Source of the DNA: a virus
Direction: 5' to 3' (one strand)
Length of the DNA stretch: 64,000 nt
Virus record (IMG/VR): IMGVR_UViG_3300020477_000990
Coordinates: 62,001-126,000 of that record
The notes under the pieces are model-generated. The model made no database searches. It saw only the letters and a program-made list of their open reading frames with translations, and was not told where the DNA came from. A program made the translations under genes and the position numbers. Positions within the stretch are counted from its first letter, which is position 1. Each line of letters opens with the position of its first letter. Positions 1 to 64,000 of the stretch are shown piece by piece.

Positions 1-1
1 G

Positions 2-418
2 ACAGCAATTGCAATTCCTTTAATGGCGATGTTTATTGCAGATTTAGTTATAGGGTTTCATCCATATATGTTATGGGTCTATGGTGCAATAGGTTTATCA
101 ACTTTAATTAGTAAATGGTCAATGCAATTTAATAAAAAGTATATTCAATTAGGAGCAATGACAATAGTATCTTCTGTATTATTTTTTATAATAACAAATT
201 TTGCAGTATGGACTATGTGGGATTACTATCCAAAAACATTAGATGGTTTAATAATGTGTTATACAATGGCAATACCATTTTTTCAAAATACATTATTAGG
301 AACTATAATATATACAGCTCTAATGGCATCTTTAACTGTAGCATTAACTCGACCTTTTGAAAATACCTATGTACTGGTAATAAGCAAAGGAAGAGATTAT
401 GTTAACAAACATTTTTAA
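2..418 (+). CDS. DUF6580-like integral membrane protein, 5'-truncated by the window
   Basis: The frame is open from the first bases, so the N-terminus lies outside the window. The visible ~138 residues hold about four hydrophobic segments and the block NFAVWTMWDYYPKTLDGL followed by AIPFFQNTLLG, which I recognise as the signature of the DUF6580 (ECF substrate-binding-like) membrane family. Members of that family often sit beside TonB-dependent receptors, and a role in vitamin or metal uptake has been guessed from such contexts. Here the 3' end overlaps the receptor gene by about 20 bases, so the two are probably co-translated. Inference: an inner-membrane partner of the receptor. The substrate is unproven. 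Confidence 0.6.
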   Translation, partial: TAIAIPLMAMFIADLVIGFHPYMLWVYGAIGLSTLISKWSMQFNKKYIQLGAMTIVSSVLFFIITNFAVWTMWDYYPKTLDGLIMCYTMAIPFFQNTLLGTIIYTALMASLTVALTRPFENTYVLVISKGRDYVNKHF

Positions 419-2213
419 GTTAATAATAATATTTTTTATTTTTTTAGGAACAGCAAAAGCAAACGAATGCTATTGGGAAGAAATGAAAGACGAAACAATC
501 GTTTGTGATTCGTTAGTTATTAATATACCAATATTTTTTACACAAACACCTTCACATAGAAGTAATGAAATACATAATAACGAATACATATTTCCAGACA
601 ACGAAAGTATTCTAACAGATGCATTAAATGATGTAGCAAATTTTAATGCAGTACGTTCTGGATCAAAAGGACAACAAACATCGTTGTTTACTAGAGGAAC
701 AAATTCAAATCATACATTAGTAACAATAAACGGATCAGCAATTACAGATCACTCAACAACTAATGGAGCAACAGATCTTAACAATGTAAATATAAATTTT
801 GCAGATGGTATACATTTGTATACAGGTCCTATGAGTACTATATATGGACCTAATGCAATAGGTGGTGTAGTTGATATTAAAACAAGTGATGTTAAAGAAA
901 ATGAAGTAGTAGTTACTTATGGATCTAACAATACCAAACAAACACATATTACAATTAGTGAAGGACTTACAAACTTTGGAATAAATTTTGAAGAATCAGA
1001 TGGTATATCAGTTTATCCAAAAGGTGATGAAAAAGATGGATACAACATACTTGGATTTAACTTTGGGCATTTAACAAAAATTGATAATACAGAAATTAAA
1101 ATAACAGGAATAACAAATAATACAGAATCAGATTTAGATGCCTCGGGTGCAGATGATTTAGACTATACAGCAGATACTAAATTCCATTTTGGACAAATAC
1201 AAACGTCTACAGAATTTGATGATGGAATTCTTAAATCAGTTTTAGATGCTACCTATTGGGATAGAGAATATGTAAATGGAACTGAACTTGATGAATATGA
1301 TTCTTCAGCTATACATTCAGCAACTGATTGGATAACACACACAGACAAAGTATCAACTAAAACTGGAATAGATACTGTTTGGTATAGTGCAGAATTTAAC
1401 AACAGAGGATCTTATAATTCTTCTGTAGATAAAGAAGCAAATACAACTGGAATATATCATAACTTTGATTATGTAACTGATTTAGATATAGTAGTGTCAG
1501 GTGGTTTACGTTATGATTATAATTCAATAGTAGAAGGGCAATCAACATACAGGGTTGGTACAGCATACAAAGGACTTTACTTTAGTAGGTCAACAGGGTA
1601 TAGAGCACCAACACTATATGAATTATATGGTGCAGACAATTACGGGTATAGTGGTAATGAAAATTTAAAAGCAGAAACTTCTGTAACAAATGAAGTAGGA
1701 TATAAATTTGGTAACCAAACGGTAAATGGTAATATTAGTGTTTACTCTACAAAAATAGAAGATATGATTACATACGGAAATTCTACTTATAGTAATGACA
1801 GTAATGGTACGTCAACAATGAAAGGTGGAGATATAAAACTTAACTACTACAAAGGAAATTATGGTTTTCATAATAGTATAGCATTTACGTCAGCACAAGA
1901 CTCAACTGATAATTGGTTAAAAAGAAGACCACATACGATTATCAATTCATCAGTTAGTTATTATAAAGATGATTTTTATATTTCTCCAAGTATAAATTAT
2001 TTTGGAAAACACAAAGATACACATTCGGTTGATTATTCAACGATAACTGTTGGGTCTGAAATTACAGCAGATATTAAAACTGGGTATCATTTAAATGACA
2101 ATTCTAAATTGGAATTAAGCATTAATAATATATTAGATAATGATTATGAAAGGCCACATGGTTATAATCAGGACGGAAGATCAATAAATCTTACAGTAAA
2201 ATGGAAATTTTAG
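399..2213 (+). CDS. TonB-dependent outer-membrane receptor, BtuB-like
   Basis: This 604-residue protein has a signal peptide (residues 1-21, cleavage after AKA), a TonB-box-like DETIV at about 31-35, a plug domain at about 65-165 (TRGTNSNHTLVTINGSAI, then GPMSTIYGPNAIGGVVDIKT) and a beta-barrel ending in a C-terminal Phe, as outer-membrane proteins do. Its length matches BtuB-type receptors. The family imports siderophores, cobalamin or other scarce ligands across the outer membrane using TonB energy. The upstream DUF6580 protein and the cobalamin-binding radical SAM enzyme downstream make vitamin B12 an attractive but unproven ligand. A full-length receptor is unusual phage cargo. It could also mask or replace a host receptor used by competing phages. 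Confidence 0.85.
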   Translation: MLTNIFKLIIIFFIFLGTAKANECYWEEMKDETIVCDSLVINIPIFFTQTPSHRSNEIHNNEYIFPDNESILTDALNDVANFNAVRSGSKGQQTSLFTRGTNSNHTLVTINGSAITDHSTTNGATDLNNVNINFADGIHLYTGPMSTIYGPNAIGGVVDIKTSDVKENEVVVTYGSNNTKQTHITISEGLTNFGINFEESDGISVYPKGDEKDGYNILGFNFGHLTKIDNTEIKITGITNNTESDLDASGADDLDYTADTKFHFGQIQTSTEFDDGILKSVLDATYWDREYVNGTELDEYDSSAIHSATDWITHTDKVSTKTGIDTVWYSAEFNNRGSYNSSVDKEANTTGIYHNFDYVTDLDIVVSGGLRYDYNSIVEGQSTYRVGTAYKGLYFSRSTGYRAPTLYELYGADNYGYSGNENLKAETSVTNEVGYKFGNQTVNGNISVYSTKIEDMITYGNSTYSNDSNGTSTMKGGDIKLNYYKGNYGFHNSIAFTSAQDSTDNWLKRRPHTIINSSVSYYKDDFYISPSINYFGKHKDTHSVDYSTITVGSEITADIKTGYHLNDNSKLELSINNILDNDYERPHGYNQDGRSINLTVKWKF

Positions 2214-2216
2214 GAG

Positions 2217-2245
2217 TTGCTATGTCCGATAAATACTGCTATAAT
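2217..2245 (+). promoter_or_regulatory. Sigma70-type promoter for the suf/desaturase operon
   Basis: TTGCTA, a 17-bp spacer and a perfect TATAAT lie just after the receptor stop codon and about 20 bases before the desaturase start. The predicted start site is near 2252. Confidence 0.55.
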
Positions 2246-2266
2246 AAGCTAAAGTAATTTAATAAA

Positions 2267-3022
2267 GTGGAAAAGATGGCAAAAAAAACATTACATCCTT
2301 GGTACTTATTTTTCGCACAGGTAATAGCTCACTTGTCTATTATACCTATGATTCTATATGGCTCATGGTATCATTGGCTATTAGGTTTTGGAGTTTATTT
2401 CATAACAGGTTGTTTTGGAATGACAATGACATATCATAGATTGCTATCACATAATAGTTGGAATGCACCAAAGTGGTATGAGTATTTTGGATCATTATGT
2501 GGAACTTATGGACTAACAGGATCAACAATTGGATGGGTAGCAATACATAAAGAACATCATCATTTTACTGATCAAGAAAAAGATCCGCACTCTCCGGAAC
2601 ATCAAGGATTTTTTAGAGTGCAATGGTTAAGTATGTTTGAAGACCCTAATCCTCGATATGTTGTAAGACTAATTAGAGATCCAATTCATTTCTTTTTACA
2701 TAAATGGTATTTTGCTATTCATATTGTAATTGCAATAATTTGGTATCTTATTGATCCAATGTTATTAGTTGCCGCATATCTATTTCCAGCAATGATATTA
2801 TGGAATGCAGGATCGTTTATTAATACATTAACACATATGACAGGATATAGAAATTGGGAAACTAAAGACAATTCAACTAACATACCATTATTAGGAATTT
2901 TAATGTGGGGTGAAGGTTGGCATAATAATCATCATCATGATCCACAAAATAAATCATTCCAACATCATTGGTGGGAATTTGATATTGGTGGATATTTTAT
3001 TAGATTACTGGAACGCAAATGA
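2267..3022 (+). CDS. Membrane fatty-acid desaturase (acyl-CoA/acyl-lipid type)
   Basis: The protein shows the three histidine boxes of integral-membrane diiron desaturases: HRLLSH (57-62), HKEHH (94-98) and HNNHH near residue 220, separated by hydrophobic segments. About 250 residues fits the bacterial delta-9 type. Such enzymes put a double bond into fatty acyl chains using O2 and electrons from a ferredoxin or cytochrome b5. The frame can start at GTG 2267 or ATG 2276; the ATG gives MAKKTLHPW. It overlaps sufB by 4 bases (ATGA). Known marine phages carry desaturases; here the likely role is remodelling host membrane lipids during infection. A second copy is at 25680. Confidence 0.88.
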
Positions 3023-4485
3023 CAGATGTAAAAGATTCAATATCAAAAGAAACTATTAGTACAGTTAACAAATTGTCCGAGTATAAGCATGGCTGGGCAA
3101 CTGATATAGATAGTGATAAAATTCCAAAAGGTTTAAATGAAGATACTATTAAGTTAATATCATTTAAAAAGAAAGAGCCACAATGGATGTTACAATGGAG
3201 GCTTGATGCATACAAAGTTTGGAAAACATTAAAAGAACCTAAATGGGCAAAAGTAGATTTACCAAAAATAGATTATCAAGATTTATATTATTATTCAGCA
3301 CCAAAAGGTTTTGAAAATAAACCTAAGTCTTTAGATGAGCTAGATCCAAAACTTTTAGAAACATATGAAAAGTTAGGGATACCATTGTCAGAACAAAAAG
3401 CATTAAATGGCATAGCCGTAGATGCCGTATTTGATAGTGTATCTGTTGCTACTACATTTAAAGAAGAATTAAAAAAAGCTGGAGTAATATTTTGTCCTAT
3501 ATCAGAAGCAATAAAAGAACATCCTGAGTTAGTTAGAAAATATTTAGGTACAGTAATACCAATATCAGATCATTTTTATTCAGCATTAAATTCAGCAGTA
3601 TTTACAGATGGGTCTTTTGTTTATATTCCACCAGGAGTTAAATGTCCAATGGAGTTATCCACATATTTTAGAATTAATGAAGCAAAGACTGGGCAGTTTG
3701 AACGTACTTTAATTATAGCTGACAAAGGTAGCTATGTAAGTTATTTAGAAGGATGTACAGCACCAATGCGTGATGAAAACCAATTACACGCCGCTAACGT
3801 AGAACTTATTGCTTTAGATGATGCAGAAATAAAATATTCCACAGTACAAAATTGGTATCCAGGAGATGAAAATGGAAAAGGTGGAATTTATAATTTAGTA
3901 ACTAAACGTGGTAAGTGTAAAGGAAAGAATTCAAAAATATCTTGGACGCAAGTAGAGACAGGGTCAGCAGTAACTTGGAAGTATCCAAGCTGTATATTAC
4001 AAGGAGATAATTCTAAAGGAGAGTTTTATTCTGTAGCAGTAACTAATAATTATCAACAAGCAGATACAGGAACTAAAATGATTCACATAGGTAAGAATAC
4101 AACAAGTAGAATTATTTCAAAAGGTATATCATTAGGTAAATCACAAAATACATATAGAGGACTAGTAAATGTATTAAAAAATTCTCGTAAGTCAAGAAAC
4201 TATACGCAATGTGATTCATTGTTAATAGGAGATGAATGTGGGGCTCATACTGTTCCATTTATTAGAAATAGAAATAAAACTTCTGTAGTTGAGCATGAAG
4301 CATCAACATCTAAGATTAGTGATGATCAATTATTTTATTTAATGCAACGAGGAATAAGTCAAGAAGAAGCAGTAAGTTTAATTGTCAATGGTTTCTGTAA
4401 AGAAGTTTTACAACAACTGCCAATGGAATTTGCAGTTGAGGCACAAAAGTTAGTTAGCATTAGTTTAGAAGGTAGTGTAGGGTAA
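3019..4485 (+). CDS. sufB: SufB, Fe-S cluster assembly scaffold subunit
   Basis: The 488-residue length matches bacterial SufB (about 490). The C-terminal block [16 protein letters not shown] and [20 protein letters not shown] is diagnostic, and it keeps the Cys of the CGAHT motif that takes part in nascent cluster assembly. SufB forms the SufBC2D scaffold with the SufC ATPase and SufD, both encoded about 5 kb downstream in the same operon. No SufS desulfurase, SufE/SufU or SufA carrier is visible here, so sulfur would have to come from host SufS. The abundance of Fe-S radical SAM enzymes in the window gives an obvious use. The gene overlaps the desaturase by 4 bases and the next gene by 1. 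Confidence 0.95.
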
Positions 4486-5087
4486 TGAAAATTGCAATCA
4501 CAGGGCATACGTCAGGAGTTGGAAAGTCTTTGTATGATAAGTTAGTAGGGCTTGGACATACGGTATTTGGATATAGTAGATCAAATGGATTTGATTTATC
4601 TAATAAAGATCAAGTTGCAAAGATAGTAAAGAAGATAGTTTATCGTGAGAATATAAATTACACTAAAGGTGGAATTAAATTTCAAGATGATGATGTAGAT
4701 GTTTTTATAAACAATGCTTATTACAATTGGTCACAAGTGGATTTATTATATAAAGTATATGAACCTTGGAAAGATAAAGATAAAATAATTATTAATATAG
4801 GTTCAGTTACAGGTGATAGTTCTAAAAAATATATGCATGAATACCAAGTGCATAAAGTTGCATTAGACAATGCCTGTAAACAATTACAACCTTTAGGTAT
4901 ATGTAAAGTAATAAATGTTCGTCCCGGGTGGGTTGATACTAATTTTAATCCTAAAAAAACTATTCCTAAAGATATTGAAATTTTAAAACCAGATCAAGTT
5001 GCAGATATTGTATTATACATTTTAAATCAACCTAAAGAAATATGTATAAAAACTATTTCTGTGGAACCATGGTATAAGGATGAGTAA
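4485..5087 (+). CDS. Short-chain dehydrogenase/reductase (SDR)
   Basis: A Rossmann-type start, TGHTSGVGKSLYDKL, matches the TGxxxGxG nucleotide-binding motif of SDRs. It is followed by INNAYYNWSQ (NNAG-equivalent), INIGSVTG with the catalytic Ser, and YQVHK (YxxxK) as the catalytic pair. At 200 residues it is at the short end of the family. The substrate cannot be told. It is about 50% identical by eye to the next gene, with the same WSQVDLLYK and KQLQPLG blocks, so the two look like a tandem duplication. It shares a single base with each neighbour. Confidence 0.85.
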   Translation: MKIAITGHTSGVGKSLYDKLVGLGHTVFGYSRSNGFDLSNKDQVAKIVKKIVYRENINYTKGGIKFQDDDVDVFINNAYYNWSQVDLLYKVYEPWKDKDKIIINIGSVTGDSSKKYMHEYQVHKVALDNACKQLQPLGICKVINVRPGWVDTNFNPKKTIPKDIEILKPDQVADIVLYILNQPKEICIKTISVEPWYKDE

Positions 5088-5692
5088 TGAAAAAACGTGT
5101 AGCAATTACTGGGCATACAGATGGTATTGGTAAAAATATATATAATACATTAAAAAAAAGTAAACAATATCTTGTTTCTGGATATTCATTAGATAATGAT
5201 TATAATATAGAAGATAGCCAAAAAATAATTAATGCTTGTATTGATGATGACATTTTTATAAACAATGCATTTGATGGATGGTCACAAGTTGACCTTCTTT
5301 ATAAATTATATACTAAATGGCAAGATCAAAATAAAACTATTATTAATATAGGTTCAGTTACTAGTGATACAAAAAATCCTGTAATAGAAAGATATCAAAT
5401 TCAAAAGAAGGCACTTGAAAATGCTTGTAAGCAATTACAGCCGTTAGGTAAATGTAAAGTAACTAATATTAAATTAGGATGGGTTGATTCTCCAATGATG
5501 GATCCATGGCTTAAAAAAGCAGACTTACCAAAAGATTTTAAAATTTTAAAGCCAAAGAATGTATCAGAAATAATATTATATATTTTAAATCAACCAAAGA
5601 ATATCTGTATAAAAGAAATTGCAATAGAACCTTGGCCATCAAGAGTATTGTTTAATCAATATAATCCAACAGCAAAAGGATGGCTAGAATAA
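5087..5692 (+). CDS. Short-chain dehydrogenase/reductase (SDR), tandem paralogue
   Basis: This protein carries TGHTDGIGKNIY (TGxxxGIG), INNAFDGWSQVDLLYK, INIGSVTS and YQIQKKAL (YxxxK), so the SDR catalytic set is complete. It is a close paralogue of the preceding gene and is also related to the SDR at 18816. The C-terminus is longer by about 15 residues. The substrate is unknown; three SDRs in one phage stretch suggest sequential redox steps on a shared scaffold. It starts on the stop codon of its neighbour (TAATGA) and ends the same way. Confidence 0.85.
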   Translation: MKKRVAITGHTDGIGKNIYNTLKKSKQYLVSGYSLDNDYNIEDSQKIINACIDDDIFINNAFDGWSQVDLLYKLYTKWQDQNKTIINIGSVTSDTKNPVIERYQIQKKALENACKQLQPLGKCKVTNIKLGWVDSPMMDPWLKKADLPKDFKILKPKNVSEIILYILNQPKNICIKEIAIEPWPSRVLFNQYNPTAKGWLE

Positions 5693-6297
5693 TGTCTGAA
5701 AAAATTATACAGTATAACTCATCATATAGAGTTCTTGTTGAAGAATTTTTAGAAAAAGCAAAAGAAGAAGGTAGTGCTGGAACATATACTCAAGATAAAT
5801 TTAATATAGATAATTTAGATGAGCATAGTAGTTTATGGATAGCATTAGTTGATAATAAAGTTGCTAGTATTAGCTATGCTGAAAGAAGTTTTATAACAGG
5901 TACACCTGAGTCAATTAGAAAATGTAGATACCATATACTTAAAAAACATAGGCACGGTAGATATGGATTTAAAATGATGAAACATCAAATTGCTTGGGCA
6001 AAAGAAAACGGGTTTAAACATTATTATTGGACACACGATGTCAATGATAAAGCAATTAATAAATTGTTTCAACACAAAAGAACTTACATTGTAGGTGACA
6101 ATAGTTGGTTTGAAGATGAAGATTATAAAAAACTTACTTTAGAAACTGATTTAGTATTCCACGATTCGCCAAAGTCAGATATGATACAATTTGTTTATAG
6201 TTATTATATAGATCCTAATTATAAGTGGGAACCAATTAGAGCTGTTATATGGCATAAACATAATGGAATTATAGATAATGTTGCAGAGGTATTATGA
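5692..6297 (+). CDS. GNAT-fold acetyltransferase-like protein
   Basis: I place the start at ATG 5692, overlapping the preceding stop codon, rather than at an upstream ATG inside the SDR. The middle of the ~201-residue protein reads SLWIALVDNKVASISYAERSF followed by ILKKHRHGRYGFKMMKHQIAWAKENG, which resembles the beta4-alpha3 region (R/QxxGxG/A) of GNAT enzymes although the acetyl-CoA loop is degenerate. Its acceptor is unknown. Co-location with the B12 radical SAM gene, which it overlaps by 4 bases, suggests joint action on one substrate. The family call is moderately sure and the function is not. Confidence 0.5.
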   Translation: MSEKIIQYNSSYRVLVEEFLEKAKEEGSAGTYTQDKFNIDNLDEHSSLWIALVDNKVASISYAERSFITGTPESIRKCRYHILKKHRHGRYGFKMMKHQIAWAKENGFKHYYWTHDVNDKAINKLFQHKRTYIVGDNSWFEDEDYKKLTLETDLVFHDSPKSDMIQFVYSYYIDPNYKWEPIRAVIWHKHNGIIDNVAEVL

Positions 6298-8075
6298 AAA
6301 CAGTTCAGTTAGGTACAGTATCAGTAATTCATGAAACATGGTTGCCATATGCCGCGGCCTGTTTAATAAGTTATTGTAATAAAATACCAGAAATTAAATC
6401 AAATTATAAATTTAATAATCCAATATACAAATATAAACCTGTAGAAGAATATACAGAACAGTTTAAAAACATTGATGTATTTGGGCTAACTTGTTATGTT
6501 TGGAATCAAGCATACAACGATCAATTAATGAGTCATTATAAAGATGTTAACCCAAACGGTATCACAATGTATGGTGGTCCTAATGTGCCTGAAGATCCTA
6601 AACTTGCAGAGCAGTTTGCAAAAGAACATCCTTATATAGATATATTTTGGGTAGGTCCAGGAGAAAAATTAGTTAGTAAGTTTTTATTAAATATTGACGC
6701 TCCTATGAGTACACATGATGGAAGTTTTGGATTAACGTGGAATAATGTAGAAGTAGGACGTAAGTTATATCAAATTGGAACAGATGAAATGCCTACACCT
6801 TATATTGACGGAGTATTTGATTCAATATTAAAAGAAGAAAAAAGAGTTAAAGCATCATTTGAAACTAATCGTGGTTGTCCTTTTAAATGTGCGTTTTGTG
6901 ATTGGGGCGGACAAGCAAGATCAAAAGTTACAAAGTTTGATATGGATCCTGTGTATGAGCAGTTAGACTTTTTATATAAACATACAAACATAGCAGAAGT
7001 AGAAATACTTGATGCTAACTTTGGTATGCTACCTAGAGATTTAGATGTTGTTAAACAAATGAAAGCAAACAAAGAAGCAACAGGTAATAATCCAAAAATA
7101 TCTTATAGTGGACTTGCAAAAAATGGAAGTAAGTGGTTGCCAGAGATTATAGACATTATACATAATAATTTAGATGCAGATCAACGTAACCTTAAAGTAA
7201 GTTTTCAAACACACGCCAAAGAAACATTAAAAGTAATTAATAGAGCAAATATTAACAATGATAAACTTACACCACTTGTAAATAGTTTTAAAGCAAAAGG
7301 ATTGCCTGTTACAAGTGAAATGATTATTGCATTACCAGGTGAAACAGCAGACAGTTGGTTATATAGTTTAAACAGAGATTATGAAATTGGTATTGACTTT
7401 ATGCGAACTTACTTTTTAAATTTAGTACCTAATACAGAGTTATATACAGAAAAGTTTCAAAAAGAACATAAAGTTAAATCTAAAATACTTGCGTTTCCAT
7501 ATTCATTTTCAGGATTAGGATATAAACAATTACATAATCATCCTGAGTATAGAGATGAACGTAGTACATATGAGTTTGAAGAAATAGAAATTATGCACAG
7601 ATGTTTTTCATATAATGAAGATGAAATTGTTCGTATGTTTGACTATTGGTGGTTCTATCATAACTTTCATAATTCAAGAGCATTAAGTTATACTATGAAA
7701 GATTTATATGATACAGGTCATGACATACAATTTCAAGCTAAATGGTTTTACAAACATTTATATCAAATGCCTTTTATAGAATCATTAGTAGAAAAGAATA
7801 GACAAATTATTAGAAACATATTTAAAGATGAACCAAGAACAGAAGTTAAAGATTTAGCAACGTATTTGTATTTTTCAAGATGTTTACGTGCAGATGAGAT
7901 TTATCAATTTTGGCATAATAAAGATAAATTCCAAGAAGACTTATCAAAAGTGTATCCAGAAAAATTGGTTAAATACGATATAGCACAATGGAAAAAAGAA
8001 TTTGATATGAGTATGTATGGTACAGATGCTCGTATAAAACCAACAGATATAATTGCAGTAGGGAGCGAAAGATAA
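6294..8075 (+). CDS. Cobalamin-binding radical SAM enzyme (class B-like)
   Basis: Residues 1 to about 135 form a B12-binding-like Rossmann domain (FGLTCYVWN, then TMYGGPNVPED and WVGPGEKLV). This is followed by a radical SAM core whose Cys195, Cys199 and Cys202 form CxxxCxxC within RGCPFKCAFC. A long C-terminal region of about 200 residues follows. The family includes methyltransferases and other B12-dependent enzymes acting on unactivated carbons; the classical DxHxxG motif is absent, as is common in this class. It sits inside the suf operon between a GNAT-like gene and a hydroxylase-like gene. The need for cobalamin links it to the TonB receptor upstream. The substrate is unknown. Confidence 0.88.
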   Translation: MKTVQLGTVSVIHETWLPYAAACLISYCNKIPEIKSNYKFNNPIYKYKPVEEYTEQFKNIDVFGLTCYVWNQAYNDQLMSHYKDVNPNGITMYGGPNVPEDPKLAEQFAKEHPYIDIFWVGPGEKLVSKFLLNIDAPMSTHDGSFGLTWNNVEVGRKLYQIGTDEMPTPYIDGVFDSILKEEKRVKASFETNRGCPFKCAFCDWGGQARSKVTKFDMDPVYEQLDFLYKHTNIAEVEILDANFGMLPRDLDVVKQMKANKEATGNNPKISYSGLAKNGSKWLPEIIDIIHNNLDADQRNLKVSFQTHAKETLKVINRANINNDKLTPLVNSFKAKGLPVTSEMIIALPGETADSWLYSLNRDYEIGIDFMRTYFLNLVPNTELYTEKFQKEHKVKSKILAFPYSFSGLGYKQLHNHPEYRDERSTYEFEEIEIMHRCFSYNEDEIVRMFDYWWFYHNFHNSRALSYTMKDLYDTGHDIQFQAKWFYKHLYQMPFIESLVEKNRQIIRNIFKDEPRTEVKDLATYLYFSRCLRADEIYQFWHNKDKFQEDLSKVYPEKLVKYDIAQWKKEFDMSMYGTDARIKPTDIIAVGSER

Positions 8076-8839
8076 TGTGGAAAGAAATAGTTAAAAATGA
8101 AATATGGGAATATGATAACTTTCTTGATGATGCAACAATAAAAGAAATTAAAGATGATATGACTATGGCTGGTAAAACAGAACTTCAGCCTGGTGAAGCA
8201 ATATTACCTAATTTTAGAAACTCAGGAGTAAATGCTACTACTTACAATTATACAGTTCATAGAACTGATATGCATAAAAATCAAAAGTATATTGACATTT
8301 ATATGAATAAAGTAAATGAATTATTAGAGCCATTAACAAATACAAAAGTACCAACAACTAATTTAGAAGGATTGCAATTGTTTACAAAAAGTTTTAGTAA
8401 GCGAGGTTGGTATGATTTACACGTAGAGCCAATTAACAAATACGGATTGTATGCATTTCAACATTTTTTATCTACAGAAGATGGTGGCGAATTAATTTTT
8501 CCTAATAAGCAAAGTATTGAAAAATTTTTAGAAGAACACTCAGGACAAAAGGATCGTTGGCCAGAAAATGTTAGTTTAGTGGAGTCAAAGGGGTATCCGG
8601 TAAGATATTTGGATGACATTTCCATAAAACCCGTGTATAATAAGTGTGTGGTGTTTGCTATAGGTTCTGCCCATTACGTTACACCATTAAAAGGGGAAGT
8701 GTCAGAAGTATCAAGGCAAGTTGTTACAGGTTGGCCATATGCTACTAAAGATTTAATAGATAGCTTAGATAAAAATTGCAACTTTAATCACTACTTTGAT
8801 TCTGAAGAATATAAAAAACCAGTAGAACAATGTCACTAG
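8075..8839 (+). CDS. Prolyl-4-hydroxylase-like Fe(II)/2OG oxygenase with HxE
   Basis: The ~254-residue protein has the double-stranded beta-helix pattern of P4H-like oxygenases: DLHVEP (His116-x-Glu118), a GGELIFPN strand (138-144), and GSAHYVTPL with His200 followed by Arg214 in the position that binds 2-oxoglutarate. The first metal motif is HxE rather than the usual HxD. That occurs in some family members, but may alter activity. It is a paralogue of the gene at 10095, which shares the MWKE start, the HxE and the TGWP ending. The target (protein side chain or small molecule) is unknown. A 1-base overlap couples it to the radical SAM gene. Confidence 0.72.
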   Translation: MWKEIVKNEIWEYDNFLDDATIKEIKDDMTMAGKTELQPGEAILPNFRNSGVNATTYNYTVHRTDMHKNQKYIDIYMNKVNELLEPLTNTKVPTTNLEGLQLFTKSFSKRGWYDLHVEPINKYGLYAFQHFLSTEDGGELIFPNKQSIEKFLEEHSGQKDRWPENVSLVESKGYPVRYLDDISIKPVYNKCVVFAIGSAHYVTPLKGEVSEVSRQVVTGWPYATKDLIDSLDKNCNFNHYFDSEEYKKPVEQCH

Positions 8840-8846
8840 TGAAAAA

Positions 8847-9530
8847 ATGTTAGAGATAAAAAACTTAGAAGTTACAGTACAAGATACTAAAATCATTAAT
8901 GGTCTTAGCCTTACAGTTAATAAGGGTGAGGTTCATGCGATTATAGGTCCTAATGGTTGTGGCAAAAGTACTTTAGCAAATGCAATAGTTGGTAAAAATG
9001 ATTATGAAGCAAATGGTATAGTAAAGATAAATGGAGATGATGTTTTTAAAATGGATGTTACTGAAAGGGCAAAAGCAGGATTGTTTATGAGTTTTCAATC
9101 TCCACCAAGTATTTCTGGGCTTACAAATTACAAAATAGTGCAACATCGTACATCTGATGTAAAAAAATATAAGCAAGATATTAAAAGTTTAAATTTATTA
9201 GACGATTGGGCAACTAGAGAGTTTAATGAAGGAGCTTCTGGTGGTGAACGTAAAAAAAATGAGTTATTACAATTATTACAATCTAATCCACAAATAGTTA
9301 TACTTGATGAAGTTGATACAGGACTAGATGTTGATGCATTAAAATTAGTTACAAAAATAGTAAATGAATATAAAAACAAATATGGTTGGATAGTTATTAG
9401 CCATAATACAAAAGTATTAAAAGATTTAAATCCAACGTATGTGCATATAGTAAACAATGGTACTATAGTTGAAACTGGTAGTGTTGCTGTGTTGGATAAA
9501 GTAGATAAACAAGGATTTGCAAATGAATAA
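8847..9530 (+). CDS. sufC: SufC, ABC-type ATPase of the SufBCD scaffold
   Basis: This 227-residue soluble ABC ATPase shows Walker A GPNGCGKST (about 34-42), the SufC-type signature ASGGERKKNELLQ, Walker B IVILDEVDTGLD and the switch His in VISHN. The GGE(R/K)KKNE wording distinguishes SufC from transporters. SufC dimerises on SufB/SufD and drives the ATP-dependent rearrangement needed for cluster assembly. A 7-base gap separates it from the oxygenase gene upstream, and it overlaps sufD by 8 bases. It is slightly shorter than cellular SufC (about 250 residues). Confidence 0.95.
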   Translation: MLEIKNLEVTVQDTKIINGLSLTVNKGEVHAIIGPNGCGKSTLANAIVGKNDYEANGIVKINGDDVFKMDVTERAKAGLFMSFQSPPSISGLTNYKIVQHRTSDVKKYKQDIKSLNLLDDWATREFNEGASGGERKKNELLQLLQSNPQIVILDEVDTGLDVDALKLVTKIVNEYKNKYGWIVISHNTKVLKDLNPTYVHIVNNGTIVETGSVAVLDKVDKQGFANE

Positions 9531-10095
9531 TCATTATGTTGTAAGTGATAAGTTAGATTGTAAAATCAATCTTAATGAAAAAGATGCAGTAACTATAAAC
9601 GTAAAAGAAAATGCCAAAGCCTGTTTATTTTTTAAAAATTCAAAAGGAACAAAATCTACAATTGATGTTACATTACAAGAAAATGCAATATGTGAAATGT
9701 TTGGATTTTTTAAAAATAAAAGTTTCGATACAGACATTAAAACAACTGTAGTTCATAAAGGTAAAAAGTCAAAATGTAATCAAGATTTTAGATTTGTCAA
9801 TAAAAAAAGCAATACATCTTTTGAAGGAAAGATAGTAATACCAAAACATATAAGTGGTTGCGAAAGTCATATGCTAAACAAAAATATTTTATTAGATAAT
9901 CAATCAGATGCATTTTCAAAACCAGAATTAGAAATACTTAATGATGATACAATTTGTACTCATGGTTGTACTATTGGAGCATTGGATGAGGAACAGTTAT
10001 TTTATTTACAACATAGAGGATTAACATATGATGAAGCTGTTGAAGTATTAGTTGAAAGTTTTACTCATGGCAGAGTAAGGAGGTTTTACGTATAA
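9523..10095 (+). CDS. sufD: SufD-like Fe-S scaffold subunit, very short
   Basis: The start is set at ATG 9523 (an upstream TTG is less likely). The C-terminal half, DAFSKPELEI then CTHGCTIGALDEEQLFYLQHRGL, is the hallmark end of SufD, including the conserved His in the CTHG motif. The protein is only about 190 residues where cellular SufD has about 420. It has lost the N-terminal helical domain and keeps a trimmed beta-helix plus the C-terminal helices that meet SufC. Whether it is a functional minimal SufD or a modulator of host SufBCD is open. It overlaps sufC by 8 bases and the next gene by 1. Confidence 0.85.
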   Translation: MNNHYVVSDKLDCKINLNEKDAVTINVKENAKACLFFKNSKGTKSTIDVTLQENAICEMFGFFKNKSFDTDIKTTVVHKGKKSKCNQDFRFVNKKSNTSFEGKIVIPKHISGCESHMLNKNILLDNQSDAFSKPELEILNDDTICTHGCTIGALDEEQLFYLQHRGLTYDEAVEVLVESFTHGRVRRFYV

Positions 10096-10805
10096 TGTGG
10101 AAAGAAGTAGTTCAAGATCAAGTATGGTATACAGAAAACTTTATAGATGAAAGTTTAGTTGATCAAACATTAGAAAAAATACGTAGTGCAGAAACTAAAG
10201 TGTTAGATGCAGATGAACAGCCACATATTATAAGTAAATCACATTATAATTATAATCATGTAAAATATAACATACGTGAAGATAAAATAGTATTAGCTGA
10301 AACTATTTTAAAATTAAACGAATTGTTTGATAAAATCCATAGACCTATTCTTATACAAGATATAGATAATAAAAATGTATTACAATTTACTACTAAAACA
10401 TTTAGTAAGAAAAGTACCTACCATGTACATACTGAAAGGCGTGATATGTATGGTGACTTTGTTTTTATACATTATCTAACTACTGAAAAAGGTGGAGAGT
10501 TAATATTACCAGATCAAGATATATTGTCCGAACATTTTAGATTAAATCCAGATGGGCAAGCCAATTGGGAACGATTTAGACATGATTTAAAAATGGCAGG
10601 ACAACGAGTATACCTAGCTGGTCCATTAACTATTAAACCAATAAGAAATACCTGTGTTGTAATGAGAGTTGGTATAGCACATTTTGTTAATCCAGTTATT
10701 AATGCTACAGAAAATTGTCGTGCTGTTATTACAGGATGGCCATTTGCTAATAATGAATGGCGTGAAGCTCAACGAAAAAATTTAAAACAAGAAATAGTAA
10801 ATTAG
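10095..10805 (+). CDS. Prolyl-4-hydroxylase-like Fe(II)/2OG oxygenase, paralogue of the 8075 gene
   Basis: Residues around 110-114 read HVHTE, giving His112-x-Glu114 as the probable metal ligands. GGELILPD and AHFVNPV (second His) follow, then an Arg in CRAVITGWPF. Like its paralogue at 8075 it uses HxE. Both begin MWKE and have 2OG-oxygenase strand order. It directly follows sufD with a shared base and is the last gene of the operon. The substrate is unknown. The two copies may act on the same target or form a heterodimer. Confidence 0.7.
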   Translation: MWKEVVQDQVWYTENFIDESLVDQTLEKIRSAETKVLDADEQPHIISKSHYNYNHVKYNIREDKIVLAETILKLNELFDKIHRPILIQDIDNKNVLQFTTKTFSKKSTYHVHTERRDMYGDFVFIHYLTTEKGGELILPDQDILSEHFRLNPDGQANWERFRHDLKMAGQRVYLAGPLTIKPIRNTCVVMRVGIAHFVNPVINATENCRAVITGWPFANNEWREAQRKNLKQEIVN

Positions 10806-10892
10806 AAATAATATTACTAGTATTGCTGGTACTTGTTGAATTAGCAACCATTCGATCCATTTTTTTATTTTATAGCTTAAAGGATCTTTCAT
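10782..10892 (-). CDS. Small single-pass membrane protein (36 aa)
   Basis: A short leftward frame begins ATGAAAGATCC on the stop codon of the SET-domain gene (TAATG) and encodes a basic N-terminus followed by a hydrophobic stretch (VPAILVILFLIYYFLF). Its tail runs antisense into the last 24 bases of the oxygenase gene. Start-stop coupling and a clean transmembrane helix argue that it is real, but nothing identifies its role. Confidence 0.4.
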   Translation of the reverse strand: MKDPLSYKIKKWIEWLLIQQVPAILVILFLIYYFLF

Positions 10893-11239
10893 TAGAATAA
10901 AAACTTTTGCCCTCTCGCAAATTCTTCATAGTTCATTGTAAGTTCCACACCTTTTTTAATCTTCTTTGTAGACACAAATGTTTTTTCAACAGTTATAGTA
11001 ACCTTGGTACCTATTAATTTAAGATTAGCATCTTCACTATGATTTATATACGTATCTTCGCAATTCATGTTGTGAGTGTCATTAACTGGCATTTTTCTTG
11101 GTGCTTGTTCTTTTGGTAAAGCAGGACCTTCTAATGTTACAACAGTTTTGCCTTTAGGAATATCTTCCATAGCAAACCTACCATGTCCGTGTATATCTGA
11201 ATCTTTTATTTCTGTTTTAAACAGCCACTGGTTGGGCAT
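10892..11239 (-). CDS. SET-domain protein (candidate protein lysine methyltransferase)
   Basis: The 115-residue protein shows SET-domain landmarks in order: HGHGRFAMEDIPKG near residue 17 (SAM-binding GxG region), YINHSEDANLKL (the NHS motif), and GVELTMNYEEF (ELTxxY). It is a minimal SET domain with no pre- or post-SET extension. SET enzymes transfer methyl groups from SAM to protein lysines; similar small ones occur in bacteria and large viruses. A phage target could be a host protein or a virion protein. It overlaps the hydroxylase gene upstream on the same strand by 23 bases. Confidence 0.75.
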   Translation of the reverse strand: MPNQWLFKTEIKDSDIHGHGRFAMEDIPKGKTVVTLEGPALPKEQAPRKMPVNDTHNMNCEDTYINHSEDANLKLIGTKVTITVEKTFVSTKKIKKGVELTMNYEEFARGQKFLF

Positions 11240-12032
11240 CTGCTATAGCCTTATGTTCTTTATAATCATTGTTAATACGCAATGAACCCATATTGTTAGT
11301 TTCGTTCCAATCAGAATCATTAATTTCTTGTAAGTCTGATTGATCTTTTAAACTAAACATTAAGCTGATTCTAGGTGTTTTACCTGAATTAACTACAGTA
11401 TGTCTAAAGCCAATATTTAAAAAGTATGCTGATCCATCTGGTTCTAAATGATATGATTCTTCTTTACCTTTACGCCAAAAATAGTTTGTAGCTTCTTGTT
11501 CTGCAAATATAGGAACAATAACTCTTACGGCATACGTTGGATCGTAATCAATATGTGGAGTAAGTGTTTTGCCTGGATCAAGTCTAACAAGTCTTACTCT
11601 AATAGCATCTGCATTAAACGATTCAACTACTTCTTGAAAATAAGAACCTATGTATTTTTCTGTTGGAGTATTGTAATTGTGTTCATTAAGTCCAGGAGCA
11701 AGTCCTTTACCTAATCTAGATTTTAATTTATACTTTGCAATTTTACTAATTGCTTCATCACCAGTACCTGCTGTTTTACCCATTACTTCACAGCTTTCAA
11801 CTGTTGGTGCTTCTGCATTAGGATCAAATTCAGTAAGATTGATTTGCTTAAAATGTTTATATACACTCATAACTAATTCGTGATTGTTTGAACACAATGC
11901 CTTATTAGTTTCCATTACGTCACCATAATCATTGGCCAACTTTAAAGCTTCTTCACGAAGTCTTTCAATATCAAATTTTTTATTTTGAAACTTCCACATT
12001 GTTGGAAGTTGATACTTTTTACGAATTAACAT
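11217..12032 (-). CDS. Aspartyl/asparaginyl beta-hydroxylase-like Fe(II)/2OG oxygenase
   Basis: The C-terminal half has the oxygenase triad: LTPHIDYD (His160-x-Asp162), RHTVVNSG (His211) and Arg221, set in the strand pattern of the Asp/Asn beta-hydroxylase family (VRVIVPI, YFLNIGFRH). The N-terminal ~100 residues are of unknown fold. A leader with a late promoter (12063-12069) and an AGGAAAG ribosome-binding site precedes ATG 12032. The substrate is unknown; cellular relatives hydroxylate Asp/Asn in proteins. Confidence 0.72.
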   Translation of the reverse strand: MLIRKKYQLPTMWKFQNKKFDIERLREEALKLANDYGDVMETNKALCSNNHELVMSVYKHFKQINLTEFDPNAEAPTVESCEVMGKTAGTGDEAISKIAKYKLKSRLGKGLAPGLNEHNYNTPTEKYIGSYFQEVVESFNADAIRVRLVRLDPGKTLTPHIDYDPTYAVRVIVPIFAEQEATNYFWRKGKEESYHLEPDGSAYFLNIGFRHTVVNSGKTPRISLMFSLKDQSDLQEINDSDWNETNNMGSLRINNDYKEHKAIADAQPVAV

Positions 12033-12062
12033 AGATTTCTTTCCTTATAACTTTACTACTTG

Positions 12063-12069
12063 TATTTAT
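12063..12069 (-). promoter_or_regulatory. T4-type late promoter for the 12032 hydroxylase gene
   Basis: On the minus strand the element reads ATAAATA and lies 30 bases before the start codon, with an AGGAAAG site between. The geometry gives a conventional leader. Confidence 0.5.
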
Positions 12070-12125
12070 TATAAATTATCATGAGGTCAAAATCAACCAA
12101 TAAATATGTAATATAAGCATATAAC

Positions 12126-12154
12126 TTGTGATTTATAGAAAGCTAGTGTATAAT
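12126..12154 (+). promoter_or_regulatory. Sigma70-type promoter of the large rightward operon
   Basis: TTGTGA, a 17-bp spacer and a perfect TATAAT are followed after only four bases by the ATG of the radical SAM gene at 12159. The transcript should start at or within two bases of the initiator codon, so translation would be leaderless. Confidence 0.6.
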
Positions 12155-12158
12155 AGTA

Positions 12159-13502
12159 ATGATAGACCCAGAAAAAAATAAAGCAATTTGTCCATATCTT
12201 TTTAAAGGGGCATTGTTGGAGCATAGTCAAGGAAACATAAGACCATGCTGTAGATGGGAAACAGATGATGTTAGAGGCGACAATGTTTGGCCAAAGAAAA
12301 ATTTTTTAATTAATAAAGATGAAAAATATAATTCATATTTTACAGAAGCTAGGCAACAGATGATAGATGGTAAACCAGTTTATGAGTGTAGAGGATGTAT
12401 TACACAAGAAAAGCATGGAATTGAAAGTATGCGTACAAATGCGTTGAAAAATTTTGTAAACGACAATGAGAGCTTAATTAAAATAGAAGATTTATATAGA
12501 AAGCCTACAGGGTTGTTAAAAGAAATAACTGTACCAAAGTTAGAATATTTAGAAATAGAAAGTGGAAGATATTGTAATTTAAAATGTAGATCATGCGGTC
12601 CTGAATTATCCACAAGTTGGGATGAGGATTTAAAATTAAGTAAAGATCTTCAAAATCATTTTTTTGGTAATGAGCCAATAAAATGGAAGAACTTATTAGA
12701 TGAAAAGTCAATAAATCAATATCTTGAAAGTATTGAATATGATACTATTAAAGATCTTAAAACAGTTAAAATAACTGGTGGTGAACCTTTTTTAAGTGAT
12801 TCAGTTTTAAAATTTTTAAATAATTTAGTTGATTTTGATATTGCTAAAAACATTATTCTGGAAGTGTTTACAAATTGTAGTTTCTTTCCAAAAGAAAAGT
12901 ACAGAGAAATTCTTCCAAAATTTAAGAGAGTTCATATTATTTTAAGTTTAGATGGTGTAGGTGAACACATGGAATTTCTTAGAAAAAAATCAAAATGGAA
13001 AGTAGTAGAAAAAGTATCTAAGTATTGGGAAGGGTTATCATTAAGCAACAAAAATATATATTTAGAAATAAATCATACAATAACTCTTTACAATGTTTTA
13101 TATATTGGAGAATTTTTGTTTTGGATATTTAAGCATTTTAGTAGAGAATTATTAGAAAAGCATAGACCAGAATTAGGAGGATTTATTAAATCAACAGAAG
13201 TATGGAATCCTAGTTACCTATGTGTGAATAATACAAGTGATATTATAAAAGAAAAAATGCTATCATCTATAAAGTCTGATCAAATCTTGCTAGAAGAAAA
13301 GCTATTAAAATTAGGATACGATGAAGAATTTTTACTACGGTTTCATATAAAAACGGTGTTCATTGAATTGTATGATTTTATTAACGGTGCAGGAAAAGAT
13401 AAAGTTAAAACGTTTATTGAGAAAGCTAATATGTTTGATTCAGTAAGAAAAGAAAATTGGAAAGAAACATTTCCAAAATTAGTAAAGATATTAAATGATT
13501 GA
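12159..13502 (+). CDS. Radical SAM enzyme with N-terminal twitch-type Cys motifs
   Basis: Cys139, Cys143 and Cys146 form the radical SAM CxxxCxxC in GRYCNLKCRSC, and KITGGEPFLSD is the SAM-binding GGE motif. The N-terminus carries extra cysteines (ICPYLFKG, RPCCRWE, CRGC) that resemble an auxiliary-cluster twitch/SPASM arrangement moved to the front, a layout I associate with phage radical SAM proteins. At 447 residues it is a close paralogue of the next gene. The reaction is unknown. It opens the 18-kb operon directly downstream of a strong promoter and overlaps its paralogue by 8 bases. Confidence 0.85.
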   Translation: MIDPEKNKAICPYLFKGALLEHSQGNIRPCCRWETDDVRGDNVWPKKNFLINKDEKYNSYFTEARQQMIDGKPVYECRGCITQEKHGIESMRTNALKNFVNDNESLIKIEDLYRKPTGLLKEITVPKLEYLEIESGRYCNLKCRSCGPELSTSWDEDLKLSKDLQNHFFGNEPIKWKNLLDEKSINQYLESIEYDTIKDLKTVKITGGEPFLSDSVLKFLNNLVDFDIAKNIILEVFTNCSFFPKEKYREILPKFKRVHIILSLDGVGEHMEFLRKKSKWKVVEKVSKYWEGLSLSNKNIYLEINHTITLYNVLYIGEFLFWIFKHFSRELLEKHRPELGGFIKSTEVWNPSYLCVNNTSDIIKEKMLSSIKSDQILLEEKLLKLGYDEEFLLRFHIKTVFIELYDFINGAGKDKVKTFIEKANMFDSVRKENWKETFPKLVKILND

Positions 13503-14757
13503 TTATAAAAAACATAAAACATTTTGTCCATACCCTATAAAAGGAGCTGTGATTGAAGGATCAAATTCTATGATTAAACCTTGTTGTAGATGGGATACTA
13601 AAAATCATAAACTAGATACTGGTGTTCCTTTTAGTTATAATAATATTTGGAAAGATATTCGTACAAAAATGTTAAAAGGAGAATATGTTTCTGGTTGTGT
13701 TAAATGCTATAAGGAAGAAGCAGATGGAAATAGAAGTATGCGTACAAATGCCTTAAAGAATTTTGTTGATGATATTAAAGATGTTAATCATTCTATAAGA
13801 GGGCCATTTGGATATAAAGAAACTATTTTGAAAACAGAATTAGAATATTTAGAAATTGAATCAGGAAGATACTGTAATTTAAAATGTAGGTCATGTAGTC
13901 CTAATTTATCTACAAGTTGGGATGAAGATTTAAAAAATAACAAAGATGCTGAACAAAATTTTTATGGAGGGAATAAAGATATTCATCCAGAAATGTTAAG
14001 TAGGCCTAGCATTAATGAATCAATAGCAGAATTAACATATAATGATTGTAAACATTTAAAAGAAATAAAAGTTACTGGTGGTGAACCATTTTTAAGTGAT
14101 GCGTTTCTTAAATTTTTAGAAAATTTAGTTGAATGGGATATATCAAAAAATATTACATTAGATATATTTACAAATTGTAGTTTCTTTCCAAAAGAAAAGT
14201 ATAGAGTATTATTGCCAAAGTTTAAATGCTCGTATATAAATTTAAGTTTAGATGCAATTGGAAAACGTGCTGAATTTATAAGAAAGAAATGTAATTGGAG
14301 TATAGTAGAAAAAGTATCCCAATATTGGGAGCAAGAATCTTTAGAGCATGATAATATTAAATTACAAATTAATCATACTGTTAGTCTATTTAATGTTTTA
14401 TACCTTAATGAGTTTATAATGTGGTGTGTAACAAACTTTAATCAAGACACATTTAATGATATTTCTTTTCTAGATCTTACAATTGTATACGGACCTGATT
14501 ATTTGTGCCTAAATAATGTTAGTGAGGTATCTAAAAATAGAATAATAAGATCATTAGAATTACAAATAATAGAACTAAAACAAAAAGTAAATTTACAAAA
14601 TGCTAGTAAATTATATGATCAAGTATTAAATACTATAAAGGGAAAAGGAACAAACTTACAAAGTATTTTTATTCAAAAAACAGAAATGTTCGATACTATT
14701 AGAAAAGAAAATTGGAAAGAAACATTTCCTGAGTTAGCAGAGGTATTAAATGTCTAA
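13495..14757 (+). CDS. Radical SAM enzyme, tandem paralogue of the 12159 gene
   Basis: Cys127, Cys131 and Cys134 (GRYCNLKCRSC) and VTGGEPFLSD give the radical SAM core. The N-terminal FCPYPIKG and KPCCRWD, and the later CVKC, repeat the auxiliary Cys pattern of the preceding gene. The two share long blocks (LEYLEIESGRYCNLKCRSC, FTNCSFFPKEKYR), which marks a fairly recent duplication. The ends are also alike (RKENWKETFP). Paired enzymes may perform successive steps or form a heterodimer. Confidence 0.85.
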   Translation: MIDYKKHKTFCPYPIKGAVIEGSNSMIKPCCRWDTKNHKLDTGVPFSYNNIWKDIRTKMLKGEYVSGCVKCYKEEADGNRSMRTNALKNFVDDIKDVNHSIRGPFGYKETILKTELEYLEIESGRYCNLKCRSCSPNLSTSWDEDLKNNKDAEQNFYGGNKDIHPEMLSRPSINESIAELTYNDCKHLKEIKVTGGEPFLSDAFLKFLENLVEWDISKNITLDIFTNCSFFPKEKYRVLLPKFKCSYINLSLDAIGKRAEFIRKKCNWSIVEKVSQYWEQESLEHDNIKLQINHTVSLFNVLYLNEFIMWCVTNFNQDTFNDISFLDLTIVYGPDYLCLNNVSEVSKNRIIRSLELQIIELKQKVNLQNASKLYDQVLNTIKGKGTNLQSIFIQKTEMFDTIRKENWKETFPELAEVLNV

Positions 14758-15970
14758 AACATTTTGCATAATGCCATTTATACATATGAACTTAAAGCCA
14801 AAAGGCTTTGTAAGTGCTTGTTGGCGTAATCATGATTCGTTAGGACATTATGGTGATAAAAAACTTAAAGAAATATGGAACAATGACAATTATAAAAATA
14901 TACGTAAAAATTTATTAAATGGAGTGCAACATGAAGGTTGTAAAAGTTGTTGGGATATGGAGAAAGCAAATATAACATCAACAAGGCAACAATGTAATGA
15001 AGATTATAAAAAATATATTCCTAAGGTAATGGAAGAAGTTGTTGATGGTGAATTGCCAATGAATGTAAAATCAATTGAATTGCGTTTTGGTAATGTGTGT
15101 GATTTAAGATGTAGACATTGCTCATCGATATATAGTTCAACTTGGGCAGTAGCAGTAAACAAACATGACGATGTCAAACGATTATTTGACAAATATCAAT
15201 TAACAGAAACAAGTACGTGGCGTGGAATTTCTAAATTACCAGTTGAAACATTTAATCAAGTAGTAAATGATATAGGACCAAGAGTAGAAGAAATAGTTAT
15301 AGCAGGTGGTGAACCTTTAATACAGCCACAGCATTATGATGCTTTAGAAAGGCTTTTACCATATGCATATCATATTACATTAGAGTATAACACTAACTTG
15401 AACAATATCATATTACAAGGTAGACACGTGAGTGATCTTTGGGTGCATTTTAAAAATGTAAATTGTCGTGTTAGTATAGATGGAGATAAAAAGATACATA
15501 GTTACTTAAGAACAGGAAGTGATTTAGAAGCAATTGAAAATAATATTAAAACATTAAAATCTGAATTGCCGGCCAATCAGTTTAATTTAACAACTACCTG
15601 TACGGTTTCTTTATATAACATTTCTAGATTTGATGATATAATTGATTATTATGTATCTTTAGATTGTCCGTTCCATTGTAGTTTAGTTCAATATCCAGAG
15701 GCCTTAAATATTCAATATATTCCAAAGAAAATGAAAGACATTATAACAAAAAGAGTTTATAATAAAATAGATAAGTTAGGAAACATTAAGGAGAATCGTT
15801 TGGCCAAGATAATTAAATGGTCAAACTATGTATTAGATTACATGAATAATACTAACATTAATAATAATATGTTGCCATCTTCAGCAAAAGAATATGTTGA
15901 AACTATGGATAGATTAAATGGAACAAACTTTTTAGAAGTGTATCCAGAGTTTAAGGAGTTTTGGCAATGA
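14750..15970 (+). CDS. Radical SAM enzyme with N-terminal twitch-type Cys motifs
   Basis: FCIMPFIHM and ACWRNHDS near the start, and CKSCW near residue 65, form the N-terminal cysteine set. Cys117, Cys121 and Cys124 (VCDLRCRHC) are the 4Fe-4S ligands, followed by IAGGEPL. The protein is more distant from the two preceding paralogues. The substrate is unknown. It overlaps the preceding gene by 8 bases and the next by 4. Confidence 0.83.
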   Translation: MSKTFCIMPFIHMNLKPKGFVSACWRNHDSLGHYGDKKLKEIWNNDNYKNIRKNLLNGVQHEGCKSCWDMEKANITSTRQQCNEDYKKYIPKVMEEVVDGELPMNVKSIELRFGNVCDLRCRHCSSIYSSTWAVAVNKHDDVKRLFDKYQLTETSTWRGISKLPVETFNQVVNDIGPRVEEIVIAGGEPLIQPQHYDALERLLPYAYHITLEYNTNLNNIILQGRHVSDLWVHFKNVNCRVSIDGDKKIHSYLRTGSDLEAIENNIKTLKSELPANQFNLTTTCTVSLYNISRFDDIIDYYVSLDCPFHCSLVQYPEALNIQYIPKKMKDIITKRVYNKIDKLGNIKENRLAKIIKWSNYVLDYMNNTNINNNMLPSSAKEYVETMDRLNGTNFLEVYPEFKEFWQ

Positions 15971-17127
15971 ACGATTTAAAATGGAGTGAATATGATTTTA
16001 CAAAAATTCCGTACGATGATCTCGTTCGTGTGGGACAACGTACTATGCTGTATCGGGATCTTTTTACAGTCAGTTGGCTTCTTGGTAGGTTTTGTAACTA
16101 TAGGTGTAGCTACTGTTGGCCGTATGCTAGGAGTGACAGAAAAGATCATAGGCCTACTGAGTTATGTCTTGCCACCATTGATGAGATCAAAAGACAAGCG
16201 AGAGATAGAGGATTTAATTCTTTCCACTTCTCACTTTCTGGCGGCGAGCCTACATTTCATCCTGGTTATATTGATATTCTACAGCATCTCGCTGATGATA
16301 CGCCAAATACTAATTATACTTCTGTCCATATGACAAGTAATTGTTCTAGAAATATGAAATGGTTTGAAAAATATGTACAAGCAGTCGCACCGTTCCATAG
16401 AGCCAGTATCACGGCTTCTTACCACAGGGAACACGTTAACACACAAGAAAAAAGATCAGAGTTCGCAGACAAATTATGTTATGCACAAGAACACGATGTC
16501 CAAGTTACAATCAACCAAGTTATGGTACCAGAATGGTTTGATGAACTATATGAGGAATCATTATACTTCCACGATAGAGGTATTAACGTTACGCTCAAAC
16601 CTCAATCGGATCCAACAGCGTCAACGGTTGTTGAAGGCTACACGGATGAAATGCTTCAAAAGTTATACAATGGTATGCCACAACGAGGATTTACAGAGGA
16701 AAAAAATAAACACGTAGAAAGACCAAAACCTACATTTAAAATAGATGATGATAGAACATTGCAAAAGCAAACATATTCAGAAGGTGTGCCACAGCATTTT
16801 CAAGTAGAGTTTAAAGACAAAGATAACAAAGCATGGTTTATGGATCAAGCAGAAAGATTTAATGCGTTTAATTTTAATAAGTTTAGCGGATGGGAATGCT
16901 CATCTGGATATAGATCAATTATTATTAGAGAACCAGATGGCAGTATAAAAAGGAGTTATAGTTGCCATGATGAACCACTTGGAAATATTGAAACAGGATT
17001 TAAATTATTTGACAAGCCAGAAAAATGTATATCACCAAGTTGCGTATCAAGTGCTGATTCAAAGATACCAAAAAGAGCTAAAGGAACTAAATTACCTTTA
17101 TGGCCAGGAGATAAATCATACGCATGA
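15967..17127 (+). CDS. Radical SAM enzyme lacking the N-terminal Cys module
   Basis: The start is taken as ATG 15967 (ATGA overlap) instead of an upstream TTG. Cys43, Cys47 and Cys50 (FCNYRCSYC) and SLSGGEPTFH define the core, close to the N-terminus. C-terminal cysteines (WECSS, YSCHDE, CISPSC) may bind an auxiliary cluster, as in SPASM enzymes. The closest relative in the window is the gene at 55874. The first ~700 bases are clearly richer in G+C (about 47% in a sampled 60-base stretch) than the remainder (about 32%), which suggests a recombinant or recently acquired 5' part. Confidence 0.82.
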   Translation: MNDLKWSEYDFTKIPYDDLVRVGQRTMLYRDLFTVSWLLGRFCNYRCSYCWPYARSDRKDHRPTELCLATIDEIKRQARDRGFNSFHFSLSGGEPTFHPGYIDILQHLADDTPNTNYTSVHMTSNCSRNMKWFEKYVQAVAPFHRASITASYHREHVNTQEKRSEFADKLCYAQEHDVQVTINQVMVPEWFDELYEESLYFHDRGINVTLKPQSDPTASTVVEGYTDEMLQKLYNGMPQRGFTEEKNKHVERPKPTFKIDDDRTLQKQTYSEGVPQHFQVEFKDKDNKAWFMDQAERFNAFNFNKFSGWECSSGYRSIIIREPDGSIKRSYSCHDEPLGNIETGFKLFDKPEKCISPSCVSSADSKIPKRAKGTKLPLWPGDKSYA

Positions 17128-17657
17128 GCGAATTAATAAAAAAGTTTGAAACAAATTTTGATTTGTATAAGATGATTGACTGTTTAGAAACTGTTGTATC
17201 TAAAACACCATGGCACTCTAAAGAAAATCAAATTGCCATTCAAGTTAGAAATGGTAGTACAGATTGGCATGATGGTTTAGGTAAAGCCGCAGTACAAACA
17301 GATAAAGGTTGGGAAGAATCTGTAAATGAGCAAGAGTATACACATATTCATCCTGAGCTTAAAGGATCATACTTTGAAGAAGTATTAAACAATTTACCTT
17401 TTAAACCTGTTAGAGCTAGGCTTATGCGTTTAATACCAAAACGTTGTTATTCAACACATTATGATTTTACTGGAAGATATCATTTAGCATTAATAACAAC
17501 TCATCATGCACATTTTGTTTTTGTAAAAGATCAGAAAGTAATTCATATACCATCAGATGGATGTTTATATTATGTAGATACAACTAAAATGCATACAGCA
17601 TTAAACGGTGCTACAGAAGATAGAATACATTTAGTAATAGGAGAAGCTAATGAGTAA
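17124..17657 (+). CDS. Aspartyl/asparaginyl-hydroxylase-like oxygenase
   Basis: This 177-residue protein has THYDFTGRYHLAL (His-x-Asp ligands), a short strand with HIPSDG, and TKMHTALNGATEDRIHLV with the second His and a following Arg. The order and spacing match the protein at 35834, which ends RVHLV in the same way. It lacks an N-terminal extension and looks like a bare catalytic domain. The substrate is unknown; placement among radical SAM genes suggests a hydroxylation step on the same product. Confidence 0.65.
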   Translation: MSELIKKFETNFDLYKMIDCLETVVSKTPWHSKENQIAIQVRNGSTDWHDGLGKAAVQTDKGWEESVNEQEYTHIHPELKGSYFEEVLNNLPFKPVRARLMRLIPKRCYSTHYDFTGRYHLALITTHHAHFVFVKDQKVIHIPSDGCLYYVDTTKMHTALNGATEDRIHLVIGEANE

Positions 17658-18555
17658 TATTGTTGAAAAAGAAAAACTTAATATTACCAATGAAATGTTT
17701 GGAGAAAGTAAAGCAATTCATTCTCCAGTTGATTATAAAATTAAAAATAATTTAAAAACATCAGTTGGTACTTATGTTGAAAGCACAAATGAAAACGACA
17801 AAACGCCTTCTGTTAAAAGAAGAAAACGTTGGGAAAATTGTCAAGAACAAATTCGTACGTTTTTAAATCCAATAGTAGATTTAAGCAGTTTAAAATATGC
17901 TTATCCAACAAATGGTATACATGAAAGTATTGATTGGATGTGTAATAAAATTGGAGCATATCAAGTTTTTGAAGGTGAATATAGGTATTCAACGTTTATG
18001 AAAAAGCCAATTCGTGTAGCAAAAACAGTAGATGATATTATACCTGGAGTACCTTTGTATATGAGTAATCCTTTTAGTGCAACAGGAAATTTTGATAAAA
18101 GGTATGATGAAGTTTGTGAAACTTATAAAGATGTTCCTGTTTACTTAGACATGGCTTTTATTGGAACAACAGGTCCACATATAGTTAAAATATATCCAAA
18201 TGTTGAACAAGTATTTTGGAGTGTTTCTAAACCATGGGGGCTTGGGTTGTTAAGAGCAGGAGTAAGGTTTTCACGTGAGGTGGAAGTAATACAAAGAGAG
18301 TTACAAGGTGTTGGGTATTTTAACCATGCTAACATTGATGTATTTAGAGAAGTTATATTATCAAGTTCTGTATTTGCTAAAAAAGAACAATATGGAAATT
18401 TACAAAAGCAAATATGTGAACAATTTAATTTAATTCCTAGTGATAGTTATTTACTGGGAACTACAAAAGATGAAGAATGGAGTAGATTTAAAAGAGAGGA
18501 CGGAACTAATAGAGTTTGTTTAACACCAGCATATGAAAAGGTAATGAATGATTAA
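17650..18555 (+). CDS. PLP-dependent aminotransferase-like protein, fold type I
   Basis: The strongest evidence is SVSKPWGLGLLRAGVRF around Lys194, which matches the S-x-S-K-x-x-G-l-x-G-l-R-x-G lysine loop of class I/II aminotransferases. YLDMAF (Asp for the pyridine nitrogen) precedes it at the expected distance, and YPTNGIHESIDWM resembles the cofactor-phosphate turn. At 301 residues it is shorter than usual (about 390), so it may be trimmed. The amino donor and acceptor are unknown. It overlaps both neighbours by 8 bases. Confidence 0.6.
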   Translation: MSNIVEKEKLNITNEMFGESKAIHSPVDYKIKNNLKTSVGTYVESTNENDKTPSVKRRKRWENCQEQIRTFLNPIVDLSSLKYAYPTNGIHESIDWMCNKIGAYQVFEGEYRYSTFMKKPIRVAKTVDDIIPGVPLYMSNPFSATGNFDKRYDEVCETYKDVPVYLDMAFIGTTGPHIVKIYPNVEQVFWSVSKPWGLGLLRAGVRFSREVEVIQRELQGVGYFNHANIDVFREVILSSSVFAKKEQYGNLQKQICEQFNLIPSDSYLLGTTKDEEWSRFKREDGTNRVCLTPAYEKVMND

Positions 18556-18823
18556 AGTTTTCTTTATAGCAAAAATAAAAAATTTTGATGAAGAATATTA
18601 TGATTATAGTAAAAGAGTTAGAGAAAAAGCAGAGACTATGCCCGGGTTCATAAATATTATATCAGAAGAAAAAGATGATGTTGAAATTACAATTAGCTCA
18701 TGGAAAACAAAAGAAGATGTAGAAGCTTGGAGGAAAGATCCATTGCACATGGAAGCAAAAGCAAAAGCAAAAGAATGGTATCATTGGGTTAAAGGAATTC
18801 ACGTAGAGGCAGTAGATGAGTAA
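18548..18823 (+). CDS. Antibiotic-biosynthesis-monooxygenase (ABM) fold protein
   Basis: The 91-residue sequence has the dimeric alpha-beta-barrel pattern of the ABM superfamily: a first strand (KVFFIAKIK), a helix, MPGFINIISE, then VEITISSWKTKEDVEAWRKDPLH. ABM proteins include cofactor-free monooxygenases and haem-degrading enzymes. Here it most resembles the small stand-alone type found in biosynthetic clusters. Function is inferred from fold only. Confidence 0.65.
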   Translation: MIKVFFIAKIKNFDEEYYDYSKRVREKAETMPGFINIISEEKDDVEITISSWKTKEDVEAWRKDPLHMEAKAKAKEWYHWVKGIHVEAVDE

Positions 18824-19343
18824 ACGTATAGCAATAACAGGAAATACTAAAAGAATAGGTAAAGCAATATACGAAGCATTTCCAAATTCAGTTGGATGTG
18901 GCAGAGGCGATGGCGGTGATATTACAACTATAGAAGGAAGAACAATGATACTTCATCAAGCAATGAGGTGTGATGTGTTTATTAATAATGCTCATGATGG
19001 TTTTAGTCAAGTTGAAATGTTGAATATGATGTTTACTGCTTGGAAAGATAAAGAAGATAAACATATTATTAATATTGGTACTGATGCTGTACCTTATACA
19101 GATTGGCAAGTTGTTCATAGGCAATATCCTATTGAAAAAATGGCTCTTCATGCTCAAGCTGAAATGTTACAAAGTCAAGAACGTAAATGTAAGATAACAA
19201 CTTTAGCATTAGGTCATGTAGATACAGAATTTAATAAAGAATATAATGGTCCTAAATTGTCGTACAATAGTATTGTAGATACAATTAAATGGGTTATAGA
19301 TCAGCCAACAGAAATAAAATTTATAGTAGTGAGTGCAAAATGA
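18816..19343 (+). CDS. Short-chain dehydrogenase/reductase (SDR)
   Basis: TGNTKRIGKAIYE is the nucleotide-binding turn, INNAHDGFSQVEML matches the NNAG region, INIGTDA is the catalytic-strand region and YPIEKMAL gives YxxxK. The protein (175 residues) is the third SDR of the window and shares the INNA-x-x-x-x-SQV wording with those at 4485 and 5087, so all three are probably one lineage. The substrate is unknown. Confidence 0.8.
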   Translation: MSKRIAITGNTKRIGKAIYEAFPNSVGCGRGDGGDITTIEGRTMILHQAMRCDVFINNAHDGFSQVEMLNMMFTAWKDKEDKHIINIGTDAVPYTDWQVVHRQYPIEKMALHAQAEMLQSQERKCKITTLALGHVDTEFNKEYNGPKLSYNSIVDTIKWVIDQPTEIKFIVVSAK

Positions 19344-20185
19344 TAAATTGGCTAATTAAAAAACCAAGTTATACAATATTGTGTAATGAGATATTTTATA
19401 ATAAAGATAAATCAATCTCTTGTGAAATAATAATTCCTGAGGTAGTTAATAATGCTAAAGTTAAAACTATAGGGATTTGGCATTCAGGAGGAATAGATTC
19501 AACAATGTTGTTGTATTTGTTAGCTAAAATAATAAAAGATAATAAGTTAGATATAAACATTCAACCAGCAACTGTCGGAATAGATTCAAGTAATAAATCT
19601 AATCTTTTAAAATATTTAAAACAATGGCATACAGCTCTTATAGAAAATCAAGATGTATCTAAAATAATAGCAAATCTTGAAGGACATAATTTATCAAATT
19701 ATATAACAGGTCCAATGCATTCAAAAGCTACAATTGATAAGATTAGTAAGTTATTAGATATTGATTTTATATTACCACAAATAGTATCGTTTGCAGACCT
19801 AACACTTAAAAGTGTTTGGAATGGTTATTTTGATACAGAAAAAGAAAATATAAAAAACGGAGTATGGAATATTTTGTATACAGGAAGAAATGCAGTTCCA
19901 CCAGATGAATTATTTGATAGAAGTCCATTTCATGAGATGATTCCATTTTGGGAATCTAGAGAGCCTGGAGTTGTACACGAAACAATTTCAGATGATGGAT
20001 CAGAATCAAAACCTTTTAGCAATGTAGATAAAAAATTTATAGCTGAATTATACGAGCAGTATAATTTATTAGATGAATTGTTTCCATTAACAAAATCGTG
20101 TTTTGATCCTTATGTTAATGGAACAAAAGGTTGTGGTAAATGTTTTCATTGTTTTGAAAAGCAATATGGATTTGGAGAATATTAA
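19340..20185 (+). CDS. QueC-like PP-loop ATPase with Cys4 zinc motif
   Basis: The start is set at ATG 19340, on the stop codon of the SDR gene. SGGIDS (from Ser49) is the PP-loop that binds ATP pyrophosphate in QueC, GMP synthase and ExsB-type enzymes. The C-terminus has a Cys motif in the style of QueC (SCFDPYVNG, then CGKCFHC). QueC turns a carboxylate into a nitrile to make preQ0; relatives adenylate other carboxylates. No QueD, QueE or FolE is visible, so a preQ0 pathway is not shown. It shares the block KKFIAELYEQ..LFPLTKSC with the proteins at 45901 and 57130. Confidence 0.72.
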   Translation: MINWLIKKPSYTILCNEIFYNKDKSISCEIIIPEVVNNAKVKTIGIWHSGGIDSTMLLYLLAKIIKDNKLDINIQPATVGIDSSNKSNLLKYLKQWHTALIENQDVSKIIANLEGHNLSNYITGPMHSKATIDKISKLLDIDFILPQIVSFADLTLKSVWNGYFDTEKENIKNGVWNILYTGRNAVPPDELFDRSPFHEMIPFWESREPGVVHETISDDGSESKPFSNVDKKFIAELYEQYNLLDELFPLTKSCFDPYVNGTKGCGKCFHCFEKQYGFGEY

Positions 20186-21666
20186 TGAGTAAAACATATT
20201 GGGGTATATGTGGGTTAGGACATGATGGTGCTCTGTCTGTTGTTAAAGATGGTGAAATACTTTTTGCTGGGCATACTGAAAGATATACAAGGCAAAAGAA
20301 TGATCCAGATTTATGTCCAGAAATTATTAATGAAGCATTAGAATATGGTGAACCAGATAAAGTTATTTGGCATGAAAGACCATGGCAAAAAAAACGTAGA
20401 CAATTATATTCAGGACAATTTAATGAAGCATTTAGTCTAAGTAACTTGCCATCACAATATATGAAAACAGTTTTTAAAACTAAATTAAGTTATGTTGGCC
20501 ATCATAAATCACACGCGGCGGCAGGAGCATTTACATCTCCATATGAATCTGCCTGTGTTATAGTAGCAGATGCAATAGGTGAGTTTGATACAATTTCAAT
20601 ATGGGATTATGTTGCTCCAGGTAAATTAACAAAATTAAAAACGTATCAATATCCAAATAGTTTAGGATTATTATATTCAGCATTTACACAAAGAGTCGGG
20701 CTAACACCAAATGAAGAAGAATATATTCTAATGGGTATGGCGGCGTATGGTGAGCCAAAGTATGCTGAAGATATTGAAAGAACATATTTTAGTAAACAAG
20801 ATCCATTTAAATTAATGCAAAATGTTCATGCAGGAGTGCAAGATTGGATGCCTCATATACCAATGATCGATGATCAATTTAAGTATGATACTGCCGCATC
20901 AATACAAATGGTAATTGAAAAGAAAGTATTAGAATTATTTAATATGGCAAAAACATTAAGTTCAAAAAAGAATTTAGTATGGATGGGAGGTGTTGCATTA
21001 AATTGTGTAGCAAACTCTTTATTGTTGAGGAAGAATCAAAATATATGGGTTATGCCTAATCCAGGTGATGCTGGTAATTCATTAGGCGCCGCGGCACTAG
21101 GGTATGGTGGTAAAGTAAATTGGCAAGGACCTTTCTTAGGTACAAACATTGAAGGAGACTATCCTGTTGATTCTGCCTGTGAAGCATTAATGAAAGGAAA
21201 TATTATTGGTGTAGCAAGTGGTAGAGCAGAGTTTGGTCCTAGAGCATTAGGTAATAGATCATTACTTGCTGATCCACGTGGTAGTAAAATTAAAGATAGA
21301 GTAAATGAAATTAAGAAGAGACAAAAGTTTAGACCGTTTGCCCCTGCTATACTTGAAGAACACGTACATGATTATTTTACAATGCCTGGTGGTATTACGT
21401 CATCACCATATATGCAGGCAGTTGCAATATGTAGAAAACCACAAGAGTTTCCAGCAATTATTCATGCTGACGGAACTTCTCGTGTACAAACAGTTACACA
21501 AAAAGAAGCTCCAGGATTTTATAATTTAATTAAAAAGTTTTACGATCAAACTGGCTGTCCAATGCTTTTGAATACATCTTTAAACATTAAAGGTGAACCT
21601 TTGGTAAATACTAGAGCACACGCAGATGCGTTTGAAACAGAACATAATGTGAGGGTTTATTCATGA
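20185..21666 (+). CDS. Carbamoyltransferase (NodU/CmcH/TobZ family)
   Basis: At 493 residues the protein shows an N-terminal Kae1/YrdC-like region (GHDGALSVVKDGEI, HHKSHAAAGAF, VADAIGEFD) and the C-terminal signature SGRAEFGPRALGNRSLLADP. These are typical of O-carbamoyltransferases, which use carbamoyl phosphate and ATP to carbamoylate sugars or antibiotics. The family is slightly longer (about 550 residues). It lies between a QueC-like gene and a nucleotide-sugar dehydrogenase, so a sugar-containing acceptor is plausible. The acceptor cannot be deduced from the sequence. Confidence 0.85.
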   Translation: MSKTYWGICGLGHDGALSVVKDGEILFAGHTERYTRQKNDPDLCPEIINEALEYGEPDKVIWHERPWQKKRRQLYSGQFNEAFSLSNLPSQYMKTVFKTKLSYVGHHKSHAAAGAFTSPYESACVIVADAIGEFDTISIWDYVAPGKLTKLKTYQYPNSLGLLYSAFTQRVGLTPNEEEYILMGMAAYGEPKYAEDIERTYFSKQDPFKLMQNVHAGVQDWMPHIPMIDDQFKYDTAASIQMVIEKKVLELFNMAKTLSSKKNLVWMGGVALNCVANSLLLRKNQNIWVMPNPGDAGNSLGAAALGYGGKVNWQGPFLGTNIEGDYPVDSACEALMKGNIIGVASGRAEFGPRALGNRSLLADPRGSKIKDRVNEIKKRQKFRPFAPAILEEHVHDYFTMPGGITSSPYMQAVAICRKPQEFPAIIHADGTSRVQTVTQKEAPGFYNLIKKFYDQTGCPMLLNTSLNIKGEPLVNTRAHADAFETEHNVRVYS

Positions 21667-22877
21667 AAAATACAAAAATAAAAGTAGCAATGATTGGTTG
21701 CGGTAAGCTAGGTCAAGATTGTGCAGAAGTTATGGCTGAGAATTATTTTGTTGAAGGGTTTGATATTGAGCCAAGACAACCAGAAAATTTTAAAATGCAA
21801 TCAACTATTAAAGAAGCAGTTAAAGAAAAAGATATAGTTTTTATTGCGGCACCAACACCACATGATCCAAGGTATGATGGTTCAACACCAACTGCACATT
21901 TGGAACCAAAAGATTTTGATTATACAATTGTAAAAAATATTTTAAGTGAAGTAAATCAATTTGTTAATAAAAAGCAATTAGTAGTTTTAATATCAACAGT
22001 ATTACCTGGCACTACAAGACGTGAACTTGAACCTTTAATTACAAATGCAAGATTTGTTTATAATCCTTATTTAATAGCAATGGGATCTGTTAAATGGGAT
22101 ATGGTTAATCCAGAAATGGTTATGATTGGTACAGAAGATGGATCTAAAACAGGTGATGCAAAAGAATTAATAGATTTTTATAAACCAATGATGCAAAATA
22201 AACCAAGGTACATAGTAGGAACTTGGGATGAATGTGAATCAATAAAAATATTTTATAACACATTTATATCAGCAAAGATTGGGTTAGTTAATATGATTCA
22301 AGACGTAGCAGAAAAGCAAGGTAATATTAATGTTGATGTAGTAACATCTGCACTTGCATATTCTGATATGCGTATTATGGGTCCTAGATATATGACAGCA
22401 GGTATGGGCGATGGAGGTGCTTGTCACCCTAGAGATAACATTGCTTTACGTTGGATGGCAGATAATTTAGGATTAGGATATGATTTATTTGATGCTATAA
22501 TGGGAGCAAGAGAAGTTCAAGCAGAAAATTTAGCAAAGAAATGTATGGAATATAATTTACCAATTGTTATAGTTGGTAAAGCATATAAGCCACAGGTTCC
22601 ATATACAAATGGATCATATAGTTTATTAATTGGACATTACATTGAAAAAGCAGGGAGAACTTTGTACTACCAAGATGAGCATACAGGTGATAAGCCACCA
22701 AAAGATTTAGGAAGGGCAGTTTATCTATTAGCACATAATCCAAAAGTTACATACGGAACAGATGATACAGCAAAGTATGATTTTCCAAAAGGTTCTATAA
22801 TACTTGATCCATGGAGACAATGTCCACAGATAGAAGGATGTCGAGTTGTCGAGTATGGAAACACAAGAAACATATAA
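21663..22877 (+). CDS. UDP-glucose/GDP-mannose dehydrogenase family protein
   Basis: It has the N-terminal NAD-binding Rossmann start (MIGCGKLGQD), the TVLPGTTR segment, the catalytic-loop Cys in MGDGGACHPRDN, and the C-terminal UDP-binding-like region (VGKAYKPQVPYTNGSYS). The family oxidises a nucleotide sugar twice to the uronic acid. The 404-residue length is normal. The N-terminal PTPHDP motif replaces the usual TPxxxxG wording, so the exact sugar is uncertain. It overlaps the carbamoyltransferase by 4 bases. Confidence 0.82.
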   Translation: MKNTKIKVAMIGCGKLGQDCAEVMAENYFVEGFDIEPRQPENFKMQSTIKEAVKEKDIVFIAAPTPHDPRYDGSTPTAHLEPKDFDYTIVKNILSEVNQFVNKKQLVVLISTVLPGTTRRELEPLITNARFVYNPYLIAMGSVKWDMVNPEMVMIGTEDGSKTGDAKELIDFYKPMMQNKPRYIVGTWDECESIKIFYNTFISAKIGLVNMIQDVAEKQGNINVDVVTSALAYSDMRIMGPRYMTAGMGDGGACHPRDNIALRWMADNLGLGYDLFDAIMGAREVQAENLAKKCMEYNLPIVIVGKAYKPQVPYTNGSYSLLIGHYIEKAGRTLYYQDEHTGDKPPKDLGRAVYLLAHNPKVTYGTDDTAKYDFPKGSIILDPWRQCPQIEGCRVVEYGNTRNI

Positions 22878-24228
22878 TAAATTTTTAGAAATTGCTAAAA
22901 AATATAAACATTTTTGTCCTTTGGTATATAATCATGTACATATAGGAACAACGAATGCTAAATCATATTGTTGTGTAGCCAAGGGTAATGAGATAACTAG
23001 GAACAAAAAACTTACAGACTATTGGAACTCAGAAATTGTTAATAAAGATAGAGCCGATATGTTATCTAATAGTCCTAAAGGTAAATTAAAAGAATGCACG
23101 ATTTGTTGGGACGAAGAGGAGATAGGTGCAAAGTCATATAGACATTTAGCTATTGAGAGATATGATCTTAATGAAAACGATAGCACAAAAGACGAAGTAT
23201 TAAAATTGATAGAAAACGTAGAGGCAGTTGAACAAGGCAATGAAGTACCTCATATGCCAACTAGTTATGATATAAAGTTTGGTAACTTATGCAATTTAAA
23301 ATGTCCCTCTTGCAATCCAGATAATAGTTCACAGATATATAAAGAAATAAAAGAAAATAAAAAAATATTTAATGAAATTGATAATGAACATTATTATTTA
23401 ACAACTGAAAATGATTTCAAATGGATAGAAAATAAAGAATGGTGGAAAGTTTTTGAAGAAGCAACAGCAACGCCAACGAAATTGTACAGATTTAAATCAA
23501 CAGGTGGAGAACCATTACTTAATAAATCACTTATAACTTATTTAAAAAAATTAATAACTGATGGAAAAGCAAAAGATATAAAATTAAATCTTGTAACAAA
23601 TGGAATTAAAATCTCAAAAGACCTTCTTGTAAATGTTTTAAATAAATTCAAGAGATGTAGTTTAACAATTAGTATTGATGGAACTAATAAGGAATATGAA
23701 TATTTGAGATTTCCAGGTAAATGGAAAGTATTAGATGGTAATGTAAAACAAGGTTATAAACTTGATATTAAAAATGTAAAATTTATGATTCATCCTACAT
23801 TATCAGCTATGAATATTTTATCTATTCTTCAAGTTTATGAGTATGCTTTAGGTGTTGGTACTTTGAAAGATCCGAATGTTGGCAATAGAGAATTTTCTAA
23901 GATAAGTTCATTTGCTATGGCATGGGATCCAGAGCATATTTGTATAACTAATTTATTAAATGATAATATGAAAACAAAAGTAATAGATTATTATAATAAT
24001 TATATCGATAGGTTTGAAAAATCTTATCCTTTTGCTAAAAAACGTGTTAAGGAAGAGTATATTTCACAATTTAAAGATATAATTAAATTAGTTAAACGTG
24101 CAAAAGCAGATCCAGTTTATATTCAAAAATTTGTAAAGTATATTAAAATAATCGATAGTATAAGAAATATTAGTTTTGAAAAAAGCTGTCCTAAAGAGTA
24201 TCACTTATTTAAAGAATATTTTGAGTGA
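22855..24228 (+). CDS. Radical SAM enzyme with N-terminal twitch-type Cys motifs
   Basis: ATG 22855 is preferred to a TTG nine bases upstream. FCPLVYNHVH and SYCCVAKG, then CTICWDEE, form the N-terminal cysteine set. Cys146, Cys150 and Cys153 (LCNLKCPSC) with KSTGGEPL form the radical SAM core. At about 457 residues it is one of the longest of this type here. It overlaps the dehydrogenase gene by 23 bases and is the last gene before a new promoter, so it probably closes the first transcription unit of the operon. Confidence 0.83.
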   Translation: METQETYNKFLEIAKKYKHFCPLVYNHVHIGTTNAKSYCCVAKGNEITRNKKLTDYWNSEIVNKDRADMLSNSPKGKLKECTICWDEEEIGAKSYRHLAIERYDLNENDSTKDEVLKLIENVEAVEQGNEVPHMPTSYDIKFGNLCNLKCPSCNPDNSSQIYKEIKENKKIFNEIDNEHYYLTTENDFKWIENKEWWKVFEEATATPTKLYRFKSTGGEPLLNKSLITYLKKLITDGKAKDIKLNLVTNGIKISKDLLVNVLNKFKRCSLTISIDGTNKEYEYLRFPGKWKVLDGNVKQGYKLDIKNVKFMIHPTLSAMNILSILQVYEYALGVGTLKDPNVGNREFSKISSFAMAWDPEHICITNLLNDNMKTKVIDYYNNYIDRFEKSYPFAKKRVKEEYISQFKDIIKLVKRAKADPVYIQKFVKYIKIIDSIRNISFEKSCPKEYHLFKEYFE

Positions 24229-24253
24229 CATTCGTTATTAAATAGTATATAAT
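24225..24253 (+). promoter_or_regulatory. Sigma70-type promoter for the reductase/oxygenase operon
   Basis: GTGACA, a 17-bp spacer and TATAAT overlap the stop codon of the radical SAM gene. The reductase ATG at 24276 follows with an AGAGGAA ribosome-binding site. Confidence 0.55.
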
Positions 24254-24275
24254 ATGCAGTAATAAAGAGGAATTA

Positions 24276-25034
24276 ATGATTAATAAAGAAAAAGTAACAC
24301 ATATAAAGCATTGGAATGATAAAACATTTTCATTTAAAACTACAAGGAATTTTCCAAATAAGTTTAATAATGGAGAATTTGCTATGATAGGCATAGAGCA
24401 TGAAGGTAAAAAATTATTTAGGGCTTATTCATTTGCTTCAGCTAATCATGAAGACTATTTAGAATTTTTATCGATTAAGATACAAGATGGTCCGCTAACA
24501 TCAAAGTTACAGCATATTAAAGAAGGTGATGAAATATTAATTAATAGTAAAGCAACAGGCACACTTGTAATTGATTATTTGCTACCTGGACGTAATTTAT
24601 ATTTAATTGCAACTGGTACAGGACTTGCACCTTTCTTAGGAATAATAAAAGACCCAGAAACATATAATAGGTTTGAAAAAGTTATACTTACACATACAGT
24701 TCAGTATGAAAATGAATTAGCATATCATGAACCACTTAATTGGTTTAATGAAGAATGGAAAACACTTACACAAGGAAACTTTAAATACTTTAATACATTA
24801 ACTCAACAAGAATGGCCACGTAAAGGACGAATTACAAAATGGATTAAGAATAATGCGTTATATACACAAACAACTGGTGAAGCATTAGATGTAGAAAAAG
24901 ATAGATTTATGATATGTGGCTCGCAAGGTCTTAATAAAGATTTAATAGAGCATTTTGAATCATTAGGTATGCAGGAAGGTAATACATCTACACCTGCACA
25001 ATTTGTAGTAGAGAAGGCATTTGTACAAAGATGA
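24276..25034 (+). CDS. Ferredoxin/flavodoxin-NADP+ reductase (Fpr-like)
   Basis: RAYSFAS (about 48-54) is the FAD-binding RxYS motif, GPLTSKL is the family segment that contacts the flavin phosphate, and IATGTGLAPFLG is the NADP-binding turn. The C-terminus keeps MICGSQGLNKDL and ends in a short tail. At 252 residues it matches bacterial Fpr. These enzymes move electrons between NADPH and ferredoxin or flavodoxin, which reduce radical SAM clusters and membrane desaturases, both abundant here. It overlaps the next gene by 4 bases. Confidence 0.9.
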   Translation: MINKEKVTHIKHWNDKTFSFKTTRNFPNKFNNGEFAMIGIEHEGKKLFRAYSFASANHEDYLEFLSIKIQDGPLTSKLQHIKEGDEILINSKATGTLVIDYLLPGRNLYLIATGTGLAPFLGIIKDPETYNRFEKVILTHTVQYENELAYHEPLNWFNEEWKTLTQGNFKYFNTLTQQEWPRKGRITKWIKNNALYTQTTGEALDVEKDRFMICGSQGLNKDLIEHFESLGMQEGNTSTPAQFVVEKAFVQR

Positions 25035-25696
25035 TAGTATTCACACCATTAGATATACCACCAATTCCAAACAAACAATCAATACTAGATAATTTTATCG
25101 GTAATGAAAAATTTGCATGGTGGAAAGAAGAAACATTATTAGGAATTAAAGATTTATCAAAACCTTTTGGTGAACCTAAAGAATGGACAAGTAATGCAAA
25201 AGAAAAATATCCACAGTTAGTAGAATGGATAGATACATATTTTCCTTTTGAGTATAAATTTTATGTAAGGATAGCAAGGTCAACAGGAAACGTTGATCCA
25301 CACGTAGATGGAAATTATGTTAAAGCACCACACCCACATCACATGACAATTACTCAAGAAATGTTTGATCATCAAAGAGCAAATGAGCCAATAGGTTATA
25401 GATTTGTTGTAAGTGGGTCTAGAAATACTTTGTATATGTGCAATGATTATAATTACAGTAAGGATATGAGTAATCAACCTAAGCATTTTTGTACAATACC
25501 AAATGAAACAGATGCATTTTTAATTAATAATTGTACACAACCACATGGAGTTGACGTTAAACCAAATATAGATGATGATCGCATAGTAGGATTTATACTT
25601 GGTAAAGTAGTGCCAGAAGCACACCAAAAACTTATTGAAAGAAGCCAAAATAAATATAGTAAACAGGTTGTAAAAAAAGATGAGTTACGAATATAA
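25031..25696 (+). CDS. Fe(II)/2OG oxygenase-like protein
   Basis: DPHVDGNYV supplies a His-x-Asp pair near residue 95, and NNCTQPHGVDV a second His near 177, with an Arg in DDRIVGFILG. This is the jelly-roll oxygenase ligand order. The central region is rich in His (APHPHHMTI). The family is not named with confidence; it lies nearest the Asp/Asn-hydroxylase-like group. It sits between a reductase and a desaturase, overlapping the latter by 17 bases. Confidence 0.55.
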   Translation: MIVFTPLDIPPIPNKQSILDNFIGNEKFAWWKEETLLGIKDLSKPFGEPKEWTSNAKEKYPQLVEWIDTYFPFEYKFYVRIARSTGNVDPHVDGNYVKAPHPHHMTITQEMFDHQRANEPIGYRFVVSGSRNTLYMCNDYNYSKDMSNQPKHFCTIPNETDAFLINNCTQPHGVDVKPNIDDDRIVGFILGKVVPEAHQKLIERSQNKYSKQVVKKDELRI

Positions 25697-26411
25697 ATTA
25701 AAATTAATATTATTAGCAAATCATATATTATTAGCAATAGGCTTGATCTATGCTGATTTAAGTTGGTTATGGTTATCTCTAGTAGGGTGGATTATGTTTG
25801 GTAAAGTTGGTGGAGAAATTGCTTTACATAGATACCTATCACATAGAAGTTTTGAAACTTCCTATTGGAAGTCAAGAATGCTAATAGTATTGAGTATGTT
25901 TAATTGCTTTGGGTCACCTATTGCTTGGTGTGGAATACATAGAAAGCATCATGCAGTTCCAGAAACAAAAGAAGATCCACATGGTGGTCAAGCAATGTGG
26001 AAAGTATGGACAACTTTCTGGGAACCATTTACTATTGAAAGAAAGTTCGTAGTTGATTTAATTAAAGATAAATGGATTACATTTATACATAAACATTATC
26101 TTAAGTTATTAATAGGAATATATGGTGCTATCGCTTTAATAGACTGGCGTATAGCAGTATTTTTAATATCTATACCAGCAGTAGTAACGTTTCATAGTGC
26201 AGGAATGGTTAATACAATATGTCATAAATGGGGGTATAGATTGTTTAATACACCCGATAAAAGTACAAATAATACTTGGGTTAACTTATTAACACTAGGT
26301 AGTGGATTGCATAATACACATCATGAAAAACCAGCAAGTTGGAATAATAAAGAAAAATGGTGGGAAATAGATTTTCCTGCTTGGGTTATTAAAACCTTTT
26401 TAAAGGCATAA
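25680..26411 (+). CDS. Membrane fatty-acid desaturase, second copy
   Basis: Histidine boxes HRYLSH, HRKHH and HNTHH are present in the correct order within a hydrophobic 243-residue frame. It is related to, but clearly diverged from, the desaturase at 2267 (shared GGxxxxHRxLSH, W-x-G-IHRKHH and GxGLHNxHH). Electrons could come from the ferredoxin reductase two genes upstream. Two different desaturases suggest different positions or chain lengths, or a non-fatty substrate for one of them. Confidence 0.87.
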   Translation: MSYEYKLKLILLANHILLAIGLIYADLSWLWLSLVGWIMFGKVGGEIALHRYLSHRSFETSYWKSRMLIVLSMFNCFGSPIAWCGIHRKHHAVPETKEDPHGGQAMWKVWTTFWEPFTIERKFVVDLIKDKWITFIHKHYLKLLIGIYGAIALIDWRIAVFLISIPAVVTFHSAGMVNTICHKWGYRLFNTPDKSTNNTWVNLLTLGSGLHNTHHEKPASWNNKEKWWEIDFPAWVIKTFLKA

Positions 26412-26414
26412 GTT

Positions 26415-27032
26415 ATGGAAGAACAAATAAAAAATGGGTATTTAGAAATACCAAATTTTAAATTTGATCAAAATGAATTAATTGATATTGTTAAGGATAT
26501 AGATGAAAACGATGCATGGATTTATAGTGGGCTAGTTGGTGACTATGTACAAGAAAAAATACCTAGCAGTATAAGAGAAAACTTTCAGTCATTAATACAT
26601 ACATGGATGGGGTTTGTTAAATGTAAAAAAGGAAGTTCAGTTTTGCCACATAAAGATTCTCAATATAAAAAGTATTCAAAGTTTTTTGGTGACTATGCTC
26701 TTGAAGAATCATATAGTAGATTAGATAACCGTTTACATGAATTAAAAATACAAAGGAACGGATTTCGTGAATGTGCTTTATTTTTTCCTGTGTATGGAGA
26801 TTATAATGAATCACCAACAATATTGTATAGAGAAAAAGATCTTAAAGAAATTGCTAGACTGTCATTACAGTATCCTACATTAGTTGAGTTATCTGGTGGA
26901 ACTACTCTACATGGAGTTGCAGAAGTTTTTAAAGACAGAGTTACATTTCAAATGAGTTTTTATACTCCATTAAGTTTTAAAGTTGTATCTAATTTATTAT
27001 TAACAGGAAAAATATTAAATGAAGCATATTAA
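26415..27032 (+). CDS. Fe(II)/2OG oxygenase-like protein (hydroxylase cluster 1 of 3)
   Basis: LPHKDSQY gives His-x-Asp, and TLHGVAEVFKDRVTFQMSFY gives the second His and Arg in the classical spacing. RECALFFPVYGDY is a strand shared with the next gene (RECAIFFPVYGDF), so the two are paralogues. It starts 3 bases after the desaturase stop and overlaps the next gene by 14 bases. The substrate is unknown. Confidence 0.6.
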   Translation: MEEQIKNGYLEIPNFKFDQNELIDIVKDIDENDAWIYSGLVGDYVQEKIPSSIRENFQSLIHTWMGFVKCKKGSSVLPHKDSQYKKYSKFFGDYALEESYSRLDNRLHELKIQRNGFRECALFFPVYGDYNESPTILYREKDLKEIARLSLQYPTLVELSGGTTLHGVAEVFKDRVTFQMSFYTPLSFKVVSNLLLTGKILNEAY

Positions 27033-27831
27033 TATTAGTTTAGATACAGTAGTTTCAAAAATTACAAATGTATTAGATCTTAGAAGTAATAATAATTTAA
27101 CAGAAGAAAAAGATATAGTAGCATTAGAAGAGTATATGAGTATTGATACAATTAAACTTGAAGAAGATTTAAAATTTTATAAGCAATTACAACAAGGCTA
27201 TTTAGAGCTACCTCAATTAAAATGGAATAAACAAGAACTGTTAGATATAGTTGTACAGCTCGACTACGAAAATAAATGGGAAATTCATAAACCTTATCCA
27301 CACACGTTTCATAGAGGAAATAATTTTGCTACAGCGACAGTTAATTCTGTTCCAGAGGCAATTAAAAATCAATTTGCTATGCAAGTTTTTGATTCATCAG
27401 GGTTTGCAAACATTTATCCAAAGAGTGAAACACCACCACATATTGATGAAGGTTATGATAAGTCACTTAATAAAACTAAATCATTTATTGAAGATGGTAG
27501 GGAATGTGCTATATTTTTTCCTGTATATGGAGATTTTAAATTAGCACCAACAGAGCTATATAAAGTTATGGAAGATGATAAGAAAGAAATTGGAATTGAT
27601 GGTTTGAAACCTAGAGATTGGAGTGATGTACATTTATCAAATTTTTCAAAATATAAAATATCTACAATTACATTTGAACATCCAACATTAATAAGAACAA
27701 AAGGTAACATATGGCATGGAGTAAATAATGTAAGTGATTCAATGCGTATAACATATCAGATAAGTTTTAAATCTCCATATACTTTTGAGTCCATAGCACA
27801 GATGATTAGAATGGGATTAATAAATGGATAA
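27019..27831 (+). CDS. Fe(II)/2OG oxygenase-like protein (hydroxylase cluster 2 of 3)
   Basis: PPHIDEGY carries His-x-Asp and NIWHGVNNVSDSMRITYQISF the second His and Arg. Residues 1-60 form an extra helical N-terminus absent from the preceding paralogue. The shared strand FFPVYGDF and the ELPQLKWN..LLDIV opening (compare EIPNFKFDQNELIDIV) show common descent with the 26415 protein. It is coupled by overlaps of 14 and 8 bases. Confidence 0.6.
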   Translation: MKHINISLDTVVSKITNVLDLRSNNNLTEEKDIVALEEYMSIDTIKLEEDLKFYKQLQQGYLELPQLKWNKQELLDIVVQLDYENKWEIHKPYPHTFHRGNNFATATVNSVPEAIKNQFAMQVFDSSGFANIYPKSETPPHIDEGYDKSLNKTKSFIEDGRECAIFFPVYGDFKLAPTELYKVMEDDKKEIGIDGLKPRDWSDVHLSNFSKYKISTITFEHPTLIRTKGNIWHGVNNVSDSMRITYQISFKSPYTFESIAQMIRMGLING

Positions 27832-28333
27832 TTTATTATATAAAAAATTAAATAACTTTAAATTTGATGTAGCTCAAATTGAAGAAGCATATAATAATGC
27901 AGAGTTTGAATCAACAGGTGAAAATGAATATAGAGAAGTACAAGGTTATGCTAAAGTACCTTGCCCAAATTTTGTAAAGGAACAGTTAAAATTGCCTATT
28001 TGGAAGTCAACTGGTTTCTTAAGAGCCATGCCAAACAAAACAGTTCCAGCTCATGCAGATATGGGTAGAGTATGTGCAATTTTAATTCCATTTAAAGGAG
28101 AGCAACAAAAAAATCCATTACGTTTTTGGAAATATGATGACGAATTAGATAAAGATATTTTGATAGCCGAAACATATATTAATGAACCAACTTTAATTGA
28201 TACAACAGTTTTGCATTCAGTTGATGATAGTTCCGATGTAGAAAGAACTAACTTTACTATTTGTTTTGATTATCCATTTAGTTTTGAAGTTATGTCTGAT
28301 CTGTTATCAGAGAAAGGATTATTGTATGCATAG
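27824..28333 (+). CDS. Fe(II)/2OG oxygenase-like protein (hydroxylase cluster 3 of 3)
   Basis: The 169-residue protein is a compact version of the two preceding paralogues: VPAHADMGR (His-x-Asp), AILIPFKGE strand, and TVLHSVDDSSDVERTNFTICFDYPF with the second His and Arg. It overlaps both neighbours by 8 bases. The tandem series suggests repeated duplication with divergence in substrate. Confidence 0.58.
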   Translation: MDNLLYKKLNNFKFDVAQIEEAYNNAEFESTGENEYREVQGYAKVPCPNFVKEQLKLPIWKSTGFLRAMPNKTVPAHADMGRVCAILIPFKGEQQKNPLRFWKYDDELDKDILIAETYINEPTLIDTTVLHSVDDSSDVERTNFTICFDYPFSFEVMSDLLSEKGLLYA

Positions 28334-29144
28334 TATTTTATATAAGAGTAAGTATACAAATCAAGATGTTGTATGGATTAAAGATGTATTAACTAAAGAA
28401 GAAATACAAGCAATGAGTGAGTATTTTGATAGTAAGTTAGATTTAATGCATGATGCATATGGTACAAAAGATTTACATAAAATATTGCCAATAGGCCCAA
28501 ATTTAAATTTAGATCGTGATATAAAATTAATATGTGATAGAGTTCATTTACCAATAGAAAATTTAATTGGCGACAATTGGTTTTTAACTGGACACCCATA
28601 TGGACCTCATGCTGATGCACCTGAAGGTGATATTGCACAATACTTGCATTGCGTAGTTCCAATTAGAAAAAGTTTTGCAGAAGAATGTTCTATGATTGTT
28701 TTTGATCAAGTATCAAAAGTAGGAACACTTACAATAAGTGGAGATTCAACGGTTGACTATGAAGAAGCAAATGAATATGCTGGTCAAGATATTGATGTAG
28801 ACCATCCTAGATTTTCTGATTGTAAAACTATTGGTTTGGGTAGTTCCAAATACTTGCATTATCTTACAGATCAAAATATAGGTGATGACTTATATAATGA
28901 ATTAGATAATACTGCGAGTCATCATACACGTGAAAGATTTTTTGGATTTACTGGAAAATCTTATAATTGGGTGCCTGGTGACATTATATTTTTTAATAGT
29001 TCACAAATGCATTGCTCAGGGAAAATGCCAAAAGATACAAATAAACTAGGAATAACAATGCTATTTAAATTTGATACTGTAGAAGAATGTCAAAGTTATA
29101 AAACAAATTCAAAGTTAAATTTTAAGGAAACTTACGATGTATAA
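28326..29144 (+). CDS. Fe(II)/2OG oxygenase-like protein
   Basis: The start is ATG 28326, overlapping the preceding stop. YGPHADAPEGD gives His-x-Asp. PGDIIFFNSSQMHCSGKM gives the second His in the PGD-hhhFxxxxxH context typical of phytanoyl-CoA and P4H-type oxygenases. A late Lys/Thr-rich segment replaces an obvious Arg, so the 2OG ligand is unclear. Length is 272 residues. Target unknown. Confidence 0.62.
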   Translation: MHSILYKSKYTNQDVVWIKDVLTKEEIQAMSEYFDSKLDLMHDAYGTKDLHKILPIGPNLNLDRDIKLICDRVHLPIENLIGDNWFLTGHPYGPHADAPEGDIAQYLHCVVPIRKSFAEECSMIVFDQVSKVGTLTISGDSTVDYEEANEYAGQDIDVDHPRFSDCKTIGLGSSKYLHYLTDQNIGDDLYNELDNTASHHTRERFFGFTGKSYNWVPGDIIFFNSSQMHCSGKMPKDTNKLGITMLFKFDTVEECQSYKTNSKLNFKETYDV

Positions 29145-30138
29145 AATAGAAGGTACAAATATAACGTTTGAAGATGTTGGAGCATTAAAATTAAAAGGTC
29201 TTAATGCATATGGTATAGAAGTAACCAATTTATCTTATCCATTTGAAGAAAGAGAAATAGAATTAATTAAATATTTAATTGCAGATCAATTATTAGTTGT
29301 TTTGCCAAAGTGCAATTTATCTGTAGATCAATTTTATAACTTATGTGATCAATTAGGAGTAGTTAGTACGTATGGACAATATCGTAGTCGTAAACTTCTT
29401 GATAATACAAAATTTTATTCCTATTTAGATAAAGATGATTGTCCAATATATCCTGGATTAGTAAGAGTTACAGGTGAAAAAGATAGTAAAGGAAATTTTT
29501 TAGGAATAGCACCTGGGCATAGTACGTTATTAAATTGGCATAATGATCAAGCTGGACGTGATGCTGTAAAAGTTAAAAGAAATGATAAAATAAAAGGTAT
29601 ATGGTCATACGAAAGACCACTTCCAGAAGTTATTGCTTTACAAGGAGTAAAAGGAACTAAAGGTAGTATTACTGAAATATGTCAACTAGTTGATTCTTAT
29701 AATGCTGAAGATTTAAGCATTAAAAACTGGTTTAAAAATGTTCGATTAGAATGGGGATATGTAGATGGAGAAGATAAAATATATGATTCTGATGTAGTAC
29801 ATAAGGAAGATAAAATAAAAAGAATACTTCCAATTGTAACTAAAGCAATAAATGGTAAAGAAGGGTTACATTTTTCTCCAAGCCAAACAGTAGCTATCGA
29901 TGGTAAATCAGAAAAAGAATATAATGAATTAAAAGAATATATAATGAAAAATTATGTAAATCAAAATTACATATATAGACACTATTGGAATGATGGTGAT
30001 ATTATTTTTACTGATCAAAAAACGTCAATTCATAGACGTGTTGGAACTCATAAAGAAACAATTCCTATGCAAAAATTAAGTAAAAGATTATTGCACCATG
30101 TTGAAATACATATTCATAATTTGAATAATGCCTCCTAA
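29137..30138 (+). CDS. TauD/TfdA-like Fe(II)/2OG dioxygenase
   Basis: LNWHNDQAGRD near residue 130 supplies the HxD-type ligand (His-Asn-Asp) and TSIHRRVGTH near 310 the second His and 2OG Arg, as in the TauD/TfdA/GBBH family. The opening ALKLKGLNAYGIEVTNLSYPF resembles family N-termini. The 333-residue length is normal. Two relatives lie at 46702 and 47721. The family oxidises small acids such as taurine or butyrobetaine; the substrate here is not known. It ends the rightward operon, with its stop codon in a hairpin loop. Confidence 0.72.
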   Translation: MYKIEGTNITFEDVGALKLKGLNAYGIEVTNLSYPFEEREIELIKYLIADQLLVVLPKCNLSVDQFYNLCDQLGVVSTYGQYRSRKLLDNTKFYSYLDKDDCPIYPGLVRVTGEKDSKGNFLGIAPGHSTLLNWHNDQAGRDAVKVKRNDKIKGIWSYERPLPEVIALQGVKGTKGSITEICQLVDSYNAEDLSIKNWFKNVRLEWGYVDGEDKIYDSDVVHKEDKIKRILPIVTKAINGKEGLHFSPSQTVAIDGKSEKEYNELKEYIMKNYVNQNYIYRHYWNDGDIIFTDQKTSIHRRVGTHKETIPMQKLSKRLLHHVEIHIHNLNNAS

Positions 30139-30148
30139 GAGGCATTAT
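30125..30148. terminator. Hairpin between converging genes
   Basis: ATAATGCCTC pairs perfectly with GAGGCATTAT over 10 bp around the loop CTAA, which contains the stop codon of the dioxygenase gene. There is no long T-run, so termination is probable but not certain. Confidence 0.55.
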
Positions 30149-30168
30149 CCTACTATTTAAAATTTTAA

Positions 30169-30447
30169 TTAGAATGATAAGTGATCAGAAGTCTCTACTA
30201 ATGGTAAAGTTTGTCCATCATATTGAGCTTTGTCACAAGGTGTAATATCTAGAGCATCGTATGCCGCTCTGTCAATGTTCCATTCTTCTGTGATAACTAG
30301 ATCAGCGCCAACCATTTCATATTTAAAGTTAACTCTTCCGTTGTTTGTAGCAAAAGTTCCATAATCAGCATCGCTGTAACCAACTAACCAATTTTGAACT
30401 GTATCTACTGCACCATCTCCGCCATTTGTTTTCCAAGATATAAACAT
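30169..30447 (-). CDS. Uncharacterised phage protein (92 aa)
   Basis: I do not recognise this acidic, soluble 92-residue protein. It starts MFISWKTNGG and has an NWLVGYSDADYG block, with no signal peptide or membrane segment. An AGGAG ribosome-binding site and a minus-strand late promoter (30482-30488) precede it, so it is probably a late gene, perhaps a small virion protein. Confidence 0.65.
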   Translation of the reverse strand: MFISWKTNGGDGAVDTVQNWLVGYSDADYGTFATNNGRVNFKYEMVGADLVITEEWNIDRAAYDALDITPCDKAQYDGQTLPLVETSDHLSF

Positions 30448-30481
30448 ATTGAGATCTCCTATAATATAGTGTATACAACTA

Positions 30482-30488
30482 TATTTAT
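30482..30488 (-). promoter_or_regulatory. T4-type late promoter for the 30169-30447 gene
   Basis: Minus-strand ATAAATA lies 34 bases before the start codon with AGGAG in between. It abuts the palindromic pair on the other side. Confidence 0.5.
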
Positions 30489-30494
30489 TGAAAA

Positions 30495-30533
30495 CTGGCC
30501 AGAATATAGTAGTATTTTTATTAAACTGGCCAG
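30495..30533. promoter_or_regulatory. Twin CTGGCCAG palindromes, candidate operator
   Basis: The 15-base sequence AAACTGGCCAGAATA occurs twice (30492-30506 and 30523-30537). Its core CTGGCCAG is a perfect 8-bp palindrome, and the copies are 31 bp apart, about three helical turns. They lie between a leftward late gene and the strong rightward promoter at 30566, as expected for a dimeric regulator. Confidence 0.5.
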
Positions 30534-30565
30534 AATAATAGTGGTATAGATAGGCATCTTTTCGC

Positions 30566-30593
30566 TTGACAGATATCTATAATATGCTATACT
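30566..30593 (+). promoter_or_regulatory. Sigma70-type promoter for the small-gene train
   Basis: Perfect TTGACA, a 16-bp spacer and TATACT. It begins 33 bases past the twin palindromes and precedes the gene at 30633. Confidence 0.6.
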
Positions 30594-30632
30594 ATAGAAT
30601 AATATGTTTAAATTAAAGGTGAAATAAAAAAT

Positions 30633-30905
30633 ATGAATAAAAATATAGATAATAAAATGCCTAGTCAAAACACTATTCAAATTGGAAAAAGAATATTTAA
30701 AGTTGAATTAGTGCAAGACCCTAAGACTAAACAGGCAACTTATATATTAGAAGGCAATAGGCAATCAAAATACGGATTGATTAGGAACACACATCAACCT
30801 GATTTATTGTTTGCTTATAATTTAAAAGGGTTAGATAAACAAGCCAAGGTGGCAGGATATACTTGGTTTACAGATAAAAATGGCAAATTAGAACCTGTGG
30901 GGTAG
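30633..30905 (+). CDS. Uncharacterised small protein (90 aa)
   Basis: No family is recognised. The basic 90-residue sequence has a KRIFKVELVQDPKTKQATYILEG strand-rich centre and a C-terminal GYTWFTDKNGKL. It is the first gene after the strong promoter at 30566 and its paired palindromes, a place typical of early host-takeover genes. A weak AGGTGA site precedes the ATG. Confidence 0.6.
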   Translation: MNKNIDNKMPSQNTIQIGKRIFKVELVQDPKTKQATYILEGNRQSKYGLIRNTHQPDLLFAYNLKGLDKQAKVAGYTWFTDKNGKLEPVG

Positions 30906-30908
30906 TAA

Positions 30909-31166
30909 ATGACTGAACTTACACGAGGAATATTTCAAGTAGGTAAGGGCTTTTATGAAAGTAATAAAGGTTCAATTCTTAGAACAATAGTATATACAAT
31001 AGGCCACTTTGCAATAGCAATAATATGTTTAATGCTAATTGCAGATGTATCTTTTGGAATTGCATTAACTGATGCAATTGTTGAACCACTTGCTAATTCA
31101 GTTTGGTATTTTGTATTAGATAAATGGTGGGCGTCAAAAGTAACAAAGGAGGACAATGATAGATAG
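30909..31166 (+). CDS. DUF2061-like small membrane protein
   Basis: Two hydrophobic helices (about 25-45 and 50-70) surround ALTDAIVEPLANSVWYF, which resembles the central segment of DUF2061 inner-membrane proteins (SxxRTxxWxxxxxxxxxLIxxxxxxA...E). The function of the family is unknown. It lies 3 bases after its neighbour and overlaps the next gene by 11. Confidence 0.55.
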   Translation: MTELTRGIFQVGKGFYESNKGSILRTIVYTIGHFAIAIICLMLIADVSFGIALTDAIVEPLANSVWYFVLDKWWASKVTKEDNDR

Positions 31167-31353
31167 TCACGAACAAGACAAGACATATGAAAATGAAGGT
31201 AGTACAGTTACTATTCCTTTAAAAGAATATGATAAACTCAGAGAAAAGCAAAAGTATATTACCGATAGTGATTTAATTAATTGTATAGATAAGATTGAAG
31301 AACTAGTACGAGCATTAAGAAAGCATATAGTAAGGAGCAATTTTAATGAGTAG
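31156..31353 (+). CDS. Uncharacterised small protein (65 aa)
   Basis: A charged, helix-forming protein with a predicted coiled-coil half (EYDKLREKQKY to IEELVRALRKHI). An AGGAGG site lies 5-10 bases before the ATG, inside the preceding gene. No family recognised. Confidence 0.55.
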   Translation: MIDSHEQDKTYENEGSTVTIPLKEYDKLREKQKYITDSDLINCIDKIEELVRALRKHIVRSNFNE

Positions 31354-31531
31354 GAAAAGTAAAAAAACTTTGTGGAACAAAATTTATGCAAAAGCAGATA
31401 GAATAGATAAACTATCTAAAGATATAATGCATCTATCAGATGAGATTAAAGATTTAGTTTATGAAAGCGAAGAAGCAAAAGATGATGATAGTTTTGGTAG
31501 GCATTATGGTTCATGGAAAGGCAATTTGTAA
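31346..31531 (+). CDS. Uncharacterised small protein (61 aa)
   Basis: A basic N-terminus (MSRKSKKTLWNK) is followed by a heptad-rich segment with evenly spaced Ile/Leu and an acidic tail. It overlaps its neighbours by 8 bases and 1 base and has an AAGGAG site upstream. No family recognised. Confidence 0.55.
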   Translation: MSRKSKKTLWNKIYAKADRIDKLSKDIMHLSDEIKDLVYESEEAKDDDSFGRHYGSWKGNL

Positions 31532-31626
31532 TGTGGTATTGGATTAAAGAATTAATAGTTGATATGGCACCATGGTTGATATCTATAGTGCTTATATTAA
31601 TTATAATAGGGATGGTATTTGCTTAA
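31531..31626 (+). CDS. Tiny single-pass membrane protein (31 aa)
   Basis: The frame ATGTGGTATTGG to TAA encodes MWYWIKELIVDMAPWL followed by a strongly hydrophobic helix ending GMVFA. It starts on the stop codon of the preceding gene and ends on the start codon of the next, the same TAATG coupling as its neighbours. Possible host-membrane effector; nothing more can be said. Confidence 0.5.
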   Translation: MWYWIKELIVDMAPWLISIVLILIIIGMVFA

Positions 31627-31898
31627 TGAAAAATATTAAAAAAAATCATTATGTTCAAAAGTTAATAAAAACATTGTGGGCATCAGATAAGAAAAAAGCA
31701 AAACATAAGGTTATTAATATAAACAACTATGAAAGATATTGGGAAGATTCTACACCAACAGGACATCAAATTAGAATTGCTTGTCAAGATGGTTCAACAC
31801 TACATTTGAATTTAAATTGGCCTAAAGGATATAACCCAAGAAATCAAAATGTTGATGCAAAGAGATGGAGGATACACAATGAAAACCAAAGTAGATAA
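31626..31898 (+). CDS. Uncharacterised small protein (90 aa)
   Basis: The start is ATG 31626, coupled to the preceding stop; an upstream ATG in the same frame overlaps the tiny membrane protein and is less likely. The protein has a lysine-rich N-terminus and a strand-rich centre (GHQIRIACQDGSTLHLNLNWP). No family recognised. Confidence 0.55.
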   Translation: MKNIKKNHYVQKLIKTLWASDKKKAKHKVININNYERYWEDSTPTGHQIRIACQDGSTLHLNLNWPKGYNPRNQNVDAKRWRIHNENQSR

Positions 31899-32034
31899 TA
31901 ACATATCAGTATATAGTGATTTAGCATACGAGCAAGGCAAGTTAAATGCAGTAATGCAGGCTATAATAGATTTAATGAAAAAGCAAAAAGCATTAGAAGT
32001 TAAAATTGAAAAACTAAAGAAAAAATTAAAATGA
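31879..32034 (+). CDS. Uncharacterised coiled-coil protein (51 aa)
   Basis: GATGGAGG is a strong ribosome-binding site before ATG 31879, which decides the start. The second half is a lysine-rich amphipathic helix (LMKKQKALEVKIEKLKKKLK). It overlaps the preceding gene by 20 bases and the next by 4. Confidence 0.55.
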   Translation: MKTKVDNNISVYSDLAYEQGKLNAVMQAIIDLMKKQKALEVKIEKLKKKLK

Positions 32035-32237
32035 CAGAATATAGTTCACACGATTGGAGAAAAAATACAGACGATGCAATAGTCGTAGATACTCAATCAA
32101 AAAATGAAATGAAAGTTAATGAAAGTAAAGTTATTTTTAAGCATCCAAAGAGTCTTCAAATAGAAGAAGTTGATGTTTCAAGATTAATTAGAGTATTTGT
32201 AAACAATCAAGAAAGTCATAAGCGGAGTGTCAAGTAA
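32031..32237 (+). CDS. Uncharacterised small protein (68 aa)
   Basis: A short hydrophilic protein starting MTEYSSHDWRKN. It is coupled to both neighbours by ATGA and TAATG overlaps. No recognisable domain. Confidence 0.5.
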   Translation: MTEYSSHDWRKNTDDAIVVDTQSKNEMKVNESKVIFKHPKSLQIEEVDVSRLIRVFVNNQESHKRSVK

Positions 32238-32368
32238 TGGCAAGGCATAAAAGAAATTGGTTAGAAAGAAAACTAGATGAGTATAACCATACTATGGAAT
32301 TAGTTAGAACAATATTACCATTAATAATTTTGGTAATACAAGTGATAATATTATTAAAGGTATTGTAA
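32237..32368 (+). CDS. Tiny single-pass membrane protein (43 aa)
   Basis: ATGGCAAGGCAT opens a frame encoding a basic N-terminus (MARHKRNWLERK) and one hydrophobic helix (LPLIILVIQVIILLKVL). It sits exactly between two genes with TAATG overlaps on both sides, which supports translation. Confidence 0.5.
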   Translation: MARHKRNWLERKLDEYNHTMELVRTILPLIILVIQVIILLKVL

Positions 32369-32658
32369 TGCATAAAAAACAAAACTATAAAAAAATTAAA
32401 TTAGATCCACCAGTAGTTAAACACTCTGTGGCATCAGAACATGATCCTAAAGTTTGGCATCTAGAAGAACTTGAAGGAGAAATCCTTGAGTTTGCCAAAT
32501 ACATAAAAAATCATTACAACATAAAGTTTAATGATACAGCAATGGCACACCTAAATAGAATAGGTAAGTCAACAGGTAATCTAAGAATTACATCTGCTTT
32601 AGCAATGGGCAATCTTGAAGACCTTCACAAGTACGATAAAAAGTACGACAATTACTAA
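32368..32658 (+). CDS. Uncharacterised small protein (96 aa)
   Basis: The N-terminus is basic; the C-terminal half (FAKYIKNHYNIKFNDTAMAHLNRIG) looks helical. No family recognised. It is coupled upstream by TAATG and followed 1 base later by the next gene. Confidence 0.5.
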   Translation: MHKKQNYKKIKLDPPVVKHSVASEHDPKVWHLEELEGEILEFAKYIKNHYNIKFNDTAMAHLNRIGKSTGNLRITSALAMGNLEDLHKYDKKYDNY

Positions 32659-32659
32659 A

Positions 32660-32956
32660 ATGATAGGCGATAACTATAACAAGGTATTAGCTAATCATAT
32701 CTTCAATAGATTAGAAGAAATACAAACAGATGAGCATAGGATTCTAAATCAACCTAAATTATGGGCATCAGGCTTTCTTTTTACGGTAAATGACATTGAA
32801 AATATCATACAAGAAGTAAATAGTGCTAGTTTTGACGAAAGGGCATTATGGCACGACAAAATAAAACCCACAGAGGGCGACGTAAAGTCGGAAGTAAAAA
32901 AAGAAGAAACAGACGTAGACAAAGAAAGAAAAGAAGATAGTTCATATCTTGACTAA
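32660..32956 (+). CDS. Uncharacterised small protein with charged tail (98 aa)
   Basis: ATG 32660 is chosen because it follows the preceding stop by one base; an in-frame ATG 45 bases upstream would overlap. The C-terminus (SEVKKEETDVDKERKED) is highly charged. Its last codons overlap the -35 element of the tmRNA promoter. Confidence 0.5.
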   Translation: MIGDNYNKVLANHIFNRLEEIQTDEHRILNQPKLWASGFLFTVNDIENIIQEVNSASFDERALWHDKIKPTEGDVKSEVKKEETDVDKERKEDSSYLD

Positions 32957-32977
32957 TCATATATTTTAAAGTATAAT
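32949..32977 (+). promoter_or_regulatory. Sigma70-type promoter of the tmRNA gene
   Basis: TTGACT, a 17-bp spacer and TATAAT. The predicted start site near 32984 lies just upstream of the acceptor piece. Confidence 0.65.
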
Positions 32978-32983
32978 TACTAT

Positions 32984-33235
32984 TGTAACGTTGAAGTTAT
33001 TGGAATAGATTATACGGACGTCGGGGCAGTACCGACCACCTCCACCAAAATTATACAAGTTTCGGGGGTGAACTAGGATCGACGGTAATTCGAAAGAATA
33101 ATGGAGTTGCCCGGATGTAAGCTCGGTTAACGCGAACACATTTACAAATGCAGATGAAAATCTAGCACTTGCGGCCTAGTTAATAGGCTAACGGGGTTGG
33201 CAAGTACCTGGCAACAGAAACTTGCCGTTTAATGT
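32984..33235 (+). ncRNA. ssrA: Circularly permuted two-piece tmRNA (ssrA)
   Basis: The acceptor piece comes first: T-stem GTCGG (33020-33024) and CCGAC (33032-33036) around the 7-base loop GGCAGTA, then CACCTCC, discriminator A and CCA ending at 33047. After a short spacer the coding piece begins at 33064 with GGGGGTG, which pairs with CACCTCC, followed by the AGGATCGACGG region. The tag frame starts at GCG 33132 and reads ANTFTNADENLALAA, stop TAG 33177-33179. A GGCAAG/CTTGCC hairpin closes the 3' end. This order (acceptor, spacer, coding) is the permuted form known from alphaproteobacteria. It tags stalled peptides for proteolysis. The exact ends are approximate. Confidence 0.9.
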
Positions 33236-33252
33236 CAAATAAATATATGTAT

Positions 33253-34584
33253 ATGGAAACTAAAATAAAAAATAGTAATGTCAGCAGTTTGACTCATTTA
33301 AAAGATATTAGTAAAATTTCAAAAACTTTTTGCGTATATCCATTTACCGTAATGTTTGTTGGATCAGGTGGAACACCTGTTCCTTGTTGTATTAGTGAAC
33401 ATCATAAACATCCAGTAAAAGGAGAAGGATCTACTGAAAAAGGTGAGTTTATTCTTCCTCATAATTCATTAAAAGACTATTGGAATTCAGAAGCAATAAA
33501 CAGATTAAGACAACGATTACTTGAAGGTAAAAAAGATCCAGGGTGTAAACGTTGTTGGGTTGATGAAGCACAAGGGCAATCATCAAAACGTATTAAAGAT
33601 GCAACAAAGATACCTGGAGCAAATTTAGATGAGTTAACTTTAGAGCAATTTAAAGAGCAAGTAATTAAAAGGCCAAAAGTATTATGGATTGATTTACAAA
33701 TGGCAAACTTATGTAATATGGCCTGCCGTATGTGTAATCCATGGAACAGTTCTGAAATTGAAAGAGAATCAGAAAAGCATAAAGAATTAATATCACAAAA
33801 TAAAACATTTAAAGAACTTTGGGTAGAACCTTTACCAGAAGTAAAAAAAACAAAAGATTATTGGAGAGATCCTAAATTTACAAAAGAATTAGAAGAGTTA
33901 ATTCCTACTTTAGAATGTTTAACTGTAAGTGGTGGTGAACCAACAGTCAACAAATACTTTAATGATATTATTGATTTTTGTATTAGAGAAGGCCATGCTA
34001 AAAATTTAATACTTAAATTTAATACTAACGGACAACAAATTAATAGAAAGTATATGGATAAACTAGAGCCATTTAAGTATATTGAAATGAAAGTTAGTAT
34101 TGATGGAACTGGAACAGTTTTTGATTATATACGTCATCTAGGCAAATGGGAAACAGTATCTAAGAATAGAATTATGTTTGAAGAATATAGATCAGAACGA
34201 TTCGATGTTAATAGTGATCCAACATATCAAGTTTTAAATATATTAAATTTACCAGAACTATTACAATGGCATTTAGATAATGATTTAAAAGTTACAAATT
34301 TAAATCCAGTTCATGTTCCAGAATTTTATAATATATCTTGCTTACCAAATCAAATTCGTGAAGTTGCTTATAATAAATTGCATAAATTTCTTACAGACGA
34401 TTTGCATACTACTTTAAAAGAAAGTATTGAAAATGTTTTATTGCATTTACAGGCAGAGGATATTACTTTTCAAAATAGATGGTACCCTAAATTTTTCCAA
34501 CATACTGAAATGCTGGATAAAATGAGAGGCCAATCATTTGAAAAAATGGTTCCAGAATTATATAATTTAACCAAGAATAAATAA
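33253..34584 (+). CDS. Radical SAM enzyme with N-terminal twitch-type Cys motifs
   Basis: Three in-frame ATGs exist (33232, 33247, 33253). The last is preferred because the first lies in the tmRNA 3' end and an ATAAATA element covers 33239-33245. FCVYPFTVMF, TPVPCCISEH and CKRCWVDE form the N-terminal cysteine set. Cys154, Cys158 and Cys161 (LCNMACRMC) and VSGGEPTVN form the core. It is isolated from other radical SAM genes, between the tmRNA and small late genes. Confidence 0.82.
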   Translation: METKIKNSNVSSLTHLKDISKISKTFCVYPFTVMFVGSGGTPVPCCISEHHKHPVKGEGSTEKGEFILPHNSLKDYWNSEAINRLRQRLLEGKKDPGCKRCWVDEAQGQSSKRIKDATKIPGANLDELTLEQFKEQVIKRPKVLWIDLQMANLCNMACRMCNPWNSSEIERESEKHKELISQNKTFKELWVEPLPEVKKTKDYWRDPKFTKELEELIPTLECLTVSGGEPTVNKYFNDIIDFCIREGHAKNLILKFNTNGQQINRKYMDKLEPFKYIEMKVSIDGTGTVFDYIRHLGKWETVSKNRIMFEEYRSERFDVNSDPTYQVLNILNLPELLQWHLDNDLKVTNLNPVHVPEFYNISCLPNQIREVAYNKLHKFLTDDLHTTLKESIENVLLHLQAEDITFQNRWYPKFFQHTEMLDKMRGQSFEKMVPELYNLTKNK

Positions 34585-34595
34585 CATTAACCCAA

Positions 34596-34624
34596 TTGAC
34601 AAAAACAGAATAATATGGTACAAT
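34596..34624 (+). promoter_or_regulatory. Sigma70-type promoter for the lipoprotein gene
   Basis: TTGACA, a 17-bp spacer and TACAAT, 26 bases before ATG 34651, with an AAGAAGG ribosome-binding site. Confidence 0.6.
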
Positions 34625-34650
34625 AATAGCATAAAGAAGGATAAAAACAA

Positions 34651-34854
34651 ATGAAAACATTATTAGTTACATTAGCATTGATATTTGCTTTAACTGGTTG
34701 TTCAAGTATTCCTGAAAACCCAAAAATGGCGTTTGGAAAAAAATGTGAAGTTACTCCAGATGGTACAGTAGTTACAAGCCATGTTTGGATATACAATAAA
34801 GAAACAGGACTTACAGCAAATAAAGATGATTGCGAACAATTAGAAAAGAAATAA
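34651..34854 (+). CDS. Small lipoprotein (67 aa)
   Basis: A signal sequence (MKTLLVTLALIFALTG) ends in the lipobox LTGC at Cys17, so it should be lipidated and membrane anchored. The mature part is about 50 residues with two further Cys. Phage lipoproteins of this size can act in superinfection exclusion or as outer spanins; neither is shown. It stands under its own promoter. Confidence 0.7.
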   Translation: MKTLLVTLALIFALTGCSSIPENPKMAFGKKCEVTPDGTVVTSHVWIYNKETGLTANKDDCEQLEKK

Positions 34855-34855
34855 A

Positions 34856-35071
34856 ATGTCGTATGAGTTTGAAGACTATCGCCCTCAAAAGCCAAAACCA
34901 ACTTGGTTACAATGGACACCAAATAGTCCTAGGCGATATCTTCTTATTCAACTTGCATTAAATTTCTTTATTCCTGGGTTTATGGGGGTATCATTAACAA
35001 CACTTGGCCTACTATGTAATGTAATATTAATAGATTGGTTATTATTTGTTCGTGATACAAGTAGAGCTTGA
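34856..35071 (+). CDS. Small membrane protein (71 aa)
   Basis: A proline-rich cytoplasmic-looking N-terminus (YRPQKPKPTW) is followed by two hydrophobic helices (about 30-45 and 48-66). It starts one base after the lipoprotein stop. No family recognised; the pair may work together at the membrane. Confidence 0.55.
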   Translation: MSYEFEDYRPQKPKPTWLQWTPNSPRRYLLIQLALNFFIPGFMGVSLTTLGLLCNVILIDWLLFVRDTSRA

Positions 35072-35096
35072 CTCATAATAGGATATATATTATAAT
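35068..35096 (+). promoter_or_regulatory. Sigma70-type promoter for dsbA
   Basis: TTGACT, a 17-bp spacer and TATAAT precede the AAAGGAG ribosome-binding site and ATG 35115. Confidence 0.6.
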
Positions 35097-35114
35097 AAAG
35101 AAAAAGGAGTAAAA

Positions 35115-35372
35115 ATGGCATTAACAATTGGACCAGAAGAAAAGGCAAAGTTAGTGAAGTTGCTCGATGAAGGTACGCAAGTACTACAAGAAGCAGACGA
35201 TTTAAGAGCTGGCTTAAGAGATACAGTAAAACATATTGCACAAGAGCTTGACGTTAAACCAAATGTTTTGAGCAAAGCAATTAAAATAGCACATAAAAGA
35301 AGCTTATCTGAAGAACGTGATATGTTTGAAGATATAGAAGCGATTTTAGATACAGTTAAAAGAGGAAGTTAG
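35115..35372 (+). CDS. dsbA: DsbA-like double-stranded DNA-binding protein of T4-type phages
   Basis: The 85-residue, all-helical, charged sequence (KLVKLLDEGTQVLQEADDLR to AIKIAHKRSLSEERDMFEDIE) matches in length and pattern the small T4 DsbA protein and its cyanophage relatives. T4 DsbA binds DNA near late promoters and modulates late transcription. The many TAAATA late promoters here fit such a regulator. It has its own promoter and a strong ribosome-binding site. The name is a T4 phage name, not the disulfide oxidoreductase. Confidence 0.65.
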   Translation: MALTIGPEEKAKLVKLLDEGTQVLQEADDLRAGLRDTVKHIAQELDVKPNVLSKAIKIAHKRSLSEERDMFEDIEAILDTVKRGS

Positions 35373-35373
35373 T

Positions 35374-35526
35374 ATGTGGAGTCCTTGGCAAGTCCCAACA
35401 GAGCTATCTGAAGAAGAAAGAAAAAAATGGGAAGCTATACCAGTTAAGAAGTTTTGGACTATTATGGCAATCATAATAGTTACTATGGCTTTACTTGGTA
35501 TAGTACTAGGATTTTTTATTGCATGA
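35374..35526 (+). CDS. Small single-pass membrane protein (50 aa)
   Basis: MWSPWQVPTELSEEERKKWE is followed by a C-terminal hydrophobic helix (FWTIMAIIIVTMALLGIVLG). It starts one base after the dsbA stop codon and overlaps the HAD gene by 4 bases (ATGA), which supports its reality. Unknown role. Confidence 0.55.
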   Translation: MWSPWQVPTELSEEERKKWEAIPVKKFWTIMAIIIVTMALLGIVLGFFIA

Positions 35527-35834
35527 TATACATAATTGACATTGATGGAACTATTTGTAAAGAAGTATTTTTACCAAATGGTAAAAAGGATTATAAAAAT
35601 CATGAACCTATGAAAGACAGAATAGAAAAAGTAAATAAAATGTTTGACGAAGGCCATGAAATACATTATTGGACAGCACGTGGTGCCGTTAGTGGTGTAG
35701 ACTATACAGAGTTAACTACAAAACAATTAGACAGTTGGGGATGTAAATATACAAGTGTAAGAGTTGGCGGCAAACCACACTATGATATATGGGTAGATGA
35801 TAAAGCTCATAACTCAGAGGAGTTTTTTAAGTAA
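35523..35834 (+). CDS. Small HAD-family phosphatase
   Basis: Using ATG 35523, the 103-residue protein begins MIYIIDIDGTIC, with Asp6 and Asp8 of the DxDGT nucleophile motif. HYWTARG is the motif II Thr/Ser region, and DIWVDDKAHN supplies the metal-binding Asp residues of motif IV. It is a capless minimal HAD, as in sugar-phosphate or polynucleotide phosphatases. Substrate unknown. It overlaps the next gene by 1 base. Confidence 0.75.
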   Translation: MIYIIDIDGTICKEVFLPNGKKDYKNHEPMKDRIEKVNKMFDEGHEIHYWTARGAVSGVDYTELTTKQLDSWGCKYTSVRVGGKPHYDIWVDDKAHNSEEFFK

Positions 35835-36412
35835 TGGATACAAATTTTTATAAAGACCCTGATATTAAATTTGATATTGCTAAATTACAATCAGCATTGA
35901 AAGAAGTTGACTCAAGAGTAGCAAGACAATCTCCACTGGGTGAAAGAGATATTAATGCAATTTGCTTAACACAAATACCAGGAGATCCTAATTCAATAAC
36001 AGGTGGTAATGTTAGAGGATTATTTTGGACTAAACCAGATAGTACTTATGAAGAAGTTCAAAGAGAAGCCCCAATCGATGAATCACAATATTCAGAATTT
36101 GTAAAACTATTTGAAGATACTTATTTTAAAGATGTGTATGATGCATTAACAAAAAAATATACATTAGGAAGAATTAGATTGCTTTGGAAATTGCCACGTA
36201 CTACATTAAGTTGGCATAGAGATCCAGAGCCAAGACTACACATACCTATAATTACAAACTATGGTGCTCGTATGTGTATTGATACAGAAGTACGTCATAT
36301 GCCAGCAGATGGATCTGTTTGGATAACTGACAATACAAAATACCATAATGCATTCAATGGTGGAGAAGAAGATAGAGTTCATTTAGTAGCAACGGTAATT
36401 AATCAACAATAG
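35834..36412 (+). CDS. Aspartyl/asparaginyl-hydroxylase-like Fe(II)/2OG oxygenase
   Basis: LSWHRDPEPRLHIPI gives His-x-Asp, and TKYHNAFNGGEEDRVHLV the second His with Arg. The ending matches the protein at 17124 (LNGATEDRIHLV). Length is 192 residues. It directly follows the HAD phosphatase with a shared base. The target is unknown. Confidence 0.68.
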   Translation: MDTNFYKDPDIKFDIAKLQSALKEVDSRVARQSPLGERDINAICLTQIPGDPNSITGGNVRGLFWTKPDSTYEEVQREAPIDESQYSEFVKLFEDTYFKDVYDALTKKYTLGRIRLLWKLPRTTLSWHRDPEPRLHIPIITNYGARMCIDTEVRHMPADGSVWITDNTKYHNAFNGGEEDRVHLVATVINQQ

Positions 36413-36422
36413 GAAATTTTTT

Positions 36423-36911
36423 ATGAAAGATTGGTTGTTAAGGCAATTTGAATGGCTGAAGAAAGTTGAACTTATCGAACTAGATCATATAGATCCTTCT
36501 GAAGATCCAGTTAGACCAGAATTAGATAATTGGTTTAGACAGCAATACGGTAGAAAAATTTATGGCCTTAAAGATGGCGATGAAATAGTAGCCGTAATGT
36601 GCTTTGCATTTACAAATGAAGTACCAGCAGATATAAAAGAATTAGACGACTTTAGTAAAGATGCTTTTACCCAAGCTATACACAGAGCAGGGCAACAAGG
36701 ATCTATAGCTATTGCTTATACCGTTTGGTCTAAGAAAAAAGGCGGTGGCAAAAAAATTGTACATGAAGTTTATAAAATGATTAAAAAATCTAATCACTTA
36801 CATCGACTAGTTACCTTATCACCTATGACTGATATGGCTAGGAAGTTCCATTTAAAAAATGGAGCAAAAGAATTAAGAGTCAATAAAACGACTATTAATT
36901 ACGAGTACTAA
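36423..36911 (+). CDS. GNAT-like acetyltransferase
   Basis: The central strand DGDEIVAVMCFAFTNE, then VWSKKKGGGKKIVHEVYKMIKK (acetyl-CoA pyrophosphate loop followed by helix) and MARKFHLKNGAKEL at the end, follow the GNAT order. Length 162 residues is typical. AGGAAA precedes the ATG. The acceptor is unknown. Its stop codon lies 4 bases before a tRNA gene. Confidence 0.6.
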   Translation: MKDWLLRQFEWLKKVELIELDHIDPSEDPVRPELDNWFRQQYGRKIYGLKDGDEIVAVMCFAFTNEVPADIKELDDFSKDAFTQAIHRAGQQGSIAIAYTVWSKKKGGGKKIVHEVYKMIKKSNHLHRLVTLSPMTDMARKFHLKNGAKELRVNKTTINYEY

Positions 36912-36914
36912 TAT

Positions 36915-36991
36915 GGCAGAGTAGCTCAGTTGGTTAGAGCGCCGGACTCATAAGCCGGAGGTCGCTGGTTCGATCCCAGCCTCTGCTACCA
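36915..36991 (+). tRNA. tRNA with CAT anticodon (elongator Met or Ile2)
   Basis: A 77-base cloverleaf with CCA encoded: acceptor GGCAGAG/CTCTGCT (first pair G-U), D-arm GCTCAGTTGGTTAGAGC, anticodon loop CTCATAA and T-arm GCTGG/CCAGC. It lacks initiator features. The closing pair of the anticodon stem is an A-G mismatch (31/39). CAT may be read as Met, or as Ile (ATA) after lysidine modification, which would suit an AT-rich phage. Confidence 0.85.
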
Positions 36992-36994
36992 AAA

Positions 36995-37001
36995 ATAAAT
37001 A
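36995..37001 (+). promoter_or_regulatory. T4-type late promoter, leaderless geometry
   Basis: ATAAATA directly after the tRNA CCA and exactly 5 bases before ATG 37007. The T4-rule start site is the A of the ATG. Confidence 0.55.
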
Positions 37002-37006
37002 ACAGT

Positions 37007-38062
37007 ATGATACATATTATCGGTGGCGGTATTATCGGTTTAAGTACGGCTTATCAATTAAGTAAGCATTGTGACGTCACGGTTTACGAAAAGGATAATA
37101 GTTTCAGTTTAAGTAGTTTTGCTAGAAGTTGTGGCGGCTTTAGAAGTCAGTTTTATACACCTACAAATATTGATATGAGTAGATATAGTATAGATTTTAT
37201 AAAGAATCATACTGACGTAGAGTTTACAAGCAATGGTTATTTAATGTTGTTTGGTAATAATCAAAAAGAAGATCATGATGCTAGTATTGAAACACAAAAG
37301 GCACACGGTGCTACGACTATAAGTTTAACGCCTAGTCAAATTAAAGATAAGTTTCCACAAATATATGTAGATGATTTATACAGAGGTTGTATTACTACTG
37401 ATGATTCTGAAGGATGGCTTGACCCTGTAACTTTACACAAATGGTTTAAAGATCAAGCACAGGCAAATGGTGTTAAAATTATATACAAAGATGGATTAGA
37501 AGTTGATCATAGTTCAGCAGATAAAATTATTATAACCTGTGGGTGTTGGACTAATGATGTAGCTAAACATTTTAATATAAATGTTCCTGTTAAAGGACAT
37601 AAGCATACAGTCTTTAATGTATCTACACAAATAGAGCAAATAAAACATTTACCATTAGTTGCAGATTTAATAACCGGAATTTATATACGTCCAGAAGGTA
37701 ATGATTATATTGTTGGGTATGATGGTAATGCAGAATGGGATAGTGATAATTTAGATCCTAATTATAATAGTTGGGACAAAGTATGGGAGTACTTATATCA
37801 TAGATTTCCAACTGTATTTGATGCCGCGAAAATGGAAGGTGCGTGGGCTGGATATTATGATACATCAACTATTGATAATAATGCAATTATAGATAATGTG
37901 GATAACATTTATTTTGCTACAGGATTTACAGGTAGAGGCCTTATGCATAGTCCAGCAGTTGGATTAACTCTAACAGAAATGATACTTGATAAGCAATTGA
38001 CTTTTGACGTAGAATCTTATAAACTACAACGTAACCCAAACATTGAAAAATATGTTATTTAA
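37007..38062 (+). CDS. FAD-dependent amine/amino-acid oxidoreductase (DAO family)
   Basis: The N-terminus HIIGGGIIGLSTAYQLSK is the FAD-binding GxGxxG motif, followed by the glutamate of VYEKD. The C-terminus has ATGFTGRGLMHSPAVG, the second dinucleotide-binding strand of the DadA/glycine-oxidase group. At 351 residues it matches glycine or sarcosine oxidases, which oxidise amines using O2 or a quinone. The phage benefit (nitrogen recycling or a biosynthetic step) is unknown. Confidence 0.85.
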   Translation: MIHIIGGGIIGLSTAYQLSKHCDVTVYEKDNSFSLSSFARSCGGFRSQFYTPTNIDMSRYSIDFIKNHTDVEFTSNGYLMLFGNNQKEDHDASIETQKAHGATTISLTPSQIKDKFPQIYVDDLYRGCITTDDSEGWLDPVTLHKWFKDQAQANGVKIIYKDGLEVDHSSADKIIITCGCWTNDVAKHFNINVPVKGHKHTVFNVSTQIEQIKHLPLVADLITGIYIRPEGNDYIVGYDGNAEWDSDNLDPNYNSWDKVWEYLYHRFPTVFDAAKMEGAWAGYYDTSTIDNNAIIDNVDNIYFATGFTGRGLMHSPAVGLTLTEMILDKQLTFDVESYKLQRNPNIEKYVI

Positions 38063-38064
38063 TT

Positions 38065-38141
38065 CTGCCCGTAGCTCAGTTGGATAGAGCGTCAGTTTGC
38101 GGAACTGAAGGTCGGAAGTTCGACTCTTCCCGGGCAGGCCA
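38065..38141 (+). tRNA. tRNA-Arg (GCG anticodon)
   Basis: 77 bases with CCA: acceptor CTGCCCG/CGGGCAG, D-arm GCTCAGTTGGATAGAGC, anticodon stem TCAGT/ACTGA with loop TTGCGGA, T-arm GGAAG/CTTCC. The anticodon by position is GCG (codons CGC/CGU), where most bacteria use ACG. Confidence 0.88.
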
Positions 38142-38142
38142 T

Positions 38143-38216
38143 TGGAGCATAGCCAAGCGGTAAGGCATCGGTTTTTGGTACCGACATCCTAGGTTCGAAT
38201 CCTAGTGCTCCAGCCA
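38143..38216 (+). tRNA. tRNA-Gln (TTG anticodon)
   Basis: 74 bases with CCA, starting one base after tRNA-Arg. Acceptor TGGAGCA/TGCTCCA, D-arm GCCAAGCGGTAAGGC typical of tRNA-Gln, anticodon stem TCGGT/ACCGA with loop TTTTGGT, T-arm CTAGG/CCTAG. It reads CAA/CAG. Confidence 0.93.
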
Positions 38217-38260
38217 ATATCATAAGTTGTAAAAATTTAATATTTCTGTAACATTTCTTC

Positions 38261-38289
38261 TTGATTTTTTTCATAAGTATCTATATAAT
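38261..38289 (+). promoter_or_regulatory. Sigma70-type promoter for the phosphate permease
   Basis: TTGATT, a 17-bp spacer and TATAAT, 32 bases before ATG 38322. The position after two tRNAs makes it the likely start of the permease transcript. Confidence 0.55.
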
Positions 38290-38321
38290 AAAAACTTAAC
38301 TAACACAGAGAGTGAATTAAT

Positions 38322-39290
38322 ATGTTTGAAACTTTTACGTTATGGATGTTCTTAGGTTTCATGTTTGCGGCGTATTCAGTTGTTGCAAATGATAGTGTGC
38401 AAACCCTCGGCACATGGATGGCATCTAATCAAAATAAATTTAAATGGTATTACCTATGGGCGGCCGCAACAATTGTGTTATGGTTTACTATATGGTGGGG
38501 GTGGAATATTAATGATGGCGATATTACTTATGGACGATTAAATAAAATCCCATTTCAAGAAATACAATGGTATCATGCCTGTGCTCCATTAATATTATTG
38601 TTATTAACTAGAGTAGGTATTCCTGTATCTACAAGTTTTTTAGTTTTATCAGCATTCGCTAGTACGTTTGTATTAGAAAAGATGCTTGTTAAATCTATTA
38701 TAGGTTATGCACTTGCGGCAATAGTTGCTTATGCGGCATGGAATATAATAGAAAGAATAATAGACGAAAAGAAAAATAAAATATCAGACCAAAGAGTTGC
38801 AAGACGTTGGCGAATAGCTCAATGGTGTAGTACTGCCTTCTTATGGTATACTTGGCTATCACATGATATGGCAAACATCGCAGTCTTCTTACCAAGAAGT
38901 GTTCCTATGGAATGGATGTTTATTATATCAATTGTGTTTGCCTCTTTCTTAGGATATACATTTTATGAACGAGGTGGTAAGATACAAAAGATTGTAATAG
39001 AGAAAACAGGTACAAGGTTTGTTAGATCTGCTACACTAATTGATTTGGTTTATGCTTTTATACTATTGTTCTTTAAACAATACAATGATATACCAATGAG
39101 TACAACGTGGGTGTTTGTAGGATTGTTATGTGGTAGAGAACTTGCAATATCAACACTAATGAAAGATTATAAATTTAAGTATGTCTTTCCGATTATTGCT
39201 AAAGACTTCTTAAAGATGTTATTAGGATTAACTGTATCAGTAGGTATTGTACTAGCTATTCATTATGTAATAGTACCAAACGGGTTTTAG
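38322..39290 (+). CDS. Pit-like inorganic phosphate permease
   Basis: This hydrophobic 322-residue protein has about nine membrane segments. The N-terminal motif VANDSVQTLGTWMAS corresponds to the GANDxANxxGT signature of PiT (Pho-4) transporters, and a second inverted half around PMSTTWVFVGLLCGRELAIS mirrors the family's PxSTTxxxxGxxxGxG repeat. PiT carriers import phosphate with H+ or Na+. Marine phages often carry phosphate-acquisition genes because phage DNA demands phosphorus. It is shorter than cellular PitA (about 500 residues). Confidence 0.72.
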   Translation: MFETFTLWMFLGFMFAAYSVVANDSVQTLGTWMASNQNKFKWYYLWAAATIVLWFTIWWGWNINDGDITYGRLNKIPFQEIQWYHACAPLILLLLTRVGIPVSTSFLVLSAFASTFVLEKMLVKSIIGYALAAIVAYAAWNIIERIIDEKKNKISDQRVARRWRIAQWCSTAFLWYTWLSHDMANIAVFLPRSVPMEWMFIISIVFASFLGYTFYERGGKIQKIVIEKTGTRFVRSATLIDLVYAFILLFFKQYNDIPMSTTWVFVGLLCGRELAISTLMKDYKFKYVFPIIAKDFLKMLLGLTVSVGIVLAIHYVIVPNGF

Positions 39291-39294
39291 TTGG

Positions 39295-39322
39295 TTGACA
39301 AATAACTAAAATATGCTATAAT
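39295..39322 (+). promoter_or_regulatory. Sigma70-type promoter upstream of the aaRS-like gene
   Basis: Perfect TTGACA, a 16-bp spacer and perfect TATAAT. The predicted start site near 39329 is only about 12 bases before a strong terminator hairpin. Confidence 0.65.
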
Positions 39323-39340
39323 TGTATAAATAAAAGAAAG

Positions 39341-39369
39341 TTTTGCTCTTAGGTGAGCAAAATTTTTTT
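39341..39369 (+). terminator. Leader intrinsic terminator / attenuator
   Basis: TTTTGCTC pairs perfectly with GAGCAAAA (8 bp) around loop TTAGGT and is followed by seven T. It lies between the promoter and the ribosome-binding site of the aaRS-like gene, the arrangement of an attenuator. Confidence 0.75.
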
Positions 39370-39400
39370 GACTGATGGAAAAAAGAAAAGAGGATATAAT

Positions 39401-40225
39401 ATGACACAATTAATAAATCCAAGTAAATTTACAGATGTTTCGGGCCGTTTACGGTCCTTTTTTTTGGCTAAAGGTTTTCAAGAAGTTCATACACAGAATA
39501 GATTAAGTATATTGGCGGCTTGTGAAGACCCTGGTACGGTATCAACCTATAACTATGCCGGGCAAGTCTGGCCCTTACCACAAACGGGCCAAATGTGGCT
39601 CGAATATGAATTACTTACAAAGCCAGCTACGCCTGGCTTTTTTTGTGTCTCCACTTCCTATAGGCAAGAACCAAATCCTATAGATGGTAGACATGATTTA
39701 ATATTTCCAATGTTTGAGTTTGAGTTCCCTGGAACAATTAAAGACTTAGAAGTAATGGAAAAGGAATTAGTAGAATATATGGGGTATTGTAAACAAGAAG
39801 ATGTAGTTGCTAAAGATTACATTGATTGGGCTAAAGAGTTTAATACAAATGAATTAGGACATGATCACGAAGAACAAATGTGTGAAGGCAATAAAATATG
39901 TATGATACAAAACTTTCCAAATTATACATCACCGTTTTGGAATATGAAACAAAATGGAGATGGAACAGCGGCTAAAATAGATGTTATTATAGCAGGTCAA
40001 GAAACAATAGGTTCAGCTGAAAGATCAACTGATAAAGCAGAGATGAGAGATATGTTTAATACAATTAGTGAAGGAATGTATGCTGATTTATTGTTTGGTA
40101 AGTTTGGTAAAGATAGAGTAAACAAAGAACTAGATGAATTTTTAAGTTATGACTTTATGCCTAGAGTAGGTGGCGGAATAGGATTAACTAGATTAATTCG
40201 TGCTGATAGTATAATTAATGGTTGA
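39401..40225 (+). CDS. Class II aaRS-like catalytic domain (AsnRS/AspRS-related)
   Basis: ATG 39401 is chosen for its AAGAGG site; a GTG frame at 39353 overlaps the leader terminator. The protein has class II motif 2 (VSTSYRQEPNPIDGRHD to FPMFEFEF) and motif 3 (GGGIGLTRLIR), as in the Asp/Asn/Lys subclass. At 274 residues it lacks the N-terminal OB-fold that binds the anticodon. Stand-alone AsnRS-like domains are known to make asparagine or act as ligases, so tRNA charging is doubtful. The 5' 250 bases are GC-richer than the rest and contain two terminator-like hairpins. Confidence 0.8.
   Translation: MTQLINPSKFTDVSGRLRSFFLAKGFQEVHTQNRLSILAACEDPGTVSTYNYAGQVWPLPQTGQMWLEYELLTKPATPGFFCVSTSYRQEPNPIDGRHDLIFPMFEFEFPGTIKDLEVMEKELVEYMGYCKQEDVVAKDYIDWAKEFNTNELGHDHEEQMCEGNKICMIQNFPNYTSPFWNMKQNGDGTAAKIDVIIAGQETIGSAERSTDKAEMRDMFNTISEGMYADLLFGKFGKDRVNKELDEFLSYDFMPRVGGGIGLTRLIRADSIING
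39442..39465 (+). terminator. Intragenic terminator-like hairpin 1
   Basis: Inside the aaRS-like coding sequence GGGCCG pairs with CGGTCC (one G-U) around loop TTTA, followed at once by eight T (39458-39465). Confidence 0.55.
39621..39644 (+). terminator. Intragenic terminator-like hairpin 2
   Basis: Inside the same gene AGCCAG pairs perfectly with CTGGCT around loop CTACGC; the 3' arm runs into seven T (39638-39644). Confidence 0.55.
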
Positions 40226-40250
40226 CAGGAAAGTTGACCTATATTATTAT
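40222..40250 (+). promoter_or_regulatory. Sigma70-type promoter for tRNA-Leu
   Basis: TTGACA overlaps the aaRS-like stop codon. A 17-bp spacer and TATTAT follow, and the tRNA begins 8 bases later. Confidence 0.5.
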
Positions 40251-40257
40251 AATAGGT

Positions 40258-40344
40258 GCGGTCTTGGTGGAATTGGTAGACACGTTAGATTTAAAATTTA
40301 ATGTCCATTAGGACTTGGGGGTTCAAGTCCCTCAGACCGTACCA
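40258..40344 (+). tRNA. tRNA-Leu (TAA anticodon)
   Basis: 87 bases with CCA: acceptor GCGGTCT/AGACCGT (first pair G-U), anticodon stem TTAGA/TTTAA with loop TTTAAAA, a long variable arm (TGTCCATTAGGACT) as expected for class II tRNAs, and T-arm GGGGG/CCCTC. It reads UUA, the dominant Leu codon of this AT-rich sequence. Confidence 0.93.
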
Positions 40345-40363
40345 TAAGGGGTTAATTTAGGAA

Positions 40364-40385
40364 GGGTGGTGCCTAAACACCGCCC
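40364..40385 (+). other. GC-rich hairpin between tRNA-Leu and the kinase-like gene
   Basis: GGGTGGTG pairs with CACCGCCC (8 bp, one G-U) around CCTAAA. No T-run follows. It could end the tRNA transcript or protect its 3' side. Confidence 0.45.
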
Positions 40386-40396
40386 GCCCCTACATC

Positions 40397-40403
40397 ATAA
40401 ATA
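40397..40403 (+). promoter_or_regulatory. T4-type late promoter, leaderless geometry
   Basis: ATAAATA, then CTTGT (5 bases), then ATG 40409. No ribosome-binding site fits in the gap. Confidence 0.55.
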
Positions 40404-40408
40404 CTTGT

Positions 40409-41131
40409 ATGAAACCAACAGCAAGTGATATAGAAACTCATAAAAAATTAATAGAAGATACTTACGATACTAAAGTAACGTTTATTGAAACTCAACAATT
40501 GAATACAGGTTGGATAGTATATTCTGATAATGATTATGTCTATAAAACTTGGTATTATGAGAATACTATTGGGCATTCCTTAAACGAAGTTCATAAAGAA
40601 TTTTATGCATATCATAAAAGTAAAATGTTAGTAGACTATAGAACATTTAAACCTTATGGTTGTATTATGAAGCTAATTAAAATACCAGGAGTTCCATTAA
40701 GATATGTAGATTATAAAACTCGTATTAAAATAAATTTAGATAATTTTATAGAGTGGTGGGTAAAAGAAACAGTTCATATACATGAAGTTGGCTTAAAATT
40801 ATCTAGTGTAAGTGAAAGGTTTCAAATTCCAAAGTATTCAACTACAAAATCATTAATGTTTACTAATTGGCCCGAACACATCGGGTATGTTTTTTGCTTT
40901 GCTGATTTAAATGATGAAAATATAATGTATGATGAAAAGTCTGATACATTTAATTTTATTGACTTTGAACCAATTGGATGGATGCCACGCGATATGTATT
41001 GGTGTCTTAATGATGCATATTTAATACTTTTGCTTGAAAATACTTTTGACTGTAAGACTCAGGGAGTTAAAGCTTCAAAATATTTAGACACCGTATCATC
41101 AGAATTAAAAAGAAGATTAGAACTAGTCTAG
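40409..41131 (+). CDS. Aminoglycoside/choline kinase-like protein
   Basis: FCFADLNDENIMYD matches the HxDxxxxN catalytic loop of APH/choline kinases (with Phe-Ala replacing the first His), and NFIDFEPIGW is the metal-binding DxE/DxG segment. The N-terminus shows the nucleotide-binding sheet (NTGWIVYSDNDYVYKTWY). Length 240 residues is short for the family. The acceptor is unknown. Its initiator codon lies at the predicted late start site. Confidence 0.68.
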   Translation: MKPTASDIETHKKLIEDTYDTKVTFIETQQLNTGWIVYSDNDYVYKTWYYENTIGHSLNEVHKEFYAYHKSKMLVDYRTFKPYGCIMKLIKIPGVPLRYVDYKTRIKINLDNFIEWWVKETVHIHEVGLKLSSVSERFQIPKYSTTKSLMFTNWPEHIGYVFCFADLNDENIMYDEKSDTFNFIDFEPIGWMPRDMYWCLNDAYLILLLENTFDCKTQGVKASKYLDTVSSELKRRLELV

Positions 41132-41142
41132 TTCGCTAGTCA

Positions 41143-41179
41143 TAAAAAAAGGAAGGAGTGTTTTTAGTACACCCCTTCC
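41143..41179 (-). terminator. Intrinsic terminator for the acidic-protein gene
   Basis: Read leftward, GGAAGGGGTGT and ACACTCCTTCC form an 11-bp stem with one mismatch, followed by seven T. It also separates the gene from the convergent kinase-like gene. Confidence 0.65.
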
Positions 41180-41203
41180 ATCCATTCACGTGGGTATTTA
41201 AAT

Positions 41204-41569
41204 CTATTTTTTGTCGTCCTCGTCTTCGTAATCACCATCAATAACATCGTCATCATCTTCTTCAAAGTCATCATCTTCGTCATCATAACGATAATCTTCG
41301 TCATCATCAAAGTCATCATCTTCGTCATCTGAATCATCTTCGTCATCATCAAAGTCATTATCACAAGCACAAGGTGCCTCATAACAATCGTCACAAACTT
41401 CATCAGCATCATAGTCATCATCTGAATCATCTTCGTGATCGTCATCATAGTCATAGTCATCATCATAATCATGTACTGAATCTAAATTTAAATGATCAAA
41501 AAGCTCTTCTAATTTGTTTTTGATAACATCTAATTCGTTTTCAATTTGTTCAATTCTGTCTTTGTCCAT
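41204..41569 (-). CDS. Extremely Asp/Glu-rich protein (121 aa)
   Basis: After a helical N-terminus (residues 1-33, heptad-like ELDVIKNKLEELFDHL) the rest is almost wholly Asp, Glu and Tyr, interrupted by CDDCYEAPCACD, a possible metal-binding knot near residues 62-73. The net charge is very negative. Such proteins can mimic DNA, chaperone basic proteins or bind metal. A GGAGTG site precedes the ATG. No family is recognised. The coding DNA is simple (repeated ATCATC/GATGAT), so slippage may drive length changes. Confidence 0.7.
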   Translation of the reverse strand: MDKDRIEQIENELDVIKNKLEELFDHLNLDSVHDYDDDYDYDDDHEDDSDDDYDADEVCDDCYEAPCACDNDFDDDEDDSDDEDDDFDDDEDYRYDDEDDDFEEDDDDVIDGDYEDEDDKK

Positions 41570-41637
41570 GTCTACACTCCTACCAGTATCAATTTATTAC
41601 TAATGTATTTAGGTATCTTTACTGTATGATTAAGTAT

Positions 41638-41666
41638 TTGTATAACGCAATAACTTATGTTATAAT
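41638..41666 (+). promoter_or_regulatory. Sigma70-type promoter for the sulfotransferase gene
   Basis: TTGTAT, a 17-bp spacer and TATAAT, followed by a 40-base leader with GAAGGT before ATG 41711. Confidence 0.55.
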
Positions 41667-41710
41667 GTAAAATAAATATAGTAATAGCTATAGATAAAGA
41701 AGGTAAAACA

Positions 41711-42361
41711 ATGCCATATTTTTTAAAAACATACAACAAAACTTTAGTGTATCATTTATGTCCAAAGAATGCTTGTACAACAATTGCTCATATGTTAATT
41801 CAAGCTGATGGTAATGGATATGTTAATGACACACATAAAGATTATTATATAGTGCATAGTTTATCTAATCCAAATAATAATTATGAGTATTGGACTAATT
41901 GTGATGCAGAAATTAAGTTAGCAGTTAAACGTGATCCAGTTAAACGTTTTGTTAGTGCATATAAAAATAGAATTGTGTATCATGATGATTTAAGTAAAGA
42001 TGAATATTTTGATAAAGCATTAGAAAAAGATTTTAAACCTTGGCCAATTTATAATAGATCATCAGATAAAACTATAAATGAGTTTATACAAAATTTTGAC
42101 AAGTATTGGGAAAATCCGTGGGTGCAAGGGCATTTTAAATCACAAACAACTTTCTTAGGAAAGCAAGATTATTATACACATATATTTGATATGTCTGAGT
42201 TAGATAAAGTACGAGACTTAATTGCTGAAGTATCTGGTAAAGAAATAGTATTACCTTGCTTACAAACAGGTGGAAATGATATTAGTGTAGACTTATCAGA
42301 AGATAGTATAAAATGGATTAATGATAGGTATGCTGAAGATTATGAAAACGGATGGTATTAA
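41711..42361 (+). CDS. Sulfotransferase family protein (carbohydrate type)
   Basis: HLCPKNACTTI near residue 20 fits the 5'-phosphosulfate-binding loop of membrane-type sulfotransferases. VKRDPVKRFVSAYKNRI near 77 fits the 3'-phosphate-binding RxPxxRxxSxY motif. Both PAPS contacts are therefore present in a 216-residue protein. The acceptor is probably a glycan, given the glycosyltransferase-like gene that follows. Such enzymes occur in marine phages. Confidence 0.72.
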   Translation: MPYFLKTYNKTLVYHLCPKNACTTIAHMLIQADGNGYVNDTHKDYYIVHSLSNPNNNYEYWTNCDAEIKLAVKRDPVKRFVSAYKNRIVYHDDLSKDEYFDKALEKDFKPWPIYNRSSDKTINEFIQNFDKYWENPWVQGHFKSQTTFLGKQDYYTHIFDMSELDKVRDLIAEVSGKEIVLPCLQTGGNDISVDLSEDSIKWINDRYAEDYENGWY

Positions 42362-42364
42362 ATA
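42358..42364 (+). promoter_or_regulatory. T4-type late promoter, leaderless geometry
   Basis: TTAAATA covers the stop codon of the sulfotransferase gene and stands exactly 5 bases before ATG 42370. Confidence 0.45.
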
Positions 42365-42369
42365 CAAGT

Positions 42370-43746
42370 ATGGAAAACATTAAAATAAATTTAGTTTGGG
42401 ATAACTGGTCTGATAAAGGACCTTTACCAAATGGGCTACATCCAAAATATATAAATGAATGGGAAACTAAATGGAAGGACAGATATGATATTAATGTTCT
42501 TACACGTTTTATTCCGTTAGATAGATATAATTTAGGATTTTTTCCTTTGCTATGCGATCAAGCTGGAATAGATATAACACATATAAAGCCAGAAGAAATA
42601 GGAGCAAATATTTCTAGTACACCTGATTGGTATGTAATGGAACCAAATCATATGGATCTATCATTGCTAACAGAAAATATGTTTGGTAATATAAATGAGC
42701 ATACTTTAAAAATGTTACGTGAAGGACAAACAAAACTAATATTGTATTATGCATATGAAGCCTTTCCAGTAAATCAAGTGAACTGGATTAATGTTATTGA
42801 AAGAAGTTTAGGCTGGCTTAAAATACCAAAAGAAAACTTTATATTAATATTTGGTGATCAAAAGTTTGATGAAAATTATCAAAAATATCTAGCATCTGGG
42901 CAAGGTCCTTTTTATGCTTATTACTTACAAAATGTTTTTGTGTATGATCATTTTGCTTGGGAGTTTTCAGATTATATTAAAAGTATGGTAATAGGAACTG
43001 AAAGAGAATCAAAAGAACTTGTTCCTATTGATGGTGATACAATGTATAAGCCAAGACCTAAAAAATTTTTATGTTTAAATGGTGGAGGTCGTCCACATAG
43101 AAAATGGCTAATGACAGAGTTAAAAAGAAATAATCTATTAGATCATGGAATAGTTAGTTATCTAAATAAATTTGATATACCATATGATCCAGCTGACTTT
43201 GTTTTTGTTCCAAGTGAAAAAGGTACTGGTGATACAGCATTGTTAGAAGCAGTTCGGTATCATCATGAGCATGGAAATGATATAAAAGAAATACAATTAG
43301 ATGTTGATCCTGTGCATGATGCTTGGCATAATAGAGGAATGACAGTACAACATTATAAAGATACATACTTTAATGTTACAACAGAAACATGGCCAGCTGA
43401 ACCTAGTTTCTTTGTTACTGAAAAATTATTTAAACCAATTATTAATATGCAACCTTTTATACTAGTAGGGCACCCTGGCTTATTAAAATATTTACATGAA
43501 GAAGGTTATGAAACATTTGATCAAATTTGGTTTGATGAGCATTATGATTCTATTCCTAACCATAAAGAACGTTTTTATCATGTAATGGAAAATATTAAAA
43601 ATGTTTGTGCATTAGATCAATCAGAGTTACAAAATATGTATGTTAAAGTATGGGATAAATTAAGACACAATCGAGAATTATTTTTAAAGAAAAATCATAC
43701 TAACTATTGGATTGAACTTATAAAAACAATGATAGAGATAAAATGA
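42370..43746 (+). CDS. Glycosyltransferase-like protein
   Basis: ATG 42370 is preferred over an in-frame ATG 18 bases upstream that lies inside the preceding gene. The C-terminal third, FVTEKLFKPIINMQPFILVG to GYETFDQIWFDEHYD, resembles the nucleotide-sugar-binding end of fucosyltransferase-like and phage glycosyltransferases (TEKxxxPxxxxxPxI). The first 300 residues are not recognised. It follows a sulfotransferase and overlaps a radical SAM gene by 4 bases, so glycan building and decoration is a reasonable guess. Confidence 0.5.
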   Translation: MENIKINLVWDNWSDKGPLPNGLHPKYINEWETKWKDRYDINVLTRFIPLDRYNLGFFPLLCDQAGIDITHIKPEEIGANISSTPDWYVMEPNHMDLSLLTENMFGNINEHTLKMLREGQTKLILYYAYEAFPVNQVNWINVIERSLGWLKIPKENFILIFGDQKFDENYQKYLASGQGPFYAYYLQNVFVYDHFAWEFSDYIKSMVIGTERESKELVPIDGDTMYKPRPKKFLCLNGGGRPHRKWLMTELKRNNLLDHGIVSYLNKFDIPYDPADFVFVPSEKGTGDTALLEAVRYHHEHGNDIKEIQLDVDPVHDAWHNRGMTVQHYKDTYFNVTTETWPAEPSFFVTEKLFKPIINMQPFILVGHPGLLKYLHEEGYETFDQIWFDEHYDSIPNHKERFYHVMENIKNVCALDQSELQNMYVKVWDKLRHNRELFLKKNHTNYWIELIKTMIEIK

Positions 43747-45014
43747 GTAACTATAAAGAAACTATAGATAAACTTGATAAAGATTTTGGTAAAACTTTTT
43801 GTATAAAACCTTTTACTGAAATATCAACGTCATCAGTTGGGCATATGAAATTATGTTGCTTTTCACAAAGCATTGGTAGTAATAATATGGCATATTATCA
43901 AGATAAATTTGAAAATGTTTTTCAAAATAATAATGATTTAATAACAATTAGAAAAGCAATGCTTGAAGGAAAAGCAATTAAAGAATGTCGTAATTGTTAT
44001 GTTGAAGAAAAAAATGGAAAAATATCTCAACGACAAGAAGAAAACTTTATAATGTATAATGAAAACAAAGAATTATTTAATAATATAATAAACAAAGGAA
44101 CAGCAATAGTAAAAAGTATTGATTTAAAGTTTGGTAACAAATGTAATTATGCCTGTATAATGTGTGATACAGGATCAAGCTCTTTACATTCAAAAGAAAT
44201 AGAAGCTAATCCACATCCTGATGATGTTAGAAAAGTAATAAATTTTGAACCATACTATTTTAATTTTCCTGATGAAAAAATGGATGATCTTTTATCAATA
44301 TCATCTAACTTGGGACGTGTTAAAAGTACAGGTGGAGAGCCATTTCTTTTAGATGGCTTTAAAGATTATATTAAAAAATTAGTTGACAACGGCTATGCTA
44401 AAAATATTGATTTTACAACGGTGTCAAATGGCACAGTTGATTGTACTGATCTTTTACCATATATGAATCAATTTAAATCATTTAGATTAAGATGGTCAAT
44501 TGATGGAACTGATAAAGTTTATAATTTTATTAGATACCCTGGTAGTTTTGATAGAATGAGTAGAGTACATAAAAAAATATCTGAAAGCATTATTAGTAAT
44601 AACTATACTAATGTTGAAGTTCAATTAGATCCTACAATACAATTGTTTAATGTGCATAACATAGTTGAGTTATTAAAATATGCAGAGTCTTTAAAAATAA
44701 TTAGTAGAGTAGAAATGGGGTACATTTATAAAGAACCTAGGTATTTAGATACATCATTAATGCCTATAGACATTTTACGCAATATATTTGATAGTGCTGA
44801 CAACGAAATTAAAAATATTAATGTAGTAAGCAATTATAATGATATTAAAGAACTTGCTTTTAAAAAGCATAATGAATATACAGAAAGTCAAAAGAAAGAT
44901 ATTTTTAATTTAACAAAAAGTATGGTTGCTTATTGGAAAAGAGTAAGAAAGTTAGAAGCTAAAGAGCATATTTCAACTTATGATAAACTAATAGAACATT
45001 ATTCTAAGATGTAA
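43743..45014 (+). CDS. Radical SAM enzyme with N-terminal twitch-type Cys motifs
   Basis: FCIKPFTEIS and KLCCFSQS, then CRNCYVEE, form the N-terminal cysteine set. Cys134, Cys138 and Cys141 (KCNYACIMC) and KSTGGEPFLLDGF form the core. It is a close relative of the leftward gene at 54646 (shared FGNKCNxACIMC and RWSIDG/HWSTDG). The substrate is unknown. It converges on a small leftward gene, overlapping it by 11 bases. Confidence 0.83.
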   Translation: MSNYKETIDKLDKDFGKTFCIKPFTEISTSSVGHMKLCCFSQSIGSNNMAYYQDKFENVFQNNNDLITIRKAMLEGKAIKECRNCYVEEKNGKISQRQEENFIMYNENKELFNNIINKGTAIVKSIDLKFGNKCNYACIMCDTGSSSLHSKEIEANPHPDDVRKVINFEPYYFNFPDEKMDDLLSISSNLGRVKSTGGEPFLLDGFKDYIKKLVDNGYAKNIDFTTVSNGTVDCTDLLPYMNQFKSFRLRWSIDGTDKVYNFIRYPGSFDRMSRVHKKISESIISNNYTNVEVQLDPTIQLFNVHNIVELLKYAESLKIISRVEMGYIYKEPRYLDTSLMPIDILRNIFDSADNEIKNINVVSNYNDIKELAFKKHNEYTESQKKDIFNLTKSMVAYWKRVRKLEAKEHISTYDKLIEHYSKM

Positions 45015-45222
45015 TAAATCTTTTTGGTATTTTTTTATATTTCTTTTTAAATGCTTCTTCAAATCCTACTTCAGATTCTTCCGTTTCGTTATTGCCCCAT
45101 AATCTACCAAAGCATCTATCAGCCATAGACTCTATTTCTTCGTCAGTCCAATGTAATGGAATTAAATGTCCTTTGTCAATCCAAAGTAGCCTATTAGCTT
45201 CTTTAAATTGTTTCCAAGTCAT
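45004..45222 (-). CDS. Uncharacterised small protein (72 aa)
   Basis: A soluble helical protein (FKEANRLLWIDKGHLIPLHW, IESMADRCFGRLW). Its ATG overlaps the stop of the small basic gene upstream (ATGA). No family recognised. Confidence 0.55.
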   Translation of the reverse strand: MTWKQFKEANRLLWIDKGHLIPLHWTDEEIESMADRCFGRLWGNNETEESEVGFEEAFKKKYKKIPKRFITS

Positions 45223-45371
45223 GATAATGGAGGCCAGTTATTGTATTCTGGATATTTTGATTTTCTTTTGTTAATTGCTTTAGTAGGTTTTGCTTTTTTA
45301 TTTCGTCCACCTGCCGTACGGTCAATTCTTCTAGGAGTCCTATTAGTAGACATATTCTTTTTAGAAGTCAT
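45219..45371 (-). CDS. Small basic protein (50 aa)
   Basis: A frame starting MTSKKNMSTNRTPRRIDR and rich in Lys/Arg ends by overlapping the next gene. A CTAAATA late element ends 6 bases before the ATG. Perhaps a DNA- or RNA-binding late protein; no family recognised. Confidence 0.5.
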   Translation of the reverse strand: MTSKKNMSTNRTPRRIDRTAGGRNKKAKPTKAINKRKSKYPEYNNWPPLS

Positions 45372-45377
45372 ATATTG

Positions 45378-45384
45378 TATTTAG
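45378..45384 (-). promoter_or_regulatory. T4-type late promoter, near-leaderless geometry
   Basis: Minus-strand CTAAATA followed by 6 bases and ATG 45371. Confidence 0.45.
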
Positions 45385-45513
45385 TTTGGCCGGGAAAAAC
45401 CCCTGTATATTGTATTTTATTTGTATGTGCGGTCAAATTTTTAGGAAGTCCTATTTTAATGTAAAACTCACTATCAAATCACTTCGTGATTTTCATATTC
45501 GTTTTCCCATTAC

Positions 45514-45900
45514 AGTATGCCACCGTTCTTGACGCTGTTTCAGATAGCAAGTGGGGGTGCAAGAACAGATTCTCACTGGCTCTACTGCGACTTATCTTGT
45601 AGAGATATGATAGATGGCGAGTGGATGGATGTTGGGGCCTAATAGAACATATCTAAAGAGTAGAGACGTACTTGAGAATATTCTGACTCGATGGATGTAA
45701 TAAACTAATCTGAATTAAGCGGTTCTGACGGTAGTTTATGAAGTCCTAGAGTTGAATTGATGTGTCCCCTATAAAAATGAATATGAGTTAGAGCTGTTCT
45801 ATACGATCTTATATTGAAATACGATACGTCTACTACTTCTAGATAGCCGCCGAGGGGTAAAAATACCCCTGCGTTATGCGTAACTGGCGTTCCGCATACT
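45514..45900 (+). ncRNA. Candidate large structured RNA in a 530-base gene-free stretch
   Basis: No credible gene lies between 45372 and 45900, yet the sequence is GC-richer than its surroundings and full of pairings. AGTATGC (45514) with GCATACT (45894-45900) could close the whole element. Inside are GTTCTTG/CAAGAAC (45525/45560), GCTGT/ATAGC (45534/45544), CTCTAC/GTAGAG (45580/45599) and AGGGGTA/TACCCCT (45853/45864). Several pairs need G-U on the plus strand, which would be A-C on the other, so I favour plus. The repeat GATGGATGT occurs twice. I do not recognise RNase P, 6S, or group I/II intron cores. The strand and ends are uncertain. Confidence 0.4.
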
Positions 45901-46698
45901 TTATATGTATCTGTTAAATCCCCAGAATCGTTCGCGACACCACCAACACTCTTTGCAATGGAATTCCATGTTAGGGTCTTTCATGTATTCGACATCTCCA
46001 CCATTTTCACAACTTCTAGTAATAGGAAATAGCTCGTCTAGTATACCTTGACTTTTATATAATTCTGCTATAGATCTTTTATTAAAGTTTCTAAATGGTT
46101 GTTGCCAACACCAACCTTCTGCTTCTTCTAATTCTTCTGTAGTAGATCCTGTTTCGTATGTAACATCTGGATCTCTTTCATATAGATATGCCGCTTGATC
46201 CATTCTCATGTGTTTAATGCCATCATGATAATCTTCATATAATTCTCTTAGATCTTTAGGAGGATTAGCTGTCATACCATTAAAGAATATAACTCCGCGG
46301 CCTTCTGGATTGTTTTCTTGTGCTAAAATATTAGCTTCGTTTTCTTTTTGAGCTTTGTCATAGTTACTTAATCTAACTTGTTCATCTGAATCACTACCTA
46401 AATATGTTACTTCGTCAACTTTCATTTGGTTTTGACGTCTATCAGACATATCAATACCTGTAAGTTCTTGTATTTTATCACAGACTTTATTAGTATATCT
46501 AATGTGCCAATCTTTTGGAGGATATCCATTTGTTGTTGCTATAATTATTTTAAGATCTGGTCTTTCTTCTTTTTTATACTTTGCAATACAATATGCCATC
46601 ATAGCACTATCGGCACCACCTGACATTTTAAGTATGGCTGTATGATGATTGCTAGGTATATCTAAATTCCAATTTCCTTGTGGGGTAGTAAAAATCAT
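45901..46698 (-). CDS. QueC-like PP-loop ATPase with Cys4 motif
   Basis: SGGADS (residues 26-31) is the ATP-pyrophosphate loop. The C-terminus carries SCENGGDV then CKECWWC, a QueC-like Cys4 site, and ends RFWGFNRY. The centre has FFNGMTANPP, matching TSNPP in the 57130 protein. Despite the QueC likeness, the preQ0 substrate residues cannot be confirmed. It is downstream of two TauD-like genes, with a 3-base gap from the nearer, and its stop adjoins the structured stretch. Confidence 0.7.
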   Translation of the reverse strand: MIFTTPQGNWNLDIPSNHHTAILKMSGGADSAMMAYCIAKYKKEERPDLKIIIATTNGYPPKDWHIRYTNKVCDKIQELTGIDMSDRRQNQMKVDEVTYLGSDSDEQVRLSNYDKAQKENEANILAQENNPEGRGVIFFNGMTANPPKDLRELYEDYHDGIKHMRMDQAAYLYERDPDVTYETGSTTEELEEAEGWCWQQPFRNFNKRSIAELYKSQGILDELFPITRSCENGGDVEYMKDPNMEFHCKECWWCRERFWGFNRYI

Positions 46699-46701
46699 TT
46701 A

Positions 46702-47721
46702 TTATCCTAATATTTTCTTTACTCTTAATTCGTCTTGATCAGTAACTACATGAAATTCTATTCTATGTAGTAATCTTCTTTCTAATTTTTTCATTGTAAG
46801 TCCTGCAACGTCACCTTTAACATCAGTACGTCTATGGATACAGTTAACTTGGTCCATATATAATATATCGCCATCGTCCCATATATGATCATATATGTAA
46901 TCTTCTTGTACATAATTGTCCATAAAGTAATTTTTAAAATCAATGAACTCACTAGTAGACGCACCTATAATTTCTGTTACTTGTGATGGAGAAAAGTGTA
47001 CACCTTCTTTACCATTAGTACAAATTGCTACTAAAGGTTTAACTTTATTCATAAGGTGGTCTCCACCATGACCAAATTCTATATTTCTATAACTTTCATC
47101 TACGTCTGGGATAATACCTTCTTCACCATCAACAAAGCCCCAACGTACTTGAGTGTTACGCATCCAAAATTTATGTTCAGCACTTTCTTTTTCAAACCTA
47201 TCAATAGTTTGACATACTTGAGTAACTGAACCTGTAGTTCCTTCTACACCTTGTAAGCCAACAAACTCTGGTAATGGTCTTTCAATGTAACCTTTAATTG
47301 ATTTATTACCTGGTAAGTAAAAAGGAATTTTATCACGTAATGATTCTGCATTGTGCCAATTTAATCTTTTACTAAAGCCTGCGGCAACACCTTCATATGA
47401 TGTACCTTTTTTATTAGACCATTTTTTCTTTGCTGTTACTTTGTCAAGTCCAGGATATATCGGACAACCGTCTTCATCATAGTAACCAGTAAGGTGTTTA
47501 GTTGGAACATCTTTCTTTTGTCCATGAGTTGCTACTGTACCTAATAAACCTGATAGTTCATAAAATTGTTCTACATTAAAATTAACTTTTTTAAGAGCTA
47601 CAACTAATTCTTGTTTTAGTAAGTGTGCAAGGTCATGTACGTCTTGATAGTTGAAAGGATATTTTAATCCTGTAACTTTAACACCATATTTTCCAAATAG
47701 TTTTTTCTTTTGTACTTTCAT
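46702..47721 (-). CDS. TauD/TfdA-like Fe(II)/2OG dioxygenase
   Basis: LNWHNAESLRD carries His-Asn-Ala, so the expected acidic second ligand is replaced. The second His and 2OG Arg are seen in NCIHRRTDVKG. It resembles the proteins at 29137 and 47721 throughout (GKEGVHFSPSQV, YIYDHIWDDGD, LLHRIEFHV). With Ala in the ligand position it may be inactive, may use a neighbouring Glu, or may resemble halogenase-type sites where the acidic ligand is also missing. It shares a base with the next gene. Confidence 0.65.
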   Translation of the reverse strand: MKVQKKKLFGKYGVKVTGLKYPFNYQDVHDLAHLLKQELVVALKKVNFNVEQFYELSGLLGTVATHGQKKDVPTKHLTGYYDEDGCPIYPGLDKVTAKKKWSNKKGTSYEGVAAGFSKRLNWHNAESLRDKIPFYLPGNKSIKGYIERPLPEFVGLQGVEGTTGSVTQVCQTIDRFEKESAEHKFWMRNTQVRWGFVDGEEGIIPDVDESYRNIEFGHGGDHLMNKVKPLVAICTNGKEGVHFSPSQVTEIIGASTSEFIDFKNYFMDNYVQEDYIYDHIWDDGDILYMDQVNCIHRRTDVKGDVAGLTMKKLERRLLHRIEFHVVTDQDELRVKKILG

Positions 47722-48755
47722 TAAACCATAACCTCTAATCTATTTAATAAACGTTCTTCTAACGCAGTCATATCTAAACCATCAACAGCATAATTCATAT
47801 CTGTTCTTCTATGCATACAAGTAATTTGATCCATATAAAATATATCACCATCTTGCCATACATGATCATAGATATATTCTGGAGTAACATACTCATCCAT
47901 AATTCTTTGTTTAAGTTCTTTCCATTGATTTGATGCTACATAATCTTCAGCTAATATTTTTTTATGTTCATCATCGTATAATATTTTAGTAGTACCATCA
48001 GCAATTTCATTTGATATATCAACAACTTGACTAGGAGTAAATCTTAAACCTTCTTTACCATTTGGAGCAACTTGTACTAATGGTTGTTGTTTAATGTTTA
48101 ATTTAATAGCATCTTTATATTTGTCCATATCTTCTTTAGTTGACATTTCATCAGTACCATGAATATCATCATAACCTTCTTCACCTGGTTTAGGTAAGTC
48201 TGGCATAATACCTTCATCACCTGGAACTACACCCCAAAGTACATTTAATTTTTTTAATAGTTCTTTGTTTTCTTGAGGTTCTTTTTCAAATCTATCTATC
48301 ATTTGGCATACTTGAGTAATACTACCTGTTGTTCCTTTAACTCCTTGTAGTCCTACAAAGTTTGCCGCAGGATTAGTACTATCAGTTTCATTGTTATGCC
48401 AATTTAATCTTTTAGAAATACCAGTAGGCATTCCAGCATATCTTCCTTCTTTTGTTTTCTTTGCTGTTACTTTCCACATACCAGGAAGTATAGTTTTACC
48501 TTCATCATCTAAATAGCCAGTCCAACCAGTTGGTTCTGGGATACCTGCTTGTAATCCAAATGTGCTAATTTTACCTAGGCGTCCTGTAAGCTCATAATAC
48601 TGCTTTGCTGTATAGTTAATTTTAGGTAACACTACAACTAGTTCGTTAGTTAGCAATTTTTTAAGCTCAGCTATTTCGCCCCATTTAAATGGATATGAAA
48701 GCTCTGTTACAGATGCCCCCATATTTCCAAATCCTTTGAGTGGTGATACTTTCAT
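47721..48755 (-). CDS. TauD/TfdA-like Fe(II)/2OG dioxygenase
   Basis: LNWHNNETDS gives the first His region (HNN in place of H-x-D), and TCMHRRTDMNY the second His and Arg. GLRFTPSQVVD and YIYDHVWQDGDIFYMDQ are shared with its two relatives. The 344-residue length is normal. A late promoter (48780-48786) and a GGAG site lead to ATG 48755. As in the neighbouring copy the acidic ligand is not obvious. Confidence 0.65.
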   Translation of the reverse strand: MKVSPLKGFGNMGASVTELSYPFKWGEIAELKKLLTNELVVVLPKINYTAKQYYELTGRLGKISTFGLQAGIPEPTGWTGYLDDEGKTILPGMWKVTAKKTKEGRYAGMPTGISKRLNWHNNETDSTNPAANFVGLQGVKGTTGSITQVCQMIDRFEKEPQENKELLKKLNVLWGVVPGDEGIMPDLPKPGEEGYDDIHGTDEMSTKEDMDKYKDAIKLNIKQQPLVQVAPNGKEGLRFTPSQVVDISNEIADGTTKILYDDEHKKILAEDYVASNQWKELKQRIMDEYVTPEYIYDHVWQDGDIFYMDQITCMHRRTDMNYAVDGLDMTALEERLLNRLEVMV

Positions 48756-48779
48756 GGCTATTTTCTCCTGCTTTTATTT

Positions 48780-48786
48780 TATTTAT
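48780..48786 (-). promoter_or_regulatory. T4-type late promoter for the TauD/QueC-like operon
   Basis: Minus-strand ATAAATA about 24 bases before ATG 48755, with GGAG between. Confidence 0.5.
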
Positions 48787-48832
48787 CGAGAAATATATAA
48801 TTATATAATCACTTATTTTTAGCTTAAAATGG

Positions 48833-48839
48833 TTAAATA
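48833..48839 (+). promoter_or_regulatory. T4-type late promoter for the tail gene, with shared leader motif
   Basis: TTAAATA, then 10 bases, then GGGAGACGCGACTCGG. The same spacing and a very similar motif follow the late promoter at 54438. Confidence 0.45.
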
Positions 48840-48931
48840 TAACTGAGCAGGGAGACGCGACTCGGCTCGGAATCTATAATAACATATAAACAAAGTATAT
48901 GTATAATATATCGATATAGGAGCAAATTAAA

Positions 48932-50284
48932 ATGGCAAGTTATGCAATTCAAAGACGTAGAGGAACAGCAGTAGAACACGGTTCTTTTACAGGTTTAGCA
49001 GGCGAGTTGACAGTTAACACTACGAGAAATTCAGTTCACGTACATGACGGTTCAGCGGCAGGCGGTCACGAATTAGCGAAAATCGACTTATCGAACGTAG
49101 CTTCAACTTCAATCGGTGCTCACTTACTTCCTTCAGCAAACGTAACTTACAACTTAGGTTCATCTTCAAAAATGTGGGGTGATATCTACGTAGGTCCTTC
49201 AACACTTTATATTAATGGTGTTGCGGCAATGGGTGTTGACTCAGGTGACGTTACTTTATCTGGTGATACAGATGAAAACGTTGTTGTAAAAGCACTTGGT
49301 TCAGGTGATGTTGAATTAACTCCAGCAACTGGTTCAGTTCAGTTAAAAGGTAACATTCAAGTTGCAGATGGAAAAGCATTTTCATCAGCAGGTTCGGAAA
49401 TCGACTTCAATTCTGACATTCAATTAAATTCAAACGATATCTTAGGCGTTGGTACAGGTAACATAGGCGCAAGTTCGGCTATGCCTAGATCATATGCTGA
49501 TACTAGATATGCAATGTTAACTGGCGCACAAAACATCGCTGGTAACAAAACATTCGATAATAACGTAATTGTTTCTGGAGACTTAACAGTTTCTGGTACA
49601 ACTACAACAGTTAATACAGAAACTATCAAATTAGCTGACAACTTAATTGAGTTAAACTCAAACGAAACTGGTGCACCATCAGACAACGCAGGTATTGAAA
49701 TTAACAGAGGTACTTCTGCAAACGTTCAATTCAGATGGAATGAAACTTCAGATATTTGGGAATTAACTTTAGACGGTACTACATTCTACCAAACGTATTC
49801 TACTAATGATGCGGCTACGGCTAATACAGCTAGTAAACTAGTTCTTAGAGATGGTTCAGGTAACTTTGCGGCAGGTACTATAACTGCTACAGCAACTTCG
49901 GCGCAATACGCGGATTTGGCTGAGAGATATGGTTCTGATGCACAATACGATGCAGGTACAGTTGTTGTATTTGGCGGCGATAAAGAAATTACTATGTCTT
50001 CAGCGGCATATGATCATAAAGTAGCAGGTGTTATTTCTTCAGCACCAGCGTACATGATGAACGCAGAAGCAGGTGATGACGCTACTCACCCATTTGTTGC
50101 ACTTACAGGAAGAGTTCCTTGTAAAGTAACAGGTACAGTTAGAAAAGGTGATTTACTTTGCACTTCAGACGTGGCAGGTCATGCTATGGCTGGCGAAGCA
50201 AAATGTGGTCACATGATTGGTAAAGCATTGGAAGATTTCGATGGCGAAACAGGTGTTATCGAAGTATTAATTAACTTAATGTAA
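48932..50284 (+). CDS. Phage tail/fibre structural protein
   Basis: The N-terminus SYAIQRRRGTAVEHGSFTG to HVHDGSAAGG matches the N-terminal fold seen at the start of many marine phage fibre proteins (major-tropism-determinant-like). The C-terminus (YADLAERYGSDAQYDAGTVV to GDLLCTSDVAGHAM) is another common fibre end domain. The middle is strand-rich, as in trimeric fibres. At 450 residues it is probably a virion-surface adhesin or baseplate fibre. TAGGAG precedes the ATG. The base composition is GC-richer than the metabolic genes. Confidence 0.78.
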   Translation: MASYAIQRRRGTAVEHGSFTGLAGELTVNTTRNSVHVHDGSAAGGHELAKIDLSNVASTSIGAHLLPSANVTYNLGSSSKMWGDIYVGPSTLYINGVAAMGVDSGDVTLSGDTDENVVVKALGSGDVELTPATGSVQLKGNIQVADGKAFSSAGSEIDFNSDIQLNSNDILGVGTGNIGASSAMPRSYADTRYAMLTGAQNIAGNKTFDNNVIVSGDLTVSGTTTTVNTETIKLADNLIELNSNETGAPSDNAGIEINRGTSANVQFRWNETSDIWELTLDGTTFYQTYSTNDAATANTASKLVLRDGSGNFAAGTITATATSAQYADLAERYGSDAQYDAGTVVVFGGDKEITMSSAAYDHKVAGVISSAPAYMMNAEAGDDATHPFVALTGRVPCKVTGTVRKGDLLCTSDVAGHAMAGEAKCGHMIGKALEDFDGETGVIEVLINLM

Positions 50285-50306
50285 TTTAAAGGATAGGAGA
50301 TTCAAA

Positions 50307-50564
50307 ATGGCAAACATTAGATATTTTAACCTTAAAGCATTTAACAATGTTAGAGTTAAGAACTTGGAAATTAAAACTAACGTAAGAAAAGTTTTTGATC
50401 CAGGTAACGGCTTCACTAACTATGGTGATTTAAATGCGGCTACTAGTTTACCACACCGTTATAAAGGTGCTGGTGTACAAGGTACTCCATTATCAACTGG
50501 TTTTGATATGGGAAGCATTGCAAAATCTTCAGTTGACACAATCGACTGGGGTTCGATCGCTTAA
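50307..50564 (+). CDS. Small structural-type phage protein (85 aa)
   Basis: This short protein (ANIRYFNLKAFNNVRVKNLE, C-terminus DTIDWGSIA) lies between two fibre genes on the same strand. It has a TAGGAG site and is followed by a terminator. Position and composition suggest a virion component or fibre chaperone; no family is recognised. Confidence 0.6.
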   Translation: MANIRYFNLKAFNNVRVKNLEIKTNVRKVFDPGNGFTNYGDLNAATSLPHRYKGAGVQGTPLSTGFDMGSIAKSSVDTIDWGSIA

Positions 50565-50578
50565 TAATTAAAATATTT

Positions 50579-50613
50579 GAGAAGGGCTTACAGAAATGTA
50601 GGCCCTTTCTCTT
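50579..50613 (+). terminator. Intrinsic terminator after the first tail transcript
   Basis: GAGAAGGGC pairs with GCCCTTTCTC across a bulge around TTACAGAAATGTAG. Interrupted T-tracts follow. Confidence 0.6.
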
Positions 50614-50663
50614 GGTATATAAACTTATACGTTAATATACAATGATAATCATAGCTAATATGC

Positions 50664-50671
50664 TATAAATA
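50664..50671 (+). promoter_or_regulatory. T4-type late promoter (TATAAATA) for the large fibre gene
   Basis: A perfect T4 consensus TATAAATA. The predicted leader of about 118 bases contains a CCACC/GGTGG hairpin at 50681-50699. Confidence 0.65.
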
Positions 50672-50794
50672 ACTTTACAACCACCCCGAACGAAGGTGGA
50701 TAATAGAATAACAACGAGGCAGACCCTCCCGAAACTTTAATTTAATTTAATCGAGGAATAAACAAAATGTTTATTCACAAGGGAGAAATATACT

Positions 50795-53700
50795 ATGGCT
50801 AATGTTAAAAACTTTGGGCTATCAGGTATCGGTTCTGACGTACAATTTGGTAAAAGTGGCGGTCGTTTAATTTACGATTCAGCTTCTTCTTTCTTCAAAT
50901 TTACTACAGACGGTTCAACACTTGCACAGATTAGAGTTGCTACGACTCCATCTAACGCAAATGATGTTGCTTCTAAATCGTATGTTGATGCTACTAAATC
51001 AGGTCTTGATGTAAAAGATTCTGTTAGAGTGGCTACAACTGCGGCTGGTACTTTAGCTTCTAGCTTTGAAAACGGCGATGCTATCGACGGCATAACACTT
51101 GCGACTGACGATAGAATCTTAATTAAAAACCAGGCTGACGGTTCTGAAAATGGTGTTTACACAGTAAACGCATCAGGGGCTCCAACTAGAGCAACTGACT
51201 ACGACGCGAACTCTGAAGTTTCTGGTGGTGCTTTCTGTTTTGTAGAAGAAGGTACAACTAACGCAGATACTGGTTGGGTATTATCAAATGATGGTGCTAT
51301 CACAGTTGGTACAACTGCATTGACTTACACTCAGTTCTCTGGTGCAGGCTTAATTACAGCTGGCGCTGGTATGACTAAATCAGGTAACACTTTATCAGTT
51401 AACGTTGATGATACTACATTAGAAGTTAACGGTTCAGACAACCTGCAAATTAAATCAGACTGGACAGGTCAAAATACAATTACTACACTAGGTTCAATTG
51501 CTACTGGAACTTGGGCGGCAACTGATGTTGCTGTAGCACACGGTGGTACAGGTGCTTCTACGGCTTCTGGTGCAAGAACTAATTTAGGTGTTGCAATCGG
51601 ATCAGACGTACAGGCATACGATGCTCAATTGGCAGATGTTGCCGGTTTAGCGGTAACTGACGGTGGTATCATCGTTGGTGACGGTTCTAACTTCGTGTTA
51701 GAAACTGGTAATACAGCAAGAACATCACTAGGCTTAGGTACTGGTGATACTCCGACTTTCAACGGTGCGGCAATGGGTTCAGCGGCTATTACAGGCGTTG
51801 CAGATCCTTCAAACGCACAAGATGCCGCTACTAAGGCATACGTTGACGCGGCTACGGCTGGTCAAGATACACTTGCTGAAATGTCTGACACTAACATCAC
51901 AACTCCAGCTGATGGTTCTATGTTATTATATGACACAGGAAACTCAAAATGGATTGACAATGTAATGTCAGGTGATGCTACTATGACTGATGGTGGTGTT
52001 ATTACTTTAACAGACGGAAACTCTACAAGAACTAATTTAGGTCTTGCTATTGGTTCTGATGTACAGGCATATGACGCTCAATTGGCTGACGTGGCTGGCT
52101 TGGCTGTTACTGATGGTGGTTTCATTGTTGGTAATGGTTCTAACTTCGTATTAGAAACAGGCGCAACTGTTAGAACATCTTTAGGTTTAGGTTCAATTGC
52201 AACTCAAGCCGCTGATGCAGTAGCAGTAACAGGTGGTTCAATTACTGGAATCACTACATTTACTACAGGTACTTTAGGTTCTACAGCTACTTTCACTGGC
52301 GACGGTGAATTTACTGGTAACTTAACAGTTGGTGGTAACTTAACAGTTTCAGGTTCTAAAATTACTTTAGACGTTGGAACTGTGTCTTCAGAAGACAAAT
52401 ACATCCAAGTTAACTCTGGTGCAACTTCGCAAGAAACAGGTTTAGCAGGTGGTTTAGAAGTTAAAAGATCTTCTACTGCTGACACTAACCAATTTGCTTT
52501 CATTTCATTTGATGATTCAATTGACACATGGGCATTTAAAACTGGTTCGGCTAACCAAGCATCTACATCAGACGCAACTGTACGTTTTGGTACAGTTTCA
52601 GCTGGTACTTGGAATGGTACTGCAATTAGCAGAACATACGGTGGATTCGGCGCTTCAACTGCCGGTCACGGTAACAACTCACTTGTTGAAGCAGACGGTG
52701 GCGAGATCACTGTAGGCTCTTCAGGTCAATACTTAAGATCAGACGGTACTAACTATGCGGCATCTGCCTTACAGGCAAGTGACTTAAACGGTACTGTAGC
52801 TGTTAACCAAGGTGGTACTGGTATTACTGCTTTAGGATCAGCGAACAAATTCTTAGGTTCAACTGGTTCAGCTAACCAATATGACTACATCGGCGCTATC
52901 AGAGATACATCTGGTGTTGTTGGTTTAGAAATTAATGGTGCTTTAACAGATAATATCAAATTAAGATTGTCAAATACTTCATCTAACGTAACACTTCAAG
53001 CTATCGACCCTGATAACGGTTCAGCTGACATCGACCTAGTTCTTAAAGGACAAGGCGACGGTGTTGTTGTAATTTCTGAATCAGCTGGTGGTAACTCACT
53101 TGTTATGGCGGACGACAATATGGACTTAACTATCTCAGGTGGTGCGGCGAGCGGTGCTCATGCTGGTGACTCTGTTATCAAAGGTGGTAACGGTACTGGT
53201 GCGTACAATTCAGGTGACGTTAAAATCCAAGGTGGTACTGGTGGTGCGGCTGAAGGTAAAGTTAAAATTTTAGACTCATCTTCAAACGAAGTTGCATTGT
53301 TCGAAAGAACTGCTTCTGCTGTTAATGAATTATCATTCACTAACGCGGCGGCTTCAGGTGCTCCAACTATTTCATCAACTGGTGATGACACTCATATTAA
53401 CATCGCATTATCTCCAAAAGGTAATGGTGTTGTTACAGTTCCAGCGAACTATGAGTCATTAACTATTACTGATGACACTCTTGTTACTAAAGCATGGGTG
53501 AATGCTAACGTAGTTACTTCAACTGATGACCTGACTCTTAGAGCGGCTATCACTACAGGTGCAACTACAGGTGCAATTGGTACAATGCCAAATGCAGGTT
53601 CAACAACTTATTACGTATCTAAAGTAATCGTATACGTTTCAACTGCTTTCTCAGGAAACTCAGTTGATCACGTTACTTTATCAGATGGTACTACAACTTG

Positions 53701-53881
53701 GGTAGCTGATGCTGACGCTGATGTTTCTACAGCTGGTACTTACGTAATTGATGTTCCTTTTGCTACAGCAACGGCTGGCGGCGCTACTTTCACTTTATCT
53801 TACAGAGATGCAAGTGCAAATTTAGTTGCTCCAACAGGTGGTGCTGGTATTGTTACTGTTGAATACAAAGCATTAACTTAA
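50795..53881 (+). CDS. Large tail-fibre protein (1028 aa)
   Basis: The protein is rich in Gly, Ser, Thr and Asn with repeated short strands. It opens ANVKNFGLSGIGSDVQFGKS, contains SNANDVASKSYVDAT (a T4-like fibre hallmark repeated later as SNAQDAATKAYVDAA), and ends in a strand-rich domain. A 55-residue block is duplicated (DNA 51575-51739 and 52028-52192). Length and repeats fit a trimeric receptor-binding fibre. AGGGAG precedes the ATG, and strong terminator 53932-53963 follows. Confidence 0.82.
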   Translation: MANVKNFGLSGIGSDVQFGKSGGRLIYDSASSFFKFTTDGSTLAQIRVATTPSNANDVASKSYVDATKSGLDVKDSVRVATTAAGTLASSFENGDAIDGITLATDDRILIKNQADGSENGVYTVNASGAPTRATDYDANSEVSGGAFCFVEEGTTNADTGWVLSNDGAITVGTTALTYTQFSGAGLITAGAGMTKSGNTLSVNVDDTTLEVNGSDNLQIKSDWTGQNTITTLGSIATGTWAATDVAVAHGGTGASTASGARTNLGVAIGSDVQAYDAQLADVAGLAVTDGGIIVGDGSNFVLETGNTARTSLGLGTGDTPTFNGAAMGSAAITGVADPSNAQDAATKAYVDAATAGQDTLAEMSDTNITTPADGSMLLYDTGNSKWIDNVMSGDATMTDGGVITLTDGNSTRTNLGLAIGSDVQAYDAQLADVAGLAVTDGGFIVGNGSNFVLETGATVRTSLGLGSIATQAADAVAVTGGSITGITTFTTGTLGSTATFTGDGEFTGNLTVGGNLTVSGSKITLDVGTVSSEDKYIQVNSGATSQETGLAGGLEVKRSSTADTNQFAFISFDDSIDTWAFKTGSANQASTSDATVRFGTVSAGTWNGTAISRTYGGFGASTAGHGNNSLVEADGGEITVGSSGQYLRSDGTNYAASALQASDLNGTVAVNQGGTGITALGSANKFLGSTGSANQYDYIGAIRDTSGVVGLEINGALTDNIKLRLSNTSSNVTLQAIDPDNGSADIDLVLKGQGDGVVVISESAGGNSLVMADDNMDLTISGGAASGAHAGDSVIKGGNGTGAYNSGDVKIQGGTGGAAEGKVKILDSSSNEVALFERTASAVNELSFTNAAASGAPTISSTGDDTHINIALSPKGNGVVTVPANYESLTITDDTLVTKAWVNANVVTSTDDLTLRAAITTGATTGAIGTMPNAGSTTYYVSKVIVYVSTAFSGNSVDHVTLSDGTTTWVADADADVSTAGTYVIDVPFATATAGGATFTLSYRDASANLVAPTGGAGIVTVEYKALT
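51575..51739 (+). repeat. Fibre repeat, copy 1 (165 bp)
   Basis: Encodes 55 residues from RTNLGVAIGSDVQAYDA to SLGLG. It is nearly identical in protein sequence to 52028-52192 but differs at many third codon positions. Confidence 0.75.
52028..52192 (+). repeat. Fibre repeat, copy 2 (165 bp)
   Basis: Second copy of the 55-residue unit, 453 bp after the first. Synonymous changes dominate, which implies selection on the protein or an old duplication. Confidence 0.75.
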
Positions 53882-53931
53882 TAGGTTAGTATAGAGCTAA
53901 CTTGTTAAGCTCAAACACTAATTAATAATTG

Positions 53932-53963
53932 AACCCGGGTCTAGAAATAGGCCCGGGTTTTTT
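53932..53963 (+). terminator. Strong intrinsic terminator after the fibre gene
   Basis: AACCCGGG pairs perfectly with CCCGGGTT around a 12-base loop, followed by a T-run. Confidence 0.8.
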
Positions 53964-53968
53964 GTTGA

Positions 53969-54196
53969 TTATTTTTTATCTACGAATGAATATAATTCAT
54001 TAGCACAATCAAGTATTTCTTTAGTACTAGGAAATACTGGAGCATCTTTTGTTGAAAGTATAACTCCTGTTTCAGGATGTCGTGTTACAGACATTTCCCA
54101 AGTTTGATATGCTCTATTATATTTTTCTTGAAGTAATCCCTGAGCTTGACCTAAGATGTCAGCACGGATTTCGTATGCGTTTTTATTTGTAGACAT
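53969..54196 (-). CDS. Uncharacterised T4-like phage protein (75 aa)
   Basis: NKNAYEIRADILGQAQGLLQEKY is a pattern I associate with a small conserved protein of cyanophage-type myoviruses; its function is unknown. A strong AGGAGG site precedes ATG 54196. It is convergent with the fibre gene across the terminator. Confidence 0.65.
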   Translation of the reverse strand: MSTNKNAYEIRADILGQAQGLLQEKYNRAYQTWEMSVTRHPETGVILSTKDAPVFPSTKEILDCANELYSFVDKK

Positions 54197-54328
54197 AATA
54201 TCCTCCTTTGTGTATGTTTGTGTGTATCTAATCTACAGTTCATTATAGCATTTATAGTTTTAAAAGTCTATATTTAATATAGAATTCTATAGTTTTAACA
54301 TAGGTGCCTATACCTGTAAATAATAGTA

Positions 54329-54402
54329 GGCTCTATAGTTCAATGGTAGAACGCAACTTTCAGGTGGTTGAAATTCGGGTTCAATCCCCGGTAGAGCTAC
54401 CA
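54329..54402 (+). tRNA. tRNA with CAG anticodon by position, atypical (class I shape)
   Basis: 74 bases with CCA: acceptor GGCTCTA/TAGAGCT (first pair G-U), D-arm GTTCAATGGTAGAAC, anticodon stem CAACT/GGTTG (last pair T-G) with loop TTCAGGT, T-arm TCGGG/CCCGG. The anticodon CAG means Leu, but the variable loop is only AAAT whereas tRNA-Leu always has a long arm. Either the identity is unusual or the loop is read differently. GTAAATA ends 6 bases upstream. Confidence 0.7.
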
Positions 54403-54437
54403 AACATTCATTTAGTTTTAATGTTTGTATAGAGTTC

Positions 54438-54445
54438 TATAAATA
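54438..54445 (+). promoter_or_regulatory. T4-type late promoter (TATAAATA) for a short ncRNA
   Basis: Perfect consensus. No gene follows on this strand before the terminator at 54531. Confidence 0.55.
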
Positions 54446-54450
54446 ATGCA

Positions 54451-54562
54451 CACAAGGGAAAACACGACTCGCGTCAGATAGTTTTCCGATTCCAATAAAT
54501 GGTCTAAACATTATTTTACTCATATTGCAAAAAGACAAGAGGGGCTTTGCCCCCTTGTCTTT
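54451..54562 (+). ncRNA. Candidate ~110-nt late non-coding RNA
   Basis: It runs from the predicted late start site to a strong terminator. GGAAAAC pairs with GTTTTCC (about 54457-54485) around ACGACTCGCGTCAGATA. The motif GGGAAAACACGACTCG stands 10 bases after the promoter, as GGGAGACGCGACTCGG does at 48850. No open frame of note is present. Confidence 0.4.
54531..54562. terminator. Bidirectional intrinsic terminator
   Basis: AGACAAGAGGGGC and GCCCCCTTGTCT form a long stem around TTT. T-rich ends on both strands let it serve the ncRNA and the leftward radical SAM operon. Confidence 0.75.
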
Positions 54563-54645
54563 AGTTTAAATGCGTCTGTAATGGTGTCTTAATCCGCTTT
54601 TAAGCCGTCTGTGTCCGCTTTTTTATCGTTTATAGTGTCAAAGTG

Positions 54646-55881
54646 CTACTGTGAAATTCGCCCTAATATTGAACACATTTTTTCAGCTGAATACCCACGT
54701 GCTTTATCATAATAGGCCAATAAATCTTGGGTGTTTTTGTAGGTGTACGTTGTTTTACGTTTTTTAATTAGTTCTATAAAGTCAGATACAAAACTATATT
54801 TTGTAGCTTCAAAAGGCGATCCTGCTGATCTAATTAATAAAAGAACTTCATTAATAACTTCTTCTTTTATATCATCTGGAAGTATAGCCAAGTCTAATGG
54901 TTTAGGCCACATTACTAATACAGGAATAAATTCATCAAAGTTATTTTCTTCTGTGTATCTAATTAAATCAGGAAGTTGATCTAAATTTAATAATTGTATT
55001 GCTGATGTTAATACTGAACTAATATTATTAAAACCTTTTTCTTTAATTAATCTGTTAAACTTATATTGATTATTAAAAACTTTATTCCAAGTTGCAGGCC
55101 ATCTAATATATTCAAATGTACTACCCATTCCATCTGTAGACCAATGCACTTCAAATTTTTGAAACTTATTCATTATGTCTATCATCTTTGTTAAGTCAGT
55201 TGTACCATTTGTTACCATCATTATAGAAATGTTTCTTGCATATTTTGTTTCAGATAATCTTTTAATAAATTCTCTAAAGCCTTCTAATAATGTAGGCTCA
55301 CCTCCTGTAAATTTTATTTTTTGTATAGTATGAGCTGTACCTAATAATTCATTTAATTGCTTTTCATGGAAGTTAGTATTATGAGCATCATCTGGAATAT
55401 GTTTTTTTAAATGTAAAGGAACTTTATGTTGCTCTTTTTCTTTAACGTGTAAAGATGAACTATGTCCATCACACATAATACAAGCAAGATTACATTTGTT
55501 ACCAAACTTTATATCTAATGTTCTTAATTCTAAATGTTTATCTTTTTTAATTTTATTTAAAAAATCTGGATCAATATCTTCATAACGTTTTGTAATAGAA
55601 TATCTTTTACTCATATTGTATGCACCAGACTGTTCATATTGATAACATCTAGTACAAGACTTAACTGGTTTATTATCTAACATTTTTTGTCTAATGTCAT
55701 TTAATACTTTACTGTTTTTCCAATTATTAATAAATGAATCTTTATATAAATCTGCTTCAACAGTTTCTGAATAACAACATAACATTGAATGGCCTTGTGC
55801 TGAATTGGCTATTTCAGTAAATGGTAAAGCACAAAAATACTTGCCATGATCATTTAAAAACTTTTCATATTCTCTACTCAT
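54646..55881 (-). CDS. Radical SAM enzyme with N-terminal twitch-type Cys motifs
   Basis: Cys17 (FCALPFTEI), Cys35/36 (MLCCYSE) and Cys76/79 (CTRCY) form the N-terminal set. Cys130, Cys134 and Cys137 (KCNLACIMC) with KFTGGEPTLLEGF form the core. It is paralogous to the gene at 43743. It overlaps the next radical SAM gene by 8 bases and lies in a leftward cassette with a QueC-like gene. Product unknown. Confidence 0.84.
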   Translation of the reverse strand: MSREYEKFLNDHGKYFCALPFTEIANSAQGHSMLCCYSETVEADLYKDSFINNWKNSKVLNDIRQKMLDNKPVKSCTRCYQYEQSGAYNMSKRYSITKRYEDIDPDFLNKIKKDKHLELRTLDIKFGNKCNLACIMCDGHSSSLHVKEKEQHKVPLHLKKHIPDDAHNTNFHEKQLNELLGTAHTIQKIKFTGGEPTLLEGFREFIKRLSETKYARNISIMMVTNGTTDLTKMIDIMNKFQKFEVHWSTDGMGSTFEYIRWPATWNKVFNNQYKFNRLIKEKGFNNISSVLTSAIQLLNLDQLPDLIRYTEENNFDEFIPVLVMWPKPLDLAILPDDIKEEVINEVLLLIRSAGSPFEATKYSFVSDFIELIKKRKTTYTYKNTQDLLAYYDKARGYSAEKMCSILGRISQ

Positions 55882-57130
55882 TTAGTTCTGCCCCAATGAC
55901 AGGTGTTAATCCTTTTACTGCTTTATTAAACATAGCTTCTGTCATATCGTTATGTTTTGATTTTTGTACACATAATCCACAGCCACATATTTTATTTGGA
56001 CAAGTTATTACAGGCATTTTACCTGTTGCTAATTGTTTTTCTAATCTTAATAATACTTTTTCACTTTCTGATATCTTACCAATAGGCCCACGTTTACCAC
56101 CAAAATTTGCACGACAAGTTTGATGGTGTAGTATATTATCATATTCTTGTTCAATATGTAACCAATTCCAATTAATTAAGCAAGACCAATCTTTGTATTC
56201 TGTTGAACACGCAAACACACTTGGATTCCATTTATCAGTATCAAGTTCTTTATTATTGTTATTATAATGATCATCAGTTAATGTATAAAATGTTCTTTGC
56301 CCACAGCAAGGTCTTCCTAAACTTTTTCTACCTTCATCTTTTTTAGGTTCAACTTTTGCTTTTTGTTTTTGTACTTTTTCTTGATCATCTTTATATTCAT
56401 ATTCAGCATCATTGTTTTCATCTATTTTTTTAGGTTGCTTTTGATTATTTTCTTTTTTATTTCTAATTGCCCAAAACTCTCTAAACCATTTATGTTGTTC
56501 TGGAGTATATCTATGATTGTACTTGTCATTTTCATAGCTCTCTCCAATAATTCTTGGTACAAATTTTACATTATCTCTTGTAAACTTTCCAACTAAATCA
56601 ATACATTCATTAAAGTATTCTTCTTTAGCATGAAACATTAAATTAACTTTGTGTCTAACATTTGAATCTTTTAATTGATAAATTCTATCTATTACTTTAT
56701 TTTTTATTTTTTGATCTGCTTCACAATGATAACTTACTGTTACACTATCAACATTATCAATTAATTTTGTACAATATTTTTCTGACATGGCACCATTAGT
56801 TGTTACATCAACTATTACATCATCATCATTTTGATTGTGTATGTATTCACACATATCTAAAAAGTTTGGATTGTTAGTTGGCTCACCGCCTGTAAAACCA
56901 ATGTTCCACTTACGTTTGTAAGTCATATATGATTGTAAAAGTTTTTTATAATCAAAAACAAACTTACTTGTTTTAATTAATGTTTCTAAACTTGCGTGAG
57001 GTGAAGTATTATTATGTCTATGTGAAGGACAATATGTACAATCAAAATTACATCTTAAACCTAAATCCCAAGTTACTTCAAATGAGTAAGGATTTTTTAT
57101 ATTATTATCTATTGCAATTATCTCTGACAT
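55874..57130 (-). CDS. Radical SAM enzyme with C-terminal Cys-rich region
   Basis: Cys27, Cys31 and Cys34 (RCNFDCTYC) lie near the N-terminus, and GFTGGEPTNNP is the SAM motif. A Lys/Glu-rich insertion (about 225-270) and a C-terminal Cys cluster (CCGQRTF, CSTEYKDWSC, CPNKICGCGLC) suggest auxiliary Fe-S sites of SPASM type. Its nearest relative is the 15967 gene. It shares one base with the QueC-like gene upstream. Confidence 0.83.
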   Translation of the reverse strand: MSEIIAIDNNIKNPYSFEVTWDLGLRCNFDCTYCPSHRHNNTSPHASLETLIKTSKFVFDYKKLLQSYMTYKRKWNIGFTGGEPTNNPNFLDMCEYIHNQNDDDVIVDVTTNGAMSEKYCTKLIDNVDSVTVSYHCEADQKIKNKVIDRIYQLKDSNVRHKVNLMFHAKEEYFNECIDLVGKFTRDNVKFVPRIIGESYENDKYNHRYTPEQHKWFREFWAIRNKKENNQKQPKKIDENNDAEYEYKDDQEKVQKQKAKVEPKKDEGRKSLGRPCCGQRTFYTLTDDHYNNNNKELDTDKWNPSVFACSTEYKDWSCLINWNWLHIEQEYDNILHHQTCRANFGGKRGPIGKISESEKVLLRLEKQLATGKMPVITCPNKICGCGLCVQKSKHNDMTEAMFNKAVKGLTPVIGAELNE

Positions 57131-57846
57131 TAATATCTATTAAACGCCCAATATCTTTCATGACACCACCAACAATCTTCACAAGGTGTAAGGTAACCAT
57201 TTGTTTGTTCAAATGTTCCTTCACATGACCAAGTCAACGGAAATAAATTGCTCATTAAGTTTTCTTGTTTGTAAATGTCAGCAATAAATTTTTTATCTGT
57301 ATTAAAAAAAGGTCTATGAGAAGAACCATCACTAGTAACTAGTTCATGATTAACTTTTGGATCTCGTCTATTTTTTTGATCAGTATCATAAGGCATTTCC
57401 CCTTTCGGTGGGTTAGATGTTATACCATCATATAAGACATCCCACACGCCTGTTTCTTCATTTTGTTTATTTCTATCTTGAAACTCTTTCCATTCAGTTT
57501 GATTTACATCTTTTAAATCTGGATAATAAACTAAATGAGGTAACATATTTCTAAAATTAAGTATTTCAGTAATTTTATTAATAACATGGGTTGCTTTTAT
57601 AGGATTCCATGGACGTTGTCTTCTAACTGACATTGGTTGTATCTTTACATCTAAATTATTTCTTATTACTTCTTTACAAAGTAAGTAAAGTAAAGCACTA
57701 GAGTCTGCTCCACCAGAACACCATATTCCTAGAGTCTTAACCTTGCGTCCATTATTGACAACACTTGGAATTATGATTTCAACTGATTCTGTTTTATCAA
57801 TATTATAATATTTTGCCGATACTTCTGTTAGTATTTCAAATGTCAT
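57130..57846 (-). CDS. QueC-like PP-loop ATPase with Cys4 motif
   Basis: SGGADS from Ser44 is the PP-loop. The end SCEGTFEQTNG then CEDCWWCHERYWAFNRY is the QueC-type zinc site, and DGITSNPPKGE matches the NPP motif of its paralogues. At 238 residues it is close to bacterial QueC. It is directly coupled to two radical SAM genes, which suggests an adenylated intermediate handed to radical chemistry. The long leader holds a late promoter. Confidence 0.73.
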   Translation of the reverse strand: MTFEILTEVSAKYYNIDKTESVEIIIPSVVNNGRKVKTLGIWCSGGADSSALLYLLCKEVIRNNLDVKIQPMSVRRQRPWNPIKATHVINKITEILNFRNMLPHLVYYPDLKDVNQTEWKEFQDRNKQNEETGVWDVLYDGITSNPPKGEMPYDTDQKNRRDPKVNHELVTSDGSSHRPFFNTDKKFIADIYKQENLMSNLFPLTWSCEGTFEQTNGYLTPCEDCWWCHERYWAFNRY

Positions 57847-57867
57847 ATTATTACCCTGTTATATGTA

Positions 57868-57874
57868 TATTTAT
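57868..57874 (-). promoter_or_regulatory. T4-type late promoter for the QueC/radical SAM cassette
   Basis: Minus-strand ATAAATA overlapping the stop of the SGNH-like gene, 21 bases before ATG 57846. Confidence 0.5.
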
Positions 57875-58620
57875 TTGTAGTTTTTAATTACATTTTCTGA
57901 GTAGTCATTCAATGCACTTCTATCGTATCCACCGTCAACATTTGTATCAATTAATGAATGCATTATGAAGTCTGCCATTATATTATGTTTTTCTTGTGTG
58001 TTAAAATGATTTTCACATGACTCAATGTCTTCTATAGAGCACCCGTCCATAGTTGCAATGCTCATACAACTTGGTCTTATTTCTAAACCATTTTCCCAAG
58101 TATGCAAATATTTTATATTATCAGGATGATAGTCAGTAACATTATGCCCATAAGACCATAAGTGAATTATTTTTCTGTCGGTTGGAATTTTACTCAAAAC
58201 AGTTTGATCAAACCAAAACAAACAAGATTGATATTCAGCTATTTCTTTTTTATCATCTTGAATATATTTAAAATATTTTTCACTTGCATCTACATATTCA
58301 TCTTTAACTTTACCTTTTTTCCACCATACTTTTTTTGGATCAGGGTTTAAATGAATACCATCTTTGTTATAAATTCTAGCACTAGAAGTCCAGCAAAATA
58401 TTAATATATCTGGAACATTAATAATACCTTCTTCGTTTGGTTTTAATGTAAATTGATTTAATGGAATATCCCAATATGATGTTCCACCTTGCCCAGAATG
58501 AACAATGTCTAGATTAAATTTTTCTGCAACAATGTGAGGCCAAGTTTTGAGATCACCTTTTTTTTCTTTCCAAACTTCTACAAAGCTATCTCCGTATAGG
58601 CCAATTTTAATATGACTCAT
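57871..58620 (-). CDS. SGNH/GDSL hydrolase-like protein
   Basis: The opening HIKIGLYGDSFVEVW contains the GDS block I motif. HSGQGGTSYWD resembles block II (Gly) and ILIFCWTSSAR block III. The block V Asp-x-x-His is not obvious (HLWSYGHNV or FNTQEKHN are candidates). SGNH enzymes remove acyl or acetyl groups from sugars and lipids. Length 249 residues. The start codon is 5 bases from a late element. Confidence 0.55.
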   Translation of the reverse strand: MSHIKIGLYGDSFVEVWKEKKGDLKTWPHIVAEKFNLDIVHSGQGGTSYWDIPLNQFTLKPNEEGIINVPDILIFCWTSSARIYNKDGIHLNPDPKKVWWKKGKVKDEYVDASEKYFKYIQDDKKEIAEYQSCLFWFDQTVLSKIPTDRKIIHLWSYGHNVTDYHPDNIKYLHTWENGLEIRPSCMSIATMDGCSIEDIESCENHFNTQEKHNIMADFIMHSLIDTNVDGGYDRSALNDYSENVIKNYK

Positions 58621-58625
58621 ACTTA

Positions 58626-58632
58626 TATTTAT
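58626..58632 (-). promoter_or_regulatory. T4-type late promoter, leaderless geometry
   Basis: Minus-strand ATAAATA, then TAAGT (5 bases), then ATG 58620. Confidence 0.55.
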
Positions 58633-58633
58633 T

Positions 58634-59224
58634 TTAAGTTTTGTATACTTCGTGAACGTAATTGTAGATGTCTTCCCAATTGTTAACTTTTTTAACTTTT
58701 GGATTTGAATATTGTACGTTGTACGGATGGTTCATTAATATAGGATGAAGATTTTGCTTTAATGCTGTTTCAATATTAATGATTCTATCATCAATGAAAA
58801 GTAAATTATTATTTTTAAACTCTTCTAATGCTTCAGATTTATCAGCACCTGCTGGTAAACATTTAACATCAATAAAAGTTTCCACATCAAAATAATCTTC
58901 AAGGTTTAAGTAGCGATAGTATTGTGCAATAGGTTTATCACTTAAAGAAGTAATAGCAATAAATTTAAAGCCTTCTTCTTTAAGTTTAGGAATCCATATC
59001 TCTGCTTCACGTAAAGGTTCTAAAATTGAACACGCCATTGACGAATTAAATTCTTCTCTCTTTATCATTCCTTCTTGAAATGCTATTCCAAACTCGTTAT
59101 GTATCTCTGCATCATGATGTATTACACCTGTTGATGAATAGCCTTGAAGTTCCATCCATTTAACAAATGCTGTATGCCAATCAAATACAACGCCGTCAAT
59201 GTCAGTTAAGATAATTTTTTCCAC
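58634..59224 (-). CDS. HAD-family phosphatase (5'-nucleotidase-like)
   Basis: ILTDIDGVVFDW gives the DxDG nucleophile (Asp8, Asp10), FIAITSLSD the motif II Thr/Ser, and NLLFIDDRIIN the motif IV Asp pair. Length 196 residues fits C1-capped 5'-nucleotidase-like HADs. The initiator is GTG at 59224, preceded by AGAGAGG. The substrate could be a nucleotide or sugar phosphate. Confidence 0.75.
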   Translation of the reverse strand: MEKIILTDIDGVVFDWHTAFVKWMELQGYSSTGVIHHDAEIHNEFGIAFQEGMIKREEFNSSMACSILEPLREAEIWIPKLKEEGFKFIAITSLSDKPIAQYYRYLNLEDYFDVETFIDVKCLPAGADKSEALEEFKNNNLLFIDDRIINIETALKQNLHPILMNHPYNVQYSNPKVKKVNNWEDIYNYVHEVYKT

Positions 59225-59477
59225 GATATAATACCTCTCTCTGTATAATATTTAATGTGAATGAGATGTATATTATCTGCAGGATAATTGAAATTAAAAA
59301 TATCTTTCTTTAAGTATTAAGAAAACCATTTATAACATATTTTTATGGAGGTCTGTGTGGGATAATTACATACACCTACTAGGCAAAAAGAGTTCATTAA
59401 ATTGAAGCTCATATATAGTTAGGTTTATTATTAGTAAGTTAGCTACGATAATCGTTTAAAAATGCTTATAAATTTAC

Positions 59478-59506
59478 TTACATTATAAACAATAATAACC
59501 TATAAT
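59478..59506 (+). promoter_or_regulatory. Sigma70-type promoter of the hairpin-array RNA
   Basis: TTACAT, a 17-bp spacer and TATAAT. The predicted start is near 59513. Two more TATAAT boxes lie within the next 50 bases. Confidence 0.5.
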
Positions 59507-59512
59507 GTTAGA

Positions 59513-59735
59513 GGCTAGACGACTTATAATAGTTTAAAAATGTCTTTTATAATGCCTCATTAGAGAGAACCTTAGATGTTCTCATTTTAGGAAGCCACAG
59601 TTTGCTTCCATTTAGGAAGACTTAGATTCTTCCATTTCGTAGACATTTGGTCTACACCGAAGGTGTACTAAAGTACTTAAAATGGCCTTCTTGCAGTTAT
59701 ACCTCGGCCGTCGATGACATAAGCCCGAGGTTTTT
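59513..59735 (+). ncRNA. Candidate ncRNA made of serial hairpins
   Basis: The gene-free interval 59225-59795 contains, after a promoter, four consecutive 17-20-base hairpins: GAGAAC/GTTCTC (59565), GGAAGC/GCTTCC (59590), GGAAGA/TCTTCC (59615) and GTAGAC/GTCTAC (59639). They are separated by ATTTTA, ATTTA and ATTTC. Loops 1 and 3 are both CTTAGAT. Two overlapping smaller hairpins (TACACC/GGTGTA and GTAC/GTAC) follow, then a terminator. The compensating stem differences argue for RNA structure. 59225-59477 holds nothing I recognise. Confidence 0.5.
59701..59735 (+). terminator. Intrinsic terminator of the hairpin-array RNA
   Basis: ACCTCGG pairs with CCGAGGT around a 17-base loop, followed by a T-run. 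Confidence 0.7.
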
Positions 59736-59795
59736 GCATATAATACGCAACAATTTAACAAATATGGTTAAATAACTTTAAGGAACCTAAATAAT

Positions 59796-60056
59796 ATGGC
59801 TCGTAAAAAGCAAACCTACACTATCGGTGACATTCCTAAAGCAAAAGAAGTGAAGAAAGTAACTCACACTATTCCTTCAACGCCTAAAAAATCATCTAAG
59901 CCAAAGAAAACAACTAAAATTAATAAGAAGATATCTAAAAGAGAAAAATTTCACGATTACCAGCAGGAAGAATCTAAAGGCATTGTAATGAACAATGCGT
60001 TTGCAGAAGCCTTTGCAAAAGCTGGGATAACAAAAGAAAGTTTTAATAAAAAGTAA
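59796..60056 (+). CDS. Small Lys-rich protein (86 aa)
   Basis: Residues 15-55 are dominated by Lys, Ser, Thr and Pro (KKSSKPKKTTKINKKISK), like histone-H1-type tails; the C-terminus (NNAFAEAFAKAGIT) is helical. It may bind nucleic acid. TTAAATA at 59768 and an AAGGAAC site precede the ATG. It converges on the next gene with no gap. Confidence 0.55.
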   Translation: MARKKQTYTIGDIPKAKEVKKVTHTIPSTPKKSSKPKKTTKINKKISKREKFHDYQQEESKGIVMNNAFAEAFAKAGITKESFNKK

Positions 60057-60245
60057 TTACTTTTTAGGTTTAAACTGAGTAAGTTTAGTTACTTTACCTT
60101 TTGCAACATCAACTGATCTACTAACTTTACTACCAACACCTTTAACACCGTCTACTGCTTTAGACGTAATGCCTTTAGCACCGTCAGTAATTTTAGATCC
60201 CGCTTTCTTAATAGGGTCTGTAATTTTTTTAAATAAGTTTTTCAT
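60057..60245 (-). CDS. Small basic Gly/Lys/Val-rich protein (62 aa)
   Basis: A low-complexity basic sequence with repeated KxxG and VxGVK units (AGSKITDGAKGITSKAVDGV). It is possibly membrane-active or nucleic-acid binding. Its own late element is 7 bases upstream. No family recognised. Confidence 0.5.
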   Translation of the reverse strand: MKNLFKKITDPIKKAGSKITDGAKGITSKAVDGVKGVGSKVSRSVDVAKGKVTKLTQFKPKK

Positions 60246-60251
60246 AATGTA

Positions 60252-60473
60252 CTATTTATCTAGATTTTCTACTATTACAGGTAGTACAGGATAATTATCT
60301 TCTACTGTACGTTCTTCTTCAGTAGTTATTGCCTTAGGCATAACAAATGTCTTTTGAATGCTTATATCTGGCATATCATTGAAGCTATTGCCCGAAATAC
60401 TTACTTTAGTACCACTACAAGCTGTTAATAACAGCAATACTAATATAATTATAACTAACCAAAATACTCTCAT
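60252..60473 (-). CDS. Small lipoprotein (73 aa)
   Basis: A hydrophobic signal (FWLVIIILVLLLLTAC) ends in the lipobox LTAC at Cys19. The mature part (about 55 residues) is acidic with proline. It overlaps the preceding gene by 4 bases. It could be an outer spanin-like or exclusion protein; unproven. Confidence 0.65.
   Translation of the reverse strand: MRVFWLVIIILVLLLLTACSGTKVSISGNSFNDMPDISIQKTFVMPKAITTEEERTVEDNYPVLPVIVENLDK
60253..60259 (-). promoter_or_regulatory. T4-type late promoter, near-leaderless geometry
   Basis: Minus-strand ATAAATA, 7 bases, then ATG 60245. It lies inside the 3' end of the lipoprotein gene. Confidence 0.4.
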
Positions 60474-60658
60474 GTAGAAGTTTTACCGCTAAATCCTTTA
60501 GCTACTTTACCCTTATTAGGACCTTTTTTGATAACATAACTTTGTGTACCATGCCCACCAATTTCAACTTCTTTACGTAAAGTCCTATGAAGTACTTTTT
60601 CTTTATTCTTTTTTTGAAGATTCTTACTATGTGCTTCTAATCCTTTAGTATCTCTCAT
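60470..60658 (-). CDS. Small basic protein (62 aa)
   Basis: A Lys/Arg/Gly-rich soluble protein (LEAHSKNLQKKNKEKV, KKGPNKGKVAKGFSGK). Two bases separate it from the bL31 gene and it overlaps the lipoprotein gene by 4. It is perhaps RNA binding, given the ribosomal neighbour. No family recognised. Confidence 0.5.
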   Translation of the reverse strand: MRDTKGLEAHSKNLQKKNKEKVLHRTLRKEVEIGGHGTQSYVIKKGPNKGKVAKGFSGKTST

Positions 60659-60660
60659 AA

Positions 60661-60894
60661 CTAATCCTTTTTAGAAAATATATCGCCGTACTTGGATCTA
60701 AAAGATGCAACACGACCTTTTTCTTTAACACGTTTTGCTTTGCCTGGATTCCATGCTGGATGATCTGTTGGATCGGTTTCTAGTTTCATTACATCACCTT
60801 CTTTACCCCATGTTGATTTTGTTTTAAAGGTAGTACCATCAGTTCGTTGAACGATGATCATATGGTAGTCAGGATGTGTACCGTCTTTTTTCAT
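60661..60894 (-). CDS. rpmE: Ribosomal protein bL31
   Basis: [20 protein letters not shown], followed by [26 protein letters not shown], is a near-textbook bL31 sequence of the Cys-free alphaproteobacterial form, at the normal 77 residues. bL31 bridges the 50S and 30S subunits and exchanges readily, so a phage copy could enter host ribosomes. It lies in a leftward run of small late genes. Phage-encoded ribosomal proteins have been described; bL31 is among the rarer ones as far as I recall. Confidence 0.88.
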
Positions 60895-60895
60895 A

Positions 60896-61108
60896 TTACT
60901 CCAATATCAATTTATTAATGGACCATGATCCATCAATGTTTTGCTCTAGCTCTGCTTTAGATCTGATACATTTATATTGTATCTGATTTTTGGCTTGTCT
61001 TTCGGCTACTCTCTTGCCTTTTAAACATTCGGACATAGAGTCTTGTATTCTATGTTCCTTAATCTCATGATTAACAAACATTAAAAGAGCTATAACTGTT
61101 TCGATCAT
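60896..61108 (-). CDS. Small protein with N-terminal hydrophobic segment (70 aa)
   Basis: A short hydrophobic start ([12 protein letters not shown]) may be a weak membrane anchor, followed by a charged helix with two Cys. The gene overlaps the upstream coiled-coil gene by 4 bases. No family recognised. Confidence 0.5.
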
Positions 61109-61515
61109 TTATTATCTCCATTAGCAAAATCTCTCTGCTTATCTTTTAACTTCTCAATATCTGTTGCCATCTTTTCAACTTGTTTAGTTAAGAAGTCAAT
61201 GTTAACTTTGTTAGTCATATTTGATTCTAGAATCTTTTCCATTTTTTCCACAGATTTATATAAGTCTTCAACTAACATAAAAAGTTCTGCTTCACCAGAT
61301 GATTTACCTAACTCACCACGTGGATATTTGATTCTAAATTCTGTATTTTGTTCTAAATCTTTTTCAATTAAAGTTAATTTTGTGCTATGCTGATTAAGTT
61401 GTTCAGTAACACCAAAGTAAGCCCAAACTCCAATACATACGGCACCAATTATGGCAATCATATTACGGATTGGCATACTAATAGAAGTGTTATCTGATAC
61501 ATCTAATCGTTTCAT
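61105..61515 (-). CDS. Membrane-anchored coiled-coil protein (136 aa)
   Basis: One transmembrane helix (NMIAIIGAVCIGVWAYFG, about 18-35) precedes a long coiled coil (TKLTLIEKDLEQ, and VDFLTKQVEKMATDIEKLKD-like heptads). This layout resembles inner spanins and some T4-like phage membrane proteins. The pair with the lipoprotein at 60252 could be a spanin system, though the genes are not nested. A late promoter lies 9 bases upstream. Confidence 0.55.
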   Translation of the reverse strand: MKRLDVSDNTSISMPIRNMIAIIGAVCIGVWAYFGVTEQLNQHSTKLTLIEKDLEQNTEFRIKYPRGELGKSSGEAELFMLVEDLYKSVEKMEKILESNMTNKVNIDFLTKQVEKMATDIEKLKDKQRDFANGDNK

Positions 61516-61524
61516 AGCGATTAG

Positions 61525-61531
61525 TATTTAT
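61525..61531 (-). promoter_or_regulatory. T4-type late promoter for the coiled-coil gene
   Basis: Minus-strand ATAAATA, 9 bases before ATG 61515. Confidence 0.45.
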
Positions 61532-61538
61532 TTGATTG

Positions 61539-61697
61539 CTACATGAATAAAGGTGAGAAGAAAAACAGGTCATACAACCAATATGCTAGTATTCCGTATA
61601 CTAGACCTTTTATGAAAGAAACCCAAGCTAATCCATACCAGCTCATACCAGTTATTTTCATGAATTTCTCACACATCTTTTTATGCCAGTTAATCAT
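61539..61697 (-). CDS. Small membrane protein (52 aa)
   Basis: ATG 61697 is chosen because a late element stands exactly 5 bases upstream; a longer frame from further upstream would run antisense through the nitroreductase start. The protein has one or two hydrophobic stretches (WYGLAWVSFIKGLVYGILAYW). No family recognised. Confidence 0.5.
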   Translation of the reverse strand: MINWHKKMCEKFMKITGMSWYGLAWVSFIKGLVYGILAYWLYDLFFFSPLFM

Positions 61698-61702
61698 ACT
61701 AA

Positions 61703-61709
61703 TATTTAT
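61703..61709 (-). promoter_or_regulatory. T4-type late promoter, leaderless geometry
   Basis: Minus-strand ATAAATA, then TTAGT (5 bases), then ATG 61697. It sits between divergent genes. Confidence 0.5.
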
Positions 61710-61726
61710 TTGATAAGTATACGTAT

Positions 61727-62431
61727 ATGTTAGAAGATTATCGTAAATTATGGGAAAGTCAAATAGATGAATTAAATAAATCTGAGTCTCCCATTCCAAG
61801 ATTATTAGCAAATAGATTTACTAGTAAAAGATTTGATACAACACCTGTACCTGAAAAGCATATGAAAGAAATAATGGATTCCATACAATGGACACCATGC
61901 AAAGGGGCTGTTCAAACATTTAAAGTTTGGGCAATAACAGATAGTTCTGAGGGCAAAGATCTTAAGCAAACAATATATAAAGAAGTTGCTACAACGTCAC
62001 CATTAAAAGCAAAAGAACTATTAGGCGAAGTAACTAATCCACAAGTACTTGCTCCGTTAGTATTAGTATTTTGGTCATATAGATATGGTGAAGAAGATGG
62101 TTATACAGGTTATGATATAGAGCAAAAAGAAATAATTGAAGGTCAACTAAACAGCAATTATGATGGACATAATACTGATCCAATTGCAATGGCGGCAATG
62201 AATGCTATACTAACTGCTGAATCATTAGGGCTTAATACTGCTTATTGTAAATGCTTTAATGAGCATGGATCAAAAAAGTTATTAGCTGGTAATAAAGATA
62301 AAAACTATAAACAATTAGAACTAATGGTAGGTATTGGTTACAACAGTATAGAAACTGCACAAAATAGAAAATGTTTTAATATTGGTAATGCTAATGCAAA
62401 AACAAGAACAGATTTATTTACTATAGTGTAA
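61727..62431 (+). CDS. Nitroreductase-family flavoprotein
   Basis: NRFTSKRFDTTPVPEKHMKEIMDSIQWTPCKGAVQTFKVWAI is the FMN-binding opening of nitroreductases (split here: RFTSKRF, then TPCKGAVQ). AMAAMNAILTAESLGLNTAYCKCF is the second FMN segment, and MVGIGY the C-terminal loop. Length 234 residues is normal. The family reduces nitro, quinone or enone groups with NAD(P)H, and includes flavin destructases and tailoring enzymes. Confidence 0.8.
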   Translation: MLEDYRKLWESQIDELNKSESPIPRLLANRFTSKRFDTTPVPEKHMKEIMDSIQWTPCKGAVQTFKVWAITDSSEGKDLKQTIYKEVATTSPLKAKELLGEVTNPQVLAPLVLVFWSYRYGEEDGYTGYDIEQKEIIEGQLNSNYDGHNTDPIAMAAMNAILTAESLGLNTAYCKCFNEHGSKKLLAGNKDKNYKQLELMVGIGYNSIETAQNRKCFNIGNANAKTRTDLFTIV

Positions 62432-62735
62432 CGCCAGGCGCTTCAGCAATATTTTGATAATCAACTAAATCATAAAACTCATCTTTAGTTAATAAAACAC
62501 CCATTTCTTTTAATTCTTCCCAATTGTCATTTAAATGACTTAATAAATGATCACGTTGTTCATGAACACCTTGCTCTACATCTTGATCCCATTCATTTAT
62601 TTCATAGATAGAATCTAGTCGCTCATCTATTTCAAGTATTTTTGCTACAATCAAATGACTTTGGTTAATTAATTCCCGGTATTTTTTATGATCCAGTTTT
62701 AGTTTTATTATTAATTCATCATATTTTCTTTTCAT
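62421..62735 (-). CDS. Uncharacterised coiled-coil protein (104 aa)
   Basis: ATG 62735 is preferred because a CTAAATA late element ends exactly 5 bases upstream; an ATG 15 bases further upstream would place that element inside the gene. The protein is helical and charged (KYRELINQSHLIVAKILEID). Its 3' end overlaps the nitroreductase gene by 11 bases. Confidence 0.55.
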   Translation of the reverse strand: MKRKYDELIIKLKLDHKKYRELINQSHLIVAKILEIDERLDSIYEINEWDQDVEQGVHEQRDHLLSHLNDNWEELKEMGVLLTKDEFYDLVDYQNIAEAPGVTL

Positions 62736-62740
62736 AAAAG

Positions 62741-62747
62741 TATTTAG
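62741..62747 (-). promoter_or_regulatory. T4-type late promoter, leaderless geometry
   Basis: Minus-strand CTAAATA, then CTTTT (5 bases), then ATG 62735. Confidence 0.5.
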
Positions 62748-62806
62748 CATAGAAAATGACGTATTTTCTCATTGACATCGTCCAATAATTCAGCTATTAT
62801 TTTATT

Positions 62807-63043
62807 ATGTTTATAGATAATGAAAAAGAAAATACTGAATTAATTTATGATGAATACATGACCTTCACATTTAATTTAATTAAAGAAGGAACTGATCCTC
62901 TACAATGTGCTGGAGTAATGATGGCTCAAGCATTAATGCATTATAAATCAGCATTAAGCCATGATGAGTATAATAAAATGGTTGAATTAATGTATGACTC
63001 TAAAGATTCTGTAAAGCAATTTCCAAAGCCAAAGTTGAATTAA
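62807..63043 (+). CDS. Uncharacterised helical protein (78 aa)
   Basis: An acidic, soluble helical protein (IYDEYMTFTFNLIKEGTDPL, MMAQALMHYKSALSHDEYN). This looks like a small conserved phage protein, but I cannot name a family. It overlaps the convergent sulfotransferase-like gene by 4 bases. Confidence 0.55.
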   Translation: MFIDNEKENTELIYDEYMTFTFNLIKEGTDPLQCAGVMMAQALMHYKSALSHDEYNKMVELMYDSKDSVKQFPKPKLN

Positions 63044-63900
63044 AAGTTAAATAATTTACGATTAACTGAATTATTGTTAATAATTAAATTATTTTTATTA
63101 TATTTTAGTTCATTATTTTTATCTAAGTTAAATGTTTTAGATATAAGATCCCAATCTTCCCAAAATAATTTTTTATTTTTAATTAATTTTATCTTTTCGT
63201 CAGTTGAATTAAACATTTTTCTTGCAGTACCTTTACCAGGAACAATAGGGTTGTCTCCACCTCCTTGATAATATTGATCCCCTAGTAATATTTTTGCATC
63301 AGATTGACTATAATCTCCTTTTAAATCTTCATAAAATGCAATATGATTTATTGTTAAAGGATAAAAATGTAATAATGAATAATCAATTGTTAATTCTTTA
63401 ATAAAATCAATAGCCATTTTGTGATTATAATCTATTTCACCTGTTTTTAATAAGTCTTTTATTATTTCTTTATTCAAATCACACAAAATACCTCTACTAA
63501 TACTTTTCTTATCTTTTCCTTTTCCTAGTATATCCCAATGCTTTCCACCTTCTGGTAGCAATATTTGAGTATGCACTAAAAAGGATAAAAATACTTCAAA
63601 TATATTCTTTCTAATTAATAATATAGTATGATAATACTCTTTTTTTAATTTTCTATCTAGATATGGTAATGCTTTGTAAAAATCAACAGCCATTTGCGGA
63701 CTACTTATAATAACATTATGCTCATCTTTTATTTTAGCTTTTTCATATAGGTTATAATTCGTCAATTTTGATCTATAATAATTTCTCATATTAATAGGCT
63801 TATATCCTCGCGGTGCTTTATATTCAGCTATTAAATCACTACCGTAGGTACTCCCATTGTGACTTAACCCTATAAAAATGATATCTTTATCTTTGCTCAT
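63040..63900 (-). CDS. Sulfotransferase-like protein
   Basis: FIGLSHNGSTYGSDLI near residue 10 resembles the 5'-phosphosulfate loop (xxxSGST), and ILLIRKNIFEVFLSFLV near 95 resembles the 3'-phosphate motif RxxxxxxxS. The rest fits a P-loop-type sulfotransferase of 286 residues, but the basic catalytic residue is not obvious. A second sulfotransferase is at 41711. A TTAAATA element lies 8 bases upstream. Confidence 0.45.
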   Translation of the reverse strand: MSKDKDIIFIGLSHNGSTYGSDLIAEYKAPRGYKPINMRNYYRSKLTNYNLYEKAKIKDEHNVIISSPQMAVDFYKALPYLDRKLKKEYYHTILLIRKNIFEVFLSFLVHTQILLPEGGKHWDILGKGKDKKSISRGILCDLNKEIIKDLLKTGEIDYNHKMAIDFIKELTIDYSLLHFYPLTINHIAFYEDLKGDYSQSDAKILLGDQYYQGGGDNPIVPGKGTARKMFNSTDEKIKLIKNKKLFWEDWDLISKTFNLDKNNELKYNKNNLIINNNSVNRKLFNF

Positions 63901-63931
63901 TGTATATGTATTTAACTACCATTGAATTAAC

Positions 63932-63962
63932 TTGACTTTTCCGCAGAAAACTGCTATAAATA
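63932..63962 (+). promoter_or_regulatory. Overlapping sigma70-type and late promoters
   Basis: TTGACT, a 17-bp spacer and TATAAA form a host-type promoter whose -10 box is also a T4 late element (TATAAATA, 63955-63962). ATG 63969 follows after 6 bases. Confidence 0.5.
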
Positions 63963-63968
63963 TAGAGT

Positions 63969-64000
63969 ATGGAAAAGAAAATAAAGAAATTATTATCAAA
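63969..64000 (+). CDS. Start of a gene cut by the window end
   Basis: A frame opening MEKKIKKLLS runs off the window. The start is supported only by the promoter immediately upstream. No function can be given. Confidence 0.4.
   Translation, partial: MEKKIKKLLS

Follow-up and report, generated by a model that had tools for sequence, protein, structure and literature searches.

Glycan and LPS gene clusters are found in T4-like cyanophages and pelagimyophages. In cultured cyanophage Bellamy and marine virus AG-345-E15, the UDP-glucose 6-dehydrogenase (UGD) gene is accompanied by a GHMP-type kinase, an epimerase, glycosyltransferases, a carbamoyltransferase and a NadE-like gene, and HTVC008M has the gene order carbamoyltransferase-NadE-UGD. 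Enzymes of comparable classes are also known from the moenomycin and aminoglycoside pathways, which use B12 or twitch radical SAM enzymes, uronic-acid amidation and O-carbamoyl transfer. The UGD and glycosyltransferases of pelagimyophages have been interpreted as O-chain modification functions (PMC7029224), and a cyanophage gene of the carbamoyltransferase kind discussed below has been read as part of pyrimidine synthesis (PMC9146016). Our literature searches on radical SAM enzymes together with carbamoyltransferases in phages found nothing.

Gene content and layout of the block

The window analysed here is a stretch of 64,000 nucleotides from the 328 kb record of a giant tailed phage, which is probably marine. 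Positions 12159-24228 hold 12 consecutive, intact and overlapping open reading frames (ORFs), all on the + strand. They encode four twitch-type radical SAM proteins and one further radical SAM protein, together with Asp/Arg-hydroxylase-like oxygenase, aminotransferase-like, ABM-like, SDR, PP-loop (QueC/NadE-like), O-carbamoyltransferase and UGD-like proteins. An earlier note on this DNA gave 11 genes in its title and 12 in its own list, and it is the latter figure that holds.

12126-12154, + strand: sigma-70-like match TTGTGA-17-TATAAT, upstream of A in the 126-bp gap to a divergent gene
12159-13502, + strand: A, twitch radical SAM (NF033640, 250 bits; CNLKCRSC, GGEP)
13495-14757, + strand: B, twitch radical SAM (NF033640, 279 bits)
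14750-15970, + strand: C, twitch/SPASM radical SAM (NF033640, 324 bits; SPASM match)
15961-17127, + strand: D, non-NF033640 radical SAM with 4 conserved C-terminal Cys (PF04055, 51 bits)
17124-17657, + strand: E, Asp/Arg-hydroxylase-like 2OG oxygenase (PF05118, Asp_Arg_Hydrox, 29.5 bits, cut-off 22.6)
17650-18555, + strand: F, PLP-aminotransferase-like, no family match (motifs NPFSATGN, SKPWG)
18548-18823, + strand: G, small ABM/DUF3291-like protein (both matches below curated cut-offs)
18816-19343, + strand: H, short SDR-like protein (weak SDR matches; TGNTKRIG for TGxxxxIG, YPIEK for YxxxK)
19340-20185 (first possible start 19289), + strand: I, PP-loop ATPase with QueC-like C-terminus (PF06508, 24.9 bits, cut-off 22)
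20185-21666, + strand: J, O-carbamoyltransferase (phrog_1601, 'Nol-like'; PF16861, 190 bits; PF02543, 143 bits; EFGPRALG)
21663-22877, + strand: K, UDP-glucose/GDP-mannose dehydrogenase-like (PF03721 and PF00984, 60 and 59 bits, over cut-offs)
22846-24228, + strand: L, twitch radical SAM, ATG start at 22855 (NF033640, 274 bits)

From A-B through G-H the genes overlap by 8, 8, 10, 4, 8, 8 and 8 bases, in that order; H and I overlap by 55 bases with the first ATG, or by 4 if I starts at 19340, the likelier ATG, I and J by 1, J and K by 4, and K and L by 32, or by 23 with the ATG at 22855. The earlier note derived the block from one strong promoter. A site is indeed present, yet the window holds 125 promoter-like sites against 124.9 expected from shuffled sequence, and a second one (11/12 match, 24225-24253) lies just 5' of a ferredoxin-NADP reductase (FNR) gene, so the claim of a single promoter is unsupported.

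The CxxxCxxC and GGEP motifs occur in all five proteins previously called radical SAM enzymes (A, B, C, D and L). With twitch radical SAM membership defined by CxxxCxxC and an NF033640 score above the curated cut-off of 170 bits, A, B, C and L belong and D, at 40 bits, does not. A and B are paralogues, about 46-49% identical. We know of no twitch radical SAM enzyme of the NF033640 type with a known substrate. C and D had no relatives in cultured phages at 1e-20.

Between these enzymes and the finishing genes, the earlier oxygenase, aminotransferase-like, ABM and SDR calls fared unevenly, as E exceeds its cut-off while G stays below threshold and F is without a family match. F is 30% identical to a 'putative aminotransferase' of Pelagibacter phage Mosig, and PLP aminotransferases top the fold list of its predicted structure (mean pLDDT 44; E 0.02 or worse). 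The motifs, and a low-confidence model that agrees with them, suggest a PLP aminotransferase; this assignment is weak, as are those of G and H.

For the QueC-like ligase of the earlier note the case is weaker than given there, and membership of QueC is unsupported: I is a PP-loop protein whose likeness to QueC is limited to its C-terminus. I shares the PP-loop SGGxDS (SGGIDS at residue 49) and a C-terminal CxxCxxC with the QueC/QatC/Cap9 family (PMC13329287, PMC13279940), in the form C-x10-CxxCxxC against the QueC Zn motif C(x)8CxxCxxC; unlike QueC, it is without YxQxHxxE and VPxRN, and it scores 17.8 bits against the QueC model TIGR00364 (cut-off 150.3). Its best fold match is Cap9 (E 3.5e-5), and two paralogues lie within the window. 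NadE was rejected as its orthologue; a NadE-like gene distinct from I lies at 275.7 kb in this phage and shares 52-55% identity with those of Bellamy, AG-345-E15 and HTVC008M.

J carries everything by which we define an O-carbamoyltransferase (PF02543 and PF16861 over the gathering score, with EFGPRALG) and lies outside the aspartate carbamoyltransferase family. Its relatives in the PDB are GdmN, TobZ and novobiocin carbamoyltransferase, which carbamoylate hydroxyls of natural products. K matches phrog_9148 (344 bits) and contains GDGGACHPRD and AKI, with the UGD catalytic Cys and Lys; it scores 136 bits against TIGR03026, below the cut-off of 190. With both domains and both catalytic residues in place, K is a predicted UDP-glucose 6-dehydrogenase. 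It is 72-73% identical to the UGDs of Bellamy and AG-345-E15, the figure for Bellamy being 72%.

Conservation and recurrence in other phages

A lack of synteny in any relative was what the earlier note had named as counting against the pathway claim, and the claim passed this check: gene order is conserved in five IMG/VR contigs, in which the enzymes are 63-93% identical to those of the window. All eight genes tested between the window and these contigs gave pN/pS of 0.06-0.38, with 0.10-0.38 for the core, which indicates purifying selection. Identities with counterparts in relatives are 69-87% for C and 63-76% for H, and reach 68-93% for D across 10 viral loci and 58-73% for F in 9. Four genes, A, E, I and L, are exchanged or absent in these contigs: a single A/B-type gene (40-44% identical) occupies the B slot and a different, weakly Asp_Arg_Hydrox-like protein (18.9 bits) the E slot, and only the contig L002 has a distant PP-loop protein, at a different position from I. 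A pattern scan found no relatives of I in viral contigs. G is kept in L004 and L005, and other ORFs fill its slot in L002 and L006. The shared block extends to about 26.4 kb, with these flanking genes:

10892-12032, - strand: divergent pair, SET-domain protein (10892-11239) and Asp_Arg_Hydrox protein (11217-12032)
24276-25034, + strand: FNR-like protein (PF00175, PF00970; NF008178, 132 bits, below cut-off)
25031-25696, + strand: conserved protein q02, no Pfam match, 73-86% identical in relatives
25680-26411, + strand: fatty-acid-desaturase-family protein (PF00487, 57 bits)

The FNR-like gene is the conserved next gene in 5/5 relatives. The divergent pair and the order of the desaturase-family gene are kept in L002, L003 and L006, with the SET gene alone in L005, and in five further loci (L140, L141, L145, L147, L148) a member of the desaturase family adjoins F, UGD and twitch radical SAM. 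Several genes upstream of the block may serve cofactor supply:

399-2213, + strand: TonB-dependent receptor, nearest the B12 receptor model (TIGR01779, 200 bits, below cut-off 600)
3019-4485, + strand: SufB, Fe-S cluster assembly (NF008773, 903 bits, cut-off 717)
6294-8075, + strand: B12-type radical SAM (PF04055; KedN5-family model, 157 bits, below cut-off 700), 81-93% identical in relatives
8847-9530, + strand: SufC (TIGR01978, 241 bits, cut-off 213)
9517-10095, + strand: short SufD-like protein (TIGR01981, 132 bits, below cut-off 222)

In a host search of four MAGs, SufB had matches in two.

Beyond the close relatives, loci were sampled by relatedness to J or K, near-duplicates included. 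In this sample a radical SAM ORF lay near phage genes of the clade of J in 42/49 loci, and at least three did so in 35/49; as a baseline, 19% of the 21-kb windows taken along this phage have three or more. Epimerases were neighbours in 21/49, and DegT aminotransferase, amidinotransferase-like and SGNH-like proteins were also met. One frequent neighbour family, r02, looked like a glycosyltransferase by eye and was set aside, having no match in Pfam, PHROGs or the PDB. A gene at G000:292806-293888, taken for DegT from weak BLAST matches, had no Pfam match and aligned as amidinotransferase-like. Among the 83 K-type loci, sampled in the same way, 55 had a twitch radical SAM gene, 37 a carbamoyltransferase, 21 a D-type and 13 an F-type gene. 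No K locus combined a NadE-like gene with a twitch radical SAM gene (7.3 expected), which makes the Bellamy cluster a cousin with a different pathway.

A candidate sugar pathway and its rivals

The order shared by five contigs, the purifying selection and the recurrence of the families in dozens of phage loci uphold the earlier view of a biosynthetic pathway rather than ordinary nucleotide metabolism. Four products had been left open. Of these a modified nucleobase is disfavoured, and a sugar or glycan is favoured by the pairing of UGD with O-carbamoyltransferase, by the epimerase, DegT and amidinotransferase-like neighbours in relatives, and by the clusters of Bellamy, HTVC008M and AG-345-E15. 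We propose, at about an even chance, that the block is a nucleotide-sugar or glycan tailoring pathway for an O-carbamoylated, uronic-acid-derived sugar edited by radical SAM enzymes. K would oxidise C6 of an NDP-hexose to the uronic acid, A, B, C, L and D could carry out radical edits of the sugar (epimerisation, dehydrogenation, deoxygenation or C-C chemistry), F and H may introduce or interconvert amino and keto groups, and E would hydroxylate. I might adenylate and then amidate the carboxylate as NadE- and QueC-type enzymes do, a step that is at best lineage-specific because I is missing from relatives, and J would O-carbamoylate a hydroxyl. The SufB/SufC/SufD-like proteins, B12-receptor-like TonB protein, B12 radical SAM and flavin reductase could supply Fe-S clusters, cobalamin and electrons, and which variant of the product is made would depend on the genes that differ among relatives (A, E, I and L). 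The finished sugar would enter a glycan, most likely the host surface polysaccharide, whose alteration during infection might block rival phages, or alternatively the virion's own fibres. Against the proposal speak the weak assignments of F, G and H and the lack of any Pfam glycosyltransferase among the genes of the block; the record as a whole also has no match to PF00535.

A wider proposal, which we regard as doubtful, is a widespread modular system of large phages in which UGD, a twitch radical SAM array and carbamoyltransferase, amidinotransferase-like or PP-loop finishing would make a family of sugars or glycosides of new structure, either displayed or secreted. It would have a cofactor supply of its own (SufB/SufC, B12-receptor-like uptake, B12 radical SAM) and be in effect a phage natural-product pathway.

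It is unlikely that the twitch/SPASM enzymes, 2OG oxygenase, PP-loop enzyme and aminotransferase act instead on a phage or host protein (e.g. fibre or ribosomal) or a small peptide. Peptides are frequent substrates of SPASM/twitch enzymes, relatives of the Asp/Arg hydroxylases act on proteins or lipids, and Cap9, the fold match of I, is QueC-like and joins a nucleobase to protein; however, the overlapping ORFs leave no gap for a precursor gene inside the block, UGD and O-carbamoyltransferase are atypical of peptide pathways, and in relatives J and K are found among sugar enzymes. Quite unlikely is a diffusible product, be it a cofactor or a compound resembling moenomycin or the aminoglycosides, that would be set free in the cell or the water. 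The enzyme classes are those of natural-product tailoring: J is kin to GdmN, TobZ and novobiocin carbamoyltransferase, and aminoglycoside pathways are known to include amidinotransferases and twitch radical SAM enzymes. J homologues 48-50% identical are also present in actinobacterial genomes. However, a scaffold-forming enzyme, exporter or resistance gene was not recognised in the block, and a search with an ORF caller that is poor at high GC showed no cluster of this gene content in bacteria.

Hypermodification of phage DNA, with J carbamoylating a hydroxymethyl-pyrimidine or K supplying glucuronate, appears very unlikely. A distant UGD, 25% identical to K, is found in Bacillus phage SP-15, whose DNA carries glucuronate. 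5-Carbamoyloxymethylcytosine is made by a phage carbamoyltransferase, but carbamoyltransferase and thymidylate synthase occurred together on modified contigs only, with unmodified ones having, for example, glycosyltransferase neighbours (PMC8670742). The 328-kb record, possibly incomplete, has no match to thymidylate synthase/dCMP hydroxymethylase (PF00303; 9/14 controls positive in that search) and no TGT/DpdA-type transglycosylase (PF01702), and these two absences weaken the idea; TET/JBP also gave no match in the record, in a search without a positive control. The missing transglycosylase also speaks against 7-deazaguanine DNA modification, although a PTPS gene is present about 188 kb away. 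Finally, chance adjacency of unlinked auxiliary genes or headful-packaging stuffer, as proposed for cyanophage LPS genes (PMC3037559), is highly improbable, for although A, E, I and L vary among relatives, the purifying selection, the overlapping junctions and the way these families keep turning up side by side in unrelated phages all speak against it.

Comparison with known systems

The recurrence of twitch radical SAM genes beside phage-type UGD and carbamoyltransferase points to a definite class of substrates to examine, and relatives of the UGD K are encoded in no fewer than 597 viral stretches, so the question touches many phages. If the sugar pathway does make a new sugar, phages would be shown to modify surface glycans or virions by radical chemistry in several steps, the carbamoyltransferase genes found in marine phages would call for a different reading, and new enzymes would be on offer.

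The moenomycin and aminoglycoside pathways resemble the block in enzyme classes and differ from it in that no lipid-carrier, cyclitol or glycosyltransferase genes were seen here. The 5-hydroxymethylcytosine carbamoyltransferase system has a phage enzyme with the same two Pfam domains as J, but it requires a thymidylate-synthase-type dCMP hydroxymethylase, which was not found in this record (PMC8670742). The marine T4-like virus TARA_ERS488813_N000010 is likewise rich in radical SAM genes, with 12 of them and an Fe-S assembly gene, but these were interpreted as Fe-S metabolism, and the accessible part of that paper describes no link to UGD, carbamoyltransferase or sugar enzymes (PMC5332604). 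The T4-like clusters of Bellamy and HTVC008M (PMC3037559, PMC7029224) have glycosyltransferases and sugar-kinase/epimerase genes and are without twitch radical SAM, where our block has a radical SAM array and a glycosyltransferase goes unrecognised; what they have in common with it is a UGD, a carbamoyltransferase of the same family and a PP-loop ATPase.

The overlapping gene block and its conservation

The twelve plus-strand ORFs between 12159 and 24228 overlap one another, as the earlier note had described, and constitute a real, conserved biosynthetic block. They code for four twitch radical SAM proteins (A, B, C and L), another radical SAM protein (D), proteins resembling an Asp/Arg-hydroxylase (E), an aminotransferase (F), an ABM-fold protein (G) and an SDR (H), a PP-loop protein (I), a full O-carbamoyltransferase (J) and a UDP-glucose dehydrogenase-like protein (K) carrying both UGD domains. 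I probably does not begin at the first possible start, 19289; from an ATG at 19340 its overlap is 4 bases, and L, with its ATG at 22855, shows the 23-base overlap noted earlier as the upper value. The CxxxCxxC cluster motif is retained in all five radical SAM proteins that had been proposed, four of which exceed the curated cut-off (170 bits) of the twitch profile NF033640; D falls below it and has four conserved C-terminal cysteines. The aminotransferase-like character of F stands on the motifs NPFSATGN and SKPWG and weak fold matches, which suggest a PLP aminotransferase, but a search for a family profile match found none. The proposed strong promoter did not hold up, since promoter-like sites are equally frequent in shuffled sequence. 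The top fold match of I is Cap9, and I has two paralogues in the window, one neighboured by radical SAM genes and the other by TauD-like genes:

57130-57846, minus strand: PP-loop paralogue of I
45901-46698, minus strand: PP-loop paralogue of I

The synteny search that had been suggested returned the same gene order in five IMG/VR contigs (L002-L006), which share a B-type gene, C, D, an oxygenase-like protein, F, H, J, K, FNR and q02, with a desaturase after q02 in three. Upstream, the relatives have a divergent SET gene and, in most, an oxygenase gene too (L004 is truncated at this end). C, D, F, H, J and K are 63-93% identical across relatives, and pN/pS values of 0.06-0.38 in eight genes, with high pS in most, indicate that selection maintains the proteins. 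Neither A nor I occupies the corresponding place in any of the five, a distant PP-loop gene lying elsewhere in the L002 gene row; the E slot holds a different protein, whose Asp_Arg_Hydrox match is weak (18.9 bits, cut-off 22.6); L has a counterpart, a 31% relative, only in L004 and L005; and the G/I slot of L006 holds a cytidylyltransferase-like ORF (PF01467). A constant core is thus combined with finishing genes that can be exchanged, and the unit probably reaches 26411.

Recurrence in other phages

Homologues of J occur at 49 viral loci, 42 of them with a radical SAM ORF within 10 kb and 35 with at least three, compared with 69% and 19%, respectively, of 21-kb windows of the phage that carries the block, itself radical-SAM-rich. 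Epimerases (21 loci) and a DegT aminotransferase (14) are among the neighbours of J, as are, called by eye from motifs without Pfam support, MetK (10) and SGNH-like and amidinotransferase-like proteins. Searches for K-type UGDs yielded at least 597 viral stretches, the best 80 of which were surveyed with three annotated records (n=83). Twitch radical SAM genes are present at 55 of these loci, carbamoyltransferase at 37, and D-, F- and H-type genes at 21, 13 and 9; the counts are indicative, since the K loci partly overlap the J set, some entries are near-duplicates, and families were defined by BLAST clustering. The neighbour family r02 (TEKTFKPI...QPFI motif), found at 55/83 loci, matches nothing in Pfam or PHROG and nothing credible in the PDB; members lie at window 42352-43746 and at 148604-155696 of the whole record (G000). 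A 381-kb phage contig with a D-type gene codes for an AMP-binding (adenylating) enzyme and a saccharopine-dehydrogenase-family protein (L082, 12225-16230).

Proposed product and cofactor supply

The product is probably a sugar. UGD and O-carbamoyltransferase, common to both contexts of K-type UGDs, point to an O-carbamoylated hexuronic acid. Editing of this sugar would fall to the radical SAM array together with E, F and H, and amidation of a carboxylate could be the task of I. We infer this reaction chain from the observed gene content, order, motifs and selection. Peptide modification by the block enzymes is unlikely, the precursor gene being missing from the block, and a diffusible product is likewise unlikely. 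DNA carbamoylation, with J acting on a modified base, is improbable too: it requires a thymidylate-synthase-type hydroxymethylase (PMC8670742), which the record lacks, as it does TGT, but the record may be incomplete. A PTPS gene is present elsewhere in it, and a TET/JBP search of the record, run without a working control, gave no match.

Taken together, the genes upstream could furnish the radical SAM array of the sugar pathway with Fe-S clusters and cobalamin. SufB and SufC score above curated cut-offs. A KedN5-like B12 radical SAM protein, a short SufD-like protein and a TonB receptor whose closest model is the vitamin B12 receptor lie below theirs. The stretches of the relatives that were inspected showed no Suf genes. 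The receptor gene (399-2213) belongs to the same gene row before the block as the B12-type radical SAM and suf genes.

Phage origin and known systems

The virus record has 328,149 bases, the window being bases 62001-126000, and its terminase gene (PF03237), located at 228.6 kb, fits a tailed phage. The region has a GC content of ~27-34%, viral metagenomes are the source of most nearest records, and cyanophage, pelagiphage and seawater relatives suggest a marine origin. G000 has about 22-23 radical SAM genes, 14 of them over the twitch cut-off, and also contains:

Window 32952-33270: tmRNA
G000 266007-281145 (L071): translation genes EF-G, ribosomal L11, IF-3 and bS21, all over Pfam cut-offs, with ClpX and DnaK chaperone genes recognised by eye
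G000 289668-296372 (L072): second array of radical SAM genes, accompanied by an amidinotransferase-like gene
G000 292806-293888: this amidinotransferase-like gene, with a DGGxHCxT motif

Marine phages rich in radical SAM genes are known and have been tied to Fe-S metabolism (PMC5332604). Pelagimyophage UGD and glycosyltransferases have been interpreted as O-chain modification (PMC7029224), and a cyanophage carbamoyltransferase has been assigned to the first step in making pyrimidines (PMC9146016); J is a member of another family, one that transfers O-carbamoyl groups. A joint description of UGD, carbamoyltransferase and a radical SAM array was not found in the open-access papers searched.

The K-type UGD is 72-73% identical in cyanophage Bellamy and marine virus AG-345-E15, where its companions are a GHMP-type kinase, an epimerase, glycosyltransferases, a carbamoyltransferase and a NadE-like gene; in HTVC008M the order is carbamoyltransferase-NadE-UGD, and none of the three has twitch radical SAM genes in this context. 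In large phages it is accompanied by twitch radical SAM arrays and D, F, desaturase, SGNH and r02 genes, and NadE-like and twitch genes occur together at none of the 83 surveyed loci (7.3 expected). The window represents this radical-SAM-array context, an undescribed variant, and the Bellamy-type context is the anchor for the sugar reading, UGD and O-carbamoyltransferase being what the block shares with Bellamy, AG-345-E15 and HTVC008M.
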